This document shows positions 1-55,338 of a stretch of 55,338 nucleotides of DNA, piece by piece; the stretch's first letter is position 1; every line of letters starts with the position of its first letter. Source of the DNA: Candidatus Cloacimonetes bacterium HGW-Cloacimonetes-3 (GTDB lineage Bacteria; Cloacimonadota; Cloacimonadia; Cloacimonadales; Cloacimonadaceae); contig PHBO01000013.1 in NCBI GenBank assembly GCA_002840645.1, forward strand, positions 1 to 55,338, written 5' to 3'. The notes below the pieces were generated by a model. It was not told the origin of the DNA. It made no database searches and worked only from the letters and a program-made list of their open reading frames with translations. The position numbers and the translations under genes are program-made.

Positions 1-58
1 CGTCTGCGCCGATGGTACTGCATGGGCAACTGTGTGGAAGAGTAGGTCGCCGCCATCG
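1..58 (+). rRNA. rrf: 5S ribosomal RNA, 3' end (partial)
   Basis: The first bases match the conserved 3' third of bacterial 5S rRNA: GCGCCGATGGTACTGC followed by AAGAGTAGGTCGCCGCC, which correspond to helices IV/V and the 3' strand of helix I. The 5' two thirds lie outside the window. A ribosomal RNA operon therefore ends here and reads into the window. The exact 3' end cannot be fixed because the partner strand of helix I is missing; 55-60 is likely. A short T run follows at about 75-79, with only a weak stem before it. Confidence 0.85.
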
Positions 59-170
59 CCAACGGCTCTGTTCGTTTTTCACATATATCGAATAAACAAA
101 TTTGACGTCTGCAACAAATTGACAGAGTATACCCGAAAGCCTTAAGTCATGATTCTGTGAGATATTGAAA

Positions 171-191
171 ACGCACACGAGGCGTGTGCGT
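171..191 (-). terminator. Hairpin, probable terminator of the lipoprotein operon
   Basis: A perfect 9-bp inverted repeat, ACGCACACG and CGTGTGCGT, is separated by three bases. Read on the minus strand, the direction of the upstream operon, the stem is followed by TTTTC, as in a modest Rho-independent terminator. Read on the plus strand there is no T run, so it probably serves the minus-strand genes. It lies 34 bases beyond the lipoprotein stop codon. Confidence 0.6.
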
Positions 192-224
192 ATCAGTAAT
201 AACTTCAGGATGTAAGAAACTAAT

Positions 225-1514
225 CTACTTATCTCTCATTAGCGGTAAGAATTGCAATTCATATTCTTGTTTCATCTTGTTACCGGAAAAGTCTGATGTA
301 GTGTTAAGCACTTTTAATATGCAGGAACGATAGTTAACCAGCTCTTTGGTAGGTTGAAAGCGGTGGACACGGCCAAACTCGGTTAACTGCTTTAAAGGAA
401 TCAATTCATTGCCGGAAAACAGTTTTGCATGCACATTGGCTGCGGGAATAAGCTCTGAGAAGTGTAGCTCAAGCACAGGCAGCAAGTTATTTACAGAAGC
501 CCCATTACGTGGGTTTGTGTTCACAATGGTGGGAGCAATAGTGTCAGGGGCAGCATAGTTATGGAATTTTGCCTCGAGAACTTCCGACTGATTACCCTTG
601 AAATCTTCCACGCCGTTTAACTGTAAAGTGTACTCTGTGCTGTCCATTGCAGTACATATAATACTTATTTTATCCTGCTCCAATATTTGGTGCTTTATCG
701 TGACTGGATTAACCCCAAGCACTTTCACACTGTGATAGCTTTTTACCTGCTCGCTAAGAGATATATGAATCTCTCTGTTACTAACAGGCAATACCCGGCG
801 AATCCTGGGTTTACTGCTGTCAGCATAGGCAATACTCATATTTAAGGTAGATAAAGACTTTCCGTCCGCCAAACCTTCGAAAAAGGGATCAAGCCCAAAA
901 TCATAGCGTCCGTTTAGGTTTTTATCTATGTAAGCGCGCAATAAATGCGCTTGTGGGTTAAGCGATTCAATCGTGTATGCTTCACCGCTTATGCGATTAC
1001 TAAGCACAAGCAGCGAATCTGCGGATACAAGGCTGAGCTCTATTGGCAAACCTACATCTGAAGGCTGTTCATAAGAAATTGTTCCCGATATACGGTAATT
1101 GTTCAAATCACCATTTCTGAAGACCAAAGTTTGGTTGTTCTCAAGGGGATTACCCCGGCTATCTTTAAGCCTTGTGCTAAGAGTTACAAAGTAATTCGTA
1201 TTGGGCTTCAGCGTTTCGCCAAGTTTAATACGCAAGGTTGCTTTATCCATGCTTACTTTTTTATTCAGCACAGGCGGATAGATATAGATTGAGTTCGCAA
1301 GTGTGCTTTTATCCATCTCTTTGGAAAACGAAATCTCAATTACTCCATTTGTTATCGCTCCAAACTCAGCAGGGGAACTGCCCAATACCTTTGGCTTTAC
1401 AGTATCTTGGGGCCCGCCGGTAGGATTTCTCTTACTCCCACATGCCGGCAACATGCACAGTAATGTTAAAGCTGCCAACAACGTTGTTATTGTGTGTACC
1501 GTTTTATGTATCAT
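225..1514 (-). CDS. Ig-like (Big_5) domain lipoprotein
   Basis: This 429-residue protein has a lipoprotein signal: a basic start, a hydrophobic stretch, and a lipobox ending LPAC around residue 25. The mature start CGSKRNPTGGPQDT resembles a common Bacteroidota/FCB family of Ig-like lipoproteins. Two Big_5 (bacterial Ig-like) domains are visible: one from about residue 41 (PKVLGSSPAEFG, then EISFSKEMD), the other from about 330 (PTIVNTNPRNGAS, then LELHFSE). The middle looks like further beta-sandwich. It is probably anchored in the outer membrane; its specific role is unknown. It is the last gene of ybaB-recR-ribE, with a one-base gap after ribE, and is followed by a hairpin. The fold and lipidation are well supported, the function is not. 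Confidence 0.8.
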   Translation of the reverse strand: MIHKTVHTITTLLAALTLLCMLPACGSKRNPTGGPQDTVKPKVLGSSPAEFGAITNGVIEISFSKEMDKSTLANSIYIYPPVLNKKVSMDKATLRIKLGETLKPNTNYFVTLSTRLKDSRGNPLENNQTLVFRNGDLNNYRISGTISYEQPSDVGLPIELSLVSADSLLVLSNRISGEAYTIESLNPQAHLLRAYIDKNLNGRYDFGLDPFFEGLADGKSLSTLNMSIAYADSSKPRIRRVLPVSNREIHISLSEQVKSYHSVKVLGVNPVTIKHQILEQDKISIICTAMDSTEYTLQLNGVEDFKGNQSEVLEAKFHNYAAPDTIAPTIVNTNPRNGASVNNLLPVLELHFSELIPAANVHAKLFSGNELIPLKQLTEFGRVHRFQPTKELVNYRSCILKVLNTTSDFSGNKMKQEYELQFLPLMRDK

Positions 1515-1515
1515 T

Positions 1516-2112
1516 CTAATCCCGTAACAATCCCTTCTGATTTAGCAGGTACTTGCCTAATACATCGTATTCCACATTCACATTATCTCCGGGCTTCAAA
1601 CTTGCCAAATTAGAGTTAGCTTGTGTATGCCCGATAATGGCAATGGAGAAATAAGAAGAGCGCAGTTCTGCGACGGTGAGGCTAACCCCATTTATCGCAA
1701 CAGAGCCTTGATGCACAAGTAACTTGCGGTCTTCATTAAATAATTGTAGGCGAATATAGTCTGTTCCCTCAATTCGTGGTCGAGACAGAACTCTCACACT
1801 TCTATCCACATGTCCTTGCAGCCAGTGCCCATCCAGGCGGTCTCCCAATTTTAAGGCACGCTCAAGATTAAGGATTGTCCCCACCTGCCAGATACCGGCA
1901 GTACTTTTCTCCACAGTTTCATGCATTATCTCCACTTTGAAGCTAAGGCTATCAAACTCCAGAACCGTTAGGCATATGCCATTACAGGCAATGCTGCTAC
2001 CAATCTTTATGTCATCGAAATGCTGCGGACGCTCGACCTTCAGCAGTTTCTTCCCCGCAAGAGGTGACACTTGTAATAGCCTAGCTGTGCTTTCGATTAT
2101 TCCCGTGAACAT
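1516..2112 (-). CDS. ribE: Riboflavin synthase, alpha subunit
   Basis: This enzyme dismutates two 6,7-dimethyl-8-ribityllumazine molecules to riboflavin in the cytoplasm. The family start MFTGIIES is present, and the two tandem lumazine-binding repeats show NGICLTV with GHWLQGHVD in the first and NGVSLTV with GHTQANSNL in the second. The end, NVEYDVLGKYL, is also typical. The reading frame is open 12 codons further upstream, but that extension would overlap recR, and the family always begins at MFTGII, so I start at 2112. At 198 residues it is normal length. The recR stop ends two bases upstream, so the genes are translationally close. No other riboflavin genes are nearby, and I see no FMN riboswitch. 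Confidence 0.93.
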   Translation of the reverse strand: MFTGIIESTARLLQVSPLAGKKLLKVERPQHFDDIKIGSSIACNGICLTVLEFDSLSFKVEIMHETVEKSTAGIWQVGTILNLERALKLGDRLDGHWLQGHVDRSVRVLSRPRIEGTDYIRLQLFNEDRKLLVHQGSVAINGVSLTVAELRSSYFSIAIIGHTQANSNLASLKPGDNVNVEYDVLGKYLLNQKGLLRD

Positions 2113-2113
2113 A

Positions 2114-2710
2114 TCAAACCGTGTAACGCCTCTTCCAAGCATTTGCAAGTGTGTTTATGCTACTGTATTCCAAATCACCTCCGAAAGGAATGCCGGTGGA
2201 CAATCTGGTAATAGTAACACCTTTATCCTTCAATAGTTCCCATAAATAATGAATAGTGGCTTCACCTTCAGCAGAGGGCTTAAGAGCCAACACAACTTCA
2301 GCAGGTTTCAAACCGGATATCCTTTTCATCAGCATATCTGTATGTATTTGCTCCGGCCCGTATCCATCAATGGGGGAGAGCAAATGTCCCAGGACAAAGT
2401 ATCGTCCCCTGAATTCATTCATGTTTTCGATAATCTGGATGTCCGAATTGCTTTCCACCACGCAAAGGTGAGTATTCAGCCTGTCTGAGGCGTTGCATAT
2501 CGGGCAGGGATCGCTTTCTGAAAGCATATTGCACAGCTTGCATGAGGTAAAGCTCTCCACAGTAGTTTTGATAGTCTCAGATAGCTGTAAGGCAAAGTTC
2601 TTATCTTGTGAAACCAGAAACCAGGCGAGACGCTGTGCGGTTTTACGCCCAATTCCGGGAAAGCGGTTGAGAGCTTGAATCAGCTTTTCAAGATTATCAG
2701 ATAGAACCAT
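2114..2710 (-). CDS. recR: Recombination protein RecR
   Basis: RecR acts with RecF and RecO to load RecA at gapped DNA. The 198-residue length is standard. An N-terminal helix-hairpin-helix (FPGIGRKTAQRLAW, about residues 18-31) is followed by a four-cysteine zinc finger (CKLC then CPIC, about 57-72). Then comes a Toprim domain with the acidic VVESNSD segment and the GRYFVLGHLLSPIDG motif (about 84-125). The C-terminal Walker-like block is LSTGIPFGGDLEYS. The start overlaps the ybaB stop by one base (TAATG), the classic ybaB-recR arrangement. Confidence 0.95.
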   Translation of the reverse strand: MVLSDNLEKLIQALNRFPGIGRKTAQRLAWFLVSQDKNFALQLSETIKTTVESFTSCKLCNMLSESDPCPICNASDRLNTHLCVVESNSDIQIIENMNEFRGRYFVLGHLLSPIDGYGPEQIHTDMLMKRISGLKPAEVVLALKPSAEGEATIHYLWELLKDKGVTITRLSTGIPFGGDLEYSSINTLANAWKRRYTV

Positions 2711-3033
2711 TAAAACAATCCGGGTATCTTCATTCCACCGGTCAATCTGCCCATAGCGTCATTGGATGCTTCTGAGACTTTTGTGCCAACTTCCTGCAAG
2801 GCAGCCAGGATAAGGTCTTCCAACATCTCCACATCATCAGGATCAACTGCCTGTGGATCAATCTTTATGGAAGCTAACCCATGTTTGCCATTCATTTCCA
2901 CTGTTACCATCCCGCCTCCTGAAGATGCGTGGAAAAGTTTATTTTCCAGCTCTTCCTGAGACTTCATCATTTCCTGTTGCATCTTTTGTGCTTGTTTCAT
3001 CAGGTCTTTCATGTTTTTTCCACCGGGTAGCAT
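2710..3033 (-). CDS. ybaB: YbaB/EbfC family nucleoid-associated protein
   Basis: This small (107 residues) DNA-binding protein of the YbaB/EbfC family acts as a dimer and is almost always next to recR, as here. Visible features are the N-terminal helix MKDLMKQAQKMQQEM, then the strand-rich centre (GGGMVTVEMNGKHGLASIKI) and the conserved VDPDDVEMLEDLILAA. I keep the start at 3033 because AAGGAG lies at good spacing; a start at MKDLM, seven codons in, has a weaker ribosome site. The gene opens the four-gene minus-strand operon. Confidence 0.92.
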   Translation of the reverse strand: MLPGGKNMKDLMKQAQKMQQEMMKSQEELENKLFHASSGGGMVTVEMNGKHGLASIKIDPQAVDPDDVEMLEDLILAALQEVGTKVSEASNDAMGRLTGGMKIPGLF

Positions 3034-3065
3034 AGGGACTCCTTGTCGTTTGTTATTTACAGTCC

Positions 3066-3094
3066 CTTATGAATGACAAGGATGTATTCGTCAA
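3066..3094 (-). promoter_or_regulatory. Candidate sigma-70-like promoter for ybaB-recR-ribE
   Basis: On the minus strand TTGACG (3089-3094) and CATAAG (3066-3071) are separated by 17 bases, about 30 bases upstream of the ybaB start and its AAGGAG. The -35 is near consensus and the -10 matches four of six positions. Motif match only. Confidence 0.4.
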
Positions 3095-3136
3095 GAAAAA
3101 CAAATAATCCTCTGGCAAAACCACTAATCTATGATA

Positions 3137-4477
3137 CTATTTAACTAACACTGCCTTTATTGATCTAACATCATTACCTGAAGTAAGCTGCAAGAGATAT
3201 ATCCCGGAGCTTAAGTTGCTACCCTGGTCATCTTTGCCATCCCAACTAACTTTATGTTTACCAAGATCACTGAAGCCATTCAGCAAACTACGCACTTTTT
3301 GCCCCTTTAAGTTGTACACATCTATCTTTACATTGTTTGCCTTTGTTATTCCGAAGTTAACAGAGGCTTGCTGGTTACAGGGATTGGGATACAAGGAAAA
3401 TGAATTTATCAGTGAGGGTGTGGCTTGATCGTCGTTTTCAACACTTTCAGTATATTCATATACATAACGACTAATGGGAAACATCGAACCATTCTCACCT
3501 ACGGGCTCATAGTATATCTCCATACTTAGCAAATCGTTCTGGTAAGCATATTTTGTTTCATTTTGAAGTATGTAAGAACCATTAATTGTAAGATAGTATT
3601 GTTTTTTGTATAGGCTTAAGTCCGGATTGTAAATGTAATTATATAGAAAATATGGATACCATTGAACACCACTATCCGGGCTAAACATTATGGGGTTCTG
3701 ATCAATAAGGAAAGAGACATATCCAGATGAATACTCTGGATTTATGTATGAGAAACTGTTTTGCAGATTATGCAGATGCTCTGCATAGGTAGATTCATCT
3801 TCCGGCAGGTAAGTGTAAAGATTTCTTAAGTCCAAAGTCCAAGTAGAATCATTGGCAGGCTTATAATACTTCTGTACTACAGCCAGCCTGCCATGAGTGT
3901 CCCATTCGTAATAATATTTATTCTTCGCAGGATCACTCGGGGACAAAGTATAGAATGTTTCAGTTGCATTATCGAGCCTACCCACAACAGAATTATATAC
4001 AAAGTCAACTGTATAGCCCAGAATATCTTCACCATTCTGATAACTCGTAGTCATTATTTGAATTAGATCATCATTTGCATATGTCCAATCTGTCCCAAAA
4101 GTGGAAATCCACACATCTCCTATCATATACATCATTTCTGAGTGCATTATTTTGTTATCGGAGTTATATGTGATATTGCATAACCAATTTCCTGCCCATC
4201 CTTGGATGTCATAGCTCCAGGTAGAGTCAGCTATAATCGAGCATAATCCCTGAGTATCATAGGTAATACAGTATTTTTCCATATCCTCCCAAGCTCCTCC
4301 ATAGGTTTGATAGATCATGCTATTCAAAACGGATGTACGATTGTGTTTTGTGTTTGATATTACTTGTAGAACATCGGTTGATAGCTTGTTATGTGCATAT
4401 CTCTGTGACCATGCGGGTGTAACACATAAGAAGCAGGTAAAAATCGTAAGAAATACGGTTGATATTAGCTTTTGCAT
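3137..4477 (-). CDS. Secreted protein with FlgD-like / type IX sorting domain
   Basis: This 446-residue protein has a clear signal peptide (hydrophobic run in residues 5-20, cleavage after PAWS). The middle (about 40-345) is rich in tyrosine, tryptophan and asparagine, with repeated strand-like units containing WTY/YDTQG/YEWDTHGRL segments; I recognise no catalytic motif. The last ~90 residues are a FlgD Ig-like or type A sorting domain: FSLYPNPCNQQASVNFG, then VKIDVYNLKGQKVRSL, a WDGKDDQGSNLSSGIY turn, and a final LVK. In the FCB group such domains send proteins through type IX secretion, and sprA lies in the same window. The start has a good AAAGGAG. It appears to be a single-gene unit. A surface or secreted role is likely; substrate unknown. 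Confidence 0.8.
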   Translation of the reverse strand: MQKLISTVFLTIFTCFLCVTPAWSQRYAHNKLSTDVLQVISNTKHNRTSVLNSMIYQTYGGAWEDMEKYCITYDTQGLCSIIADSTWSYDIQGWAGNWLCNITYNSDNKIMHSEMMYMIGDVWISTFGTDWTYANDDLIQIMTTSYQNGEDILGYTVDFVYNSVVGRLDNATETFYTLSPSDPAKNKYYYEWDTHGRLAVVQKYYKPANDSTWTLDLRNLYTYLPEDESTYAEHLHNLQNSFSYINPEYSSGYVSFLIDQNPIMFSPDSGVQWYPYFLYNYIYNPDLSLYKKQYYLTINGSYILQNETKYAYQNDLLSMEIYYEPVGENGSMFPISRYVYEYTESVENDDQATPSLINSFSLYPNPCNQQASVNFGITKANNVKIDVYNLKGQKVRSLLNGFSDLGKHKVSWDGKDDQGSNLSSGIYLLQLTSGNDVRSIKAVLVK

Positions 4478-4971
4478 GCTAACTCCTTTATCTTCATCAT
4501 ATACAATGCCATGGTTCGCAAATTTAAAACATATCTTTATCTGTCAAGTTATTCCTGCAAATATTTGGATATTGATCCTGCACTGAACCACATCTCTACA
4601 ATACAACCCCTTTCCCTTTTTGCATCTATTGCTTCCATAACAGAATAAACCATGTTGCAGGAAGGGTTTTGCTTATCCAAAAGCCCATTGGTAATAGTTT
4701 TCAGACTCAGATAGGATAAAGAATCATTGTTACATTGTTCACCTATGGTTCCTTCACATGAGGCTTGCCGGAGAGAGATTAGCTCATGGACACTGGCTCA
4801 GTATTCTGTAGAGTATAGCCTACTGCCCCCTCCGGATTGCACGTGAATATCGTCATGTTAGTTTAGCTGGTGATATAGTTACCACTTGTAAGCCTTATTT
4901 GCTTAACTGGTTGTTTAGGTTATACTGTGTGTATTGAGGACGAGCAGATAAGATTGCCATTGAGGAAAGAA
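4478..4971. other. 494-bp gap between divergent genes; promoters and a decayed frame
   Basis: The gap separates the minus-strand sorting-domain gene from the plus-strand kinase operon. At 4542-4547 the minus strand reads TTGACA, a plausible -35 for the sorting-domain gene, but its -10 is unclear. The ribosome site of the kinase gene, GAGGAAAG, sits at 4962-4969. The centre contains an open minus-strand frame without a start codon, described separately. I see no RNA gene, insertion sequence or strong terminator. Confidence 0.5.
4549..4797 (-). pseudogene. Possible decayed gene remnant, unrecognised
   Basis: On the minus strand 82 codons are open between the TGA at 4798-4800 and the TAA at 4549-4551. 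No ATG occurs in the first ~45 codons, so it cannot be an intact gene of this length. The translation reads like ordinary protein, for example GLLDKQNPSCNMVYSVMEAI and then CIVEMWFSAGSISKYLQE. I do not recognise a family. An open frame of this size could arise by chance, so this is a guess at a truncated 3' end of a lost gene. Confidence 0.25.
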
Positions 4972-7137
4972 ATGAGTGAACATCAGACTATTGTGCAAAA
5001 TAACAAAGAAAATACTCCGATTATTAACAGTCCCCCGGATGCCGATAGGGTTCATGATGGTTTCAATGTATTACAATATATAGACTTAATTATTAGAAGG
5101 TGGTGGATCGTTTTAGGGTTTGCAGCGTTGTTCCTTATTTTTGCCTATTACTATACTTTGATGATGCCTGACATGTACACATATACGTTTTCAATAGTTT
5201 ATCAGGACAAGGTGAAAGAAAACATTGTTGAAGGGATGCGAGTATCTTCAAGCAATTCGTTTGATAATAGCTTTTGGTTCAACGTTATAAAATCCCGAAA
5301 CATAGCGCGATTAGTTTCGGACATAATGGATACCCATCCTAATCCAGATACTATGCTGCGAGCGATGAAACTGGAACAGAAGAGAGAGACGAAGAATATC
5401 TATTTTATTACTTTGACCTCTCCAGATAACTTAGCATTTCAAGATTTCCCCATTGCATTGGTAACTGCTCTTAACAGATATGAAAGAAGTGAGCTTGTTG
5501 CTTCAGCCGATAGTTTGGTACTCATACTTAGCAATCTGCAAATTGCAAATGAAGCACAGCTAAGTACAATAAATTCTGAGATTAAGAACTACATGATGCA
5601 AAATAGCATACAGGGAGTGGACGAATTAGCCAAGAGAATCCAACAAGTGGATATATACAACAACGAGTTGACTAACTCAATTATTGAACTTGAATCTATT
5701 CGGTCAAGCAAGGCGGCTTTACAGAATAAAATTGGTGATGATAACTCAGAACTATCTGCTTTGACTACAAATATTGATCCCCTAAAAAAATCTCTCCAGA
5801 ATCTGCAAATGGAATTGGCAGAAGCTCAAACCAAATACACTGAATTGCATCCCAAGGTTTTGTCCTTAAAAAGAAACATTAAGACGATTATTGGTTTAAT
5901 CGGTAATAAGATATCCACGGAAGATTCCTCATTTCAAGGGTCCATTAACAGTATGGACCAAGGTCTCATCAACCAGTTAATCTCCTTGCATGTTAAAGAG
6001 ATAGAGTTTGAAACCAGAATATCCTCTTGGGAAAAAACAATTTCAGGCATGAATAATGAGATATTAAACTTGCAAAGCGATAATGAAGGATTACAGACAC
6101 TCTTAAGGAAGAGAGCTTTGCTTGAGCAATCCAATAATGATATTCAGAAATCGAAACTAACTACTGTTGTTAAAACAGGTGAGTTCGCCCGACACTTTCA
6201 TATACTCGACATGCCCGGATTTCCTTCCTTACCATCTAATCAAAGGACAAATATGTATCTATTCATAGGCATGATGGTTGGGTTAGGGACAGGTTTTGTT
6301 TTTTCGTTGATATATGAATTGTTCACAAACAGAATATACTCTACAGGTTCACTTGAATCAATTGGCAGGTGTCCCATAATGTGTTCCATACCTGTTTTGC
6401 AATCACAGTTAAAATCTGTGTTGTATGATAAGGAAAAAAGAAAAGAGTTTTTGTTGCCATACACCATTCTGAAAGTAAAGGTTAAGGTGTCCTATACAGA
6501 GAATAATTGCAATTTTATTGCGCTTGTAAGCCCTGCAAAGCAAGAGGGTAAAACTACTACTTGTATCAGTTTGGCACTTGAACTGGCAAACGATGGTTAC
6601 AAAGTGCTATTATTAGATTCAGATTTATGGTCACCGGCATTAAGCAGGTTTTTTGCTTTACAACATCATCCCGGGTTAAGTGATTACCTGAATGACACCA
6701 GTATCAATATCAGTAGTATTACATATCCAACTGATATGGAAAATCTAAGTATCATTCCAGCCGGTAATGAACTTGATAATATCGGCAATTTGCTACGTCC
6801 TAAGAATATTAAGGAACTGCAAGATAAGATTCGAGGCCTTTATGATTGGGTTATCACAGATACGCCAGCATTGTTGTTAGTCCCTGATTCATATGAGTTT
6901 ATCTCTTTTGCTCCCACGATATTTATGTTAGTAAGAATATCGCAGACAACTTACGTTGATTTCAAAGAGATGATCGTGCATCTTAGGATGGCACGCATAC
7001 ATTTATCTGGTATAATAATTAACAGCATGAAAACGAGTGTATTGAGTAGATATTATCAGCCTGAGTACACTTTTCGCTATGACTATTACAAGAAGAACTA
7101 TAAAACTAAGCTGTTTAGTAAGCGAAAACAAAGCTAA
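4972..7137 (+). CDS. Exopolysaccharide co-polymerase / BY-type tyrosine kinase (Wzc-like)
   Basis: This inner-membrane protein would control capsule or exopolysaccharide chain length and autophosphorylate on tyrosine. A Wzz-type N-terminus has a first membrane helix (WWIVLGFAALFLIFAYYY, about residues 44-65). Long coiled coils follow, then a second helix at about 427-450. The cytoplasmic kinase has Walker A SPAKQEGKTTT (~521), Walker A' VLLLDSDLW (~546) and Walker B WVITDTPA (~626). It ends in a tyrosine cluster (YYQPEYTFRYDYYKKNY), the usual phosphorylation site. The frame is open 15 codons upstream from a GTG, but ATG at 4972 has GAGGAAAG at good spacing, giving 721 residues. It is followed directly by an export protein. 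No glycosyltransferases or phosphatase are nearby. Confidence 0.88.
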   Translation: MSEHQTIVQNNKENTPIINSPPDADRVHDGFNVLQYIDLIIRRWWIVLGFAALFLIFAYYYTLMMPDMYTYTFSIVYQDKVKENIVEGMRVSSSNSFDNSFWFNVIKSRNIARLVSDIMDTHPNPDTMLRAMKLEQKRETKNIYFITLTSPDNLAFQDFPIALVTALNRYERSELVASADSLVLILSNLQIANEAQLSTINSEIKNYMMQNSIQGVDELAKRIQQVDIYNNELTNSIIELESIRSSKAALQNKIGDDNSELSALTTNIDPLKKSLQNLQMELAEAQTKYTELHPKVLSLKRNIKTIIGLIGNKISTEDSSFQGSINSMDQGLINQLISLHVKEIEFETRISSWEKTISGMNNEILNLQSDNEGLQTLLRKRALLEQSNNDIQKSKLTTVVKTGEFARHFHILDMPGFPSLPSNQRTNMYLFIGMMVGLGTGFVFSLIYELFTNRIYSTGSLESIGRCPIMCSIPVLQSQLKSVLYDKEKRKEFLLPYTILKVKVKVSYTENNCNFIALVSPAKQEGKTTTCISLALELANDGYKVLLLDSDLWSPALSRFFALQHHPGLSDYLNDTSINISSITYPTDMENLSIIPAGNELDNIGNLLRPKNIKELQDKIRGLYDWVITDTPALLLVPDSYEFISFAPTIFMLVRISQTTYVDFKEMIVHLRMARIHLSGIIINSMKTSVLSRYYQPEYTFRYDYYKKNYKTKLFSKRKQS

Positions 7138-7159
7138 AGCCAAACAAGGAGTTCTACAA

Positions 7160-7795
7160 ATGAGAAGAATTTCTATATCTTTACTAATCATATGGCTCTT
7201 CATAAGTTGCCTTAATGCTGAAAGCAATGTTTCCAGCGTAAAATACACAATCAAAAAAGGGGACATCCTTTCTATATATGTGATGGACAATCCTGAATTT
7301 ACTTTCAAGGATTTGATTGTCATGCCCGATGGACTACTCCAATACCCCAGCATTGGTAGCATCGAAGTGGAGGGTCTTACTTTAGATGAACTGAAACTAA
7401 CCATAAATGATGTGGTAAGCCAGTATATATCTAATCCGGTGATAACTGTATTTGTTAGTAAGCTTTTCAATTACAACATTAGTATCATTGGTTATGTTTA
7501 CAAGCCAGGAACCTATCAAGTGTTTGAGCCGATTGATTTGTTGTATGCTCTCTCTTTAGCTGGAGGAATCAGGGAGTCTAAAGATTGTAAAATAAACGTG
7601 ATACGTGCCAATGGCTCTAGCGAAACGCTTAGGCTTAAGAATCTAATAAATCCCAATGCCAAAAACAGCCAAGTTCTTGTTCATCCTTTTGATACAGTTA
7701 TTGTGGATCAGCCCAGAAGTTTAAACTGGGCAGTGGTGACAGCATGCATATCAGCAGGAGCGTTAATTTCTAACATATACATCAATTTTAAGTAG
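7160..7795 (+). CDS. Polysaccharide export protein (Wza/SLBB family)
   Basis: This 211-residue periplasmic or outer-membrane protein has a signal peptide (LLIIWLFISC, about residues 8-17). The cysteine could be lipidated, but phenylalanine at -3 is atypical for a lipobox. A Poly_export domain follows (YTIKKGDILSIYVMDNPEF, then VMPDGLLQYPSIGSIEVEGL, about 28-105). Next is an SLBB domain (ISIIGYVYKPGTYQV, LLYALSLAGGI), and a hydrophobic C-terminus (WAVVTACISAGALIS) that may insert in the membrane. The frame extends 27 codons upstream into the kinase gene, but ATG at 7160 has AAGGAG at eight bases. It is shorter than Wza, like FCB-type export proteins. It pairs with the kinase as a minimal export module. 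Confidence 0.85.
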   Translation: MRRISISLLIIWLFISCLNAESNVSSVKYTIKKGDILSIYVMDNPEFTFKDLIVMPDGLLQYPSIGSIEVEGLTLDELKLTINDVVSQYISNPVITVFVSKLFNYNISIIGYVYKPGTYQVFEPIDLLYALSLAGGIRESKDCKINVIRANGSSETLRLKNLINPNAKNSQVLVHPFDTVIVDQPRSLNWAVVTACISAGALISNIYINFK

Positions 7796-7894
7796 CCTTC
7801 ATTAACCCCGTTGTTTCGCACTCATTAAACAATTGAAATATTGTTGAAACATGGTAAGATTGACTAAGAATATCCTGCTTGGCACATGCATGAG

Positions 7895-7996
7895 GGCGTT
7901 AATCACATCTTCATCTACCGTTAATCAAGCGTTAATAATTAACGCTTGATTAAGAGGGGATTAAAGCTTGATTAACGCCACCAAGCAAGGAAGAAG
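7895..7996. repeat. Intergenic palindrome A (TTAATCAAGCG word)
   Basis: The core is a perfect inverted repeat: arms TTAATCAAGCGTTAAT (7921-7936) and its complement (7938-7953) around one base. An outer pair, GGCGTTAATCA (7895-7905) and TGATTAACGCC (7969-7979), nests around it. On the minus strand a leader CTTCTTCCTTGCTTGG (7981-7996) adjoins it. The gap lies between the ends of two convergent genes, export protein and birA. The arms and the flanking GAGGGG are shared with the element at 44094-44146. Weaker hairpins are at 7828-7845 and 8017-8032. No T run suggests a normal terminator. Confidence 0.85.
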
Positions 7997-8084
7997 TAAG
8001 TAGGGGTAGATTAAGTTACCTGATAGCAGGTAGATAGCAGTAATTTGATGCAAGGGAGCGAAGAGATAGCGATTAGAAAAGGTA

Positions 8085-8798
8085 TTAGTCTAAAAAATTG
8101 AGGATAGAACCTGTATGCACGTTTATAAACTCACCCATTTCTTTTCTTACAAGCAGTGCTCCACTTGTATCAATGCCCAGAATTTCGGCTTTAATTTCCA
8201 AACCGCTGATCTCGATATTAGCCCATCTACCTTTGCCAAACAGATGATTATTGCAGTAAGTAAGGTAATTCACACTTGAATCGGTTGTACTGAATTGACC
8301 TTCTATTTCCTTTATCAAGGCTCTGCATAGAGAGGTGTTAGAAACCTCATAACCAAGAATCTGCTTTAAGCTGGTGGCACCAAATTTACCCAGCACAGGA
8401 TCTATATCATTATTTGTATTGATACCGATTCCTATGGTGTACAGATTCTTGCTGGGTTGATAACGGCACAATATACCCCCAAGCTTTTTACCATCGAATA
8501 TTATGTCATTTGCCCACTTGATTTTTAGCTCGTGCTGCAAGGGTTGAAACAGAATTCCCAAACAATGATGAAAGCAAAATCCGGTGAATAGAGCAAAAGA
8601 AGGTGTGGCATTGGTGCTTTCCAAGTCAAAAGTGAACCATAAGCCGCCGGGAGGTGAAATCCATACATGGTCTCCTCTGCCGACTCCGTCGTTCTGGGTT
8701 CCGGCACGGACACAAATTGGGTTGCTGCTAATTTCCCTTAGCCGTAAATACTCACTCATGGTGCTATCGATTTTGTCATAATAGTAAAAGTTTCGCAT
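8085..8798 (-). CDS. birA: Biotin--[acetyl-CoA-carboxylase] ligase, catalytic form
   Basis: The enzyme activates biotin as biotinyl-AMP and attaches it to the lysine of biotin carboxyl carrier domains. Signature segments are IDSTMSEYLRLR near the start, the glycine-rich loop GVGRGDHVWISPPGG (about residues 38-52), KWANDIIFDGKKLGGIL (about 93-109) and GIGINTN (about 122-128). The 237-residue protein lacks the N-terminal helix-turn-helix of E. coli BirA, so it should be an enzyme only, not a repressor of biotin genes. It starts one base after the queA stop, the last gene of a five-gene operon. Confidence 0.92.
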   Translation of the reverse strand: MRNFYYYDKIDSTMSEYLRLREISSNPICVRAGTQNDGVGRGDHVWISPPGGLWFTFDLESTNATPSFALFTGFCFHHCLGILFQPLQHELKIKWANDIIFDGKKLGGILCRYQPSKNLYTIGIGINTNNDIDPVLGKFGATSLKQILGYEVSNTSLCRALIKEIEGQFSTTDSSVNYLTYCNNHLFGKGRWANIEISGLEIKAEILGIDTSGALLVRKEMGEFINVHTGSILNFLD

Positions 8799-8799
8799 C

Positions 8800-9840
8800 T
8801 CAATCCTCTATAAACATAGCATCCCCATAGCTGAAGAAGCGATACCGGTTTGAAATTGCTTCACTATAGGCATGCATTATAAGCTCGTAACCCCCCAATG
8901 CGGAGATCATCATTAGCAAGGTGGACTGGGGTAAATGAAAGTTCGTGATCATGGCATCCACGACATTGAAATCCACACCGGGATAAATGAAAATATCAGT
9001 CCATTTAGAACCGCTTTGCATAATTCCATCGCTCCAGAAGCTTTCCACGCTTCTAGCGCTGGTAGTGCCTACGCACACAACCCTGCGATGTTCGTCCTTG
9101 GCAAGTTGAATCTGCCTGGCACTGCTTTCAGATATGGTGGCAAGCTCTGCATGCATTACATGATCGGTAATTATGTCCGCCTTAACCGGACGAAAAGTGC
9201 CGATACCTACATGTAAAACTACTTCGGCAATAATGATCCCTTTGTTCGCAAGTGCTTTTATAAGTTCAGCATCAAAATGCAGCCCTGCTGTGGGAGCAGC
9301 AACAGACCCAAGCTCTTTAGCATAAACCGTCTGATAACGTTCGTGATCAAGCACATTGTCATTACGCACAATGTAGGGGGGAAGCGGAATGTGCCCGATA
9401 CGATAGATTTCATCCCAAAAGGGAAGGTCGCTTTCGAAGCGAATTTCCCGCAAGCCTTCGCTATCACCAGGGCTTACATATGCTCTTAGACTATCTGAAA
9501 ACTGTAGCCACTGTGCTGTTTTTAGCCTTTTTCCTGGGGATACCATGCACTTCCAGAGCTGCTCTTCGATCTGGTGCAGTAGCAGCACTTCTATCGTGCT
9601 ACCGTTCTCTTTGGTGGCAAACAGGCGTGCCGGGAATACTTTGCTACTGTTTATTACTAAAACATCTCCGGCATTAAGCAATTGCAGAATATCGCTAAAC
9701 TTGCGATGCTGTACAATGGCGGATTTGCGCTGTACATGCATGAGACGTGATTCTCTACGCTCAGCAGTAGGGTGCTGAGCAATAAGCTCTTTGGGGAGCG
9801 GGTAATCATAGGAGGCAAGCTTAAGTAAATCCGGGGTCAT
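8800..9840 (-). CDS. queA: tRNA preQ1(34) S-adenosylmethionine ribosyltransferase-isomerase
   Basis: QueA transfers and isomerises the ribosyl part of SAM onto preQ1 at the tRNA wobble base to give epoxyqueuosine. Conserved blocks are YDYPLPKELIAQHP near the start, GDVLVINSSKVFPARL, AAPTAGLHFDAEL, VVLHVGIGTFRPVKAD, and near the end NFHLPQSTLLMMISALGGYE. I use ATG at 9840, which overlaps the preceding stop by one base (TGATG), over the GTG one codon earlier. The length of 346 residues is normal. It sits between a DUF3108 gene and birA. No other queuosine genes are in the window. Confidence 0.95.
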   Translation of the reverse strand: MTPDLLKLASYDYPLPKELIAQHPTAERRESRLMHVQRKSAIVQHRKFSDILQLLNAGDVLVINSSKVFPARLFATKENGSTIEVLLLHQIEEQLWKCMVSPGKRLKTAQWLQFSDSLRAYVSPGDSEGLREIRFESDLPFWDEIYRIGHIPLPPYIVRNDNVLDHERYQTVYAKELGSVAAPTAGLHFDAELIKALANKGIIIAEVVLHVGIGTFRPVKADIITDHVMHAELATISESSARQIQLAKDEHRRVVCVGTTSARSVESFWSDGIMQSGSKWTDIFIYPGVDFNVVDAMITNFHLPQSTLLMMISALGGYELIMHAYSEAISNRYRFFSYGDAMFIED

Positions 9841-10601
9841 CACTTAATCTTTAAGGGAACCTGAGATGCGCTACTAAGGATCGCTACAAAGCTCCCGATG
9901 GTGATTTTGCTCTCCATCCGAACCGGTATTTTGTACTCATCATCTGTTAGCCAGATAAGGATTCTGCCACTTTGTTTAAAAACAGCATCTCCTCGGAGCT
10001 TGGGCTCTATCACCAAGCAATCCACCTTTCCAAAGATAGTGTTTTCTTTCTCCCGGCGATGCACCACGACTTCAGTTCGCATTACCCTTCCATCGGCAGT
10101 GATATTTAAGTAAACAGATTTGCCTACCACCAATTGCATTTCACGTACAGCATAAAACGCACTGAGGATGTCTTGCGTGTCGCCGGGTATATCCATAACT
10201 GTGTTATCAAACCTGTTTTTTTTAAAATCCCATCTTTGGTAAGTTGTGCTTTTGGCATCGTGATCATAGATATGAACGCGATGCTGTTTGTAATTGCCTT
10301 CCTGTAAGTTCTTTGAGAACTTGTATGGTAAATGAGTTTCCTTGTCCCACCATGATTCTACCTTATCTCTCACTTTGAATACTTTGTCGAAAAAACTGTG
10401 AGTTTTAGCATTAGTGGATAAGCGCCATACAGGCTTACCTTGGTAAGTGGAAGTATTGGCTTCCATGGTAGCTTCGGCAGCCTTAATTATTCCATATTTT
10501 GCATCAAAAGTAAGCTTCTCACCATCCATAAAGGGAACTGCTATTACATGTGTAATTAGCATGCACAAGGCGAGAACCAGAAATAAACGAATGTTAATCA
10601 A
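9840..10601 (-). CDS. DUF3108 domain protein, periplasmic
   Basis: This 253-residue protein has an N-terminal signal peptide (RLFLVLALCMLITHVIA, about residues 5-21). The rest matches the DUF3108 pattern: FMDGEKLTFDAKYGIIKAAEA at the mature start, then KVRDKVESWWDKETHLPYKF, a DTQDILSAFYAVR segment, and LIWLTDDEYKIPVRMESK near the C-terminus. The family is predicted to form a beta-rich periplasmic fold, and its biochemical function is unknown. It overlaps the upstream SDR gene by four bases and queA by one. Confidence 0.85.
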   Translation of the reverse strand: MINIRLFLVLALCMLITHVIAVPFMDGEKLTFDAKYGIIKAAEATMEANTSTYQGKPVWRLSTNAKTHSFFDKVFKVRDKVESWWDKETHLPYKFSKNLQEGNYKQHRVHIYDHDAKSTTYQRWDFKKNRFDNTVMDIPGDTQDILSAFYAVREMQLVVGKSVYLNITADGRVMRTEVVVHRREKENTIFGKVDCLVIEPKLRGDAVFKQSGRILIWLTDDEYKIPVRMESKITIGSFVAILSSASQVPLKIK

Positions 10602-11341
10602 AATGAACCTCCTGTTAAGAATATCTCCTGACCGCTTAGGTTGTGAAGCGCTGAAGAAATAAGTAAATCCACTACCTGCTTAATCTCTGCTTTATCTATA
10701 AGTTTAGCACCGGGGTGGTTTTTCAGGTAGTTAGCAAAATAGCTGCGGCGAAACTCAAGATAATCGCCCTTATAATCTTCTTCTAAGTTGGTATCTACAG
10801 GTGCGGGAGAGATGGCATTTATAGTTACATTTGTCCCGATAGTTTCCAAAGCGATGCTTTGCACCATGCTGACAATTGCTGCTTTGGCTGCTGCATATGC
10901 ACTACCTTTCTTAAGCCCCGTACGGCTAACCTCGCTACCAAACATAACGATACGACCATATTGCCTATCCAGCATCGCAGGCATGGAGGCTCTAAGGACG
11001 TTGTATGCACTAAAGATGTTAGTGCCAAGCACTTTATTGAATACTTCCGGTTCGCTATATGCCAGTTCTTTTGCATCATAGCTTCTGTTTGCTGCACAAT
11101 GAATAGTTATCTCAGGAGATTGCCCGAAATGCAGAGAGGCTTTAGTAACAGCATTTTGCACTGCATTGAAATCAGTTAAATCAACTGCTTCCAGATAACA
11201 CTGACTATCATTTTCAAAGCTCTTTAAGCGGTCATTTCGCTTATGAAATAAGAGTACAAGCAGGTATCCTTCGCTATGATAGGAATGGGCAAGAAAGCTG
11301 CCAATTTGACCGTTAGCACCTGTAATCAGCATTAACTTCAT
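10598..11341 (-). CDS. Short-chain dehydrogenase/reductase (SDR)
   Basis: A 247-residue classical SDR with a Rossmann start LMLITGANGQIGSFLA (TGxxxxIG cofactor loop, about residues 6-13). Its catalytic residues are visible: asparagine of LGTNIFSAYN, serine of MFGSEVSR, and tyrosine/lysine of SAYAAAKAA. After the active site come ISPAPVDTN and a closing SGQEIFLTGG. The substrate cannot be read from the sequence; FabG-like reductases have this layout. It overlaps coaBC and the DUF3108 gene by four bases each, so the three are translationally coupled. The role in this operon is unknown. Confidence 0.87.
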   Translation of the reverse strand: MKLMLITGANGQIGSFLAHSYHSEGYLLVLLFHKRNDRLKSFENDSQCYLEAVDLTDFNAVQNAVTKASLHFGQSPEITIHCAANRSYDAKELAYSEPEVFNKVLGTNIFSAYNVLRASMPAMLDRQYGRIVMFGSEVSRTGLKKGSAYAAAKAAIVSMVQSIALETIGTNVTINAISPAPVDTNLEEDYKGDYLEFRRSYFANYLKNHPGAKLIDKAEIKQVVDLLISSALHNLSGQEIFLTGGSF

Positions 11342-12537
11342 AAGGTCTTTACATTGTCCACTATTCTATGTGCAAGGCTGAATTTGTTGCCATTTATTGT
11401 GAGGTAACTTAACTCCGGGGCTTCGGGCAAACTTGCTTGTCCTGGGAGCTTACCAATCAAGGTGATTTCGCTGTCATCAGAACCCGCTACTTCAATATTG
11501 TTCACGCAAATCATATCAAGGTTCTTGCGTTTGTATTTATCCAGAGCTTTATCCAGCAAATCATCCGTTTGTGCAGCGAAACCAATCAGTTTCTGATGCG
11601 GCAACTTAAGAGTACCAAGTTCTTGTAGGATATCAGGAGTAGAGATAAGATCGATGCAGTTTAGTTCACACTTGGGGAGTTTGGAGGTAGAAGCTGTTAG
11701 AGGCTTGTAATCCGCAACAGCAGCGCATTTGATTATCCAATCCACATCTTTGTATCTGCTTAGCACCGCTTCCCTCATGCTATCAGCGCTCTCTGCGAAA
11801 ATGGTTTCTGTAAGGTAGTGGGGGATAGTAGCTTCGATATGCCCATAAACTAAACACACCTCAGCACCACGCAAAGCCAATGCCCTCGCTAAAGCCAAAC
11901 CCATTTTCCCGGAAGAGCGGTTACTGATAAACCGCATAGGATCAATAGCTTCTATCGTAGCTCCGGCAGTGATTAATACCTTAGTTCCGCTAAGATCATT
12001 TTGATAGTTCAGAAATGTGTTTATGGCTGCAACTATTTCTTCGTTAGGTGGGTATTTTCCCTGACCTTCATATCCGCAGGCAAGCATACCGGAGCTTGGC
12101 TGCAGGATATGGTGCTTGCGGTGTTTTAAAATAGTTAAATTATCTTGCGTGGGAGCAGATTCCAACATATGCACATTCATCGCAGGTACAAATAGAATGG
12201 GCTTCGTATGTGCCAGAAAAATGGTAGATAACAGATCATCTCCGATCCCGTGTGCCGCCTTAGCAATGATGTTGGCAGTTGCAGGTGCAACCACAATTAT
12301 GTCAGCCCAATCAGCAAGGCTGATATGCACAATGGGATCAGGATCATTGAACATATTGAGGTGAATGGAATTATGCGTAATTGCCGCAAAGCTGGCAGGA
12401 CGTACAAATTGCAGGGCGTTTTCTGTAAGCACGCATTTCACTTCATAGCCAAGCTTGTACAATTTGCTGGCTAAATCTATGGCTTTGAAAGCAGCAATTC
12501 CGCCTGTAACTCCAAGCAGTATTCTCGTTTTTGGCAT
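11338..12537 (-). CDS. coaBC: Phosphopantothenoylcysteine decarboxylase / phosphopantothenate-cysteine ligase
   Basis: This bifunctional flavoprotein performs two steps of coenzyme A synthesis. The CoaC half starts ILLGVTGGIAAFKA and carries the active-site histidine region VHISLADWADIIVVAPATAN (about residues 70-90). It also has PAMNVHML and the catalytic cysteine in GMLACGYEGQGK (about 148-159). The CoaB half starts around residue 184 with GTKVLITAGATIEAIDPMR, then ISNRSSGKMG, and ends with KNLDMICVNNI and a SDDSEITLI segment. The length of 399 residues is typical. It is the first gene of coaBC-SDR-DUF3108-queA-birA. The pantothenate kinase gene coaX lies elsewhere in the window (25417-26220). 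Confidence 0.95.
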   Translation of the reverse strand: MPKTRILLGVTGGIAAFKAIDLASKLYKLGYEVKCVLTENALQFVRPASFAAITHNSIHLNMFNDPDPIVHISLADWADIIVVAPATANIIAKAAHGIGDDLLSTIFLAHTKPILFVPAMNVHMLESAPTQDNLTILKHRKHHILQPSSGMLACGYEGQGKYPPNEEIVAAINTFLNYQNDLSGTKVLITAGATIEAIDPMRFISNRSSGKMGLALARALALRGAEVCLVYGHIEATIPHYLTETIFAESADSMREAVLSRYKDVDWIIKCAAVADYKPLTASTSKLPKCELNCIDLISTPDILQELGTLKLPHQKLIGFAAQTDDLLDKALDKYKRKNLDMICVNNIEVAGSDDSEITLIGKLPGQASLPEAPELSYLTINGNKFSLAHRIVDNVKTL

Positions 12538-12703
12538 TTCTCACCTCGTTCTAATTATAATTCTTGAAATATGAATCCCTCATTTATGTCAAATGAAATT
12601 ACGTAATCAACTCAAATAAGTTGTTCTACCAAAAAAGGGATTGACAAAGATTTGGCAATAAAGAGCTTTGCGCAACGAAACTTAACAGACATATAGAGGA
12701 ATA
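12538..12703. promoter_or_regulatory. Divergent coaBC / tetR promoter region with small palindromes
   Basis: Between the two start codons lie a 10-bp palindrome ATTACGTAAT (12598-12607), an inverted repeat CAACT-6-AGTTG just after it, and AATTATAATT (12553-12562), which supplies a TATAAT on the minus strand for coaBC. The plus strand reads TTGACA at 12641-12646, ahead of tetR. TetR regulators often bind palindromes next to their own gene, so 12598-12625 is the best operator candidate. Motif inspection only. Confidence 0.35.
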
Positions 12704-13324
12704 ATGAAAAGCACAGGTAAACTACACCGCAAAGCCGGTCGGGTGAATAAAAGAGACATGCTATTAAATGCTGCCATAGAAGTATTTGCCCAAAAGGGTT
12801 CAAATTCTGCCACCATCGCTGATGTAGCAAAAAAAGCAAGAGTTGCGCTTGGCACAGTATATGTATATTTCGACAGTAAAGATGATCTGTTACAGCGTTG
12901 CATGAATGAAGTTATCAGTAATGAGATCAATACAATCATCAAAAAAACGGCTGACATACAGGACCCAATAGAACGTTTGTATGGCTTCTTCATGCATCAC
13001 ATCGCATTGGTGAACGAAAAGCCGTATATTGCCAGATTCATTACCGTTGAGGTTAGACAGAGCGAGAGCTTTTCCAGAAGAAATCCCGGATACAATCCTA
13101 TGCAGAAGTATTTGGATTATGTAGCTAATACTACTAAGGTTGCAATCGATAGCGGAAGGATTCGCGCAATTGACCCACAAGCGTTTGCTTTGTTGTTGGT
13201 AGGTGCTATGGATGTTATCATTTGGCAATGGCTTGCAAGTGATTCGAATTTGGATATTGAAGCAGTGAGTGTGCAAATCCGTGGAATTCTTCATGCCGGA
13301 GTAGCTGTTGATCCAACTGTATAA
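12704..13324 (+). CDS. TetR/AcrR family transcriptional regulator
   Basis: A 206-residue DNA-binding repressor candidate. The N-terminal TetR helix-turn-helix is clear: RDMLLNAAIEVFAQKGSNSA, then TIADVAKKARVALGTVYVYF and the DSKDDLL turn (about residues 17-66). The C-terminal ligand-binding part is helical and not diagnostic. The start has AGAGGAATA directly upstream. It opens a run with an outer-membrane-like protein (5-base gap) and a deacetylase lipoprotein (11-base overlap). It probably controls these two and perhaps the divergent coaBC operon. Confidence 0.9.
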   Translation: MKSTGKLHRKAGRVNKRDMLLNAAIEVFAQKGSNSATIADVAKKARVALGTVYVYFDSKDDLLQRCMNEVISNEINTIIKKTADIQDPIERLYGFFMHHIALVNEKPYIARFITVEVRQSESFSRRNPGYNPMQKYLDYVANTTKVAIDSGRIRAIDPQAFALLLVGAMDVIIWQWLASDSNLDIEAVSVQIRGILHAGVAVDPTV

Positions 13325-13329
13325 GGACT

Positions 13330-14424
13330 ATGTTGATAAAGAAGAATCTGATCTCATCAGCAGATAAGCTGATGGCTGGTAAGTCTTTACAGGTAGCCGG
13401 AAATCATGTAAACAAACTACTCGCACTTACTTTCCTGCTTCTTATCTTCTTGGCACCCGCCTTTTCCATCGAGCTTCCTGTGATATTTACCTGGGATTCA
13501 TTAAACAGTGGCTACTATATAAAAGCACAAACAAATAAGGACATCTCCTGGAACGAATACTATCGCATAGGTATAGAGGTAGATTCTGTAGATTACAAGC
13601 AAGTTCGGCTGATGCTAAAGATGAACAACCGGGCAGACTTTCTGAAAAACTATCTTGAACTGAATGAGATTCAGTTGACCTACAGCAGCAATAATTGGTC
13701 TGTTGCGGCTGCATCCAAACCTATTGGATACGGCAGGATTAACTCTCTTAATCCTTATGCCGTAATATCTCCTACCGATAATGAGTTTCTGCATCAAGAT
13801 AGCCGTTTTAATGGAGTAGGAGTAAGCTATGAACAGAATGATAATAACATTACTCTTGGCGCGGGAGGCAATGTTCAGAACCAAGCAATGGTATCTCTGG
13901 CGGCTACATTGGGTAAGCCCGGTGATTCGCTTTTATTATCCTTCTCTTCCGAGGCAAGGGCAATGGATTCACATTGGCGTACACCGGTTGCTATATCTGC
14001 TGTGAAACTTATGAGTATTTCATCGATAGTAAAACTGAATTCGGAATTGGCAATCAGCTATTATCCATCCCGGGATCGTACCCATGAGCACATAAGCACT
14101 TTTACCCAAGTGGAATTGGGAATAAACCCAAGTCCCATTAATTACCTTTATCTTTCCGCAATCTCAGAAGAGCTGGAGCAAAGTGGCTTGATGCTGAAGC
14201 AGCTTCAATCCTCCTTCAGCCACGATATTAAACAACTATCGCTTACTGCCGGATTATGCATAGATTTACTTGGGCACGATGCTTCCAATAGCTATCATGT
14301 TTTAGGAGAGTGGCGTTTTACCAAAGAACAGCGGCTTGGTATCATTTACCGCTGGGAAGAAAACAACAATATCTCCAGTAAACATTATGTAGGTATCCAA
14401 GCAGAGCTTAAGTATGGGATTTAG
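13330..14424 (+). CDS. Predicted exported beta-strand-rich (outer-membrane-like) protein
   Basis: I do not recognise a named family. The 364-residue product has a long n-region, then a signal peptide hydrophobic core LLALTFLLLIFLAPAFS ending at about residue 46. The rest alternates polar and hydrophobic residues in short strands with glycine/asparagine turns, e.g. YYRIGIEVDSVDYKQVRLML and RLGIIYRWEENNN. The end, YVGIQAELKYGI, suggests a small outer-membrane barrel but lacks the usual terminal phenylalanine. A start at codon 15 would give a more usual signal peptide, but its ribosome site is weak. It sits between a TetR gene and a polysaccharide deacetylase. Confidence 0.6.
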   Translation: MLIKKNLISSADKLMAGKSLQVAGNHVNKLLALTFLLLIFLAPAFSIELPVIFTWDSLNSGYYIKAQTNKDISWNEYYRIGIEVDSVDYKQVRLMLKMNNRADFLKNYLELNEIQLTYSSNNWSVAAASKPIGYGRINSLNPYAVISPTDNEFLHQDSRFNGVGVSYEQNDNNITLGAGGNVQNQAMVSLAATLGKPGDSLLLSFSSEARAMDSHWRTPVAISAVKLMSISSIVKLNSELAISYYPSRDRTHEHISTFTQVELGINPSPINYLYLSAISEELEQSGLMLKQLQSSFSHDIKQLSLTAGLCIDLLGHDASNSYHVLGEWRFTKEQRLGIIYRWEENNNISSKHYVGIQAELKYGI

Positions 14425-15166
14425 GCAGCTAAATATACTAATTCTGCTTGCAGCATTGCTGTTTGTAACTTCATGTAAGATGTTGCAACAGGAACCGCCT
14501 CCTTTGCCGATTATCAGTATTACCTTCGATGATCAACATGCCAACGTGTATAGCAAAGCATTACCGCTAATGTCTATCTATGGTTATCGTGGTAGCTGCT
14601 TTGTAAATTCCCATAGATTAGGAAGAGTTGGCATGCTTTCGCAGAGAGATGTAACATCTTTATTCAATGAGTACAATTGGGAAATAGGCGGGCACTCTTT
14701 GAACCACGAGCATCTCGCAGAGTTAAGTTATCAGGAAGCAGAGACAGCTATCGGCGCAGACTATGTTAATCTCAGTGATCTTGGTGTTAATCCAAGGTCT
14801 TTTGCTATTCCCAGTGGTAACTGCCCGCAGGAATACTATCCGATAATAACTCACTTTTACAAGAACGTCCGCGGCAGTAGTGATTTTGCCATGTACGATC
14901 CTGTTGACAGGCACAGTTTGGGCTATTTTACATTTCAGAGCGGATGGTCTGCTTCAATAGTAATAGAGCGCATCAGACGAGGTATTGCCAATCGAGAGAG
15001 TTTAATCGTACTCGGTTTCCACAGAATTGATGGCGGTGAAAATGAAGATTATGCTCAAGACAATTGCCCCTTAAGTGAGTTTGCAGATATCCTCAGATAT
15101 ATAAACAATCTTAAACTTGAAGTATTACCTCTTGCTGAGGCTGTAGATAAGCTTAGCTGCTATTAA
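14414..15166 (+). CDS. Polysaccharide deacetylase-family lipoprotein (NodB fold)
   Basis: This 250-residue lipoprotein has a signal with lipobox FVTSC (cysteine about residue 21). The NodB homology domain shows ISITFDDQHANVYSKALP, where the paired aspartates are the base and metal ligand (about 35-40), and GGHSLNHEHLAEL, the metal-binding HxxxH motif (about 94-98). Later segments PRSFAIPSGN and LIVLGFHRIDGG match the arginine/proline block and the final histidine. It should deacetylate an acetylated glycan at the cell envelope. It overlaps the preceding gene by 11 bases. Exact substrate is unknown. Confidence 0.85.
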   Translation: MGFRQLNILILLAALLFVTSCKMLQQEPPPLPIISITFDDQHANVYSKALPLMSIYGYRGSCFVNSHRLGRVGMLSQRDVTSLFNEYNWEIGGHSLNHEHLAELSYQEAETAIGADYVNLSDLGVNPRSFAIPSGNCPQEYYPIITHFYKNVRGSSDFAMYDPVDRHSLGYFTFQSGWSASIVIERIRRGIANRESLIVLGFHRIDGGENEDYAQDNCPLSEFADILRYINNLKLEVLPLAEAVDKLSCY

Positions 15167-15179
15167 ATGCAGCATTTTT
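15156..15179 (+). terminator. Hairpin with T run overlapping the deacetylase stop codon
   Basis: GCTGC (15156-15160) pairs with GCAGC (15169-15173) across eight bases that include the TAA stop, followed by ATTTTT. This is a short Rho-independent terminator placed at the very end of the coding sequence. The stem is only five pairs, so termination may be partial. Confidence 0.5.
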
Positions 15180-15224
15180 GAGGCTTATTATTGCTTACTC
15201 ATTGAGATCAATAAGCTTGTATCG

Positions 15225-15297
15225 TTTCTTCCTCCTTGCTTGAATTACTAATGAATTACGCATGAATTACGGATCGTATGCGTAATTCATGCGTAAT
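15225..15297. repeat. Intergenic palindrome B (GAATTACGCAT word)
   Basis: A leader TTTCTTCCTCCTTGCTTG (15225-15242) is followed by GAATTAC repeated every 11 bases (15242, 15253, 15264). Seventeen-base inverted arms follow: ATTACGCATGAATTACG (15255-15271) and its complement (15281-15297), with a nine-base loop. The left arm is identical to that of the element at 33984-34000. It lies between the deacetylase operon and the MATE gene. No open frame crosses it. Confidence 0.85.
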
Positions 15298-15379
15298 GCT
15301 ATGGTAATTGGAGATAGCAAGTATAAGACCCCAAACCAGATGCGAGCCAGATATCTGAACAAGCTCCGATAAGAGCTGC

Positions 15380-15408
15380 TTGACAAATAAAGGCTGTTAA
15401 AAAGCAAT
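15380..15408 (+). promoter_or_regulatory. Candidate promoter for the MATE transporter gene
   Basis: TTGACA (15380-15385) is followed after 17 bases by AGCAAT, which matches the -10 consensus at three positions. The MATE start is 33 bases further, with AGAGGA upstream of the ATG. The -35 is consensus; the -10 is weak. Confidence 0.3.
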
Positions 15409-15440
15409 GCGGTTATCAAATTTTAATAGAATAGAGGATC

Positions 15441-16790
15441 ATGAAACATAGCAGAATAGACATATTGGAGAAGCTACCTATTCCCAAGGCGATAGTTTTC
15501 TTAGCATTGCCAAGTGTTTTGAGCATGTTGATTAATGTCCTCTACAATCTTACCGATACTTTTTTTATTGGGAAGCTGAACGATCCATATCAAATGGCTG
15601 CAGTATCGATATCTTTGCCACTTTTCATCTTCCAGATGGCAATATCTGGTATCTTTGGAACCGGTGGTGGCAGCTATCTCTCTCGCTTACTTGGGGAAAA
15701 GGATTTTGCTGCGGCAAGAGAGACAACATCCACGGCAATATTTAGCTCTGGAGTTGTTTCTATCTTACTTGGGATCGCCGGCATTATATTGATACCCCAA
15801 TTTCTTCAATCTGTGGGGGCAAGTGCAGAAACAGGTAAGTATGCATCTCGCTATATATTTATCATACTTCTTGGTTCTCCATTTGTGATGTTGCAGTTTA
15901 CACTGGTTCAACTATTAAGAGCGGAGGGTGCAGCGCGGGAAGCCATGAATGGTTTATTTATCGGCACCGGTGCTAATATACTTCTTGATCCGCTGTTTAT
16001 TTTCGTGTTTCACATGGGAGTTACCGGAGCTGCCGTTGCCACAGTTATAGGCCAGGCAATGGGAATGAGCTATTACCTTAGCTATTATCTAAGAAAAAAG
16101 AGCCTTGCAGCTCCTTCGAGGAAGTACTTACACTTGCGCTGGAACTGCTATAAAGAGATACTGTTCATAGGCATACCTGCTTCACTTAGCCAAATCATGA
16201 TGGGCATAGGGAACACCATATCTTTCAAACTTGCCTCTCCCTATGGAGATCACAGCATTGCAGCACTGGGTGTAGCTTCCCGTGTATTATCTATCCCTAT
16301 TTTTGTGTTCATTGGTATTTCAATTGGTGTACAAGCATTGATAGGTTTTAATTACGGGGCGAGAAATTATGCACGCATGAAAAAGGCGATCATCAACTCG
16401 ATAGCCATCAGTATGAGTTTGGGAGTGTTTTTCACAGCTCTCTTTGCCCTTTTCCCCCGTGTTTTAATCTCTGCTTTTATCAAAGACCCCCAGATAATGG
16501 ATATCGGAATGGTGATACTGGATGCTTATGTGTATGCAATTCCCTTTGCAGCTATCGGAATGATCCTGATGGCAAGTTTGCAAGCCATGGGTAAAGCACT
16601 TCCTGCACTTATTGTTGCATTATCTCGCCAAGGATTAGTGTATATTCCCTTTATCTACTTGTTAAACCATCTTTATGGTTTTAAGGGGCTTGTCTTTGCC
16701 ATGCCCGCTGCCGATGCGATAACCACGGTTGTATCATTCAGTTTTGTTTTCATAATTGTACGGAAACTGAAGCATAGCAGCAGCGGTTAA
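15441..16790 (+). CDS. MATE family efflux transporter
   Basis: This 449-residue inner-membrane antiporter has about twelve predicted membrane helices in two homologous halves. Each half has MATE motifs, such as ALPSVLSMLINVLYNLTDTFFIG in the first (about residues 17-42) and GIPASLSQIMMGIGNTISFKLAS in the second (about 240-263). Other family segments are GFNYGARNYARMKKA (about 304-318), typical of MATE exporters of cations and drugs, and FGTGGGSYLSRLLGEKDF near residue 73. Substrates cannot be told from sequence. It has its own leader and promoter candidate, and the next gene also has a separate promoter, so it is probably a single-gene unit. Confidence 0.92.
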   Translation: MKHSRIDILEKLPIPKAIVFLALPSVLSMLINVLYNLTDTFFIGKLNDPYQMAAVSISLPLFIFQMAISGIFGTGGGSYLSRLLGEKDFAAARETTSTAIFSSGVVSILLGIAGIILIPQFLQSVGASAETGKYASRYIFIILLGSPFVMLQFTLVQLLRAEGAAREAMNGLFIGTGANILLDPLFIFVFHMGVTGAAVATVIGQAMGMSYYLSYYLRKKSLAAPSRKYLHLRWNCYKEILFIGIPASLSQIMMGIGNTISFKLASPYGDHSIAALGVASRVLSIPIFVFIGISIGVQALIGFNYGARNYARMKKAIINSIAISMSLGVFFTALFALFPRVLISAFIKDPQIMDIGMVILDAYVYAIPFAAIGMILMASLQAMGKALPALIVALSRQGLVYIPFIYLLNHLYGFKGLVFAMPAADAITTVVSFSFVFIIVRKLKHSSSG

Positions 16791-16797
16791 GTTCCAC

Positions 16798-16826
16798 TTG
16801 ACACAAAAGCTCTTTTCAAATAAGAG
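16798..16826 (+). promoter_or_regulatory. Candidate promoter for rocD
   Basis: TTGACA (16798-16803) and TAAGAG (16821-16826) are 17 bases apart. The rocD start, with GGAGGA four bases upstream, is 38 bases further. The -35 is consensus and the -10 half-matches. Confidence 0.4.
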
Positions 16827-16864
16827 GTTAAGCCATAATACTAATATAAGAACATGGAGGAATC

Positions 16865-18106
16865 ATGTCCGAGAATTTGAAATACGGTAGCATCAGCTCC
16901 CGGGAATCGATCGAACTGGAAGAAAAATATGGAGCACATAACTATCACCCGCTGCCGGTTGTGCTGGCGAAAGGTGAAGGCGTGTTCTTATGGGATCCGG
17001 AAGGAAACCGATATTATGACTTCCTGTCCGCATATTCCGCTGTGAACCAGGGGCATTGCCATCCGAAGATTATCCAGGCGTTGATAGATCAGGCAAAAGA
17101 GCTTACCCTCACGTCGCGTGCATTCTTCAATAACAAGCTTGGCGAATACGAGAAATACATCACTGAGTTCTTTGGTTACGATATGGTTCTGGCAATGAAT
17201 AGCGGTGCAGAAGCAGTGGAAACAGCCATGAAGCTTGCCCGTAAGTGGGCATATAACGTTAAAGGTGTAGAACCGGATCGAGCCATTCTCATCTTTGCCG
17301 AGAATAACTTCCACGGGCGTACAATATCAATAGTCTCAGCTTCTTCCGATCCGGATTGTTACGAGGGCTTTGGTCCCTTTACCCCTGGGATAGTTAGAGT
17401 AGCATACGACGATTCTGATGCGCTGAAAGTGTATTTGGAGAAGCATGGCAAGAACGTGGCGGCATTCATTGTGGAACCGATACAGGGTGAAGCAGGTGTA
17501 TTTGTGCCGCATGATGGCTATTTAAAAGATTGTTTTAACCTCTGTAAGGAGCATAATGTACTCTTTGTAGCGGACGAAATCCAGACCGGTTTAGCCCGAA
17601 CAGGCAAGCTGCTTGCATGCGATTACGAAAATGTACGTCCCGATATGTTGATCCTTGGCAAGGCTCTTACCGGCGGTGTGTTACCCGCTTCTGCAGTGCT
17701 TGCCGATAGAGACATTATGTTACAGATTAAGCCGGGACAACATGGCAGCACCTATGGCGGATTCCCGCTTGCTTGCGCCGTGGCAAAGGCAGCACTCGAA
17801 GTGATAAAAGAAGAAAAGCTTGCAGAGCATGCTTTCGAGCTTGGCAAGAAATTCCGTGCAGCCCTGCGTGCAATTAAACACCCGATGCTAAAAGTAGTGC
17901 GCGGAAAAGGCTTGTTGAATGCTATAATAGTGGAACCCAAAGACGGAAATGAAGCTTGGGACGTCTGTTTAAAGCTGAAAGAAAACGGTATCCTGTGCAA
18001 GCCCACTCACAGACACATCATTCGTTTAGCTCCGCCCTTGGTTATCACTGAAGCGCAGCTTATGGAATGTGTGCAGATAATTACTGATGTTCTAAATGAA
18101 ATGTAA
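16865..18106 (+). CDS. rocD: Ornithine--oxo-acid aminotransferase
   Basis: This class-III PLP enzyme converts ornithine and 2-oxoglutarate to glutamate semialdehyde and glutamate. The 413-residue protein starts with [21 protein letters not shown], a hallmark of ornithine aminotransferases. It carries [18 protein letters not shown] (about residues 117-134), [27 protein letters not shown], the cofactor aspartate in [15 protein letters not shown], and the PLP lysine in [16 protein letters not shown] (lysine about 263). [14 protein letters not shown] closes the active site. It fits amino-acid fermentation, as does hutU in the same window. A strong terminator follows. Confidence 0.93.
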
Positions 18107-18134
18107 GTGATGCTTGCATAAATATTACAGTTAT

Positions 18135-18160
18135 GGGGTGGTGAATCCACCCCTATTTTT
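18135..18160 (+). terminator. Rho-independent terminator after rocD
   Basis: GGGGTGG (18135-18141) and CCACCCC (18147-18153) form a perfect 7-bp GC-rich stem with a five-base loop, followed by TATTTTTT. It is the clearest terminator in the window. The era ribosome site begins about ten bases later, so era either has a promoter overlapping this region or is reached by readthrough. Confidence 0.85.
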
Positions 18161-18175
18161 TACAGGAGATATATA

Positions 18176-19063
18176 ATGATCATACCAGCAGATTTTAAAA
18201 GCGGCTTCGTTGCCATAATCGGCAAACCCAATACAGGTAAATCCACACTGATGAATCTCATTTTGGGTGAGAAGATATCCATCACCTCAGCCAAGCCACA
18301 GACTACCCGCTATGCTATCAAGGGTATCTGGAATACTCCTAACCATCAGATTGTGTTTGTGGATACTCCCGGCTATCTTAAACCGCGGTATGAGATGCAG
18401 GAAAAGATGATGCGGATATGGAATGACGCCTTTAAGGATGTGGATCTGATAATCTTTCTGGCGCAGATATCAGGCTTTCCGAGTGAGTTTGATACAGAAG
18501 TTCTGCAACGCTTAAAATATCTTAAGAATCCACAACTGGCTGTGTTTAACAAATTGGACTTATGCCCTGATGCTAACCTGGAAGTTTTGCAAAGTCATTT
18601 GCCTGATTCCATTACGGAAAGCATCATGATATCAGCAAGAAGCGGCGAGAATGTTCCTGAGCTAATTGAAGCTATAAAGCGATTTACTCCATACCATGAA
18701 CCTTATTATGAAGAAGACCAACTCTCAGATTTGCCCATGCGCTTCTTTGCCAAAGAGACAATCAGAGAGGCAATCTTCCACCAGTTTGAGCAGGAAATAC
18801 CCTATGCTACAGCTGTCATTATTGAAAGATATACAGAAGCTCCGGACAAAGTGGTAATAGATGCTGTTATCTGGCTGGAAAGACAAAGCCAGAAACCAAT
18901 AATCATCGGTAAGAACGGTGAGAACCTGAAACGGATACGTGAGTATGCTGAAAGAGACTTATCCAGATTTATTCAGATGGAAGTTCAAATACATCTATGG
19001 GTAAAAATAAACCCAAACTGGAGAAAGAAAAGCAACGCATTGAAGGAATTGGGCTTTGGATAA
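18176..19063 (+). CDS. era: GTPase Era
   Basis: Era binds the 3' end of 16S rRNA and assists 30S assembly. G motifs are in order: G1 GKPNTGKST (about residues 17-25), G2 TTRYAIKG, G3 DTPGYLKPR (about 64), G4 FNKLDL (about 123) and G5 SARSG (about 153). A C-terminal KH domain contains IIGKNGENLKRIREYAERDL (about 241-260) and the conserved ending LWVKINPNWRKK. The length of 295 residues is normal. It has AGGAG upstream and is convergent with sprA. Confidence 0.95.
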   Translation: MIIPADFKSGFVAIIGKPNTGKSTLMNLILGEKISITSAKPQTTRYAIKGIWNTPNHQIVFVDTPGYLKPRYEMQEKMMRIWNDAFKDVDLIIFLAQISGFPSEFDTEVLQRLKYLKNPQLAVFNKLDLCPDANLEVLQSHLPDSITESIMISARSGENVPELIEAIKRFTPYHEPYYEEDQLSDLPMRFFAKETIREAIFHQFEQEIPYATAVIIERYTEAPDKVVIDAVIWLERQSQKPIIIGKNGENLKRIREYAERDLSRFIQMEVQIHLWVKINPNWRKKSNALKELGFG

Positions 19064-19074
19064 ACTATTTGAAA

Positions 19075-19114
19075 ATGGAGAATTAAGCAAGTGACTGCAT
19101 TCTCAATTCTCCAT
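19075..19114. repeat. Inverted repeat between era and sprA (GAGAATT word)
   Basis: ATGGAGAATT (19075-19084) and AATTCTCCAT (19105-19114) form a perfect 10-bp stem with a 20-base loop in the short gap between convergent genes. No T run follows on either strand, although the region is AT-rich. The same GAGAATT/AATTCTC word recurs in the element at 35081-35156. Confidence 0.6.
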
Positions 19115-19128
19115 ATTCAATTTATCAA

Positions 19129-22100
19129 TTATAGATTCACTTCCACCCATATACCAAGGCTAAACATCCTGGTGGCGTCATCACGTTTCTTATCGGTAGT
19201 TATCTCATAACTGCTTGTTAATCCACCCCGGATGTTCTGGTCAAACTGGTACGTAGCTCCCGGAGTAAATGCAAGCCGTGTGGTGCTGCGATCAACCTGA
19301 GAGGTTTCTCTTCCCTGGGTTTCATCAAAGCTTTTATCGTATGCTATGGCAAGGCTGGAGCTTAGTTCATTATTAATGTGGATTTTTCGCTTGGTGAAAG
19401 GTATGGTGAAACCTCTTCCTGATCTGAAACTATACGAGATATTGCCGTTCATGGTTTTACTATTGCTTGTCTTTATTATCTGATAGCTATCCATATCTGT
19501 AATATTCTCGGTGCGAGTCATTGAGAAGCTAAGATTAGTGTTTATTGCCCGGATAATGCTTCCACTAAAACCAATCACGGGGTTAAATGCCACTGTGTTT
19601 GTTTCCTGTTTTGGCTTCACCCAATCTACATCACCGTTTTTCCTTACTGTGTTCTGGAATCCGGTATTAATTCTCGTTCCCGAAATATACTTTTGCATTC
19701 CAAACCAAGATTCAAAATTCATTAATGTGAGCGTCACATCCGGAAATGTGTATCCGATGGACTGGCTACTGGCACTTGCAAAACGTTTATTCGTAGTGTA
19801 AGAGTAGTTTAAAACACTGTCAATATTGCGTGAAATGGTTAAACCAGAACCGAATGTAATGGTATTGTCATCTGTAGTGGCATCCAAAAAGTCAGTGGGA
19901 ACACTGTGTGGTAAGCCAATCTGGAATGCAAATGGGAGAGACTCAGTTTTACGGGTATAATTCATAACATAGCCATTTTGGTATGAGGTGGTTATGTTTT
20001 TAAGTCGTGCAAGAGTGCTAACAACACCATATGTAAGCCCAAAACCGGCTGACTTTGGTTTTGATACAGTTTTAGGTATGTCGGGTTGAGTATCGGTTAC
20101 CTTAGTTTCTTCTCCAAGATCAGAGTCATCCATTTCTTTCTTTTCTTCGCTTTCGCCCTCAGTGCTCATATAGGTGTTTTCAACATTAGCTGCTGATTTG
20201 TTCTTTTCATCTAAGTATTGCTGTTTTTCTGCAAATGCCTTCATCTCTTCTTCAGAGATGTTGTTATCCTTCATGATTTGCTCTTGCTCGGCTAACAGCT
20301 TTTCCTGGGCTTTTAATTCCTCATCGCTAAACTTGTAACCGCTGTTTTTCTTTTCCTCATCAATTCTGCGTTGGTCTTCCAGCTTCTTAAGCTCTTCAAA
20401 AGTGTCAGGAAGCACAGGATTAGCTGAGGTAGAATTGCCATCTTTAGGTTTAACCTCGGTTTCTTCTGTTGGGCGTGGTCTGCGACTTTTTAATTTTTGT
20501 GCCCACGCACTCAGAAGGGAAGAGTTTTGAAGAGATGCGCTAACCCTTATTCCTCGGTTTGTGTTCCCATCACTTTGGAATACTTCGACCTGCCCATTTG
20601 GTCCGTTTTCATAGTATTTACGTTGAGTATCAGAAAATCTGGCAGTAACCGAGGCGTTTACAGTAAATATCTGTGGTAGATAATTCGGAGTGAAGTTTAA
20701 GCCCAAGTCTTGAACAAACTCGTTCATCTTCCCAATATTTACGTTATTCACATATTTCTTCTGAAGAAAATCTCGTTTGGTGTTATAACGTGCAGTAGCG
20801 GTCAAATCACTAAGTACAGCCCAGCTTACATTATTATCTGTCGTCAGCAACCTTGATGCGAGTGTCTGTGCTCTTGGATACCAAGTTGACAATGTATCTC
20901 TCTTTTCCCAGTTCCACCCTTTTGGTTGCGTGTTATTATAGGTAAAGCTGTTGTTCCATGTATTGGGCAAGTAACCAAGCCGATAATTTTTATATATAGC
21001 AAGGCTGGTGGCATTGGAAGGTAAGCTCAAGTTATAATTGAGGGTACCACGATAGCTTAGGGTCGTATCCACTGTCGTGGGTGCATAACGAAGGGAATTC
21101 TCGTATCTTGCACTAATAGAGGTGCGGTAAAGAGTGTAGAGAAGGATTTTGTTTTTTGGGGCAGTTCTTTGGCTTAAGCCAAAATCTGCACTGTACATCA
21201 AGCTCTCATTCTTCTCACGTTCCCTTTCCTGATCGTTATCTATGTTCTTTCTTAGAAGATCCGAATTGGCACGATAACGGGGGATACCAAGAGTGTAATT
21301 TCTTGATAGAGAAAGAGGCATGTCAAGATTCCAGGAAGTGGGTAGGAATTTACTTAGGAAGACTTTATTGGTTATGTTAAATGATTGCGTTCGCGTATAT
21401 GTGTTTTGCCTTCCTCGCTGTATCACCGGGTTAAAATTCTCGCTTTTATCTTCGTAATCTATGTTTAAAGTAGCCAAATCTGCAAGAGAGGTGTTCAGAC
21501 TTATTCTACTTGCTACCCCTAAATCCTGATATGGATCAACCACTCTCATGTCGTTAAAATATACGGTACCTGTATAGGGCACATAATTGTGATCATGTGG
21601 GTTATAAACCCCAAGATAGATGTCCCTGATGTTGGTCAAGGTAGGCCTTCCTTTGTAATAATATACCTTATTATCAGCTACTAAGGAATCAGCAAGAGCA
21701 TCAGGGTTTTGCAGCTTCAGTGCAATCATATCTTGAAGCAAGTAGTCTATCTCTATCCAATTATTTACGCTCATTGTGCTATTATATGGACGCACTGGAA
21801 CACGGTGGCGTACCTGGTAGTAGTTTAGCGAGTCTGCACCTATCCTGAAAATTATATCCAAAGAATCGGGATTAGTATTTGCAGGATTACTGTCACCTTC
21901 AGGGTAAACCCAGAATCTAAGACTATTGTAGGATAGCAGGTTATAGGGATCAAACATGCGTTGGCGGAGTAAACACTGCTGACCCTTGTTCAGCCTGGTA
22001 AGACTTAAGCTTAGTGACGATTCTGATGTTTCTCTATCATCTTCGATACTAACTGTCCCAAGCGGAGATCTATAATGACTACGATTCTTTTGATTATTAA

Positions 22101-25100
22101 CAATTCCCGAGAGGTAGGTGGTACCCTGAGAGTTCAGCACAGATTCGCTTAAAATGCGGTTCTGGAAGTTGCGAATGTAAAAATCCTGCCATTTGTTACC
22201 GATAAGGGAGAGATCAGCAATTAGGACTCTTGCATCTTGATCTGTTTCAACCCAAATGCGTGCGTATGATATCTTTTTTAAACTCGGTTTCACGTTAGTA
22301 CCTGAAGCACTTACTACATTGTAGAAAGCAGGGTCTGTAACAGGTATTCGGTATAGTCTCCAACCGAAATTGTTTGTGTTTTCTATCAAACTGGAGGTGG
22401 AATCACTAATAGAAAAAGAGTAACTGAAATATCGCTCAAGAGTGTTTACTACTCCATTGCCATCCAAGTCCTCAGTATCAAGAATGCGATTACCTTCTGT
22501 TCCATTAATTCTGGGGTAATCATCATATTGGTCTATATTGCTATCAGCAAGATCATTAGGATCAGCACCCGGCTGTCCATGTTCTATTCCATCCAAGCCG
22601 ATATCTTCATCAAGGGTAAGAACTCCATCCCTGTTTTTATCCTCACTGTTAAGCACATTGTATCCCCCAAACTCTGTGTAAAAGTCTTCTGAGATGTCGC
22701 CAAAGTCTATATGAAGATTTACATTCGCAGAAGGATTTTCAAGCTTAAGTAACACTTCTATATATTTCTTTTGTGAGAAGTCCAGTTGGTTTCCCAAGTA
22801 TTTCATAACTCCTGCCCAGCTATGGGTAGAAGCCCCAGGCATATTGAGGTTATTGCGGAAAGCCTTCAAAGCCAGAACTGTAACTGTTTCTGTTCTTTCT
22901 TTATCTGTTAGGGTTTGAGCATCTTCAATCATCTCTCTGCGGACATTTTTGGGATTATACCAGTTTATTCTCCCTTTAGATAGAGGAGTTCCGTAAGGTT
23001 TGCTTGCCTTAGACCATGAGGAAAAAGTTACTCCCAGAGGGTAGGAATCTATGATAGATTCCATATCATCCACATAGGATTCTTTCTTTTTATCCTTTGG
23101 GTCTCCATAAATGTTTGGTAAAGTGAATGCAACTTCTCCGGATAAACTTACCAGTGATTGGGCTGTAGTATGTACAAGGGGTAGAGCGTTAATCCATTTA
23201 GTCATAAATGCGGGTTTGAATGTTAAAGAACCATCCACATTACCCATCCACATTTCGATATTCTCATTCCCGATTCTGGGACGCTTATCTGACACATTCT
23301 CACTACGATAAACCATTGTCCCGCCAAGCTTGGCATAATCTGTAACTTGCCAATCTGCTCTGATACCTGCGAGTGTTTTTCTCGCCACCTCGAAAGCGCT
23401 GCGGAATTCAAAATCTATCTCAATTCTGGAATCAGGATCTTTACCTGCGGGAGTTAAAAAGGTGATCCTACCGAAGTCATAATCAACAATATAGTCAATA
23501 CTCTCCCGCTGTTCATTTCCGTTAACGCGTACTTTCACACTCCCCTTAAGTATACCTCCTTGGGCGAGTTCAATTGCATCGCGACCGATCTTTCCCTTAA
23601 TACCTATGTAAAAGCTAATATCCTGATAGTTAATGCTCTCGTTTTCTTCCTGATAAACAATTCCATCTCCAAGGGGCTTAAAAGGCTCAATAAAAGGCAT
23701 TATCACTAAGCCGCTGGAGAGATTGACGGTAGTATCGTCACCGTTAATCAGACCGTCTCTATTACTATCCATGCGTAAATAGTCTGTATAGGTAATAAAA
23801 CCAGGCGTAGAGATGCTATCAGGCAAGTTAAAATTACGGGTTCGGTCAACGTTTTCAGTGTATATCTGGAGGCTAAATCCCTCATTCTTGATATTAGTCT
23901 TGTACATGTTATACACGTTACGCATTTGGTAATGCCATACGTTGCTCGGATCATTTGGCGCATATTCCTGATTTCTTCGCCGGATAACGTAGGCGTGGAT
24001 ACGACCATCATTTAGGTCTTCTGGTTTTACATATGGCACCTCTGTACCATCTCTTCTGGTGTATTTTACAGCTAAGGTAGCAAGCCTGTCAATGCTCCTT
24101 AGAATGTTTATCGTACCAGAAGAGTAATCCGTAACAAAATCTGTTCCTTCAATTAGTTCATCATAGAAAGGCTCATAAGAGTCGGTTGGACTGAAGTAAA
24201 TTCTATCACCTGGAGCAGAGGCAATATTATTGGTTGAATTTGCATCATCGTAAAACAAACGTACTGTGCCATTTGCCGGTAAAGAATCCGGCGCAGCTAT
24301 TAACCATGCCCCGCTGGCATCAGTGATGATAGCGTTATTTTTCCACCCATCTGGAATACCGGCATCTCCCTGAGCATAGATTTGGTATAATCTATATGGA
24401 TTAGTAAGATAATACATATTACGCGCTGAGTAATCTCTGCTTCGCACGTTTGTAGAATCTGCCTGACTTTGCCCGATATAGCTCTGAGTGTTCTTTTGGC
24501 TTTCTTCTTTGCTTGCGATCACGCTTAAATCCAAGTTTTTATACTTGAACTTGGATGAGATGCCAAACAAACCTTGAGAGCTGGTAGAATAGCTTACATA
24601 ACGCGAACCAGATAAGGAGAGGCTGATGTTTCCACCTTCGATACTCTTTACAAACTCATCTTCATCACCGGTGTACTTAACATTTACGTTGTTGGCATCA
24701 AATATCTGCTCGTCCTGCTTCGAATTATACTTCAGATTTACAGCAATCTTTTCGCCGATTGTGCCTGTTAAGCGCAGGTTTGTTTCCTGCTCCATTTTAA
24801 GATCAAAAGTAGCACCTTGTTGCGTTTCGTAGATAGGTATTTGCTTACGTTTTGTGCTACTTCCTTGAAAGGTTAGCTTTTGCGTACCATCAAGATTAAG
24901 CCTTCCAGCCTTGCTCCCAAGTACTCTCTGAACTGCTTTGGGAATAGCTATAGCAGGGATATCCAAAACGAACTCTTTAATTAAACCGGAACTGCTTACC
25001 TGTGTCTGTGCGGAGGCTGTTTTCTGGTTGGCTAATAAAGACTTACGGAAAACTTTGTTCTGGACGCCGAGAAAGTAATTATCGAAACTGACGGACACAT

Positions 25101-25410
25101 CGTTTGTAATCTTCAAATCCCCAATGTAAAAACTAAGCCAAACCCTTTGAGCTTTAAAATCAATTCTTTCTTTATATGTAGGTGCAAAAGCGGTGATTTC
25201 ATATGGACGGGCTTTATTCACATTAAAGCCTTTGTTGAATTTGTAAACATCAATCCGATTAAAGATAATGGGGTAGTAAGAATCTATGTAAAGACGAATG
25301 GTAGGGGCATATGCAGTTCGGTTATAGGTTGGCATATTATCACCGTCGGCAACACTGTAAAGCATGGAAGTGATTATCAAGATAAGAACAAAAAGAGTTA
25401 ATCTACGCAT
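19129..25410 (-). CDS. sprA: SprA-like type IX secretion outer-membrane pore
   Basis: SprA (Sov) is the giant outer-membrane barrel through which type IX substrates pass. This 2093-residue protein has a signal peptide (LTLFVLILIITSMLYSV). It has the family block FVLDIPAIAIPKAVQRVLG and LNLDGTQKLTFQG (about residues 147-183), NVNVKYTGDEDEFVKSIEGG (about 240), and FEVARKTLAGIRADW (about 680). The rest is strand-rich to a C-terminal ASYQFDQ-like barrel region ending GIWVEVNL. Calcium-loop-like segments (DSNRDGLINGDD ~548; DKNRDGVLTLDED ~922; DLDGNGVVNTLE ~977) occur in the extracellular part. An acidic/lysine-rich coiled stretch at about 1643-1773 interrupts barrel strands and is unusual. It follows coaX by six bases. 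Other type IX genes are not in the window. Confidence 0.9.
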   Translation of the reverse strand: MRRLTLFVLILIITSMLYSVADGDNMPTYNRTAYAPTIRLYIDSYYPIIFNRIDVYKFNKGFNVNKARPYEITAFAPTYKERIDFKAQRVWLSFYIGDLKITNDVSVSFDNYFLGVQNKVFRKSLLANQKTASAQTQVSSSGLIKEFVLDIPAIAIPKAVQRVLGSKAGRLNLDGTQKLTFQGSSTKRKQIPIYETQQGATFDLKMEQETNLRLTGTIGEKIAVNLKYNSKQDEQIFDANNVNVKYTGDEDEFVKSIEGGNISLSLSGSRYVSYSTSSQGLFGISSKFKYKNLDLSVIASKEESQKNTQSYIGQSQADSTNVRSRDYSARNMYYLTNPYRLYQIYAQGDAGIPDGWKNNAIITDASGAWLIAAPDSLPANGTVRLFYDDANSTNNIASAPGDRIYFSPTDSYEPFYDELIEGTDFVTDYSSGTINILRSIDRLATLAVKYTRRDGTEVPYVKPEDLNDGRIHAYVIRRRNQEYAPNDPSNVWHYQMRNVYNMYKTNIKNEGFSLQIYTENVDRTRNFNLPDSISTPGFITYTDYLRMDSNRDGLINGDDTTVNLSSGLVIMPFIEPFKPLGDGIVYQEENESINYQDISFYIGIKGKIGRDAIELAQGGILKGSVKVRVNGNEQRESIDYIVDYDFGRITFLTPAGKDPDSRIEIDFEFRSAFEVARKTLAGIRADWQVTDYAKLGGTMVYRSENVSDKRPRIGNENIEMWMGNVDGSLTFKPAFMTKWINALPLVHTTAQSLVSLSGEVAFTLPNIYGDPKDKKKESYVDDMESIIDSYPLGVTFSSWSKASKPYGTPLSKGRINWYNPKNVRREMIEDAQTLTDKERTETVTVLALKAFRNNLNMPGASTHSWAGVMKYLGNQLDFSQKKYIEVLLKLENPSANVNLHIDFGDISEDFYTEFGGYNVLNSEDKNRDGVLTLDEDIGLDGIEHGQPGADPNDLADSNIDQYDDYPRINGTEGNRILDTEDLDGNGVVNTLERYFSYSFSISDSTSSLIENTNNFGWRLYRIPVTDPAFYNVVSASGTNVKPSLKKISYARIWVETDQDARVLIADLSLIGNKWQDFYIRNFQNRILSESVLNSQGTTYLSGIVNNQKNRSHYRSPLGTVSIEDDRETSESSLSLSLTRLNKGQQCLLRQRMFDPYNLLSYNSLRFWVYPEGDSNPANTNPDSLDIIFRIGADSLNYYQVRHRVPVRPYNSTMSVNNWIEIDYLLQDMIALKLQNPDALADSLVADNKVYYYKGRPTLTNIRDIYLGVYNPHDHNYVPYTGTVYFNDMRVVDPYQDLGVASRISLNTSLADLATLNIDYEDKSENFNPVIQRGRQNTYTRTQSFNITNKVFLSKFLPTSWNLDMPLSLSRNYTLGIPRYRANSDLLRKNIDNDQEREREKNESLMYSADFGLSQRTAPKNKILLYTLYRTSISARYENSLRYAPTTVDTTLSYRGTLNYNLSLPSNATSLAIYKNYRLGYLPNTWNNSFTYNNTQPKGWNWEKRDTLSTWYPRAQTLASRLLTTDNNVSWAVLSDLTATARYNTKRDFLQKKYVNNVNIGKMNEFVQDLGLNFTPNYLPQIFTVNASVTARFSDTQRKYYENGPNGQVEVFQSDGNTNRGIRVSASLQNSSLLSAWAQKLKSRRPRPTEETEVKPKDGNSTSANPVLPDTFEELKKLEDQRRIDEEKKNSGYKFSDEELKAQEKLLAEQEQIMKDNNISEEEMKAFAEKQQYLDEKNKSAANVENTYMSTEGESEEKKEMDDSDLGEETKVTDTQPDIPKTVSKPKSAGFGLTYGVVSTLARLKNITTSYQNGYVMNYTRKTESLPFAFQIGLPHSVPTDFLDATTDDNTITFGSGLTISRNIDSVLNYSYTTNKRFASASSQSIGYTFPDVTLTLMNFESWFGMQKYISGTRINTGFQNTVRKNGDVDWVKPKQETNTVAFNPVIGFSGSIIRAINTNLSFSMTRTENITDMDSYQIIKTSNSKTMNGNISYSFRSGRGFTIPFTKRKIHINNELSSSLAIAYDKSFDETQGRETSQVDRSTTRLAFTPGATYQFDQNIRGGLTSSYEITTDKKRDDATRMFSLGIWVEVNL

Positions 25411-25416
25411 ACAACC

Positions 25417-26220
25417 TTAGCGATTCTGTGATTGTCTCAAATGATTAAAAGCCATATAGAAACCGTCGAGGGTAAGGCTCTTGTCGATGATATCTATAGA
25501 AGCAATCAGCGGATGCACCAAAGTGGCAAGCCCACCGCATAGAATAGTTTGTATCGGGGAATAATCGAAGTATTGTAGCTTTAGTCTGTTTATGAAAGCC
25601 TCCAGCATAAGAGCATGTCCGTGAATTACTCCGGAAAGAACTGCATCGTGTGTATTTCTGCCCAGAAGTGCTGGAGGGAGTATCAACTCCAGTTCATATA
25701 GCTGAGCAGCTTTATCCCACAAGCCGGAAGCTCCTGTTTTTATCCCCGGAGCAATAATAGCTCCCTCGAATATCCCTTTGGAACTTACCACTTGAATAGT
25801 TGTGGCAGTACCAAGATCAATCACGATGGAGTTGTGTTCATACTTCTTCCAAACGGCATAAGCGTTAGCAACCAAATCTGCGCCAACCGTTCCGGGATTA
25901 GTGGATTTATAAGTAAGCCCAAGGGGGCTTAGTCCGTTGATTTCATATATAACAGCTTTTGCATATTTTGTAATAAGGTGTTTCCAAATTCTGGCTAACT
26001 CCGGAACAACACTTCCCAAAGCTACATAAGGGATATCCTTTAGGTTGATATCTTTCAATAAACCTGATAATAGACTGTAGTATTCATCGGAAGTACGTTC
26101 TCTTTGTGATTGTAGACTGCACGTCCAAACGGCATTGCCCTGCTGGTAAATGGCACAAACAATATTTGTGTTGCCAATATCTACCACCAAGACCGGTTCG
26201 CTCACAGAATAATTATGCAT
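25417..26220 (-). CDS. coaX: Type III pantothenate kinase
   Basis: The enzyme phosphorylates pantothenate at the start of CoA synthesis and, unlike type I, is not feedback-inhibited by CoA (family knowledge). The ASKHA fold motifs are present: VLVVDIGNTNIVCAIY at the start (phosphate 1), NPGTVGADLVANAYAVW (about residues 102-118), IVIDLGTATTIQVV (phosphate 2, about 127-140) and GAIIAPGIKTGASGLWDKAAQL (about 149-170). The end contains ILCGGLA. At 267 residues it is typical. It is co-directional with sprA, six bases downstream. Confidence 0.95.
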   Translation of the reverse strand: MHNYSVSEPVLVVDIGNTNIVCAIYQQGNAVWTCSLQSQRERTSDEYYSLLSGLLKDINLKDIPYVALGSVVPELARIWKHLITKYAKAVIYEINGLSPLGLTYKSTNPGTVGADLVANAYAVWKKYEHNSIVIDLGTATTIQVVSSKGIFEGAIIAPGIKTGASGLWDKAAQLYELELILPPALLGRNTHDAVLSGVIHGHALMLEAFINRLKLQYFDYSPIQTILCGGLATLVHPLIASIDIIDKSLTLDGFYMAFNHLRQSQNR

Positions 26221-26255
26221 AATCCCTGCTCATCTTCAAATTCGGAAAAGATAAT

Positions 26256-26285
26256 AATATAGAAAGCAAAACGCCATTAAAGCAA
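26256..26285 (-). promoter_or_regulatory. Candidate promoter for coaX-sprA
   Basis: Minus-strand TTGCTT (26280-26285) and TATATT (26256-26261) are 18 bases apart, 36 bases before the coaX start codon. A consensus TTGACA also occurs at 26306-26311 but has no -10 at proper spacing. Sequence match only. Confidence 0.35.
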
Positions 26286-26320
26286 TTTCAGAAAGGTACT
26301 CAATCTGTCAATCAAATTCT

Positions 26321-26397
26321 GCTTCTTCCTTGCTTGCATCCTCTATCAAACCTCACTCAAAACTCACATGTTGAGGCATAAGAGAGATTTGATAGAG
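26321..26397. repeat. Intergenic palindrome C (CTCTATCAAA / CTCA words)
   Basis: The leader GCTTCTTCCTTGCTTG (26321-26336) is followed by outer arms CTCTATCAAA (26341-26350) and TTTGATAGAG (26388-26397). Inside them is CCTCA (26351-26355) pairing with TGAGG (26372-26376), with tandem CTCA/ACTCA units. Leader and layout match the elements at 7895, 15225 and 55147, but the words differ. It lies between the cyclase stop and the coaX promoter. It has no T run. Confidence 0.7.
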
Positions 26398-26417
26398 CTA
26401 TGTTTGCATGAACTATG

Positions 26418-28592
26418 CTACTTGCAATCATGCTGCCAAACCCCATCCCACTTGTCCCAATCAATGATATCTATTCTTTCCAGCATAATCAAACAGGGCT
26501 TATCATCTTTGTTATAGTTCAGTGCTTCCAGAAAATGTGCTTTTGCTTCTGATCGGTGCCCTGAGTGCATCAAAGCGAGAGCAGTCTCGTAGGTGCGGTA
26601 GCAGGTTTTGGAGCTTTCATCTGTATTGCTTGCATTTAGATAGTCTATCACTTCAAATATATCGGAAACAATCTCTTTGCCTTTCACGGTTACTCTGTCC
26701 AGTTTGCGACATAAGAACTGGTCTTTAACCAACTGATAGGTACATTCATCTATGATAATAGAAGTTCCATAGTATTTGTTTAGGCTTTCCAAACGGGAGC
26801 AGAAGTTCATTCTGTCCCCAATACCGGTGTAATTGAAGATGCTATCTGAACCAATGTTTCCTACTATTACTTCTCCGGTTGCAACACCAATGCCAATGCG
26901 AAAATCACTAAGGACGGGATGTTGAGAGTAATCACGTTTTAAACTGAAGGATAAATCTCTTATCTCCAAGGCAGTCTTAACTGCATTAAGGGCGAACTCT
27001 GGATAGGGGAGAGGTGCCCCATAAAGCGCAAGCACCGCGTCGCCGATGTATTTATCCAGCAATCCGCGATTAGCAACAATCAGTTCTGTAGCTTCATTAA
27101 AATATAGGTTCATAAAGCCGGTGATTTCTGCTGGACTTAGTTTCTCGCAGTAAGAAGTGAAATTACGCACATCCACGAACATAATGCTTACAGTTTTCTT
27201 TTCTCCACCCGGAGAAAGGCTCTGCGATCCCTTCATAATCTGACTGATTACGTCTCTGGACACATAATGCTCGAAGGCGTTGCGTACTTTCTTCTTTTCT
27301 ACAGTAGCAAAGTGCGATTGAGCACTGAAGATACTTGTAAACCCAATAATCCAAGGTAACAAGATCGAAGAATAGGATAAGCACAGTCCAGATGAAACAT
27401 ACATGATATAAAACACTGGAAACAACAATGCAGTGAATAGCACAAACATGCTTATCGAAAACAGAGGTTTTGCTTTTCGGATAACAAGTACAAGTAATAA
27501 GAGCAGCAATACATCAATAACTAATATCCACCAGATATTTAGCCATCGTATATGGGTGGATTCCAGCAAGTTGCGGATAAAGGTGGCGTGCAGTTCTACT
27601 CCGGGATAGTTTGAATCAAGGGGAGTGCTCTTTATATCTCTAAGTCCTGATGCTGATGAGCCTATAAGCACTATTCTATCTTTAAAGAAGCCTGGCTGAA
27701 TACGTTGCAGTAAAACATCCGAGAAAGATATATATCTGAATGCGCCCTGTGCGCCATAGTATTTCAAGTAACACAAACCATCACTGCTTAAAGGGATATT
27801 GCGTACTATCTTCTTACCTGAGTACAATTTGCAGACATCTGAAGTTTCCATGCGGTCAACCCCCAAAAGGTCGAGACACATCTGGAAGCTGAAGTTAAGA
27901 TAAAAATTATCCTTATAGCCAAGAAACAAAGGGTAGTCGTGGATAATACCGGATTCATCAGCTATAATATGGGCGAAACCTACTCCAGCTGCAACGTTGG
28001 CAAATTTGTCTATAGGGGGATGTATATTGTTTAAAGGGATGTAACTAAGCGGTTGTAAATCCCAAGTGCTAACGATGGAAGGAATGTCCTTTTGGGGGGT
28101 GTTATCATCGCTGTTATACATTGCCAGATATACATTACCAGCCTGCTCGATTGATTTGGCGAGCACAGCATCTGAACTTAGCAGGTCAATAATCTGATCA
28201 GCATTGGTTTCAGGAATACCCATAATATCCTTCAACCGATTTCTTGTATACCCAGATATGCTATCGTTTTCGGTGAAGAATACATCCATGCCGATGGCGA
28301 TGGGTTCATCTGCAGACAATATATCAATCAGATCGGCAAATAGAAAGGACTTCCAGGTAGAATATTGTCCAAGTGTGGAAATGCTCTTTTCGTCGATATC
28401 CACAATGCAGATATCATCGTACACTCCTTGTATGTCCGTATTGGATAGTGCGTTCCCGAAATCTACGAGGGTATCATAAATCCTTAAGTCGGCTATTCTT
28501 AGCAATTGTTTTGATATGGGCATGTGCAAGAGTAGAAAAGACCCAAGTAATACCCCAACGACAATCAGGAGATAGCGGAAAAGTATACGCAT
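26418..28592 (-). CDS. CHASE2-domain adenylate cyclase (class III)
   Basis: This 724-residue membrane sensor should make cAMP. One N-terminal helix (LIVVGVLLGSFLLL) precedes a periplasmic CHASE2 domain (about residues 45-330: ICIVDIDEKSISTLG, AIGMDVFF, FKDRIVLIGSSASGLRD). Three membrane helices lie at about 350-425. The cyclase domain (about 465-640) has the metal site FVDVRNFTS, the second aspartate and adenine-type lysine in LDKYIGDAVLALYG, and YTGIGDRMNFCSRLE with the transition-state asparagine/arginine. The catalytic residues look intact. A short helical repeat-like tail (ALALMHSGHRSEAKAHFLEA) ends it. FecR-like and NHL/TPR genes precede it in the same operon (7- and 10-base gaps), suggesting they form or modulate its input. 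Confidence 0.9.
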   Translation of the reverse strand: MRILFRYLLIVVGVLLGSFLLLHMPISKQLLRIADLRIYDTLVDFGNALSNTDIQGVYDDICIVDIDEKSISTLGQYSTWKSFLFADLIDILSADEPIAIGMDVFFTENDSISGYTRNRLKDIMGIPETNADQIIDLLSSDAVLAKSIEQAGNVYLAMYNSDDNTPQKDIPSIVSTWDLQPLSYIPLNNIHPPIDKFANVAAGVGFAHIIADESGIIHDYPLFLGYKDNFYLNFSFQMCLDLLGVDRMETSDVCKLYSGKKIVRNIPLSSDGLCYLKYYGAQGAFRYISFSDVLLQRIQPGFFKDRIVLIGSSASGLRDIKSTPLDSNYPGVELHATFIRNLLESTHIRWLNIWWILVIDVLLLLLLVLVIRKAKPLFSISMFVLFTALLFPVFYIMYVSSGLCLSYSSILLPWIIGFTSIFSAQSHFATVEKKKVRNAFEHYVSRDVISQIMKGSQSLSPGGEKKTVSIMFVDVRNFTSYCEKLSPAEITGFMNLYFNEATELIVANRGLLDKYIGDAVLALYGAPLPYPEFALNAVKTALEIRDLSFSLKRDYSQHPVLSDFRIGIGVATGEVIVGNIGSDSIFNYTGIGDRMNFCSRLESLNKYYGTSIIIDECTYQLVKDQFLCRKLDRVTVKGKEIVSDIFEVIDYLNASNTDESSKTCYRTYETALALMHSGHRSEAKAHFLEALNYNKDDKPCLIMLERIDIIDWDKWDGVWQHDCK

Positions 28593-28599
28593 TAGTACT

Positions 28600-29268
28600 T
28601 TATTTGTCAGTGGGAAGGCTATCCAGTGTTGTACTTTCAGGGAAGTCTTGTTTCAATAACGTTACATGTTTTTTAAGCTTAACCACATCGCCCAATGAGT
28701 CGTAGATTAGAATCAAATAGGCATGAGAAAGCTCGGCATCCTTTTTTAGGGGAGCTTGATTAATCACTTTCTCGAAGAGCGGTATGGCTTTAGTATATTG
28801 CTTGGTTTCATAAAGTGATATTGCTTCAGAAATTTCCTGTAGTTCCTCAATATACCAGAAAAGAAGGCTATCTCTGCTGACATCAGCTTCTTCACGTCTT
28901 ATTCCCGCAGTGCTTGATGCGCGGCGCTTGTTTTGTAGTTTGAGATTTCCTACTTTGTTCTCTAATTTGTTTTTCCAATTCTGCTTGGAAGATGCTTCAT
29001 CCAAAAGTTTACGTACGCCAACCTGTCTGTTAGCAGGGACAGTTGATGTACCTCCTTCAGACCATTGCACTTCCACAGAAGAATCTGGACCTGTCTTTAG
29101 AAATCCATCTTCAGAAATGGGTAAGCCCAAAGAGGCAAATTTGTAAGGTTGGTTCTGATTTGCCCTGTACTGCACTTCTCCAAGGATAAAGCGGATTTTC
29201 CCCACTTGTGCAGCTCCAAGATGAATGCTAATAAAGCACACGGAGATGATTAAAATAAGCCTATTCAT
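28600..29268 (-). CDS. FecR-like domain protein with TPR-type tail
   Basis: This 222-residue exported protein has a signal peptide ending GAAQ at about residue 20. Residues 21-90 resemble a FecR domain: VGKIRFILGEVQYRANQN, then FLKTGPDSSVEVQWSEGGTS. A charged linker rich in lysine and arginine follows. The C-terminal ~80 residues are helical and repeat-like (AISLYETKQYTKAIPLFEKV, HAYLILIYDSLGDVVKLKKH), resembling one or two TPR units. FecR-like proteins are often found beside CHASE2 cyclases, and here the cyclase starts seven bases downstream. It probably works in the periplasm as a partner of the sensor. The ribosome site AGGGGAA is clear. Confidence 0.75.
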   Translation of the reverse strand: MNRLILIISVCFISIHLGAAQVGKIRFILGEVQYRANQNQPYKFASLGLPISEDGFLKTGPDSSVEVQWSEGGTSTVPANRQVGVRKLLDEASSKQNWKNKLENKVGNLKLQNKRRASSTAGIRREEADVSRDSLLFWYIEELQEISEAISLYETKQYTKAIPLFEKVINQAPLKKDAELSHAYLILIYDSLGDVVKLKKHVTLLKQDFPESTTLDSLPTDK

Positions 29269-29278
29269 TTTATTCCCC

Positions 29279-32200
29279 TTAGTTTAGCAAGTCTGAGAAT
29301 ATTTTAACATCGAGGTTCTTTATTATATTACGATCCTTTAGTTGGTTAAAATACTCTTTTGCTTTCTTTATATTGCCTTGGCGGTATTCCAAAATACAGA
29401 GATTGCGTAATACCAAATCTGGTTCCTGTGTGTTTCTGAGTGCGTTTTGGTATTGGTCTCTGGCTTTGTTAAATTGACCTGTTTCGTAGTAGAGATTACC
29501 CAAATTCACATAAGCGGATAAGTTGTTAGGGTCTTTCTTCAAGACACCTTCCCACAGGTTTATAGCAACTTCAAATTTGTTGTTTTGTACCGCCCAGATA
29601 GCATATTGATTTACAACAGAGATGTTGTTTGGATATTTCGCTATCGTTTGGCGGTATTCCTCTTCGCGAGATAGCTGCCCCATAATAGATATATTCTCCA
29701 CATCACTATTATATAAGGCAAGGGTTTCGTTGTTTTTACCGAATTGGTTGTACTGTACGATATCGCTATAATTGGCAGGAGGGTATAGCTTGTGAGCATC
29801 AGCAAACTCAATCAAATCGGGATAGATGCCTTGATCCAACATTTTGTCATAAAAGCGGATCGCGTAGAGCCAGCTCTCAGAGAAGCTGCTTTTTCCCAGC
29901 TGCGTTGTTTCCACGGGTATCCAGTATTTCTCGTTTACATATATTAAGTGATTAAGGTCAATCCCGCTTTCCGCAGCTTCTTCTTTGCTAAATCTTGAAT
30001 CAAAGACAAGCATAACATGTCCGGGGAAATCTATAAACCCGCAATCAACGCCGATTGTAGAGAGTAGCGTAGCCATTAAGGCAAGCAGATCTTCGCAATC
30101 CCCGGATTTACGGTTTAAAGTTTGGAAGGGGTATTGGACATAATCATATTTACTATCCGATGCATTGCTTGATGTGTTATCCGATATAAAGCTAATCCCA
30201 TTGGCGCGTAAAAAGCTCCAGATTTGGATGGCGCGTTGGAGGTTCTTATTCATCTGGCGGGCAGGGGCTTTAGAAAACATCTGCACCACATTTGTACTTA
30301 CAAAATCACGCATAATTTCGTCAGCAGGATTTATGAAGCTGGCAAACTGTTTGCGGTTATTCCAGTCCATGGCAGAGGCAGACATGGCATTTATACTTAC
30401 TTGCTCTTTAGTTATGCTGACGGGTGTCCCTTCCCACTTATAGTCCAGTTTCAATTCCGTCGATATCGTAGTAGGGGCATCTTTGCATAACGTGAAGATG
30501 TTTAAGTTTATCGGTAAAATGATATCAACCACATGATTCTGATTAGGAAGCAGGGTTTGGATAGTAGTTTCAAAAGCTCTGTCCGCTATCTGAGGTGCAG
30601 ATACTCTGATTCTCACATTCTGGATGGGGACATTTCGATTGTTAAAAAGAATAACACTTCCAAGCGGATGAGTTTTGTAAAACTCCTGCAAAGAGGGATA
30701 AAGCTTTTGATAGAAATATGCTTTGATTTCCACTTCCGGTTTGTTTTTGTTGTAAAAATCTCTTGCTTGTGTGGCATCAATCAACTTGGCTTGCAGAACA
30801 GAGTTATTGGGGGCGTAGTTCACAGCAATTTGCAGCTCGCGATAAGCATCGTCATATCGCTGCTCAATTGTCAACAAATCCGCATACAGCTCATGGAAAG
30901 AAGTAGTAGAAGCATCACTTTTAATAAACTGATTAGCATCATTCAATACTGATAAAGCATCCGAAAAGCGGTTTGCTTTTTTCAATGCTTCCGCATAGGC
31001 AAATCCATATTGTACTTCTTCTGAGTTCAGCTCCCAGGCTTTTGCAAAGTTCATTAAAGCCTCATTGCTCTTTCGGCTTTCGCTATAAGCTCTGGCAAGG
31101 CAGTAATAATTTTCTGCCTTACCGGGATTCTGGCGTACAGCATTGCTATAATAATCTTCAGCATATGCAAAATTGCCGGATGAGAAATAGATATCTCCCA
31201 AAAGCTTATAAACCACATCCAGATTTTGTTCCTTAAATCGGTTTAACAATCGCTGTAGCAGAGTTAAAGCTTCATCATTCCTGTTGGCAAGAATCAGTAG
31301 CTCTGCTATTTTTACATTGCTTTGAAAGCTATCCTCAATTGTTAACAACTCGCGCATGTTTGCCAATGCAGCATCATAACTACCCAGATTCTCATTTGCC
31401 CATGCAAGGTATTGCAGTATGTTGGAGTCCGTTTGAAATTTGTTGATATAGGCGTTGCTAAGGGACAGGACTTTTGCATAATTATTGTTTAAGTAATATA
31501 GCGAGATTAGCTGATTTTGTATCTCTTTTGTATCATTAGCCTTGAATTTTTCGAGGTAAGCTATCCCCTGCCGATACTCTTTCTCAAGCTTGAATATATT
31601 CACAGTTTCGAGAATGAACTCCAGCCTTTGCCCACCCATTGCCATAGCGGATTCCATACTTATAAGGGCTTTCTCGTACTCATGTAGATTAGTGTAGTAT
31701 TTTGCTTCCGAAACATAGCTATTTACTATTTCTTCATCAATTCGAGGGTCATTAAAAACTGCTGCTGCCTGCTTATAAGCTACAATTGCGTGCGAGTACA
31801 TATTGTTTGCTGCAAGATAGCGAGCATAGGAGTAAACATCTTCTACTTCTATGCTCGGTAAACTGCAATACCCATCTAAGGAAAGGGATGAAACTGAATA
31901 TCGCGCTACACTACTTTGGGGATCTTTTATCACAAATCTTGGTTCTGAAACTTGATATTGCTCTACATCTCCGTCTCCGGTTTTGATAACAAGCCACTTA
32001 CTGATGCCTTCAGGCACAGCCCAGCACAATTCCGCCTGTGCATCGGGATTAAGTTTTATTTGTAAAGTCTGCAGTTTTATAGGGCAGTACACAAAGCGTA
32101 GTTTGCGTGCGGTGGTAGCTCCTTTGTCACTTATGAAAAGCGATTTTTCCCAGTCATTATAGTTAATCTGATAGATATTGGCAAAGTTTGGAAATACCGC

Positions 32201-33835
32201 CTTGGCATTTTTGGCAAAGTACTTATGTTCAACTTTAGTTCCATTAAGGATAACCAGTTGTTGAGTTATTGAGTTTATATACCCCATTCGGTTCTCATAG
32301 ATTAAATCAAAAGTACTAATAGCATCATCCTGGAAAACAAGGGTCTTTTGTTGTGGGTTTGCTAAGGGTAGCTCATATATTGAATTACCATTGGCAAGCA
32401 TAAATAGAGAGTAACCCTTAATTCGCAATTGATTTGGTACAAGTTTGCTTTCCTTAAATTCAATATTTCCAATAAACATGTAGTTTTCGTTAAATATAGA
32501 TATGCGTAAGTTTCCGCTATCAGCCACGTACAACAAGCCATCATCTGAAGTTACAAGGCTGGTTGGAGTATTCAGCCTGCCTTCTTTTGAACCCTTCATG
32601 CCAAAGCTATCCATAAACGCACCGGTAAGTTTGTTAAATATATAGATTTTGTGCGATTTACTGTCGGCAACAAATAGCTTCATGTTAAAAACAGCGATAG
32701 CATCAAAGCTCTTCACTCCCTGCTTACTAAAGGAAACTGCATTTATAGTGTATCGTTTATTGCCATAAGCATTGCAGGTTATACTACGAGTTAGCTTTGT
32801 ACCTGATAAAATTGAATCATGGACAAAATATTCCAAACTATCATTCACTATGTAATCATACAGGGGAGGTGTATTAGAAGTTTCCAGTGCCGGACGCATG
32901 GTGAATTCCGGTATTGGGAGCAACGTTTTGCCGGAGAATTCAGTATCTTTAAAAAGCCTGATTATCTTTTGTTTGCTGTCCAGGATAGCGAGTAAGACAT
33001 CGCTCTCCCAAGGGAATACATGCACAATCGCAGGTGCTAAAAAAGAACTCGGAGAGTTTCCCTTATCTTTGTTTCCCCAGGTGGATTTGGAGATGATTCG
33101 TCCCTCAGAATTTACTTTCCCTATTTTCGTGCTGCCAGTGTAGATAACGTAAAGTTCATTATATTGGTTAACTGCTATATCTGCAACTGTATCTTTCTTA
33201 TCCTGAATTGTTTGGATTTCAAAGCCTTTCTTTGGATTCAGATCCTGATCAAATATCTGCACTTCTGTGTAAGTGAGTTTGGCTGATAAAACACGGAGTA
33301 GTTGATCTTGCCCTATACACATGGAAATGGGATTCAGTATCGCTGTTTTACCTACAAACATACCTTCGTTGCTAAAAGCTAAAAGCTCACTACGTCCCGC
33401 ATCCAGCACATATAGATAGCCTTGTTGGTTCACAACCAGGCGAAGTGCTTTTTTAAACTGGATATCAGGTGCACCTTTTGTCGTGATGGTTCTTTGGTGA
33501 GTGCCTTCCATGTTGTAAACACGGATGCTGCTATTCTTTGAATCCAGGATATACAGTGAGTTTGCATCACCGGTTATGTCATCTGCCTTCACTCCTCCAG
33601 GGAGCTTGGTAAAGACACGTTGGTTAAATGCCATCTTATTGGTATCCCAAACCATGATATTACCGTTTGAGTTGTCCACTGCATAAATGAAAGATCCCCA
33701 GAGATGGAATTTAGTTGCACCAAAATTACCATCTTTGCCCTTGAGGGCAGGAACTGTGTGTAAGGGTTGCGGCACAGCATTTAATATAGTGCATAGCAAT
33801 AGTAGTATGATGATGCCAAAGCAAGTTTTCTTCAT
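29279..33835 (-). CDS. Large exported NHL-propeller / TPR / transglutaminase-like protein
   Basis: This 1518-residue protein has a signal peptide (CFGIIILLLLCTILNA). Residues ~30-560 contain NHL/propeller-type repeats, e.g. LRLVVNQQGYLYVLDAGRSE and NTPTSLVTSDDGLLYVADSGN. About 660-1060 holds a run of TPR repeats, e.g. AENYYCLARAYSESRKSNEA. Next comes a transglutaminase-like domain (about 1190-1300) with NRKSGDCEDLLALMATLLST (cysteine ~1249), GHVMLVFD (histidine ~1272) and a likely third residue downstream, so the catalytic triad may be intact. The C-terminus has more TPRs (LSAYVNLGNLYYETGQFNKA). It opens the operon with the FecR-like and cyclase genes. A surface or periplasmic scaffold or peptidase role is possible, not known. 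Confidence 0.8.
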   Translation of the reverse strand: MKKTCFGIIILLLLCTILNAVPQPLHTVPALKGKDGNFGATKFHLWGSFIYAVDNSNGNIMVWDTNKMAFNQRVFTKLPGGVKADDITGDANSLYILDSKNSSIRVYNMEGTHQRTITTKGAPDIQFKKALRLVVNQQGYLYVLDAGRSELLAFSNEGMFVGKTAILNPISMCIGQDQLLRVLSAKLTYTEVQIFDQDLNPKKGFEIQTIQDKKDTVADIAVNQYNELYVIYTGSTKIGKVNSEGRIISKSTWGNKDKGNSPSSFLAPAIVHVFPWESDVLLAILDSKQKIIRLFKDTEFSGKTLLPIPEFTMRPALETSNTPPLYDYIVNDSLEYFVHDSILSGTKLTRSITCNAYGNKRYTINAVSFSKQGVKSFDAIAVFNMKLFVADSKSHKIYIFNKLTGAFMDSFGMKGSKEGRLNTPTSLVTSDDGLLYVADSGNLRISIFNENYMFIGNIEFKESKLVPNQLRIKGYSLFMLANGNSIYELPLANPQQKTLVFQDDAISTFDLIYENRMGYINSITQQLVILNGTKVEHKYFAKNAKAVFPNFANIYQINYNDWEKSLFISDKGATTARKLRFVYCPIKLQTLQIKLNPDAQAELCWAVPEGISKWLVIKTGDGDVEQYQVSEPRFVIKDPQSSVARYSVSSLSLDGYCSLPSIEVEDVYSYARYLAANNMYSHAIVAYKQAAAVFNDPRIDEEIVNSYVSEAKYYTNLHEYEKALISMESAMAMGGQRLEFILETVNIFKLEKEYRQGIAYLEKFKANDTKEIQNQLISLYYLNNNYAKVLSLSNAYINKFQTDSNILQYLAWANENLGSYDAALANMRELLTIEDSFQSNVKIAELLILANRNDEALTLLQRLLNRFKEQNLDVVYKLLGDIYFSSGNFAYAEDYYSNAVRQNPGKAENYYCLARAYSESRKSNEALMNFAKAWELNSEEVQYGFAYAEALKKANRFSDALSVLNDANQFIKSDASTTSFHELYADLLTIEQRYDDAYRELQIAVNYAPNNSVLQAKLIDATQARDFYNKNKPEVEIKAYFYQKLYPSLQEFYKTHPLGSVILFNNRNVPIQNVRIRVSAPQIADRAFETTIQTLLPNQNHVVDIILPINLNIFTLCKDAPTTISTELKLDYKWEGTPVSITKEQVSINAMSASAMDWNNRKQFASFINPADEIMRDFVSTNVVQMFSKAPARQMNKNLQRAIQIWSFLRANGISFISDNTSSNASDSKYDYVQYPFQTLNRKSGDCEDLLALMATLLSTIGVDCGFIDFPGHVMLVFDSRFSKEEAAESGIDLNHLIYVNEKYWIPVETTQLGKSSFSESWLYAIRFYDKMLDQGIYPDLIEFADAHKLYPPANYSDIVQYNQFGKNNETLALYNSDVENISIMGQLSREEEYRQTIAKYPNNISVVNQYAIWAVQNNKFEVAINLWEGVLKKDPNNLSAYVNLGNLYYETGQFNKARDQYQNALRNTQEPDLVLRNLCILEYRQGNIKKAKEYFNQLKDRNIIKNLDVKIFSDLLN

Positions 33836-33865
33836 AATCTCTCCACCAATGAATCCATGAAACTC

Positions 33866-33893
33866 AGATTATCAGAGTGGGTGGGAATGTCAA
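33866..33893 (-). promoter_or_regulatory. Promoter candidate of the NHL-FecR-cyclase operon
   Basis: Minus-strand TTGACA (33888-33893) and TAATCT (33866-33871) are 16 bases apart, about 30 bases before the start codon, which is preceded by GGTGGAGAG. This is one of the best promoter matches in the window. Confidence 0.5.
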
Positions 33894-33960
33894 GCTAAAA
33901 GCACCGATGATCTATTTCTTTTTTTTAATCGAGACAAGAAGCCAAGTTTTATCAGAGTAC

Positions 33961-34063
33961 TTTCTTACAGCAATTGCTTTAGCATTACGCATGAATTACG
34001 CATCTCATCCGTATTTCATGCGTAATTCATAAGTAATTCATGCAGGGGCAATGCTGTAAAGAA
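33961..34063. repeat. Intergenic palindrome D (GAATTACGCAT word)
   Basis: Inner arms ATTACGCATGAATTAC (from 33984) and GTATTTCATGCGTAAT (34011-34026) pair with one mismatch. The left arm with its following G equals that of element B exactly over 17 bases. A further pair TTACAGCA (33965-33972) and TGCTGTAA (34052-34059) flanks the whole. The leader TTTCTTACAGCAATTGCTT resembles the other leaders. The 297-base gap between the promoter above and the dusB end holds only this, a run of eight T at about 33918, and short AT-rich sequence. Confidence 0.8.
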
Positions 34064-34132
34064 CTAAATGAGAATGGTATAACCCGCTGCCTGCTTACTG
34101 CGATAATAGTGATAAAAAGGAATGAGAAGGTA

Positions 34133-35134
34133 TTAGAATGGAGTAAATGCTGTATTTAGAGTAGTTATAAGCTCACTTAAACTATCAATGTGGTTTATCT
34201 TATTACGCAATTCAGCTGCACCCAACAGCCCACGTGTGTAAAAACAAAGTTGAGAGCGCATTTCTTTTACCACAACAGCTTCTCGCTTGAATCTAAGGGC
34301 ATAATCGATGTGCTTCAGTATTATTTGTAAAAGATTAGCCTTAGTAACAGGGTTATAACTGCCATTTGTTAGTAACTGCCTGATTTGCGAGAAAAGCCAG
34401 GGTTTACCAAGAGCACCGCGTCCTATCATAAGCCCGTTGCAATTGGTTTCCTGCATCATCCTTTGTGCATCTTCCGGGCACAGGATATCTCCATTACCAA
34501 TGAGTGGGATGCTAATTACAGATTTCAGTTCTTTGATATGCTTCCAATTGCTCTTGCCGGAAAACATCTGCTTCACCGTGCGGGGATGAAGACAAAGAAA
34601 ATCTGCACCGGAAGCTTCCATACGCTTTCCAAAATCAAGGTAGTTTAAGTTGTTGGCATCCATGCCACTGCGGAATTTAACGCTTAAAGGAATATTTGCG
34701 CCTATCGTCCGCTTGATTTCCTTAACAATGGCTTCTGCAAGCTCGGGAGTTTGCATCAATGCACTTCCTGCACCGCGTCGAATAACTTTCTTCACAGGGC
34801 AACCCATGTTTACATCAATGAAATCTGGATTGTAGGGGAGTAAAAACTCAGCAGCTTTAGCCATAACATGGGGGTTGTTTCCAAATATCTGAATGCCCAA
34901 GGGACGCTCTACATCGTCAAAAAGGATGTACTTAATGGTCTTTGCAGAATCGCGGGTTAAGCCATCAGCACTTACCATTTCGCTAACCAATACCTCAGCA
35001 CCACAATCCTTGCAGAGCAATCTGAACGCCTGATCTGTGTATCCAGCCAGGGGCGCAAGAAAAAGGGGTATCTCTGGTTTAATTGAGAATTGAGAATTGA
35101 GAATTGACAATGCTATCCTTCCCTCATTCTCCAC
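34133..35134 (-). CDS. dusB: tRNA-dihydrouridine synthase (DusB type)
   Basis: Dus enzymes reduce uridine to dihydrouridine in tRNA with FMN. The 333-residue product has FLAPLAGYTDQAFRLL at the start of the barrel, VSEMVSADGL, the catalytic cysteine in DVNMGCPVKKVIRRGAGSAL (cysteine about residue 105), VKFRSGMD, LHPRTVKQMFSGKSNW and IGNGDIL, plus GRGALGKPW. The first ~22 residues (ALSILNSQFSIKPEI) are encoded by the repeat at 35081-35156. GTG at 35134 has GGGAG at six bases; TTG at 35110 has GGAAGG at five and is a good alternative. Last gene of membrane protein-trmB-HD-GYP-dusB. Confidence 0.9.
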   Translation of the reverse strand: MENEGRIALSILNSQFSIKPEIPLFLAPLAGYTDQAFRLLCKDCGAEVLVSEMVSADGLTRDSAKTIKYILFDDVERPLGIQIFGNNPHVMAKAAEFLLPYNPDFIDVNMGCPVKKVIRRGAGSALMQTPELAEAIVKEIKRTIGANIPLSVKFRSGMDANNLNYLDFGKRMEASGADFLCLHPRTVKQMFSGKSNWKHIKELKSVISIPLIGNGDILCPEDAQRMMQETNCNGLMIGRGALGKPWLFSQIRQLLTNGSYNPVTKANLLQIILKHIDYALRFKREAVVVKEMRSQLCFYTRGLLGAAELRNKINHIDSLSELITTLNTAFTPF

Positions 35135-35156
35135 AGTTAACTCCCAATTCTCAATT
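35081..35156. repeat. GAGAATTGA-word repeat at the dusB start
   Basis: GAATTGA units are repeated in tandem in AATTGAGAATTGAGAATTGA and beyond (35081-35107). The complement CAATTCTCAATT lies at 35145-35156, giving a 12-bp inverted pair with AATTGAGAATTG (35081-35092). It fills the space from the HD-GYP stop codon into dusB and encodes the N-terminal tail of DusB. The same word occurs at 19075-19114. Confidence 0.75.
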
Positions 35157-35157
35157 A

Positions 35158-36852
35158 TTACACAGCAGCATATTTGCTTTTCAGGGCTTCGATATTCACT
35201 TCATCTATAAATTCGGGTTGCATAAACCGGTGGGCATATTCAAGATATAGCCCGGAATCCATAAAGTAATCCACTAAGTCCTTATCCAAATGCCCGATTT
35301 TGACCATGGTAGCCATTATATCCAGCGATTCGGAAAGGGACTTAGGCTTTTTATAGGGTCTATCCGCTGCTGTTAAAGCCTCGAAGATATCTGCCACAGC
35401 GATAATGCGGGATTGCAAGGGCAATTGCTCTGCATTTAAGCCACGAGGATAACCCTTGCCATTAAGGGCTTCGTGATGTGTTGAAGCATAGAAGGCAACG
35501 TTCTTGAACTTCTTGGGGAAAGTAAGCTGAGACAGCATTTCAAGGGTAATGGATACATGGTCCTTCATTACCTGATATTCTTCCCCTGTGAAAGTGCCTC
35601 TGCCTTTAATCATTAGGTTCTTCTTTTCATTGTCTGTAAACAGGAAGAAGCGTAGCCCATCATGCTCAAAATCGATATTGCATAGCTTTTCAATCCTGTT
35701 GAGGTCTTCTTCTGCAACGAATTCCTCCCCAAAGTTCAGTTTGGTAACAAAAACTATGGCTTCGGCAATGAAGCTAAACACACTACCTGGCTCGATTTCA
35801 GCATCGATATGTTCCTTTATATATGCTGCAAATTCCACATCGTTCATTTGAGTTTGAAGCAGCTTCAGCAATAGTTCAAGTTTCTCGAAACGGAGCTGAA
35901 CCATCTCGATTCTATCGAAGATAGTTTCCAGCTTTGTGCTTTTATCCATTACGTATTCGGGAGTTACTATTTTACCCACGTCGTGCATCCACCCTGCCAT
36001 TGATAGTTCTTTCAGCTCGTTTTCATTAAAACGGCGTCCACCGAAATAATGCTCATCAGCCTGGTTTATCTTATCTGCAAAAAGCTCAGTAAGGGTTGCC
36101 ACACGGGAGATGTGAGCTCCTGAATATTTGGACTTGCGCTCGATTGCTGTGGCAATAGAGCGGACAAACTGGTTTAGCAGTGTCTCCAAACTCTGGATTA
36201 GTTTGCGGTTGGAAAGTGCAATCGCTGCCTGTGAGGCAAGTGAGGATAGCATTGTTTTGTGTTCATCTGTGAAGGAAACAATGTTCTTGTCCGCATCCAT
36301 GGCATTTATGAACTGGATAACGCCTAAAACCTCATCTTCATGATTCTTAAGCGGTATTGTAAGCATGGATTTGCAGCGGTAATTACTCTTGGTGTCAAAG
36401 TCTATAGTTCCGCATATATTATAGTCTTTTGTTTCATATACATCATCGAAGCTTAAGCTGCTTTTCTTATGATAAACACTGGTTACTATGTAGCTTAGGC
36501 TTGGTTCACCTTCCGGTGTATACAGAGGTATACTTTTTGCCCAGGTGATGGGGTTTCTGCTGCCACCCTGGCGAAGGTTTAGAGTGGCATTATACACAAT
36601 CTCAAATTCCAGAAACAAGCCATCTTCACTTACCTTGTATATTGTGGCAGCATCAGCGAGTGTAAACTCTATTCCTTCTTCCAGAATCATATCGAATATT
36701 TTATCCAGATCAGTTTCAGAAGAAAGGGATTCGCCAATGCGCGTAAGGCGCTTAATATGTAACAATTGCTCTTCAGCTAAATGTGTGATGTTTTGTACTA
36801 CGTTGTTTAGCATCTTGTTAACGTTTTGGTTAGGACTAAAATCGTATTTCAT
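35158..36852 (-). CDS. GAF / HD-GYP phosphodiesterase
   Basis: This 564-residue protein probably hydrolyses cyclic di-GMP or a related dinucleotide. A GAF domain spans about residues 40-215 (SETDLDKIFDMILEEGIEF near its start, MLTIPLKNHEDEVLGVIQFIN inside). The HD-GYP domain follows: AIERKSKYSGAHISRV, then WMHDVGKIVTPEYVMDKST (HD pair about 292), and HHEALNGKGYPRGLNAEQLP (GYP motif about 458). RIIAVADIFEALTAADRPYK completes the family signature. Between HD and GYP motifs lies an extra ~100 residues (TIFDRIEMVQLRFEKLELLL onward), a rarer variant. No signal peptide or membrane helix: cytoplasmic. The start has AGGAG; it follows trmB by 14 bases. Confidence 0.88.
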   Translation of the reverse strand: MKYDFSPNQNVNKMLNNVVQNITHLAEEQLLHIKRLTRIGESLSSETDLDKIFDMILEEGIEFTLADAATIYKVSEDGLFLEFEIVYNATLNLRQGGSRNPITWAKSIPLYTPEGEPSLSYIVTSVYHKKSSLSFDDVYETKDYNICGTIDFDTKSNYRCKSMLTIPLKNHEDEVLGVIQFINAMDADKNIVSFTDEHKTMLSSLASQAAIALSNRKLIQSLETLLNQFVRSIATAIERKSKYSGAHISRVATLTELFADKINQADEHYFGGRRFNENELKELSMAGWMHDVGKIVTPEYVMDKSTKLETIFDRIEMVQLRFEKLELLLKLLQTQMNDVEFAAYIKEHIDAEIEPGSVFSFIAEAIVFVTKLNFGEEFVAEEDLNRIEKLCNIDFEHDGLRFFLFTDNEKKNLMIKGRGTFTGEEYQVMKDHVSITLEMLSQLTFPKKFKNVAFYASTHHEALNGKGYPRGLNAEQLPLQSRIIAVADIFEALTAADRPYKKPKSLSESLDIMATMVKIGHLDKDLVDYFMDSGLYLEYAHRFMQPEFIDEVNIEALKSKYAAV

Positions 36853-36866
36853 ATACTACAAAGCTC

Positions 36867-37493
36867 CTATATGCGTTTAAATAGCATGAAGTGAGGATCG
36901 AAGCCCTGTCGGCGTTGTTCGGCTTCAAACCAGGTTGTGATATGATCTTCAAATGTGGATTGCATACGCAGGGGATCATCATAAACAGAAATATAGCAAG
37001 GATTTGCAAGAAACTCTTCCAAAATCCATGAAGCATATTCTGCATGATCTGTGGATACCTGTACCTGAGCTTCAGGTTTAAGGATGTGAGCAAGTGCATC
37101 CAGGAAATCTTCCTGAATCAATCTGCGACGGTGGTGTTTTCGCTTAGGCCAGGGATCAGGGTGCTGAATGAACACGCCTGAAATGGATTCAGGGGCAAAG
37201 ACATCTTTGATTGAAGCATCCACAAACATGCGCATTAAGCGAACGTTTGGGTTCTTATCCGGGCTAAGCTTCTTCAAGATATTGTTTAGTCGTTTATGGG
37301 CTACTTCGATACCAAGGATATTGCTTTCGGGGTGTAAGATCGAATAAGCGGAGATAAACTCACCCTTACCGGAACCAATTTCCAGAAATAATGGCTGCTG
37401 AACAGGGAAAACAGAATTGCAATCTACTGTCAGGTAACAACCCTCAGAATTCTTACTTAAATGTAGCATGAAGTAATCATGGTCAGATATCAT
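36867..37493 (-). CDS. trmB: tRNA (guanine-N7-)-methyltransferase
   Basis: TrmB methylates G46 of tRNA using SAM. The Rossmann methyltransferase start LFLEIGSGKGEFISAY and GIEVAHKRLNNIL are followed by the TrmB signature PDPWPKRKHHRRRL and STDHAEYASWILEEF. I use ATG at 37493, whose codon overlaps the end of the upstream gene by 11 bases; the frame is open seven codons further, also inside that gene, with ATG codons there but worse spacing. The product is about 208 residues, normal for the family. It is second of four genes on the minus strand. Confidence 0.9.
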   Translation of the reverse strand: MISDHDYFMLHLSKNSEGCYLTVDCNSVFPVQQPLFLEIGSGKGEFISAYSILHPESNILGIEVAHKRLNNILKKLSPDKNPNVRLMRMFVDASIKDVFAPESISGVFIQHPDPWPKRKHHRRRLIQEDFLDALAHILKPEAQVQVSTDHAEYASWILEEFLANPCYISVYDDPLRMQSTFEDHITTWFEAEQRRQGFDPHFMLFKRI

Positions 37494-38112
37494 CTTCTTC
37501 TTCATCCTCTGCAATGCGTTGACGTTCCTTGCGTAGCTCTTCCACTTCTTTGCGGATAATCACGATGTCTGCAATTGATAAACCAAACCCTATGAAGATG
37601 AAAAGGAAAAATGCGCTCATGAAATTTGTAGCAAAACTGCTTTTAGTATATGAGCCACCAAGAAGTAAGTATAGTATCTGAAAGTAGAAAGTCTGCATAA
37701 GTGCTGCTATGGCTGCAAATGCTGCGGTACGAATGCGGATCATGAGTTTAGAAAAAAAAGTAAGCCCCATCGTTAATGCTATGGAGATGCAAAACGCCAG
37801 ATTCAGCCCATATACAAGGAACAAGCTGGACTTGATACCAAGAGTTCTGGACATCAAGATGCTATATACAAGAGGAAAAAACAATACCACAGCAGCAGTA
37901 ACGCTTTTTGGTAAGCTGCGCCAACTGAATGCAAGTGCTCCCACGAGCAAGCTAACCGCAAAAAAGAACTGTGACGGACTTATGCCCTTAGCTCCGGTTA
38001 AAGTCATAAAAGCTTCCAAACTACCTGAGGTTAGTAATCCACCCAGCATGGCAGCAAACACCGGCAATGCCAAAAGCAAGATATGCCTGGGCATTAACTT
38101 AAATCGTTCCAT
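37483..38112 (-). CDS. Unrecognised membrane protein, about six helices
   Basis: I do not recognise the family. The 209-residue protein has hydrophobic segments at about residues 10-28 (HILLLALPVFAAMLGGLL), 48-65, 72-90, 98-120, 128-152 and 163-183, so five or six membrane helices. It ends in a charged helix (IIRKEVEELRKERQRIAEDE) and acidic residues, probably cytoplasmic. It opens the operon with trmB, whose start overlaps its end. Function unknown; conserved position next to trmB could be tested. Confidence 0.65.
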   Translation of the reverse strand: MERFKLMPRHILLLALPVFAAMLGGLLTSGSLEAFMTLTGAKGISPSQFFFAVSLLVGALAFSWRSLPKSVTAAVVLFFPLVYSILMSRTLGIKSSLFLVYGLNLAFCISIALTMGLTFFSKLMIRIRTAAFAAIAALMQTFYFQILYLLLGGSYTKSSFATNFMSAFFLFIFIGFGLSIADIVIIRKEVEELRKERQRIAEDEEEDDI

Positions 38113-38146
38113 AAATATCCTTTACTGTATGTGGCTTAGATTTCTA

Positions 38147-38178
38147 TTGACGTCTATGCCATCAATACAAACTTATCT
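38147..38178 (+). promoter_or_regulatory. Candidate promoter elements for ftsY
   Basis: In the gap between divergent genes, plus-strand TTGACG (38147-38152) is followed by AACTTA after 17 bases or TTATCT after 20. Neither -10 is convincing. The ftsY start is about 110 bases further with AAGGAG near it, so a long leader would result. Confidence 0.2.
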
Positions 38179-38288
38179 CACATACTTGTTATGTCAATAA
38201 TAATCATCTTTGGCTATGTGAATTGCTGATTAAAGGTCAATGTGGAGCTTGATATTTCCTTGCTCCGCATGTAAAAGGAGAACACGAA

Positions 38289-39245
38289 TTGCTTAGTATC
38301 GTACGAAACTTAAGACAAAAGCTTAACAAAACAAAGAGCGGGTTCATGGGCAAGATTGCTGAAGCTGTAAGTCTGCGCGGCAAGGTTGACGAAGAACTGC
38401 TGGAAGAGATAGAAGAGATATTACTGAAAAGTGACACCGGCGTGGAAATGACTGATATTATTCTGGGACGCTTACGTGAGGAGATTAGAATTGAGCGTAT
38501 TACCGATGCAGAAATAGCACTTATATTCCTTACCGACATCATGCAAGATTTATTAGTGAGAGAAGACATGGATGCACCGGATTTCTTCGCTACACCGGAG
38601 CATAAACCGCACATAGTGGTGTTTGTAGGGGTAAACGGGACTGGTAAAACCACCACCATTGGCAAAGTTGCTTATAAATTTGCCCAACAGGGTAAGAAAG
38701 TGCTGATCATAGCCGGGGATACCTTTAGGGCTGCTGCCATAGAACAAATTGCTATCTGGGCTAATAGAGCGGATGTGGCGATTGTGCGTGCGCAGCCGGA
38801 CAGCGACCCCTCAGCAGTGATATATGATGGGATAAGCTCTGCCATTGCCAAGGGCTACGATATTGTGTTAATAGACACCGCCGGACGCCAACACACTAAA
38901 GAGAAGCTTATGAAAGAGCTTGGTAAGATAGACCGCACCATAAAGAAGCTAATCCCCGAAGCACCTCATGAAGCAATCTTAGTTGTGGATGCCACCACCG
39001 GACAAAACGCCATATCCCAGGCTCTAAACTTTGATAAATCAATCCACCTTACTGGCTTAGCACTCACTAAATATGACGGCACTGCTAAAGGTGGGATTAT
39101 GTTTAATCTTCGGCATAATCTAAAGCTCCCTGTGAAGCTACTGGGAGTAGGCGAAGGAATAGACGATCTGATGCGCTTCCGTATAGTAGATTTTGTTAAA
39201 GCCTTTTTTTACAAAGACCAAGATACCGATGAGGAGAACTCATGA
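38289..39245 (+). CDS. ftsY: Signal recognition particle receptor FtsY
   Basis: FtsY docks SRP-ribosome complexes at the membrane. The 318-residue protein has a short helical N domain (LRQKLNKTKSGFMGKIAEAV, DEELLEEIEEILLKSDTGVE) and no long acidic A domain. The G domain carries GVNGTGKTTTIGKVAYKF (about residues 113-130), DTFRAAAIEQIAIWA, DTAGRQHTKEKLMKELGKI (about 197) and TKYDGTAKGG (about 260), with GVGEGIDDL at the end. The start is TTG at 38289, supported by AAGGAG eight bases upstream; no ATG lies nearer than codon 20. It overlaps the next gene by four bases. Confidence 0.95.
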   Translation: MLSIVRNLRQKLNKTKSGFMGKIAEAVSLRGKVDEELLEEIEEILLKSDTGVEMTDIILGRLREEIRIERITDAEIALIFLTDIMQDLLVREDMDAPDFFATPEHKPHIVVFVGVNGTGKTTTIGKVAYKFAQQGKKVLIIAGDTFRAAAIEQIAIWANRADVAIVRAQPDSDPSAVIYDGISSAIAKGYDIVLIDTAGRQHTKEKLMKELGKIDRTIKKLIPEAPHEAILVVDATTGQNAISQALNFDKSIHLTGLALTKYDGTAKGGIMFNLRHNLKLPVKLLGVGEGIDDLMRFRIVDFVKAFFYKDQDTDEENS

Positions 39246-39481
39246 AAAACACTATCTTGAAGTTTATAAACCCGATTCTTGCAATTATGTTTGTGCTTAC
39301 ATTCGTATTTGTTGCCCTTTACAAGTTTGGTCCCTTAGCCTGGCGCGGTTCAGAATCCCTTGGAGAGTTACATGAATTCTCAGGAGCACTATTTGTATTT
39401 GTAGCATTGATTCATGTTTACTACAATTGGTCTTGGATTCGGCTAAACATCTTTGGCAAAAAAGCCAAACACAAATCCTGA
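39242..39481 (+). CDS. Small two-helix membrane protein (DUF4405-like)
   Basis: This 79-residue protein has two membrane helices: ILAIMFVLTFVFVALYKFG (about residues 12-30) and GALFVFVALIHVYYNWSWI (about 48-66). Histidines in LHEFSG (about 44) and LIHVYYNW (about 58) match the pattern of DUF4405 and small cytochrome b-like proteins, where paired histidines may bind heme. It is joined to ftsY by a four-base overlap. Function is unknown; heme binding is inference. Confidence 0.7.
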   Translation: MKNTILKFINPILAIMFVLTFVFVALYKFGPLAWRGSESLGELHEFSGALFVFVALIHVYYNWSWIRLNIFGKKAKHKS

Positions 39482-39530
39482 AGCTGAGCAGACATCATAG
39501 CAAAGCGCAATGGCACAATAAAGGTTTAAG

Positions 39531-42500
39531 TTGATTTCGATACCGGTTACCAGAGCTATTGAACTTGCAGATCGGCTGTATGAGCTTAGCAGTTCTGACA
39601 CAAATGTTACAGACAGAATGCTGAAGCTTAGGCAAATATTGGAGCAACTATACAAAGGCATAACCGAAACTACCAAGATAAGTTTCAACGGCTTATTTGC
39701 CCGCATGCAGTATGCTAACGACAGCATTAATCTCAGCCATGACTTGCAATCCCAAAGTAACCAACTCCGCATATTATGTAACAAAATCGCCCACGATGAA
39801 GTAAGTGAAATATCCCCCCATACCTTTGATACTTCCATGCAAGTAATTGATAGCCTCCTGCGTTACTTCTGTCCGTCCTTTGAACACAAACAACTTGCAG
39901 AATATTTATCTTCCCGGAACATAAAGCCCTTCGTTCCCATGAAGGAAAGCCTAAAAACCAGCTTTCTCTGCGTAGTGGAATCCTGGGATGTGAACAAAGA
40001 CGAGAGGGGAGAGGTTTCCCTGGCAATAAACGCTATCCTTGAAGATGGCACAAGCTGCCATATCCTGTTAGTGAACGATTCCAAGCAAGCAGGGCATGAT
40101 GGACGCATATACACTCAGCTGAATAAATCTATTTGGAAATACGCTTGTTTACACTGCCACGAGTTATCTTCAGTATCGGGAAGGGAAGGATTTTACCAAT
40201 CCAATCCCCATACAATAGTTGTGTTAGAGCCGGATTTTCTTGTGGATGCCTCTGCCATTGCGGAGTGTTTTGATAACAGCATTGGCAATCCTGCATACTT
40301 TATCCTGAACCGACTGTTCAGCGAATCCTCCACCGAAGCTATGCTACAAGGTTTGGTAGTAAACAGCATCCTTGATGAACTTGTTTTCACTCCCAAGGAG
40401 GATTACCTTGAGCTTTTTAAACATAGTCTGGCAAGCATGCCCATTGCTTTTGTGTCTCTTGGCAAGGATACAGCCAAACGCATTTATGATAAAGTCCTCT
40501 CGGAGCACCTACCCCAGCTACAAAGCTATCTTAGCACTATAGAGGATGAGGAAATCCTGCTTGAGCCTTCTTATATATGTCCAGAATATGGTTTGCAGGG
40601 ACGCCTTGATATGCTAAGGAAGAAGGACGACAAATATAGTATTGTAGAATTGAAAAGCGGTAAATCCCCCCATATCGATGTATGGAAAGGGCATCATATG
40701 CAGACGATTGCATATAACATGATTATCCGCAGTGTATATAGAGCCGATAGGATCAGCAGTTCTTCCATCCTGTATTCCCAAAGCAAGGATAACCCCGTCC
40801 GTCATGTGGTAAATATAGCGATTTTGGAGCAGGATTTATTGATGTGCCGCAATCGCATTCTTGGCATAATGCACCTGCTAACCGAAGACCCCGGCACATT
40901 CTTTAAGTGGCTGAGGAAGAATATAGCTTTGCCTGCAAGCCAGCATATGCAAGCCAAGCTCTTGCGCTTCAATGCTCTGATAGACAGGCTAACAGATTAT
41001 GAATACGAGTGGCTGCTGGAGCAAGTTAAGCGCATCGTGCGCGAAATATGGTTCGTAAAAACAGGTGATAACGGCTCTCGAAGTGAAAGCAGCCTTGGAC
41101 ACAACGCCCTCTGGCAGCAGGGAGAACGTGAAAAGCAGGCTGCATACAAGATAATAGTGGGGCTGCAACCCATTTCATATAACAAGAAGCAGATCAGCTT
41201 CAGCATACCTCCTTCCGATGAGATTGCCGATTTTAGAGAAGGGGATATTGTTGTGCTATACCGTATGGATGCAAAGATATATAAGCAAGAGATGCTACGG
41301 GGCATCATAACACAACTGGATGAAACGCATCTGGAAATCAGCATTCGCGGTGGGCTAAGGAACAGCCGGCGTCTATCAAAGGATAGCAGCTGGGCTATTG
41401 AACATGATACCCTGGAAACCTCACTTTATTCTCCTTTGGCTTCGCTTACTAATTTCCTTTCCTCAGACACCAGAACCCGTAATCTTATGCTCGGTATCAG
41501 TATTCCCGAAACTGATGAAAACACTCACGGGGATAACGAGCACACTCTGGAGACTATCCTAAAAAGGATGCATGCTGCAAAAGAAATCTACATCGTGCAG
41601 GGTCCTCCGGGAACAGGGAAAACCTCAGGACTGCTGGGAACATACGTTAAGCAAGTGTACGAGCAAAGCCAAAAGTGCATATTTATCCTCAGCTTCACCA
41701 ATCGGGCAGTTGATGAGATTTGTATGTGCTTGCTAAGGAATAACATTCCCTTTTTGCGCATGGGCAATTCTTCCGTAATCCACGAACAACTGCTCAGCAC
41801 TCAAATTGAGGGCAAGAGATTTGAAGAAATGGAAAAGGTAGTGCGGGACAACCGTATCTGGATTTCCACGGTGCAAAGCGCAAATGCCTGGTATCAGGAT
41901 ATGCTGCGGATTGTGAAAATCGATGAAGTGATTATCGATGAGGCTTCCCAAATCATTGAAAACAGCATTCTGGGATTGGTGGCAAAAGCCCCTAAAACCA
42001 TCATGATTGGCGACCAGAACCAGCTTCCTCCCATCAGCGTGCAGAGTTCCTTGCCTTATGTCTTTACGCATCCTGAATTACAAAACCTTCATTACAGCAG
42101 TTATCACCAATCCCTGATGGAAAGGCTGCATAATATCTATCATGCTCGTAAATGTGAAGGAAGCATTGCTATGCTGAGAAAGCACTTCCGCATGCACGAC
42201 AATATAGCGGGATTAATAGGTCATTATTATCACGACCAACTTATATCTGCAACTGCTAAGCAAAAGGAAGCTTTTCCTGCGAACAAGTCACTTCCCGATT
42301 TCCTAAACTACCACAGCGTGTGGATATCCACTCCTGCCGGCAAAACCTCCCATTTTGACCAATTACAAGTGGAGCTTATAGTCCTTATCATCCAAAAGCT
42401 TATCCAAGCCAAAGCAGTGGATAATGCCAGCCGTGAAATTGGCATAGTTGCTCCCTTCCGGGCTATGATCCATGCCTTGCGTAAGGCGATATTGCCCATT

Positions 42501-42806
42501 GAAGCTGCGATCACAATTGATACCGTGGAACGATTTCAAGGCTCGGAACGTGAAAACATAATCTTGTGCCTGCCCCTGAAGGGTGAAAGTGATCTCAGGC
42601 TTATAGAGTCCGTTTCTGATGATGGCTTTATTGACCGCAAGCTGAATGTTGCCCTGAGCCGTGCGCAACAGCGTATTATTGTAATTGGCAATCCTGATAT
42701 CTGCCGTAAATCTATTCATTACCATCATCTTATAGAGCTTATTGCTGTGCAGGGCATGATAATTGATGCTGCTGACGCAATAGCACACCTGCAACCATAT
42801 AATTAA
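39531..42806 (+). CDS. Dna2-like PD-(D/E)XK nuclease fused to SF1 helicase, with HEPN-like N-terminus
   Basis: This 1091-residue protein has three parts. Residues ~1-115 are helical with LRILCNKIAHDE (~79-90), resembling the arginine-asparagine-histidine signature of HEPN/DUF4145 domains. Residues ~345-420 form a RecB/Dna2-type nuclease: GRLDML (~356), VELKSGK (~373) and a downstream HHMQTIAY. A UPF1/Dna2-type SF1 helicase follows: Walker A QGPPGTGKTS (~690), IIDEASQI (~801), GDQNQLPPIS (~827), LRKHFRMHD, TVERFQGSERENI (~997), NVALSRAQQR (~1040). Only scattered cysteines flank the nuclease, so the Fe-S cluster of eukaryotic Dna2 seems absent. The start is TTG with AAGG nearby; no better one exists. 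It may act in DNA repair or defence. Confidence 0.85.
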   Translation: MISIPVTRAIELADRLYELSSSDTNVTDRMLKLRQILEQLYKGITETTKISFNGLFARMQYANDSINLSHDLQSQSNQLRILCNKIAHDEVSEISPHTFDTSMQVIDSLLRYFCPSFEHKQLAEYLSSRNIKPFVPMKESLKTSFLCVVESWDVNKDERGEVSLAINAILEDGTSCHILLVNDSKQAGHDGRIYTQLNKSIWKYACLHCHELSSVSGREGFYQSNPHTIVVLEPDFLVDASAIAECFDNSIGNPAYFILNRLFSESSTEAMLQGLVVNSILDELVFTPKEDYLELFKHSLASMPIAFVSLGKDTAKRIYDKVLSEHLPQLQSYLSTIEDEEILLEPSYICPEYGLQGRLDMLRKKDDKYSIVELKSGKSPHIDVWKGHHMQTIAYNMIIRSVYRADRISSSSILYSQSKDNPVRHVVNIAILEQDLLMCRNRILGIMHLLTEDPGTFFKWLRKNIALPASQHMQAKLLRFNALIDRLTDYEYEWLLEQVKRIVREIWFVKTGDNGSRSESSLGHNALWQQGEREKQAAYKIIVGLQPISYNKKQISFSIPPSDEIADFREGDIVVLYRMDAKIYKQEMLRGIITQLDETHLEISIRGGLRNSRRLSKDSSWAIEHDTLETSLYSPLASLTNFLSSDTRTRNLMLGISIPETDENTHGDNEHTLETILKRMHAAKEIYIVQGPPGTGKTSGLLGTYVKQVYEQSQKCIFILSFTNRAVDEICMCLLRNNIPFLRMGNSSVIHEQLLSTQIEGKRFEEMEKVVRDNRIWISTVQSANAWYQDMLRIVKIDEVIIDEASQIIENSILGLVAKAPKTIMIGDQNQLPPISVQSSLPYVFTHPELQNLHYSSYHQSLMERLHNIYHARKCEGSIAMLRKHFRMHDNIAGLIGHYYHDQLISATAKQKEAFPANKSLPDFLNYHSVWISTPAGKTSHFDQLQVELIVLIIQKLIQAKAVDNASREIGIVAPFRAMIHALRKAILPIEAAITIDTVERFQGSERENIILCLPLKGESDLRLIESVSDDGFIDRKLNVALSRAQQRIIVIGNPDICRKSIHYHHLIELIAVQGMIIDAADAIAHLQPYN

Positions 42807-42820
42807 TCAAGGAGACTACC

Positions 42821-43129
42821 ATGGCTAACCAACAACCGCAACAAAATCAGATTCAGATTAAAATCGACGAGAAAGTAGGCGAGGGAACTTATGCCAATTT
42901 CTTCGTGATCACGAACTCCCCTTCCGAATTTATCGTAGATTGTGGGCGCATTCTTCCCGGTATTCCCGATGCCAGAATCTACACCAGAGTGCTGATGACC
43001 CCATCTCACGCCAAGCAGCTCATGCAATTGCTGGAAAAAAACATAGAAACCTACGAAAGCCAATTTGGGGAAATTAAAGTACAGGGTCAAAACGAGAACA
43101 AGCCCATCGGTTTCAAATCTGATAAGTAA
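42821..43129 (+). CDS. DUF3467 domain protein
   Basis: This 102-residue protein matches DUF3467: IQIKIDEKVGEGTYANFFVI, SPSEFIVDCGRILPGIPDAR, VLMTPSHAKQLMQLLEKNI, followed by a short strand and a polar tail. The family is small, cytoplasmic and of unknown function. It starts with a strong AAGGAG and lies 14 bases after the helicase-nuclease stop; co-transcription is likely. Also adjacent is a ferredoxin-nitroreductase. Confidence 0.85.
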   Translation: MANQQPQQNQIQIKIDEKVGEGTYANFFVITNSPSEFIVDCGRILPGIPDARIYTRVLMTPSHAKQLMQLLEKNIETYESQFGEIKVQGQNENKPIGFKSDK

Positions 43130-43162
43130 ACGCTTTCAGACAGCACCCAAGGAGATATAATC

Positions 43163-43985
43163 ATGCCGAAAATAATCGTTAATGAAGCTCTGTGCAATAA
43201 GTGCACCTTATGCTGCAAGCTATGCTTAATGGGCATTATCGAAGAAGTGAGGGAAGATAAATATCCCATCATATCCCCGGAAAAAAGAGGGCTATTGCAT
43301 GATGTGCGGGCATTGTGAAGCATTTTGTCCCCAACAAGCCTTAGTCCTTGATTTCAATATAAATAGCAAGATTGATTGCTCTGCAAGCACAGACCCAATA
43401 GAGCCACAAAGACTTGCCTTGTATATGAAGAATCGCCGTTCCATCCGCCACTTCACTAAACAAACAGTTAGCAGGGAAGTGATTATGGATTTACTGGAAA
43501 CAGTAAGCTATGCACCTTCCGGCGGTAACTCCCAAACTGTCACCTGGCTTGTTGTGCATGATCCCCTGGAAGTTAAGAAAATAGCCGGGCTTACAGTGGA
43601 TTGGATGCGTACTTTAGTTGGCACTCCCCATCCTCTTGGTCCCTATGTGAACAGAATTATCGCAGCTTGGGACAAGGGAATAGATCCAATTTGCCATAAT
43701 GCTCCGCATCTTGTATTCGCCTTGCTGCCCAAGAGTGATTTCGTAGATGATCGTACGGATGGGATAATCGCCCTTACACACTTTGATCTGCTTGCACCGG
43801 CTTATGGCATTGGTGCTTGCTGGGCTGGTTTTATTAGATTTGCTACAGATAGTTACAAGCCGCTGCAGGATGCAATATCATTGCCCGAGAACAAAAAAGT
43901 GGCTTATGCATTATTCTTTGGATACCCATCCATTCTGCCGACAGCAATTCCAAGGAGGAAATTGATAACAGTTTCCTGGCAATAA
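43163..43985 (+). pseudogene. Ferredoxin-nitroreductase, interrupted by a frameshift
   Basis: The gene encodes two 4Fe-4S clusters and an FMN nitroreductase domain. Frame one starts at ATG 43163 (AAGGAG upstream) and gives MPKIIVNEALCNKCTLCCKLC, then stops at 43316-43318. The second cluster (CMMCGHCEAFC) and the nitroreductase domain (RRSIRHFTKQTV, YAPSGGNSQTVTW) continue in the next frame to 43985. Removing one A from the A6 run at 43281-43286 gives a continuous PEKEGYCMMCGHCEAFC, as expected for the family. Either the gene is broken or the base is a homopolymer error; programmed frameshifting is less likely. The second frame has ATG codons near 43299, but translation from there would lose the first cluster. 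Confidence 0.85.
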
Positions 43986-44462
43986 CCTTGAGCTATACGC
44001 CCGAATTACGAAACGCAATGGAACTGTACTACACGCAAGTAGTTAGCACCGTCCCACTTGCTTCTTCATTTCTCCAAAGCGTTAATCAAGTGATTATCCC
44101 CTCTTAATCAAGCGTTAATTATTAACGCTTGATTAAGAGGGGATAAAGAAGTAATTAACGACGTGAAGGAAGGACGAATTTAGCGAAAAGAAGTATTACA
44201 TTTTGGTTTTTCCATGAGAGAACTATGGGATAATTTGTAAATAATTTGAATGAGTTTGCGGTAGTGTAGATATCAGTATTTGGATGAGAAGCTTGAAATG
44301 CCATTATTGGCAATGGCTTAACAAGCATTGTATTTTAGTTATGAAACTCTGATTTCATCGTGTAGAAGATAATTTAATCAATTTAGCCACGATTAGTTGT
44401 CTTTCATGTGTTAGTAGTTATCTTGTTATAAGAATAGCACCAATTTCTTGTTAGGAGGAATG
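43986..44462. other. 477-bp gap with palindrome E, otherwise unexplained
   Basis: The first part carries the palindromic element described separately. The rest, about 44180-44450, is AT-rich with no open frame of note, a small inverted pair GCCATT/AATGGC near 44300 without a T run, and a TATAAG near 44425 that may be part of the OmpA-gene promoter. The ribosome site AGGAGG is at 44453-44458. I see no RNA gene or insertion sequence. Confidence 0.4.
44056..44160. repeat. Intergenic palindrome E (TTAATCAAGCG word), 53-bp core
   Basis: The core 44094-44146 is a perfect inverted repeat with 26-base arms around one base; inside each arm is TTAATCAAGCGTTAAT next to CCCCTC. This is the longest palindrome in the window. 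The 16-base inner arm equals that of element A. A further GCGTTAATCAAG (44080) and TTAACG (44155) flank it, and a leader TTGCTTCTTCATT (44058) and a GAAGGAAGG tail (44164) resemble the other elements. It follows the nitroreductase and could fold as a strong RNA stem. Confidence 0.9.
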
Positions 44463-45641
44463 ATGAAGACCACTTTATGCTTGATAGTATTTACTATCAT
44501 TTTGAACATGGCTGTCCTGATGGCAGCAGATGCTCCCAAAGCCCCTTTCCAAACTCGGGAAGACGTATATATCCTTATAAAAGAGGAGCTTATACTCACA
44601 GTTGATATCTATAAGGCACAAGTTGAGATTCTATCCATGATTTTGAATCTGGAGAGGAAAGATCTTAGGCAACGTAATGCTGATTTGAGTGACCAAATTG
44701 ATAATTTGAGGTTGCTGAAAGTGTACGAGGGGAAAAACAACGAAGAGCAGATGGCTCTTTTGCAAGAACAATTGGATACTACCAGAGAAGATTTGGCGAA
44801 TGCGTATTTGAATCTGGATCAGTTAAATACTAAGCTGAAACAAACCGAAGCCAAAATTATGGACTATTACAGCAGAGTAAACAAGCTTGCTGAGCAGACT
44901 ATTGCTGAAGTTGAGAAAGATAAGAATCCCAAACTATCCCCTCAGATTCTAAGCTCAATGAAGTCGAACTATGCCATAATGTCCAAAGCCAGTGCTACGG
45001 AAGGTATGGATGATAAAGCATTTATGGGCTTTAAACAAGCTACAGCCGATTATATCAAATATGCTGCTTCTAATGGCATAGACACCAAAACTATGGAAAA
45101 CAACTTGATGCTTGTGGGAGAATATTTCGCTTCTGCCCAGGCTAATCAAAAGCAATATGGCGATTTGCAGCTTTACATCAGCAGTTACCAGATGATGCTG
45201 GATGCTGAGAAGGCAGATAAGGAAGAGCTTCAGCGTCGGCTGGATGAGCTTCGAAACTTACCATTCGGAAAAACCTACGAAGATAAGATATATTTCGATT
45301 CAGGCAGCGTGGAGCTGGATAAAGAAGCTATAAAAATTCTAAGAGAATTTGCTTCCAGCGTCCCACCGGATGACGAATACGAGATCATGATCACCGGTTT
45401 CTGTGATGATACTCCCATTGGACCAACGTTAAAGAAGAAATATGCTTCGAACTGGGAGCTGTCTCTTGCAAGGTCATCAGCAGTAGTACGCTATATGCTC
45501 GGCACTCTAAACTTCCCCCCCGAAAAGATAATCATTGCAGGTAAGGGTGAATTTACAGGTGTAAAGGACACTGCTACACAAGACAAAAGGCTTAGCAGAA
45601 AAGTGGAATTCCGTTTTGTCCCAAAGGATAGTAAAAAGTAA
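44463..45641 (+). CDS. OmpA-family protein with coiled-coil
   Basis: This 392-residue protein has a signal peptide (TTLCLIVFTIILNMAVLMA) and a long heptad-rich region (about residues 45-260; e.g. EEQMALLQEQLDTTREDLAN). The C-terminal OmpA peptidoglycan-binding domain follows (about 270-390), starting KIYFDSGSVELDKEAIKIL, with ITGFCDDTPIGPTLKKKYAS and WELSLARSSAVVRYML, ending LSRKVEFRFV. It should tether the envelope to the wall. The frame is open from a TTG 15 bases earlier, but AGGAGG at 44453-44458 serves ATG at 44463. It stands alone between two gaps. Confidence 0.88.
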   Translation: MKTTLCLIVFTIILNMAVLMAADAPKAPFQTREDVYILIKEELILTVDIYKAQVEILSMILNLERKDLRQRNADLSDQIDNLRLLKVYEGKNNEEQMALLQEQLDTTREDLANAYLNLDQLNTKLKQTEAKIMDYYSRVNKLAEQTIAEVEKDKNPKLSPQILSSMKSNYAIMSKASATEGMDDKAFMGFKQATADYIKYAASNGIDTKTMENNLMLVGEYFASAQANQKQYGDLQLYISSYQMMLDAEKADKEELQRRLDELRNLPFGKTYEDKIYFDSGSVELDKEAIKILREFASSVPPDDEYEIMITGFCDDTPIGPTLKKKYASNWELSLARSSAVVRYMLGTLNFPPEKIIIAGKGEFTGVKDTATQDKRLSRKVEFRFVPKDSKK

Positions 45642-45669
45642 AGAAACCAATCAATAGCTAACCTTTTTC

Positions 45670-45700
45670 TTGACAGGAAACCACGTAATCGAATTATTAC
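45670..45700 (+). promoter_or_regulatory. Candidate promoter for hutU and following genes
   Basis: TTGACA (45670-45675) is followed by ATTATT after 17 bases and TATTAC after 19. The -35 is consensus and the -10 partial. It lies about 30 bases before a small open frame and about 300 before hutU. Confidence 0.3.
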
Positions 45701-45728
45701 AGTAACTTGAGTATTGATAGGGAAGGTG

Positions 45729-46001
45729 ATGTCTAAAACTGATAGAATACTGACGAACTTAAGCCAAATAGTTGTACCGACTAAGGCTTATTTTAAACCT
45801 GCCGAAGTTGCGTGGGCTGCTTGGTATAATTCGCAGAAGCAGTACGTAAAGCATCTGAAGGCATGCCTGTGGGTTAGCACGGCTGTGATAACATACAGGC
45901 TTGTGACTGGTTTAAAAAGGACGGAATTGATCGGTTTTAGCACTGCATGCCCAACACTACAAACCACTATTTTACACATAAACAGAGGTAATAATGCCTG
46001 A
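45729..46001 (+). CDS. Hypothetical small ORF overlapping hutU start
   Basis: A 90-residue frame starts at ATG with GGAAGG just before it and ends eight bases inside hutU. The peptide (MSKTDRILTNLSQIVVPTKA, later AEVAWAAWYNSQKQYVKHL) has no family I recognise; one hydrophobic stretch (CLWVSTAVITYRLV) might be a membrane helix. A leader peptide or a spurious frame are alternatives; the minus-strand frame over the same area looks like shadow coding. Real coding is uncertain. Confidence 0.3.
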   Translation: MSKTDRILTNLSQIVVPTKAYFKPAEVAWAAWYNSQKQYVKHLKACLWVSTAVITYRLVTGLKRTELIGFSTACPTLQTTILHINRGNNA

Positions 46002-48006
46002 ACATGTTTACAGGATACAGTTGTCAGCGGAATTACCGCCAAAGCCTGTTTTTGAACCCGGGATTCGCAGAGCACCTGATCGAGGACTGGAATTAAACAG
46101 GGCAGAGATTGCACAAGCACTTAAGAATGCTCTCCGCTATATTCCAACCTCATTACATAAAGAGATAGCTCCTGAATTCTTGCACGAACTAAAAACCATG
46201 GGAAGAATTTATGGATATCGTTACCGCCCTCATGGAAGGCTTAGCGGTAAACCGATTGGAGAATATAAGGGGATTACCTCAGCTAAAGCCCTGCAGGTGA
46301 TGATAGATAACAACTTGGATTTTGATATTGCCCTTTATCCCTACGAGCTTGTTACTTATGGAGAAACCGGACAGGTATGCCAGAACTGGATGCAATATAG
46401 GCTGATATGTAAATACCTGGAAGTGATGCGCGAAGATCAGACACTAGTGGTAGCATCAGGACACCCTCTTGGTTTGTTTCCCTCGAAGATTGATGCTCCA
46501 CGAGTTATTTCAACAAATGGTTTAGTGATAGGGAAGTGGGATAATCCGATAGATTTTAAGCGTCTAACCGCCTTGGGTGTTGCCAATTACGGACAAATGA
46601 CCGCCGGTGGGTGGATGTACATTGGTCCACAGGGCATTGTGCATGGCACCTATATTACCTTGCTAAATGCGGGACGAAAATATCTGGGAATTCCAGAGGA
46701 CAAAGACTTGGCAGGAGTGTTGTACGTGTCTTCAGGATTGGGCGGAATGAGCGGTGCCCAAAGCAAGGCTGTGGAGATTGCCGGAGGAATAGGTGTGATC
46801 GCAGAAGTGGATTACAGCCGAATTGAAACCAGATACAACCAGGGTTGGATTGCCAGGGTATCCGATAAACTGGATGAGGTATTTCAATGGGTTACACAAG
46901 CTCGCAGTGACTTAAAACCGCTATCTATCGCTTACCATGGTAACATAGTTGATTTGCTGGAGTATATAGACAAGCACAATGTAAAAGCAGAATTAGTATC
47001 AGACCAAACCTCCTGTCATGCAGTTTACGAAGGAGGCTATACGCCTGTGGGCACCGCTTTTGATGAAGGAAGAAAGCTGATAGCAGAAAACCCTGAACTC
47101 TTCAAGCAAAAGGTGGATGCTTCACTATTACGTCATTTTGAAGTGCTTAAGAATCTTTGCAATAAAGGCTCCAGATTCTGGGACTATGGCAACAGCTTCA
47201 TGGCAAGCGTTTTTGATGCCGGGATAAGTTCAATCGCAAAGAATGGCTTAAACACAAATGACGGCTTTATCTGGCCATCTTACGTGGAAGATATTATGGG
47301 ACCTTTGTGCTTTGATTATGGCTATGGTCCATTTCGTTGGGTGTGCCTTTCCCACAAAGAAGAAGACCTTAGGAAAACCGATAAAGCCGCTGCGGAACTC
47401 ATCGATCCTACTCGGAACGCCATGGATAGGGATAATTATCACTGGATAGTTACCGCAGAGCAAAACCGTTTGGTGGTAGGTACCTTAGCCCGCATTTTGT
47501 ATGCAGATGAAGAAGGCAGGATACGGCTTGCATTGAAGTTCAACGATATGGTTCGCAAAGGTGAGATTGGTGCTGTGATGCTGGGACGTGACCACCATGA
47601 TGTATCCGGCACAGATTCTCCCTTCAGAGAGACTGCTAATATACATGATGGCTCTAATCTGATGGCAGAGATGGCAACTCAGTGCTTTGCCGGTAATGTG
47701 GCACGAGGGATGACACTTGTAGTGTTATCTAATGGCGGTGGAGTGGGCATCGGAAGAAGTATCAACGGCGGTAATGGAATAGTTTTAGATGGTAGCGACC
47801 GGATGGATGATATAGTTCGCAAAGCACTATCATGGGATGTGATGGGTGGTGTGGCGCGCAGAGCATGGGCACGAAATGCAGGCGCAGTAGAGACATGTGA
47901 AACCTGGAACGAAACCAATGCTGATAGCGGAGCAATCACAATCCCTGAGCCTGTAGATGAAGACTTAATTCAGGAATTGGTGAGATTAGATTATGGAGGT
48001 AACTAA
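45994..48006 (+). CDS. hutU: Urocanate hydratase
   Basis: Urocanase hydrates urocanate to imidazolonepropionate in histidine breakdown, using a tightly bound NAD. The 670-residue protein is the long variant found in FCB-group and other anaerobes, not the ~560-residue proteobacterial form. Recognisable parts are YPYELVTYGETGQVCQNWMQ, VVASGHPLGLFPS, the substrate-binding NYGQMTAGGWMYIGPQGIVHGT, YVSSGLGGMSGAQSKA (NAD loop), RDHHDVSGTDSPFRET and VLSNGGGVGIGRSINGG. It has an AGAGGTAAT ribosome site. Other hut genes are not next to it. A UGPase gene follows directly; the link is probably operon position only. Confidence 0.94.
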   Translation: MPEHVYRIQLSAELPPKPVFEPGIRRAPDRGLELNRAEIAQALKNALRYIPTSLHKEIAPEFLHELKTMGRIYGYRYRPHGRLSGKPIGEYKGITSAKALQVMIDNNLDFDIALYPYELVTYGETGQVCQNWMQYRLICKYLEVMREDQTLVVASGHPLGLFPSKIDAPRVISTNGLVIGKWDNPIDFKRLTALGVANYGQMTAGGWMYIGPQGIVHGTYITLLNAGRKYLGIPEDKDLAGVLYVSSGLGGMSGAQSKAVEIAGGIGVIAEVDYSRIETRYNQGWIARVSDKLDEVFQWVTQARSDLKPLSIAYHGNIVDLLEYIDKHNVKAELVSDQTSCHAVYEGGYTPVGTAFDEGRKLIAENPELFKQKVDASLLRHFEVLKNLCNKGSRFWDYGNSFMASVFDAGISSIAKNGLNTNDGFIWPSYVEDIMGPLCFDYGYGPFRWVCLSHKEEDLRKTDKAAAELIDPTRNAMDRDNYHWIVTAEQNRLVVGTLARILYADEEGRIRLALKFNDMVRKGEIGAVMLGRDHHDVSGTDSPFRETANIHDGSNLMAEMATQCFAGNVARGMTLVVLSNGGGVGIGRSINGGNGIVLDGSDRMDDIVRKALSWDVMGGVARRAWARNAGAVETCETWNETNADSGAITIPEPVDEDLIQELVRLDYGGN

Positions 48007-49407
48007 GTGAACGCAAACTTTATCAAGCTAATGAAAAGTGAAGGCTTGCGTGAGGAAGTTATTCGCACATTTCAAACATACTATGATAATCTGGTTAAGG
48101 GAGATAAAGGCTTCATTTCGAAACAACAGATACAACCTCCTTCACCGCACAACCTGATAAACTATGAAAGCATTAAACACAAAGCGAACACTCAACTGCT
48201 AAAGAGCACGGTGGTACTTAAACTAAATGGTGGCTTGGGAACCAGCATGGGGCTGTCTAAAGCCAAGTCTTTATTACCTGTTAAAGGTAACATGAATTTC
48301 CTGGATATAATTAGCCGACAAGTTTTAACCCTGAGGGCAAGCTCCGGATATGATGTTCTGTTGCTTTTCATGAACAGCTTTAGCACTGAAGCAGACACAA
48401 TCCAGTACCTAACCAAATACCCCGATTTGGGCAAGCAAGATATTCCGCTCTCTTTTATGCAGAATAAGTTTCCCAGAATTCGGCAAGATAATCTGATGCC
48501 CTATGAATCCCCTAATAATGCACAGATGTGGAACCCACCTGGGCATGGAGATATATTTACAGCCATTACCTCGGATGGATTGCTGGAGAAGCTGATAGCA
48601 AGCGGTTACCGGTATGCCTTTGTTTCTAATGCTGATAACCTGGGTGCCACGCTGGATAGTAGCATTCCTGGCTATATGGAAGAAAACAATATTCCCTTCA
48701 TTATGGAGGTATGCCACCGCACTTCTATGGATAAAAAGGGCGGGCACCTAAGCGAGGATTTGTCCGGGCAGCTACTACTGCGGGAAATAGCCCAATGCCC
48801 TCAAGATGAACTGGACGAGTTTCAGGATATAGAATTCTATAGGTACTTTAACACCAATAACCTCTGGATTGATTTGAAAGCTTTGGAATGGCAATTGATA
48901 TCCTCCGATGGCTTGATGTTGCTATCTCCTATTGTGAACCCAAAAATGGTGGAGGGAACAGCTGTGTACCAAGTGGAAACTGCAATGGGTTCTGCAATCA
49001 GTAATTTTAATAATTCTAAAGCAGTTGTTGTGCCGCGGGAGCGCTTTGCTCCGGTTAAAAAGACAAACGACCTACTTGCGATTTGGTCGGATGCTTATGA
49101 TCTGAATGACCAGTATCAAATAACACTTAAACGCGGCTTAGAGAAAGCACCTCATATCGAACTGGATGATAATTATTATGGAACGGTAAGTGCCTTGCAA
49201 GCCAGATTTCCCCATGGAGCTCCTTCTCTAAATAGTTGCAAGGAATTGATAGTTAAAGGTGACGTTACTTTTTTGGAAGATGTGATTTGTGAGGGGAAAG
49301 TATCTCTCAATGCATTTTCTCCTGCTTCCATCCGCAATTGCTTGCTTACTGGTGAGATGAAGCTGGGTGATATACCAAACGGGGACTCGAATCCCATAAG
49401 AGGTTGA
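48007..49407 (+). CDS. UTP--glucose-1-phosphate uridylyltransferase, eukaryotic-type
   Basis: This 466-residue enzyme belongs to the UDPGP family typical of eukaryotes and some bacteria, not GalU. The signature VLKLNGGLGTSMGLSKAKSLL (nucleotide loop about residues 71-89) is followed by FMNSFSTEADTIQYL, WNPPGHGDIFTAI, FVSNADNLGA (UDP-sugar site) and RFAPVKKTNDLLAIWSD, then a beta-helix tail. UDP-glucose would feed exopolysaccharide or other glycans. GTG at 48007 has GGAGGT at seven bases; the hutU stop is adjacent. Confidence 0.92.
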   Translation: MNANFIKLMKSEGLREEVIRTFQTYYDNLVKGDKGFISKQQIQPPSPHNLINYESIKHKANTQLLKSTVVLKLNGGLGTSMGLSKAKSLLPVKGNMNFLDIISRQVLTLRASSGYDVLLLFMNSFSTEADTIQYLTKYPDLGKQDIPLSFMQNKFPRIRQDNLMPYESPNNAQMWNPPGHGDIFTAITSDGLLEKLIASGYRYAFVSNADNLGATLDSSIPGYMEENNIPFIMEVCHRTSMDKKGGHLSEDLSGQLLLREIAQCPQDELDEFQDIEFYRYFNTNNLWIDLKALEWQLISSDGLMLLSPIVNPKMVEGTAVYQVETAMGSAISNFNNSKAVVVPRERFAPVKKTNDLLAIWSDAYDLNDQYQITLKRGLEKAPHIELDDNYYGTVSALQARFPHGAPSLNSCKELIVKGDVTFLEDVICEGKVSLNAFSPASIRNCLLTGEMKLGDIPNGDSNPIRG

Positions 49408-49408
49408 T

Positions 49409-50641
49409 ATGGTATCAAAATCTACAAAGGTCAGGTTGGGGATATTCCTCGCCGTAGGTTCTCTACTAATTATCGTGTTTGCGGCAGCTGTTGCAGGCAG
49501 TAGATTAGTGCAAAAAAGAGACATTTATTATATACAGTTTGAGAACTACTCCGTAAGTGGTATGCAGGTTGGCGGTGCAGTGAACTATCAGGGCATAAAA
49601 GTTGGCAGAGTGGAAAGCATCAAGATTGACCCTAAGGACGTAACCAAAATAACTCTTACAGTAAGTGTGGAAGCAGGTACACCCATAAAAGCAGATACGG
49701 AAGCAGTGCTTACCCTGGTTGGTATAACCGGCTTAAAAGCCGTGGAGATACGCGGTGGGACAAATGAATCTGCCCTATTAAAACCTAAGAGCTTTATCAA
49801 GGTAGGCGTTTCCATATTTGATGATATAAGCGACAGAGCTGTTTCCATAGCAGAGAAAATTGACCTGATTGCTGCGAATATTAACGAAATGACCGGTGAG
49901 GAAAACCGCAAGAATATAGCAACGATTCTGGCTCAAACCAGCTTGCTCTTGCAAACGACACGGGAGAATTTGTCCACCACCTTAGTAAGCTTTAACAAGA
50001 TAGCCAATAATACAGCAGAGCTTACTGAAAGTATAGGTAATAACCTTAATAAGCTTACGGACAACCTTACAAAGAACGTAGACAACATAACTCTTAGTAC
50101 CACCAACAACATTGATAATCTGACTAATGAGACCAGAATCAGCCTTGAAACACTAACAAAAACGCTCAATTCTGAACTTGTATCCATTACAAAAAACCTG
50201 GAGCAGAGTATTAACGAAGTTACATCCAGCAGTACATCGCTTATGCAAGATACGCAATTCCAGGTAAACAATATTGGCGCAAATACCGACCGAATGATTC
50301 TGGAAACTACTAAACAGATTATTGCTACAAGTGCTAACATTAATAGTTCTTTGGATAAGGTAAACGCTATGCTAAACACACCCGGAGTGGACAGTTTGAT
50401 GACGAACTTAGGTACACTTGCCGGAAAACTTGCTCAGACAGATTTGAATGCGATGGTTACAGAATTGTCTGTTACGATTCAAAAAACCGGAACCCTCGTT
50501 TCATCACTGAACCGTCTTGTTGCCCGTGGGCAAGGTGACATCTTGGATATTTTGGACTCTATGGCAGAGACAAGCGATAATTTGAAAGAGTTCTCCCGTC
50601 AAATATCGGACACACCCTCAGTTTTAATACGGGGTAATTAG
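49409..50641 (+). CDS. mlaD: MlaD/MCE-family lipid transport protein
   Basis: The 410-residue protein is anchored by one N-terminal helix (LGIFLAVGSLLIIVFAAAVA, about residues 10-29). An MCE domain follows (about 38-120: YIQFENYSVSGMQVGGAVNYQGIKVGRVESI, LTLVGITGLKAVEIRGG). The rest is a long helical, asparagine- and threonine-rich region, with heptads such as NLNKLTDNLTKNVDNI. Such proteins form hexamers that shuttle phospholipids between membranes. It starts one base after the UGPase stop and belongs with the next three genes. The long helical tail may form a bridge as in PqiB/YebT-like proteins. Confidence 0.9.
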   Translation: MVSKSTKVRLGIFLAVGSLLIIVFAAAVAGSRLVQKRDIYYIQFENYSVSGMQVGGAVNYQGIKVGRVESIKIDPKDVTKITLTVSVEAGTPIKADTEAVLTLVGITGLKAVEIRGGTNESALLKPKSFIKVGVSIFDDISDRAVSIAEKIDLIAANINEMTGEENRKNIATILAQTSLLLQTTRENLSTTLVSFNKIANNTAELTESIGNNLNKLTDNLTKNVDNITLSTTNNIDNLTNETRISLETLTKTLNSELVSITKNLEQSINEVTSSSTSLMQDTQFQVNNIGANTDRMILETTKQIIATSANINSSLDKVNAMLNTPGVDSLMTNLGTLAGKLAQTDLNAMVTELSVTIQKTGTLVSSLNRLVARGQGDILDILDSMAETSDNLKEFSRQISDTPSVLIRGN

Positions 50642-50649
50642 GAGGTATT

Positions 50650-52818
50650 ATGCGTAAGAATAGCTTTATTCATCTTGGTTTAGGCTTGGTATTGATATTG
50701 ATCATGCTATCGGGTTGTTTTGGAAAAGTACAGAGAACAACAACGAACTATTACGTTCTGGATTATCAAAGCTCCAGTGAAAAGCCAGAATTGAGACGTC
50801 CCAATAACACAGGCAAAATACTGGAAGTTCTGGATACCAACCTCTCCAAAACATACGATCGTAATCAGATAGTTGTAAAAGAGAACTTTTACCGGGTACG
50901 CTATTTGCAAACAGACGTTTGGGCATCCAAGCTTCGAGATGCTGTTCCCAATCTTATCGTTCAACGCTTACAAGCATACAATTTATTTGGTCAGATATCG
51001 CGTAATGACGTTTTGGATAAGAGTCCCAATTACTTCCTTGAAACGAATATATTGAACATTGAGAAGATTGAGGGTACAGAACCCAAAGCATACCTGCGCA
51101 TGGAATTTGTGATGCGCGATTCAAGTGATCAGGTTGTTGTTCTGGCGCATAAAAATGAACGTTATGTGGAACTGATAGACCCTTCCATGGTTTACTTAGT
51201 ACAAGCTTTTAACGATATGATAATGGAAGAAACCAATATCTTCGCAGCCAAATGCAATTTGTTCTTAAGCGGCAAAAAAATAGCAGATATAGCTCGTAAT
51301 GCTCCCAAAAGTCAAGTAGAAAAATTTGTGTTTGAAAGCATGGCTCAAAGTGCAGCTCAAGTTACTTATGGAGAGTTATCTGTAAAGACCAGAACCAACA
51401 CTGAAGAACAGATACGTTATACGATTGAAGCTTTGGATAGCCTGAACACCGTAACCAGCAGTGATGAACGTTATATGAACGAGGTTGTAACTTTAGTACC
51501 GGGGCGTTATCAAGTTACACTTGATGAAGCCGGAGAAATAGTTATACCTGTAGTAGTAAAACCTAACCAAAGAAGTGTACTGCTACCTCAATGGGGTGAG
51601 TTGCAAGTAGTTATCCTTGATGAATCTCAAAACCGTGTACGCATGGGCTATGATTTATGGGTTAAGGATACTAAAACTCAGGGCTACAAGAATTATAGCG
51701 GTGGTATGTTTTCCATGGGTGATGATGAAATTGGTTCGGTGGATAAACTTTGGATTCTACCCCCCGGACACTATTTGATTAAGCTGGGTAGTGGTTCCTG
51801 GAGCGATATGCGTAATTTTGCTACGGTTCCTCTTGATGAAGGTGATCGAAAAACACTAACCATGTTTGTAGATCCTACAGCAGACATAAATGTACTAATT
51901 GGTGCCGGCGTGTTTGCAGATGACGACCTTGGAACAGGCTCATCCCGCATTCACAAAGGGGCAGTTCATGGCAATATTAGCCTTTCTTCCAAAAATGATG
52001 TGGAAAAGAACAAGCCTTCTATGAGTTTCAATTTGGCTGCCCAGTTCGATAACAGTATTGACACACACGACAGAATTCGTCCTTTCCATTTCACATCCAG
52101 AAGCATGTATGATTTGGGGCTTGATATCACTAATGATACAGATTTCAGATTCAGCTTAGATACCTACACGCTCAAGAGTGTTCTTCTACTATATCCATTT
52201 AAAAAACGTTCAAAAATGAAGAATTTTGCCTTCTATGGTAGGTCTGACCAGGTAACTCACTTCTTTGATGAGACTACTTTTTTTACAAACGACACGGATT
52301 ATATCTTGTTAGATAGTGAAGGCAATCAGGTGCTGTCAAGAGTAGATCAGCAAAGTCTGAAATCAAAAAGGTCTTTTTTCCCCCTTCGTTTAAAGGAAGG
52401 TACGGGTATTACATACAGGTTTAATTTCGGCGGCAACAGCTGGATGAGTTTACGTGGAGGATATGGCTGGCAACAGGATTTTAACAAAGATAGTTATACT
52501 CTTCTAAGCACCAATAGTAGCGGTGTTAACACCTACCAGGAAGAAACTGATCGCTCCTCCAAAGGGATAGAAAGCACCGTTATTTTATCCGCTATCAATT
52601 TGCTGAAGTTTTTTAGTGTCAATTCAACATTAGATGTTCTATTTCCCATGAATACTGCAGAAAGCAACTACAGGCTGGAGAATGAAAACCGTTTGAACAT
52701 ACGCCTTTATCGCAATATCTCTATGGATATCAAGATGAATATTCAGTATGACAAAGTGGTAAAACCCTGGGTTGTTTACGACTACAGCTCATTTTTACGG
52801 ATATCCCTTTTCTATTAG
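50650..52818 (+). CDS. Lipoprotein fusing an ABC-transport auxiliary (PqiC-like) domain to a C-terminal beta-rich domain
   Basis: This 722-residue lipoprotein has lipobox LSGC at about residue 23. Residues ~25-230 resemble the PqiC/ABC_trans_aux family: NYYVLDYQ, then VVKENFYRVRYLQTDVWA, LRDAVPNLIVQRL, and LRMEFVMRDSSD. A mid domain (about 250-430) is beta-rich. The last ~290 residues alternate strands and turns, e.g. MSFNLAAQFDNSIDTHDR and RFNFGGNSWMSLRGGYGWQQ, ending SFLRISLFY with a terminal aromatic, as in outer-membrane barrels. It would form the outer-membrane end of the lipid path. The combination in one chain is unusual, since in E. coli PqiC is a separate lipoprotein. Confidence 0.7.
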   Translation: MRKNSFIHLGLGLVLILIMLSGCFGKVQRTTTNYYVLDYQSSSEKPELRRPNNTGKILEVLDTNLSKTYDRNQIVVKENFYRVRYLQTDVWASKLRDAVPNLIVQRLQAYNLFGQISRNDVLDKSPNYFLETNILNIEKIEGTEPKAYLRMEFVMRDSSDQVVVLAHKNERYVELIDPSMVYLVQAFNDMIMEETNIFAAKCNLFLSGKKIADIARNAPKSQVEKFVFESMAQSAAQVTYGELSVKTRTNTEEQIRYTIEALDSLNTVTSSDERYMNEVVTLVPGRYQVTLDEAGEIVIPVVVKPNQRSVLLPQWGELQVVILDESQNRVRMGYDLWVKDTKTQGYKNYSGGMFSMGDDEIGSVDKLWILPPGHYLIKLGSGSWSDMRNFATVPLDEGDRKTLTMFVDPTADINVLIGAGVFADDDLGTGSSRIHKGAVHGNISLSSKNDVEKNKPSMSFNLAAQFDNSIDTHDRIRPFHFTSRSMYDLGLDITNDTDFRFSLDTYTLKSVLLLYPFKKRSKMKNFAFYGRSDQVTHFFDETTFFTNDTDYILLDSEGNQVLSRVDQQSLKSKRSFFPLRLKEGTGITYRFNFGGNSWMSLRGGYGWQQDFNKDSYTLLSTNSSGVNTYQEETDRSSKGIESTVILSAINLLKFFSVNSTLDVLFPMNTAESNYRLENENRLNIRLYRNISMDIKMNIQYDKVVKPWVVYDYSSFLRISLFY

Positions 52819-52825
52819 GTGTTAG

Positions 52826-53902
52826 ATGTCTTGTAAATTTGTAAACAGTGTTCTTTCCTTCGAGGGTGAGCTAACAGCCCGAAACTTGCCCAAGCTTATG
52901 GTCGAGGCAAGCTCCCTGATTGGAAAGAATAAACCCAGCATGATCGATTTAGCTGGAGTTCAAGCCATAGATAGTGCAGGTGTTGCTTATCTGGATCAAA
53001 TTCAAATCCAATTTGCCTCTAAGGGAATTCTGCTACTGAAGGGATCAACTCCTGAAACTCAGGCAGTTATAGATACATTTACTTCCCTGAAGCTTCCTCT
53101 TCCGATTCCTGTAGCTAAGATTGGCTTCTTCGAATCAATTGGAAGCTCTGTAATAGAAGCTTATGAAAGTATGTACAAAGCTGCTTTACTGGCATCTGAG
53201 ATTTACTATTGGTCATTTGTAGGTCTTTTTAACCACAAGGGTCAGCGTAAGGGTTCTCTAATCCAGCAAGCTGCTCTTTTAGGATCGCAGGCCTTACCAA
53301 TTGTAGCATTGCTGTCCTTCATAATCGGTTTTATTCTGTCTCTTCAATCTGCCGTTCAGTTGCGCAATTTTGGTGCTAACGTATTCATTGCAGATTTATT
53401 AGCGGTTACCATGGTTAGAGAAATGGGGCCAATGATGACGGCAATTATCATTGCCGGGCGCAGTGGTTCTGCTATTGCCTCGGAAATCGCCACTATGCAG
53501 GTTACAGAGGAGATAGATGCTTTAAAGATGATGGCGCTTTCTCCCATCAGATACATAGTAGTGCCGAAGTTTCACGCCATATCCGTTGTTATGCCGATCT
53601 TAGTGGCTTTTTCTATTATGGTAGGTATGATCGGTGGCGGTATCATTGCTCTGGGATATTTGGGGCTTAGTTTAGAAACCTTTCTGAAACGTTCAATCGA
53701 AATAATAACCCTTAAAGATTTGGTGGTCAGCATGGGTAAAAGCGTTGTGTTTGCTTGGGTTATTGTTATTATTGGTTCCTACTTTGGTTTCCAGGTGAAA
53801 GGTGGGGCAGAGGGTGTGGGTAAAGCCACCACCGCATCTGTGGTTGCTTCCATATTTGCTGTTATAGTACTGGACGCTATGTTCAGCCTGTTGTATTTAT
53901 GA
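52826..53902 (+). CDS. mlaE: MlaE-type permease with N-terminal STAS domain
   Basis: This 358-residue protein joins a STAS domain (about residues 1-100: VLSFEGELTARNLPKL, MIDLAGVQAIDSAGVAYL, the MlaB counterpart) to an MlaE permease (about 130-358). The permease shows ALLGSQALPIVALLSFIIGF, MVREMGPMMTAIIIAGRSGSAIA and EIATMQVTEEIDAL, a coupling-helix block typical of the family, then helices at about 250-280, 310-330 and 340-357. It should be the membrane channel for phospholipid transport, paired with the ATPase next to it (four-base overlap). No separate MlaB is needed. Confidence 0.93.
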   Translation: MSCKFVNSVLSFEGELTARNLPKLMVEASSLIGKNKPSMIDLAGVQAIDSAGVAYLDQIQIQFASKGILLLKGSTPETQAVIDTFTSLKLPLPIPVAKIGFFESIGSSVIEAYESMYKAALLASEIYYWSFVGLFNHKGQRKGSLIQQAALLGSQALPIVALLSFIIGFILSLQSAVQLRNFGANVFIADLLAVTMVREMGPMMTAIIIAGRSGSAIASEIATMQVTEEIDALKMMALSPIRYIVVPKFHAISVVMPILVAFSIMVGMIGGGIIALGYLGLSLETFLKRSIEIITLKDLVVSMGKSVVFAWVIVIIGSYFGFQVKGGAEGVGKATTASVVASIFAVIVLDAMFSLLYL

Positions 53903-54648
53903 TGAAAGATATTCAACCTGTAATCTCTGTAAATAATCTCGTAGCAAAATACGGCGAGAAGACTATCCTTGATGGGATAACCGTGGACATTCTACCGGGC
54001 GAGGTAACAGTAATCCTTGGTGGTAGCGGTTGTGGCAAGACCACTTTGCTAAAGAACATCCTCCGCTTGTATGAACCTTTCAGCGGTAGCGTAAAATTCT
54101 GGGGAGAAGAGATTCTCCAGATGGATGAAAATGAGTTTTCAACTGTACTGAAGAAAGTGGGAATGCTGTTTCAGAACGGAGCACTGCTAAATTCCATTTC
54201 CATATATGATAATGTTAGTATTCCTTTGGAATTGCACACAAAACTCCCTCCCGACATTATCGACAAGATAATCCGGGTGAAAGTGAACTTAGTGGGGCTT
54301 ACTCATGCTTTGCATCTGTTTCCTTCTGAACTTTCAGGGGGTATGAAGAAACGTGCTGCCCTGGCTCGTGCTATGGCTATGGATCCCAAAATCCTCTTTT
54401 GTGACGAGCCGTCTGCGGGTCTTGATCCCTTAACATCTGCCGCTTTGGATGATTTAATCAAAGAGCTAAAAAAACAGCTAAATATGACAATTGTGATAGT
54501 AACCCACGAACTCGCTTCAATTCACCGGATTGCTGATAAGTTAATCTTTTTAGACGCTGGGAAAATGCTTTTCTATGGTACATTGGAAGCTGCCATGAAA
54601 GCAAATATCCCCCAGATCGATACATTCTTCCGTGTCGGACGGTTTTGA
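53899..54648 (+). CDS. mlaF: MlaF-type ABC transporter ATPase
   Basis: This 249-residue ATPase energises the MCE transporter. Motifs are Walker A LGGSGCGKTTLLKNI (about residues 37-52), Q-loop LFQNGALLNSISIYDNVS (about 91), signature LSGGMKKRAALARAMAMDP (about 145), Walker B ILFCDEPSAGLDP and H-loop VTHEL. The Q-loop ALLNS pattern is typical of MlaF. It overlaps the permease gene by four bases and folA by four. The order D-lipoprotein-E-F differs from the mlaFEDCB order of E. coli. Confidence 0.94.
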   Translation: MMKDIQPVISVNNLVAKYGEKTILDGITVDILPGEVTVILGGSGCGKTTLLKNILRLYEPFSGSVKFWGEEILQMDENEFSTVLKKVGMLFQNGALLNSISIYDNVSIPLELHTKLPPDIIDKIIRVKVNLVGLTHALHLFPSELSGGMKKRAALARAMAMDPKILFCDEPSAGLDPLTSAALDDLIKELKKQLNMTIVIVTHELASIHRIADKLIFLDAGKMLFYGTLEAAMKANIPQIDTFFRVGRF

Positions 54649-55133
54649 GCCTATCAATCATAGCAGCCCTCGATAAAAACAGCCTCATCGGAGACAATGG
54701 TATGCTCCCATGGGATATTCCGGAGGATTTAGCATGGTTCAAGCAGCAAACAATGGGTAAAACCGTGGTGATGGGCAGAAAAACATGGCTATCCTTAGGC
54801 AAAGCACTTCCAGGACGCCGCAATGTGGTGCTTACAAATTCATCTATATTTTTGGCAGAAGGTGCAGATATTATTCACAGTTTGTCCGATGTGCTTGCCT
54901 TGGCAAAGCATGATGATGTTTTTGTTATCGGTGGGGCAGAGCTTTTTAAGCAGACACTTCCACATGCAGATACACTTTATCTTTCGTTGATAGATCAATC
55001 CTTTAAGGGAGATACATATTTCCCTCACTATCACCAAGCAGATTGGATTATAACTTCGCAGCATGTCATTACCACAAAGCAACACATCACCATCAGCTTC
55101 AATATCTACAATCGCAAAATCTTGGTCAAATAG
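54645..55133 (+). CDS. folA: Dihydrofolate reductase
   Basis: DHFR reduces dihydrofolate with NADPH. The 162-residue protein starts SLSIIAALDKNSLIGDNGMLPWDIPEDLAWFKQQT, with the proton-donating aspartate in WDIPEDLAWF (about residue 27), then VVMGRKTWLSLGKALPGRRNVVLT and VFVIGGAELFKQTLPHADTLYLS. The start codon is TTG at 54645, overlapping the mlaF stop by four bases (TTGA), with only a weak ribosome site, so it is likely translationally coupled. It ends before a 177-base gap. Confidence 0.92.
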   Translation: MSLSIIAALDKNSLIGDNGMLPWDIPEDLAWFKQQTMGKTVVMGRKTWLSLGKALPGRRNVVLTNSSIFLAEGADIIHSLSDVLALAKHDDVFVIGGAELFKQTLPHADTLYLSLIDQSFKGDTYFPHYHQADWIITSQHVITTKQHITISFNIYNRKILVK

Positions 55134-55146
55134 AAAACAGCTTCAC

Positions 55147-55218
55147 CTTCCTTGCTGCTACCTTTAATGTTTCCTGAACAATTCCCTAACAATCCCCTAA
55201 CGCCGTTAGGGAATTGTT
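55147..55218. repeat. Intergenic palindrome F (CCCTAAC word)
   Basis: The leader CTTCCTTGCTGC (55147-55158) is followed by arms AACAATTCCCTAAC (55177-55190) and GTTAGGGAATTGTT (55205-55218) with a 14-base loop that itself carries CCCCTAAC. Another GTTAGGGAATT follows at 55216. The layout parallels elements A to E; the word is different. It lies between folA and the next gene, with no T run. Confidence 0.75.
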
Positions 55219-55310
55219 AGGGAATTATTATAGAAGCATAAGGGAAACAAGCAGGGACAATGTGGGATCCTAAATAAGTTGACACCTCAACACTGATAGG
55301 AGATATAGAA

Positions 55311-55338
55311 ATGCAAACAAAAGAAGTAGTCAAGAGGC
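55311..55338 (+). CDS. Start of a coding sequence, cut by the window edge
   Basis: ATG at 55311 is preceded by AGGAG at a spacing of eight bases and by TTGACA at 55279. The first residues read MQTKEVVKR and continue past the edge. Too short to identify. The strong ribosome site and position after a palindrome support a real gene start. Confidence 0.6.

Follow-up and report, generated by a model that had tools for sequence, protein, structure and literature searches.

What does the CHASE2 sensor of a bacterial cyclase respond to? This input was reported as unknown in 2016 (PMC5192318), and one plant-signal CHASE2 pathway has been worked out since. The question arises again at a three-gene set in the window, a stretch of 55,338 nucleotides from a Cloacimonadota genome (contig PHBO01000013.1), where a CHASE2 cyclase gene (C) follows genes for a giant exported protein (A) and a small exported protein (B). 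We find that A, B and C probably constitute a single signalling device through which the state of the cell envelope is reported. A, which has a probable protease site and is conserved as a partner in the periplasm, is a concrete candidate for a CHASE2 input in many phyla. The features of the locus, all on the minus strand, are as follows.

29279..33835 (-): A, giant exported protein of 1518 aa (ORF, Pfam, AF2 model)
33776..33835 (-): A, predicted signal peptide, residues 1-20, with no lipobox; A20 invariant in the alignment of 13 orthologues
32066..33766 (-): A, NHL/beta-propeller region, about residues 24-590 (PF01436, PDB chains)
30776..31828 (-): A, central TPR array, about residues 670-1020 (many Pfam matches to TPR families)
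29816..30364 (-): A, transglutaminase-like domain, residues 1158-1340 (PF01841, hhalign, AF2)
30095..30097 (-): A, Cys1247, catalytic candidate at a helix N-terminus in the model, flanked by D1246 and E1248
30017..30019 (-): A, His1273, second triad residue, at a strand start in the model
29909..29911 (-): A, Glu1309, completing the triad; immediately follows a strand in the model
29282..29713 (-): A, C-terminal TPR, about residues 1375-1518 (Pfam, AF2 model)
28600..29268 (-): B, small exported protein of 222 aa (ORF, alignment of relatives)
28984..29211 (-): B, N-terminal beta region, aligned by hhalign with FecR over its first half only (E 6e-5, 65% probability)
28894..28908 (-): B, AGIRR motif, residues 121-125, without variation among B proteins from 15 Cloacimonadota loci
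28624..28836 (-): B, C-terminal TPR (weak Pfam TPR matches, stronger in relatives)
26418..28592 (-): C, CHASE2 class III cyclase of 724 aa, predicted adenylate cyclase with a periplasmic sensor
27486..28532 (-): C, CHASE2 domain (PF05226, 180-181 bits, cut-off 26.3)
26673..27200 (-): C, catalytic domain (Guanylate_cyc, 72 bits, cut-off 21.9)

The open reading frames of the window reproduce the three-gene set exactly as initially annotated, with gaps of 10 bases between A and B and 7 bases between B and C. The single strong promoter proposed for the set fared differently: a sigma-70 scan returned 22 promoter-like sites, where shuffled sequence gave 22.6 ± 5.0, and none of the 22 lies in the gap upstream of A. 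Because the number of sites is at background level, we dropped the promoter claim. Elsewhere in the window, a gene for a 2093-aa protein (19129-25410, minus strand), which we take to resemble the type IX secretion protein SprA, adjoins a CoaX-like gene at 25417-26220.

A consists of a signal peptide, an NHL beta-propeller region, a TPR array, a beta-sandwich, the transglutaminase-like domain and a C-terminal TPR region, in agreement with the exported 1518-residue protein with propeller, TPR and Cys/His pair that had been proposed. The propeller matched PF01436 (E 3.6e-11 at full length, 9.1e-13 with the N-terminal part alone), and its matches in the PDB included the NHL chains of TRIM71 and Thin. 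Both A and B begin with a hydrophobic, signal-peptide-like stretch that carries no lipobox, and so both should be soluble periplasmic proteins.

The transglutaminase-like domain lies at the edge of what Pfam recognizes. Scanned alone, the region matched PF01841 with E 4.5e-4 and 20.9 bits, just below the curated cut-off of 23, and in a genome-wide search it scored E 3.8e-4 and 21.9 bits; at E ≤1, the family was found in 7 of 13 A orthologues. A profile comparison by hhalign with transglutaminase-core proteins of the phylum aligned 38 columns around the cysteine (E 7e-6, probability 84.5%). The candidate catalytic residues are conserved. Among 86 relatives, 83 have the cysteine, and all 83 of these have the histidine and an acidic residue on either side of the cysteine (Asp1246 before it, position 1248 after it). 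The glutamate is present in 82, the lone exception being a sequence that ends at a contig border. The rest of A diverges to 25-30% identity among the relatives that keep the triad. The three relatives lacking the triad are spirochaete proteins, each encoded beside an intact copy. At these spirochaete loci (L111, L117 and L143) the transglutaminase-like proteins form a tandem pair, the first without Cys, His and Glu and the second intact, an arrangement of pseudo-enzyme and enzyme.

An AF2 model of A residues 1028-1518 (mean pLDDT 94.2, pTM 0.87) places the cysteine at the start of a helix, the histidine at the start of a strand and the glutamate after a strand, an order that, as modelled, fits the transglutaminase/LapG fold. 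The third residue of the triad, on which the initial annotation had staked its reading of the domain, is thus the conserved Glu1309, and the model, itself of high confidence, puts it where it would be expected. A PDB fold search with the modelled domain returned mostly TPR proteins and was therefore uninformative on the transglutaminase core; a sequence search with the modelled region returned repeat proteins only. PF06035 (LapG) had no match in the A domain at E up to 10, nor in the orthologues. The Cys-His-Glu domain would most likely be a LapG-like cysteine protease.

B combines a FecR-like half domain, a helix, a conserved linear motif and TPR in an exported protein. Its description as FecR-like is weak: profile comparison gives a tentative alignment with the first half of FecR, and PF04773 had no match in B of the window at E up to 10. 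Among B orthologues, 4 of 15 matched PF04773 (best E 0.015), and a FecR search of the own genome recovered only the FecR of a second CHASE2 module and not B. Proteobacterial B proteins, of about 131 aa, have no FecR half and keep the remaining core. This constant core comprises a short amphipathic helix, the motif [AG]G[IV]R[GR], which is present in nearly all B relatives, a YW pair and TPR. The motif resembles the FecR strand 'TVASVKGT' and may be no more than a remnant of it.

At locus L092 the C-terminus of A and B were modelled as one read-through chain (mean pLDDT 90.2, pTM 0.80), in which B folds with good confidence: its beta domain is followed by helices, then by a disordered segment bearing the motif, and finally by TPR. 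The motif itself has a pLDDT of about 35 and is not docked, with the single chain serving as a proxy for docking. The literal LapG-type sequence [TAP]AAG occurs in 10 of 61 B proteins. A LapA retention module (NF033682) matched B weakly (E 0.017-0.027) in only 2 of 15 proteins and was set aside on both counts.

The identity of C as a CHASE2 cyclase, given in the initial annotation, is borne out by two domain matches well above their cut-offs and by the retention of all class III residues: D474, D518, K514, T589, N596 and R600 are invariant in 14 orthologues. In class III cyclases, the residues at D474 and D518 bind metal, those at K514 and T589 contact the purine, and N596 and R600 are also catalytic. 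The Lys/Thr purine pair is typical of ATP use, and C is therefore a predicted adenylate cyclase.

A cAMP signal requires a reader, and the annotation had proposed a search of the genome for CRP or other cyclic-nucleotide-binding regulators. The own genome encodes six class III cyclases and six cNMP-binding proteins; the search of this genome found no regulator with a Crp-type HTH. A Crp-type reader was dropped, since all six cNMP-binding proteins are without a Crp HTH. cAMP would most likely be read by such cNMP-binding proteins and not by a Crp transcription factor, the likeliest reader being a cNMP-binding histidine kinase that keeps the phosphate-binding signature FGEMGIINDEPRSASV. At two loci of the same genome, L048 (2452-3567) and L052 (2196-3062), a cNMP-binding domain is joined in one protein with a histidine kinase or a response regulator.

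The A-B-C order is not confined to one strain, being present in all 14 further A-bearing genomes of the same genus or family, with flanking genes that vary. These 14 include two loci that end at contig borders and L033 (G005:C107, 4397-9060, minus strand), where A is split. At L033, A is spread over several reading frames and B and the cyclase are intact, reflecting either decay or an assembly error.

Across a survey of one genome per species (84,980 species), we found 80 loci. The order A-B-C recurs in Calditrichota, Ignavibacteria, Chlorobi and Bacteroidota, the sole Calditrichota locus comprising A-B only. In Proteobacteria the order is cyclase-giant-B, and at two deltaproteobacterial loci the cyclase is placed divergently. 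Genes downstream of the trio in Gallionellaceae have sequences resembling hemA, prfA and prmC; we treated these housekeeping genes as chance neighbours of no special interest. A locus was counted as informative if a cyclase had been found at it or if its contig extended far enough to either side of A. In 55 of the 61 such loci, A has a CHASE2 cyclase no more than 1.5 kb away, and in six this interval has none.

Adjacency is accompanied by co-occurrence at the level of whole genomes. CHASE2 was encoded in all 14 tested A-bearing genomes, most of them picked for having no CHASE2 gene beside A, versus 2 of 14 control genomes. Within the phylum of the window, A and the cyclase subtype of C (above 500 bits) were found in one identical set of 17 genomes; inside a genus, the two are jointly present or absent. 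In an eighteenth genome (G075, 74% complete), A is truncated where its 4.1 kb contig ends, and the search there found no C-subtype cyclase.

In a 296-genome draw from Bacteroidota, the phylum of L096, 17 genomes encoded a close relative of the domain at E below 1e-40, and in seven cases this relative was a giant of more than 1500 aa. Relatives of about 830 aa lie near CHASE2 cyclases at 7 of 9 loci, three of them directly adjacent, and B is found at none of the nine. We had considered a unit with A and B as core and the cyclase as an optional addition; this idea is weakened, as genomes without an adjacent CHASE2 gene encode one elsewhere and the 830-aa relatives keep the cyclase without B. At L200, L203 and L205-L208, transglutaminase/TPR proteins of about 830 aa are encoded near CHASE2 cyclases, in some cases with a CsgG-like gene (PF03783 in L200) in place of B.

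That the trio is a shared unit is well supported by the genes, domains, catalytic residues, gene order and genome-level co-occurrence. How might it work? A would be a soluble periplasmic protein, and either a partner or material of the envelope would be bound by its propeller and its TPR arms. B would be its dedicated small periplasmic partner and possibly its substrate, exposing [AG]G[IV]R[GR] after a helix. On the periplasmic side, the CHASE2 domain of C would sense the state of A and B and set the cAMP output of the cytoplasmic class III cyclase. We infer from this arrangement that the proteins would form a complex, that A would act as a protease with B as a possible substrate, that the signal would pass from the periplasm to the cyclase, and that the nucleotide would be cAMP; envelope sensing and cAMP signalling by the trio are likewise suggested by its domains. 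Taken whole, the reading of A and B as a periplasmic sensor-protease pair that sets the output of the CHASE2 cyclase has, in our judgement, somewhat below an even chance of being right. Against it count the undocked motif and its resemblance to a FecR strand, the Glu where LapG has Asp, the missing PF06035 match, the Bacteroidota relatives of about 830 aa with a CHASE2 cyclase nearby and no B, and the six informative loci at which A has no CHASE2 cyclase within reach of 1.5 kb. Its most specific form, a Lap-like system in which A cuts B at [AG]G[IV]R[GR] and the cyclase converts the event to cAMP, is tentative and, on balance, doubtful.

The proteolytic part of this reading can be set against the idea that A is a non-proteolytic scaffold, which binds envelope glycan or protein through its propeller, TPR and transglutaminase-like fold and, with B, presents a ligand to CHASE2 much as the outer-membrane barrel NsrA may do. 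The NsrA/CHASE2 precedent in Sinorhizobium works without a protease, the second CHASE2 module of the own genome has a FecR and an 803-aa exported protein in place of A and B, and the triad is gone from some of the spirochaete relatives. This loss, however, is confined to spirochaetes and always occurs beside an intact copy, and a scaffold would not obviously explain a triad kept in 82 of 83 Cys-bearing relatives from many phyla through such divergence of the remaining sequence. We regard the scaffold as rather unlikely. Alternatively, A could be a hydrolase or acyltransferase that processes peptidoglycan, glycan or another envelope protein, with C reporting or controlling its activity and B acting as an adaptor. 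Transglutaminase-like folds have varied substrates, and HvyA, a member of this class, restrains the Caulobacter capsule (PMC4241560). However, domain searches of A found no carbohydrate-binding domain, and the motif-bearing B follows A even at loci without C, and we consider a role of this kind unlikely.

Could the three genes be neighbours by descent only, with separate functions? The distance matrices of A, B and C correlate at 0.95-0.96, values that vertical descent alone could give. Yet the order, the short gaps and the co-occurrence hold across phyla, with varied flanks and in two layouts, and A and C are gained or missing together within genera, making common descent without common function highly improbable. 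The sensor-protease reading, if true, would mean that regulated periplasmic proteolysis can be wired to cAMP instead of c-di-GMP, extending Lap-style control, and the event between B and A would be a defined protein input for CHASE2.

The comparison with Lap systems rests on LapG/DvhG, which has a periplasmic cysteine protease fold, the probable fold of the A domain, and acidic residues flanking the cysteine, as in A (PMC3032545, PMC13090378); in LapG/DvhG, D316 and E318 beside C317 bind calcium (PMC13090378). In its substrates, a targeting helix and the cut site [T/A/P]AAG come after a retention domain (PMC13090378). The modelled order of beta domain, helix and disordered motif in B would correspond to this layout. 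LapG/DvhG has a C-H-D triad, is controlled through LapD and c-di-GMP and acts on large adhesins, whereas A has C-H-E and large propeller and TPR arms, and adjoins a cAMP cyclase.

Other published systems resemble the cyclase side of the trio. In Sinorhizobium meliloti, CHASE2 cyclases make cAMP upon a signal sensed via the outer-membrane protein NsrA (PMC13001267). Like the trio, the NsrA, CyaD1-CyaD2-CyaK and Clr pathway converts an extracytoplasmic signal to cAMP with CHASE2 class III cyclases and an outer envelope protein (PMC13001267). Unlike the trio, it uses a beta-barrel outer-membrane partner, has neither a transglutaminase-like giant nor B, and reads cAMP by the CRP-family protein Clr, whereas the own genome is without a Crp-type HTH. 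A Campylobacterota cluster, which shows signs of horizontal transfer, also has a CHASE2 adenylate cyclase beside exported FecR and TPR proteins; it differs in having a cAMP phosphodiesterase, and for its TPR protein a transglutaminase-like domain is not reported (PMC9239204). The BiofilmReg operon of Burkholderia places a periplasmic FecR/LysM protein directly beside a CHASE2 sensor, both tied to envelope or biofilm control, but its output is a histidine kinase rather than a cyclase and it has no giant (PMC5192318). In magnetotactic bacteria, MtxA (PDB 4Z29) recalls the B-C pair: it is small and exported, combines a beta region with TPR, and its gene immediately precedes that of a CHASE2 adenylate cyclase; unlike B, it has an Fn3/Ig-like domain, its locus is without a giant, and its deletion gave no phenotype under standard conditions (PMC4439547).

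Neighbouring FecR and CHASE2 genes were thus already known, as the initial annotation had stated, from Burkholderia (PMC5192318) and Campylobacterota (PMC9239204), and for the giant as a third partner, which the annotation took to be undescribed, we likewise found no paper. Nor did our literature search, which covered few subscription papers, find one that brings CHASE2, FecR and transglutaminase together; as far as this search reached, the trio is a real, conserved and undescribed module. It fits a wider pattern in which a CHASE2 protein has an exported FecR-like neighbour, with the FecR half missing in Proteobacteria. The second module of the own genome, at L047 (G000:C22:72000-90000, 7853-14016, minus strand), pairs a CHASE2 cyclase with a true FecR (PF04773), and its 803-aa exported protein had no Pfam match. 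In several other genomes of the phylum, FecR genes of about this length and CHASE2 cyclase genes are separated by a few kb. At L097 (1386-12159 onward), a set of FecR-like, 799-aa and CHASE2 cyclase genes lies directly before the A-B-C trio on one strand.
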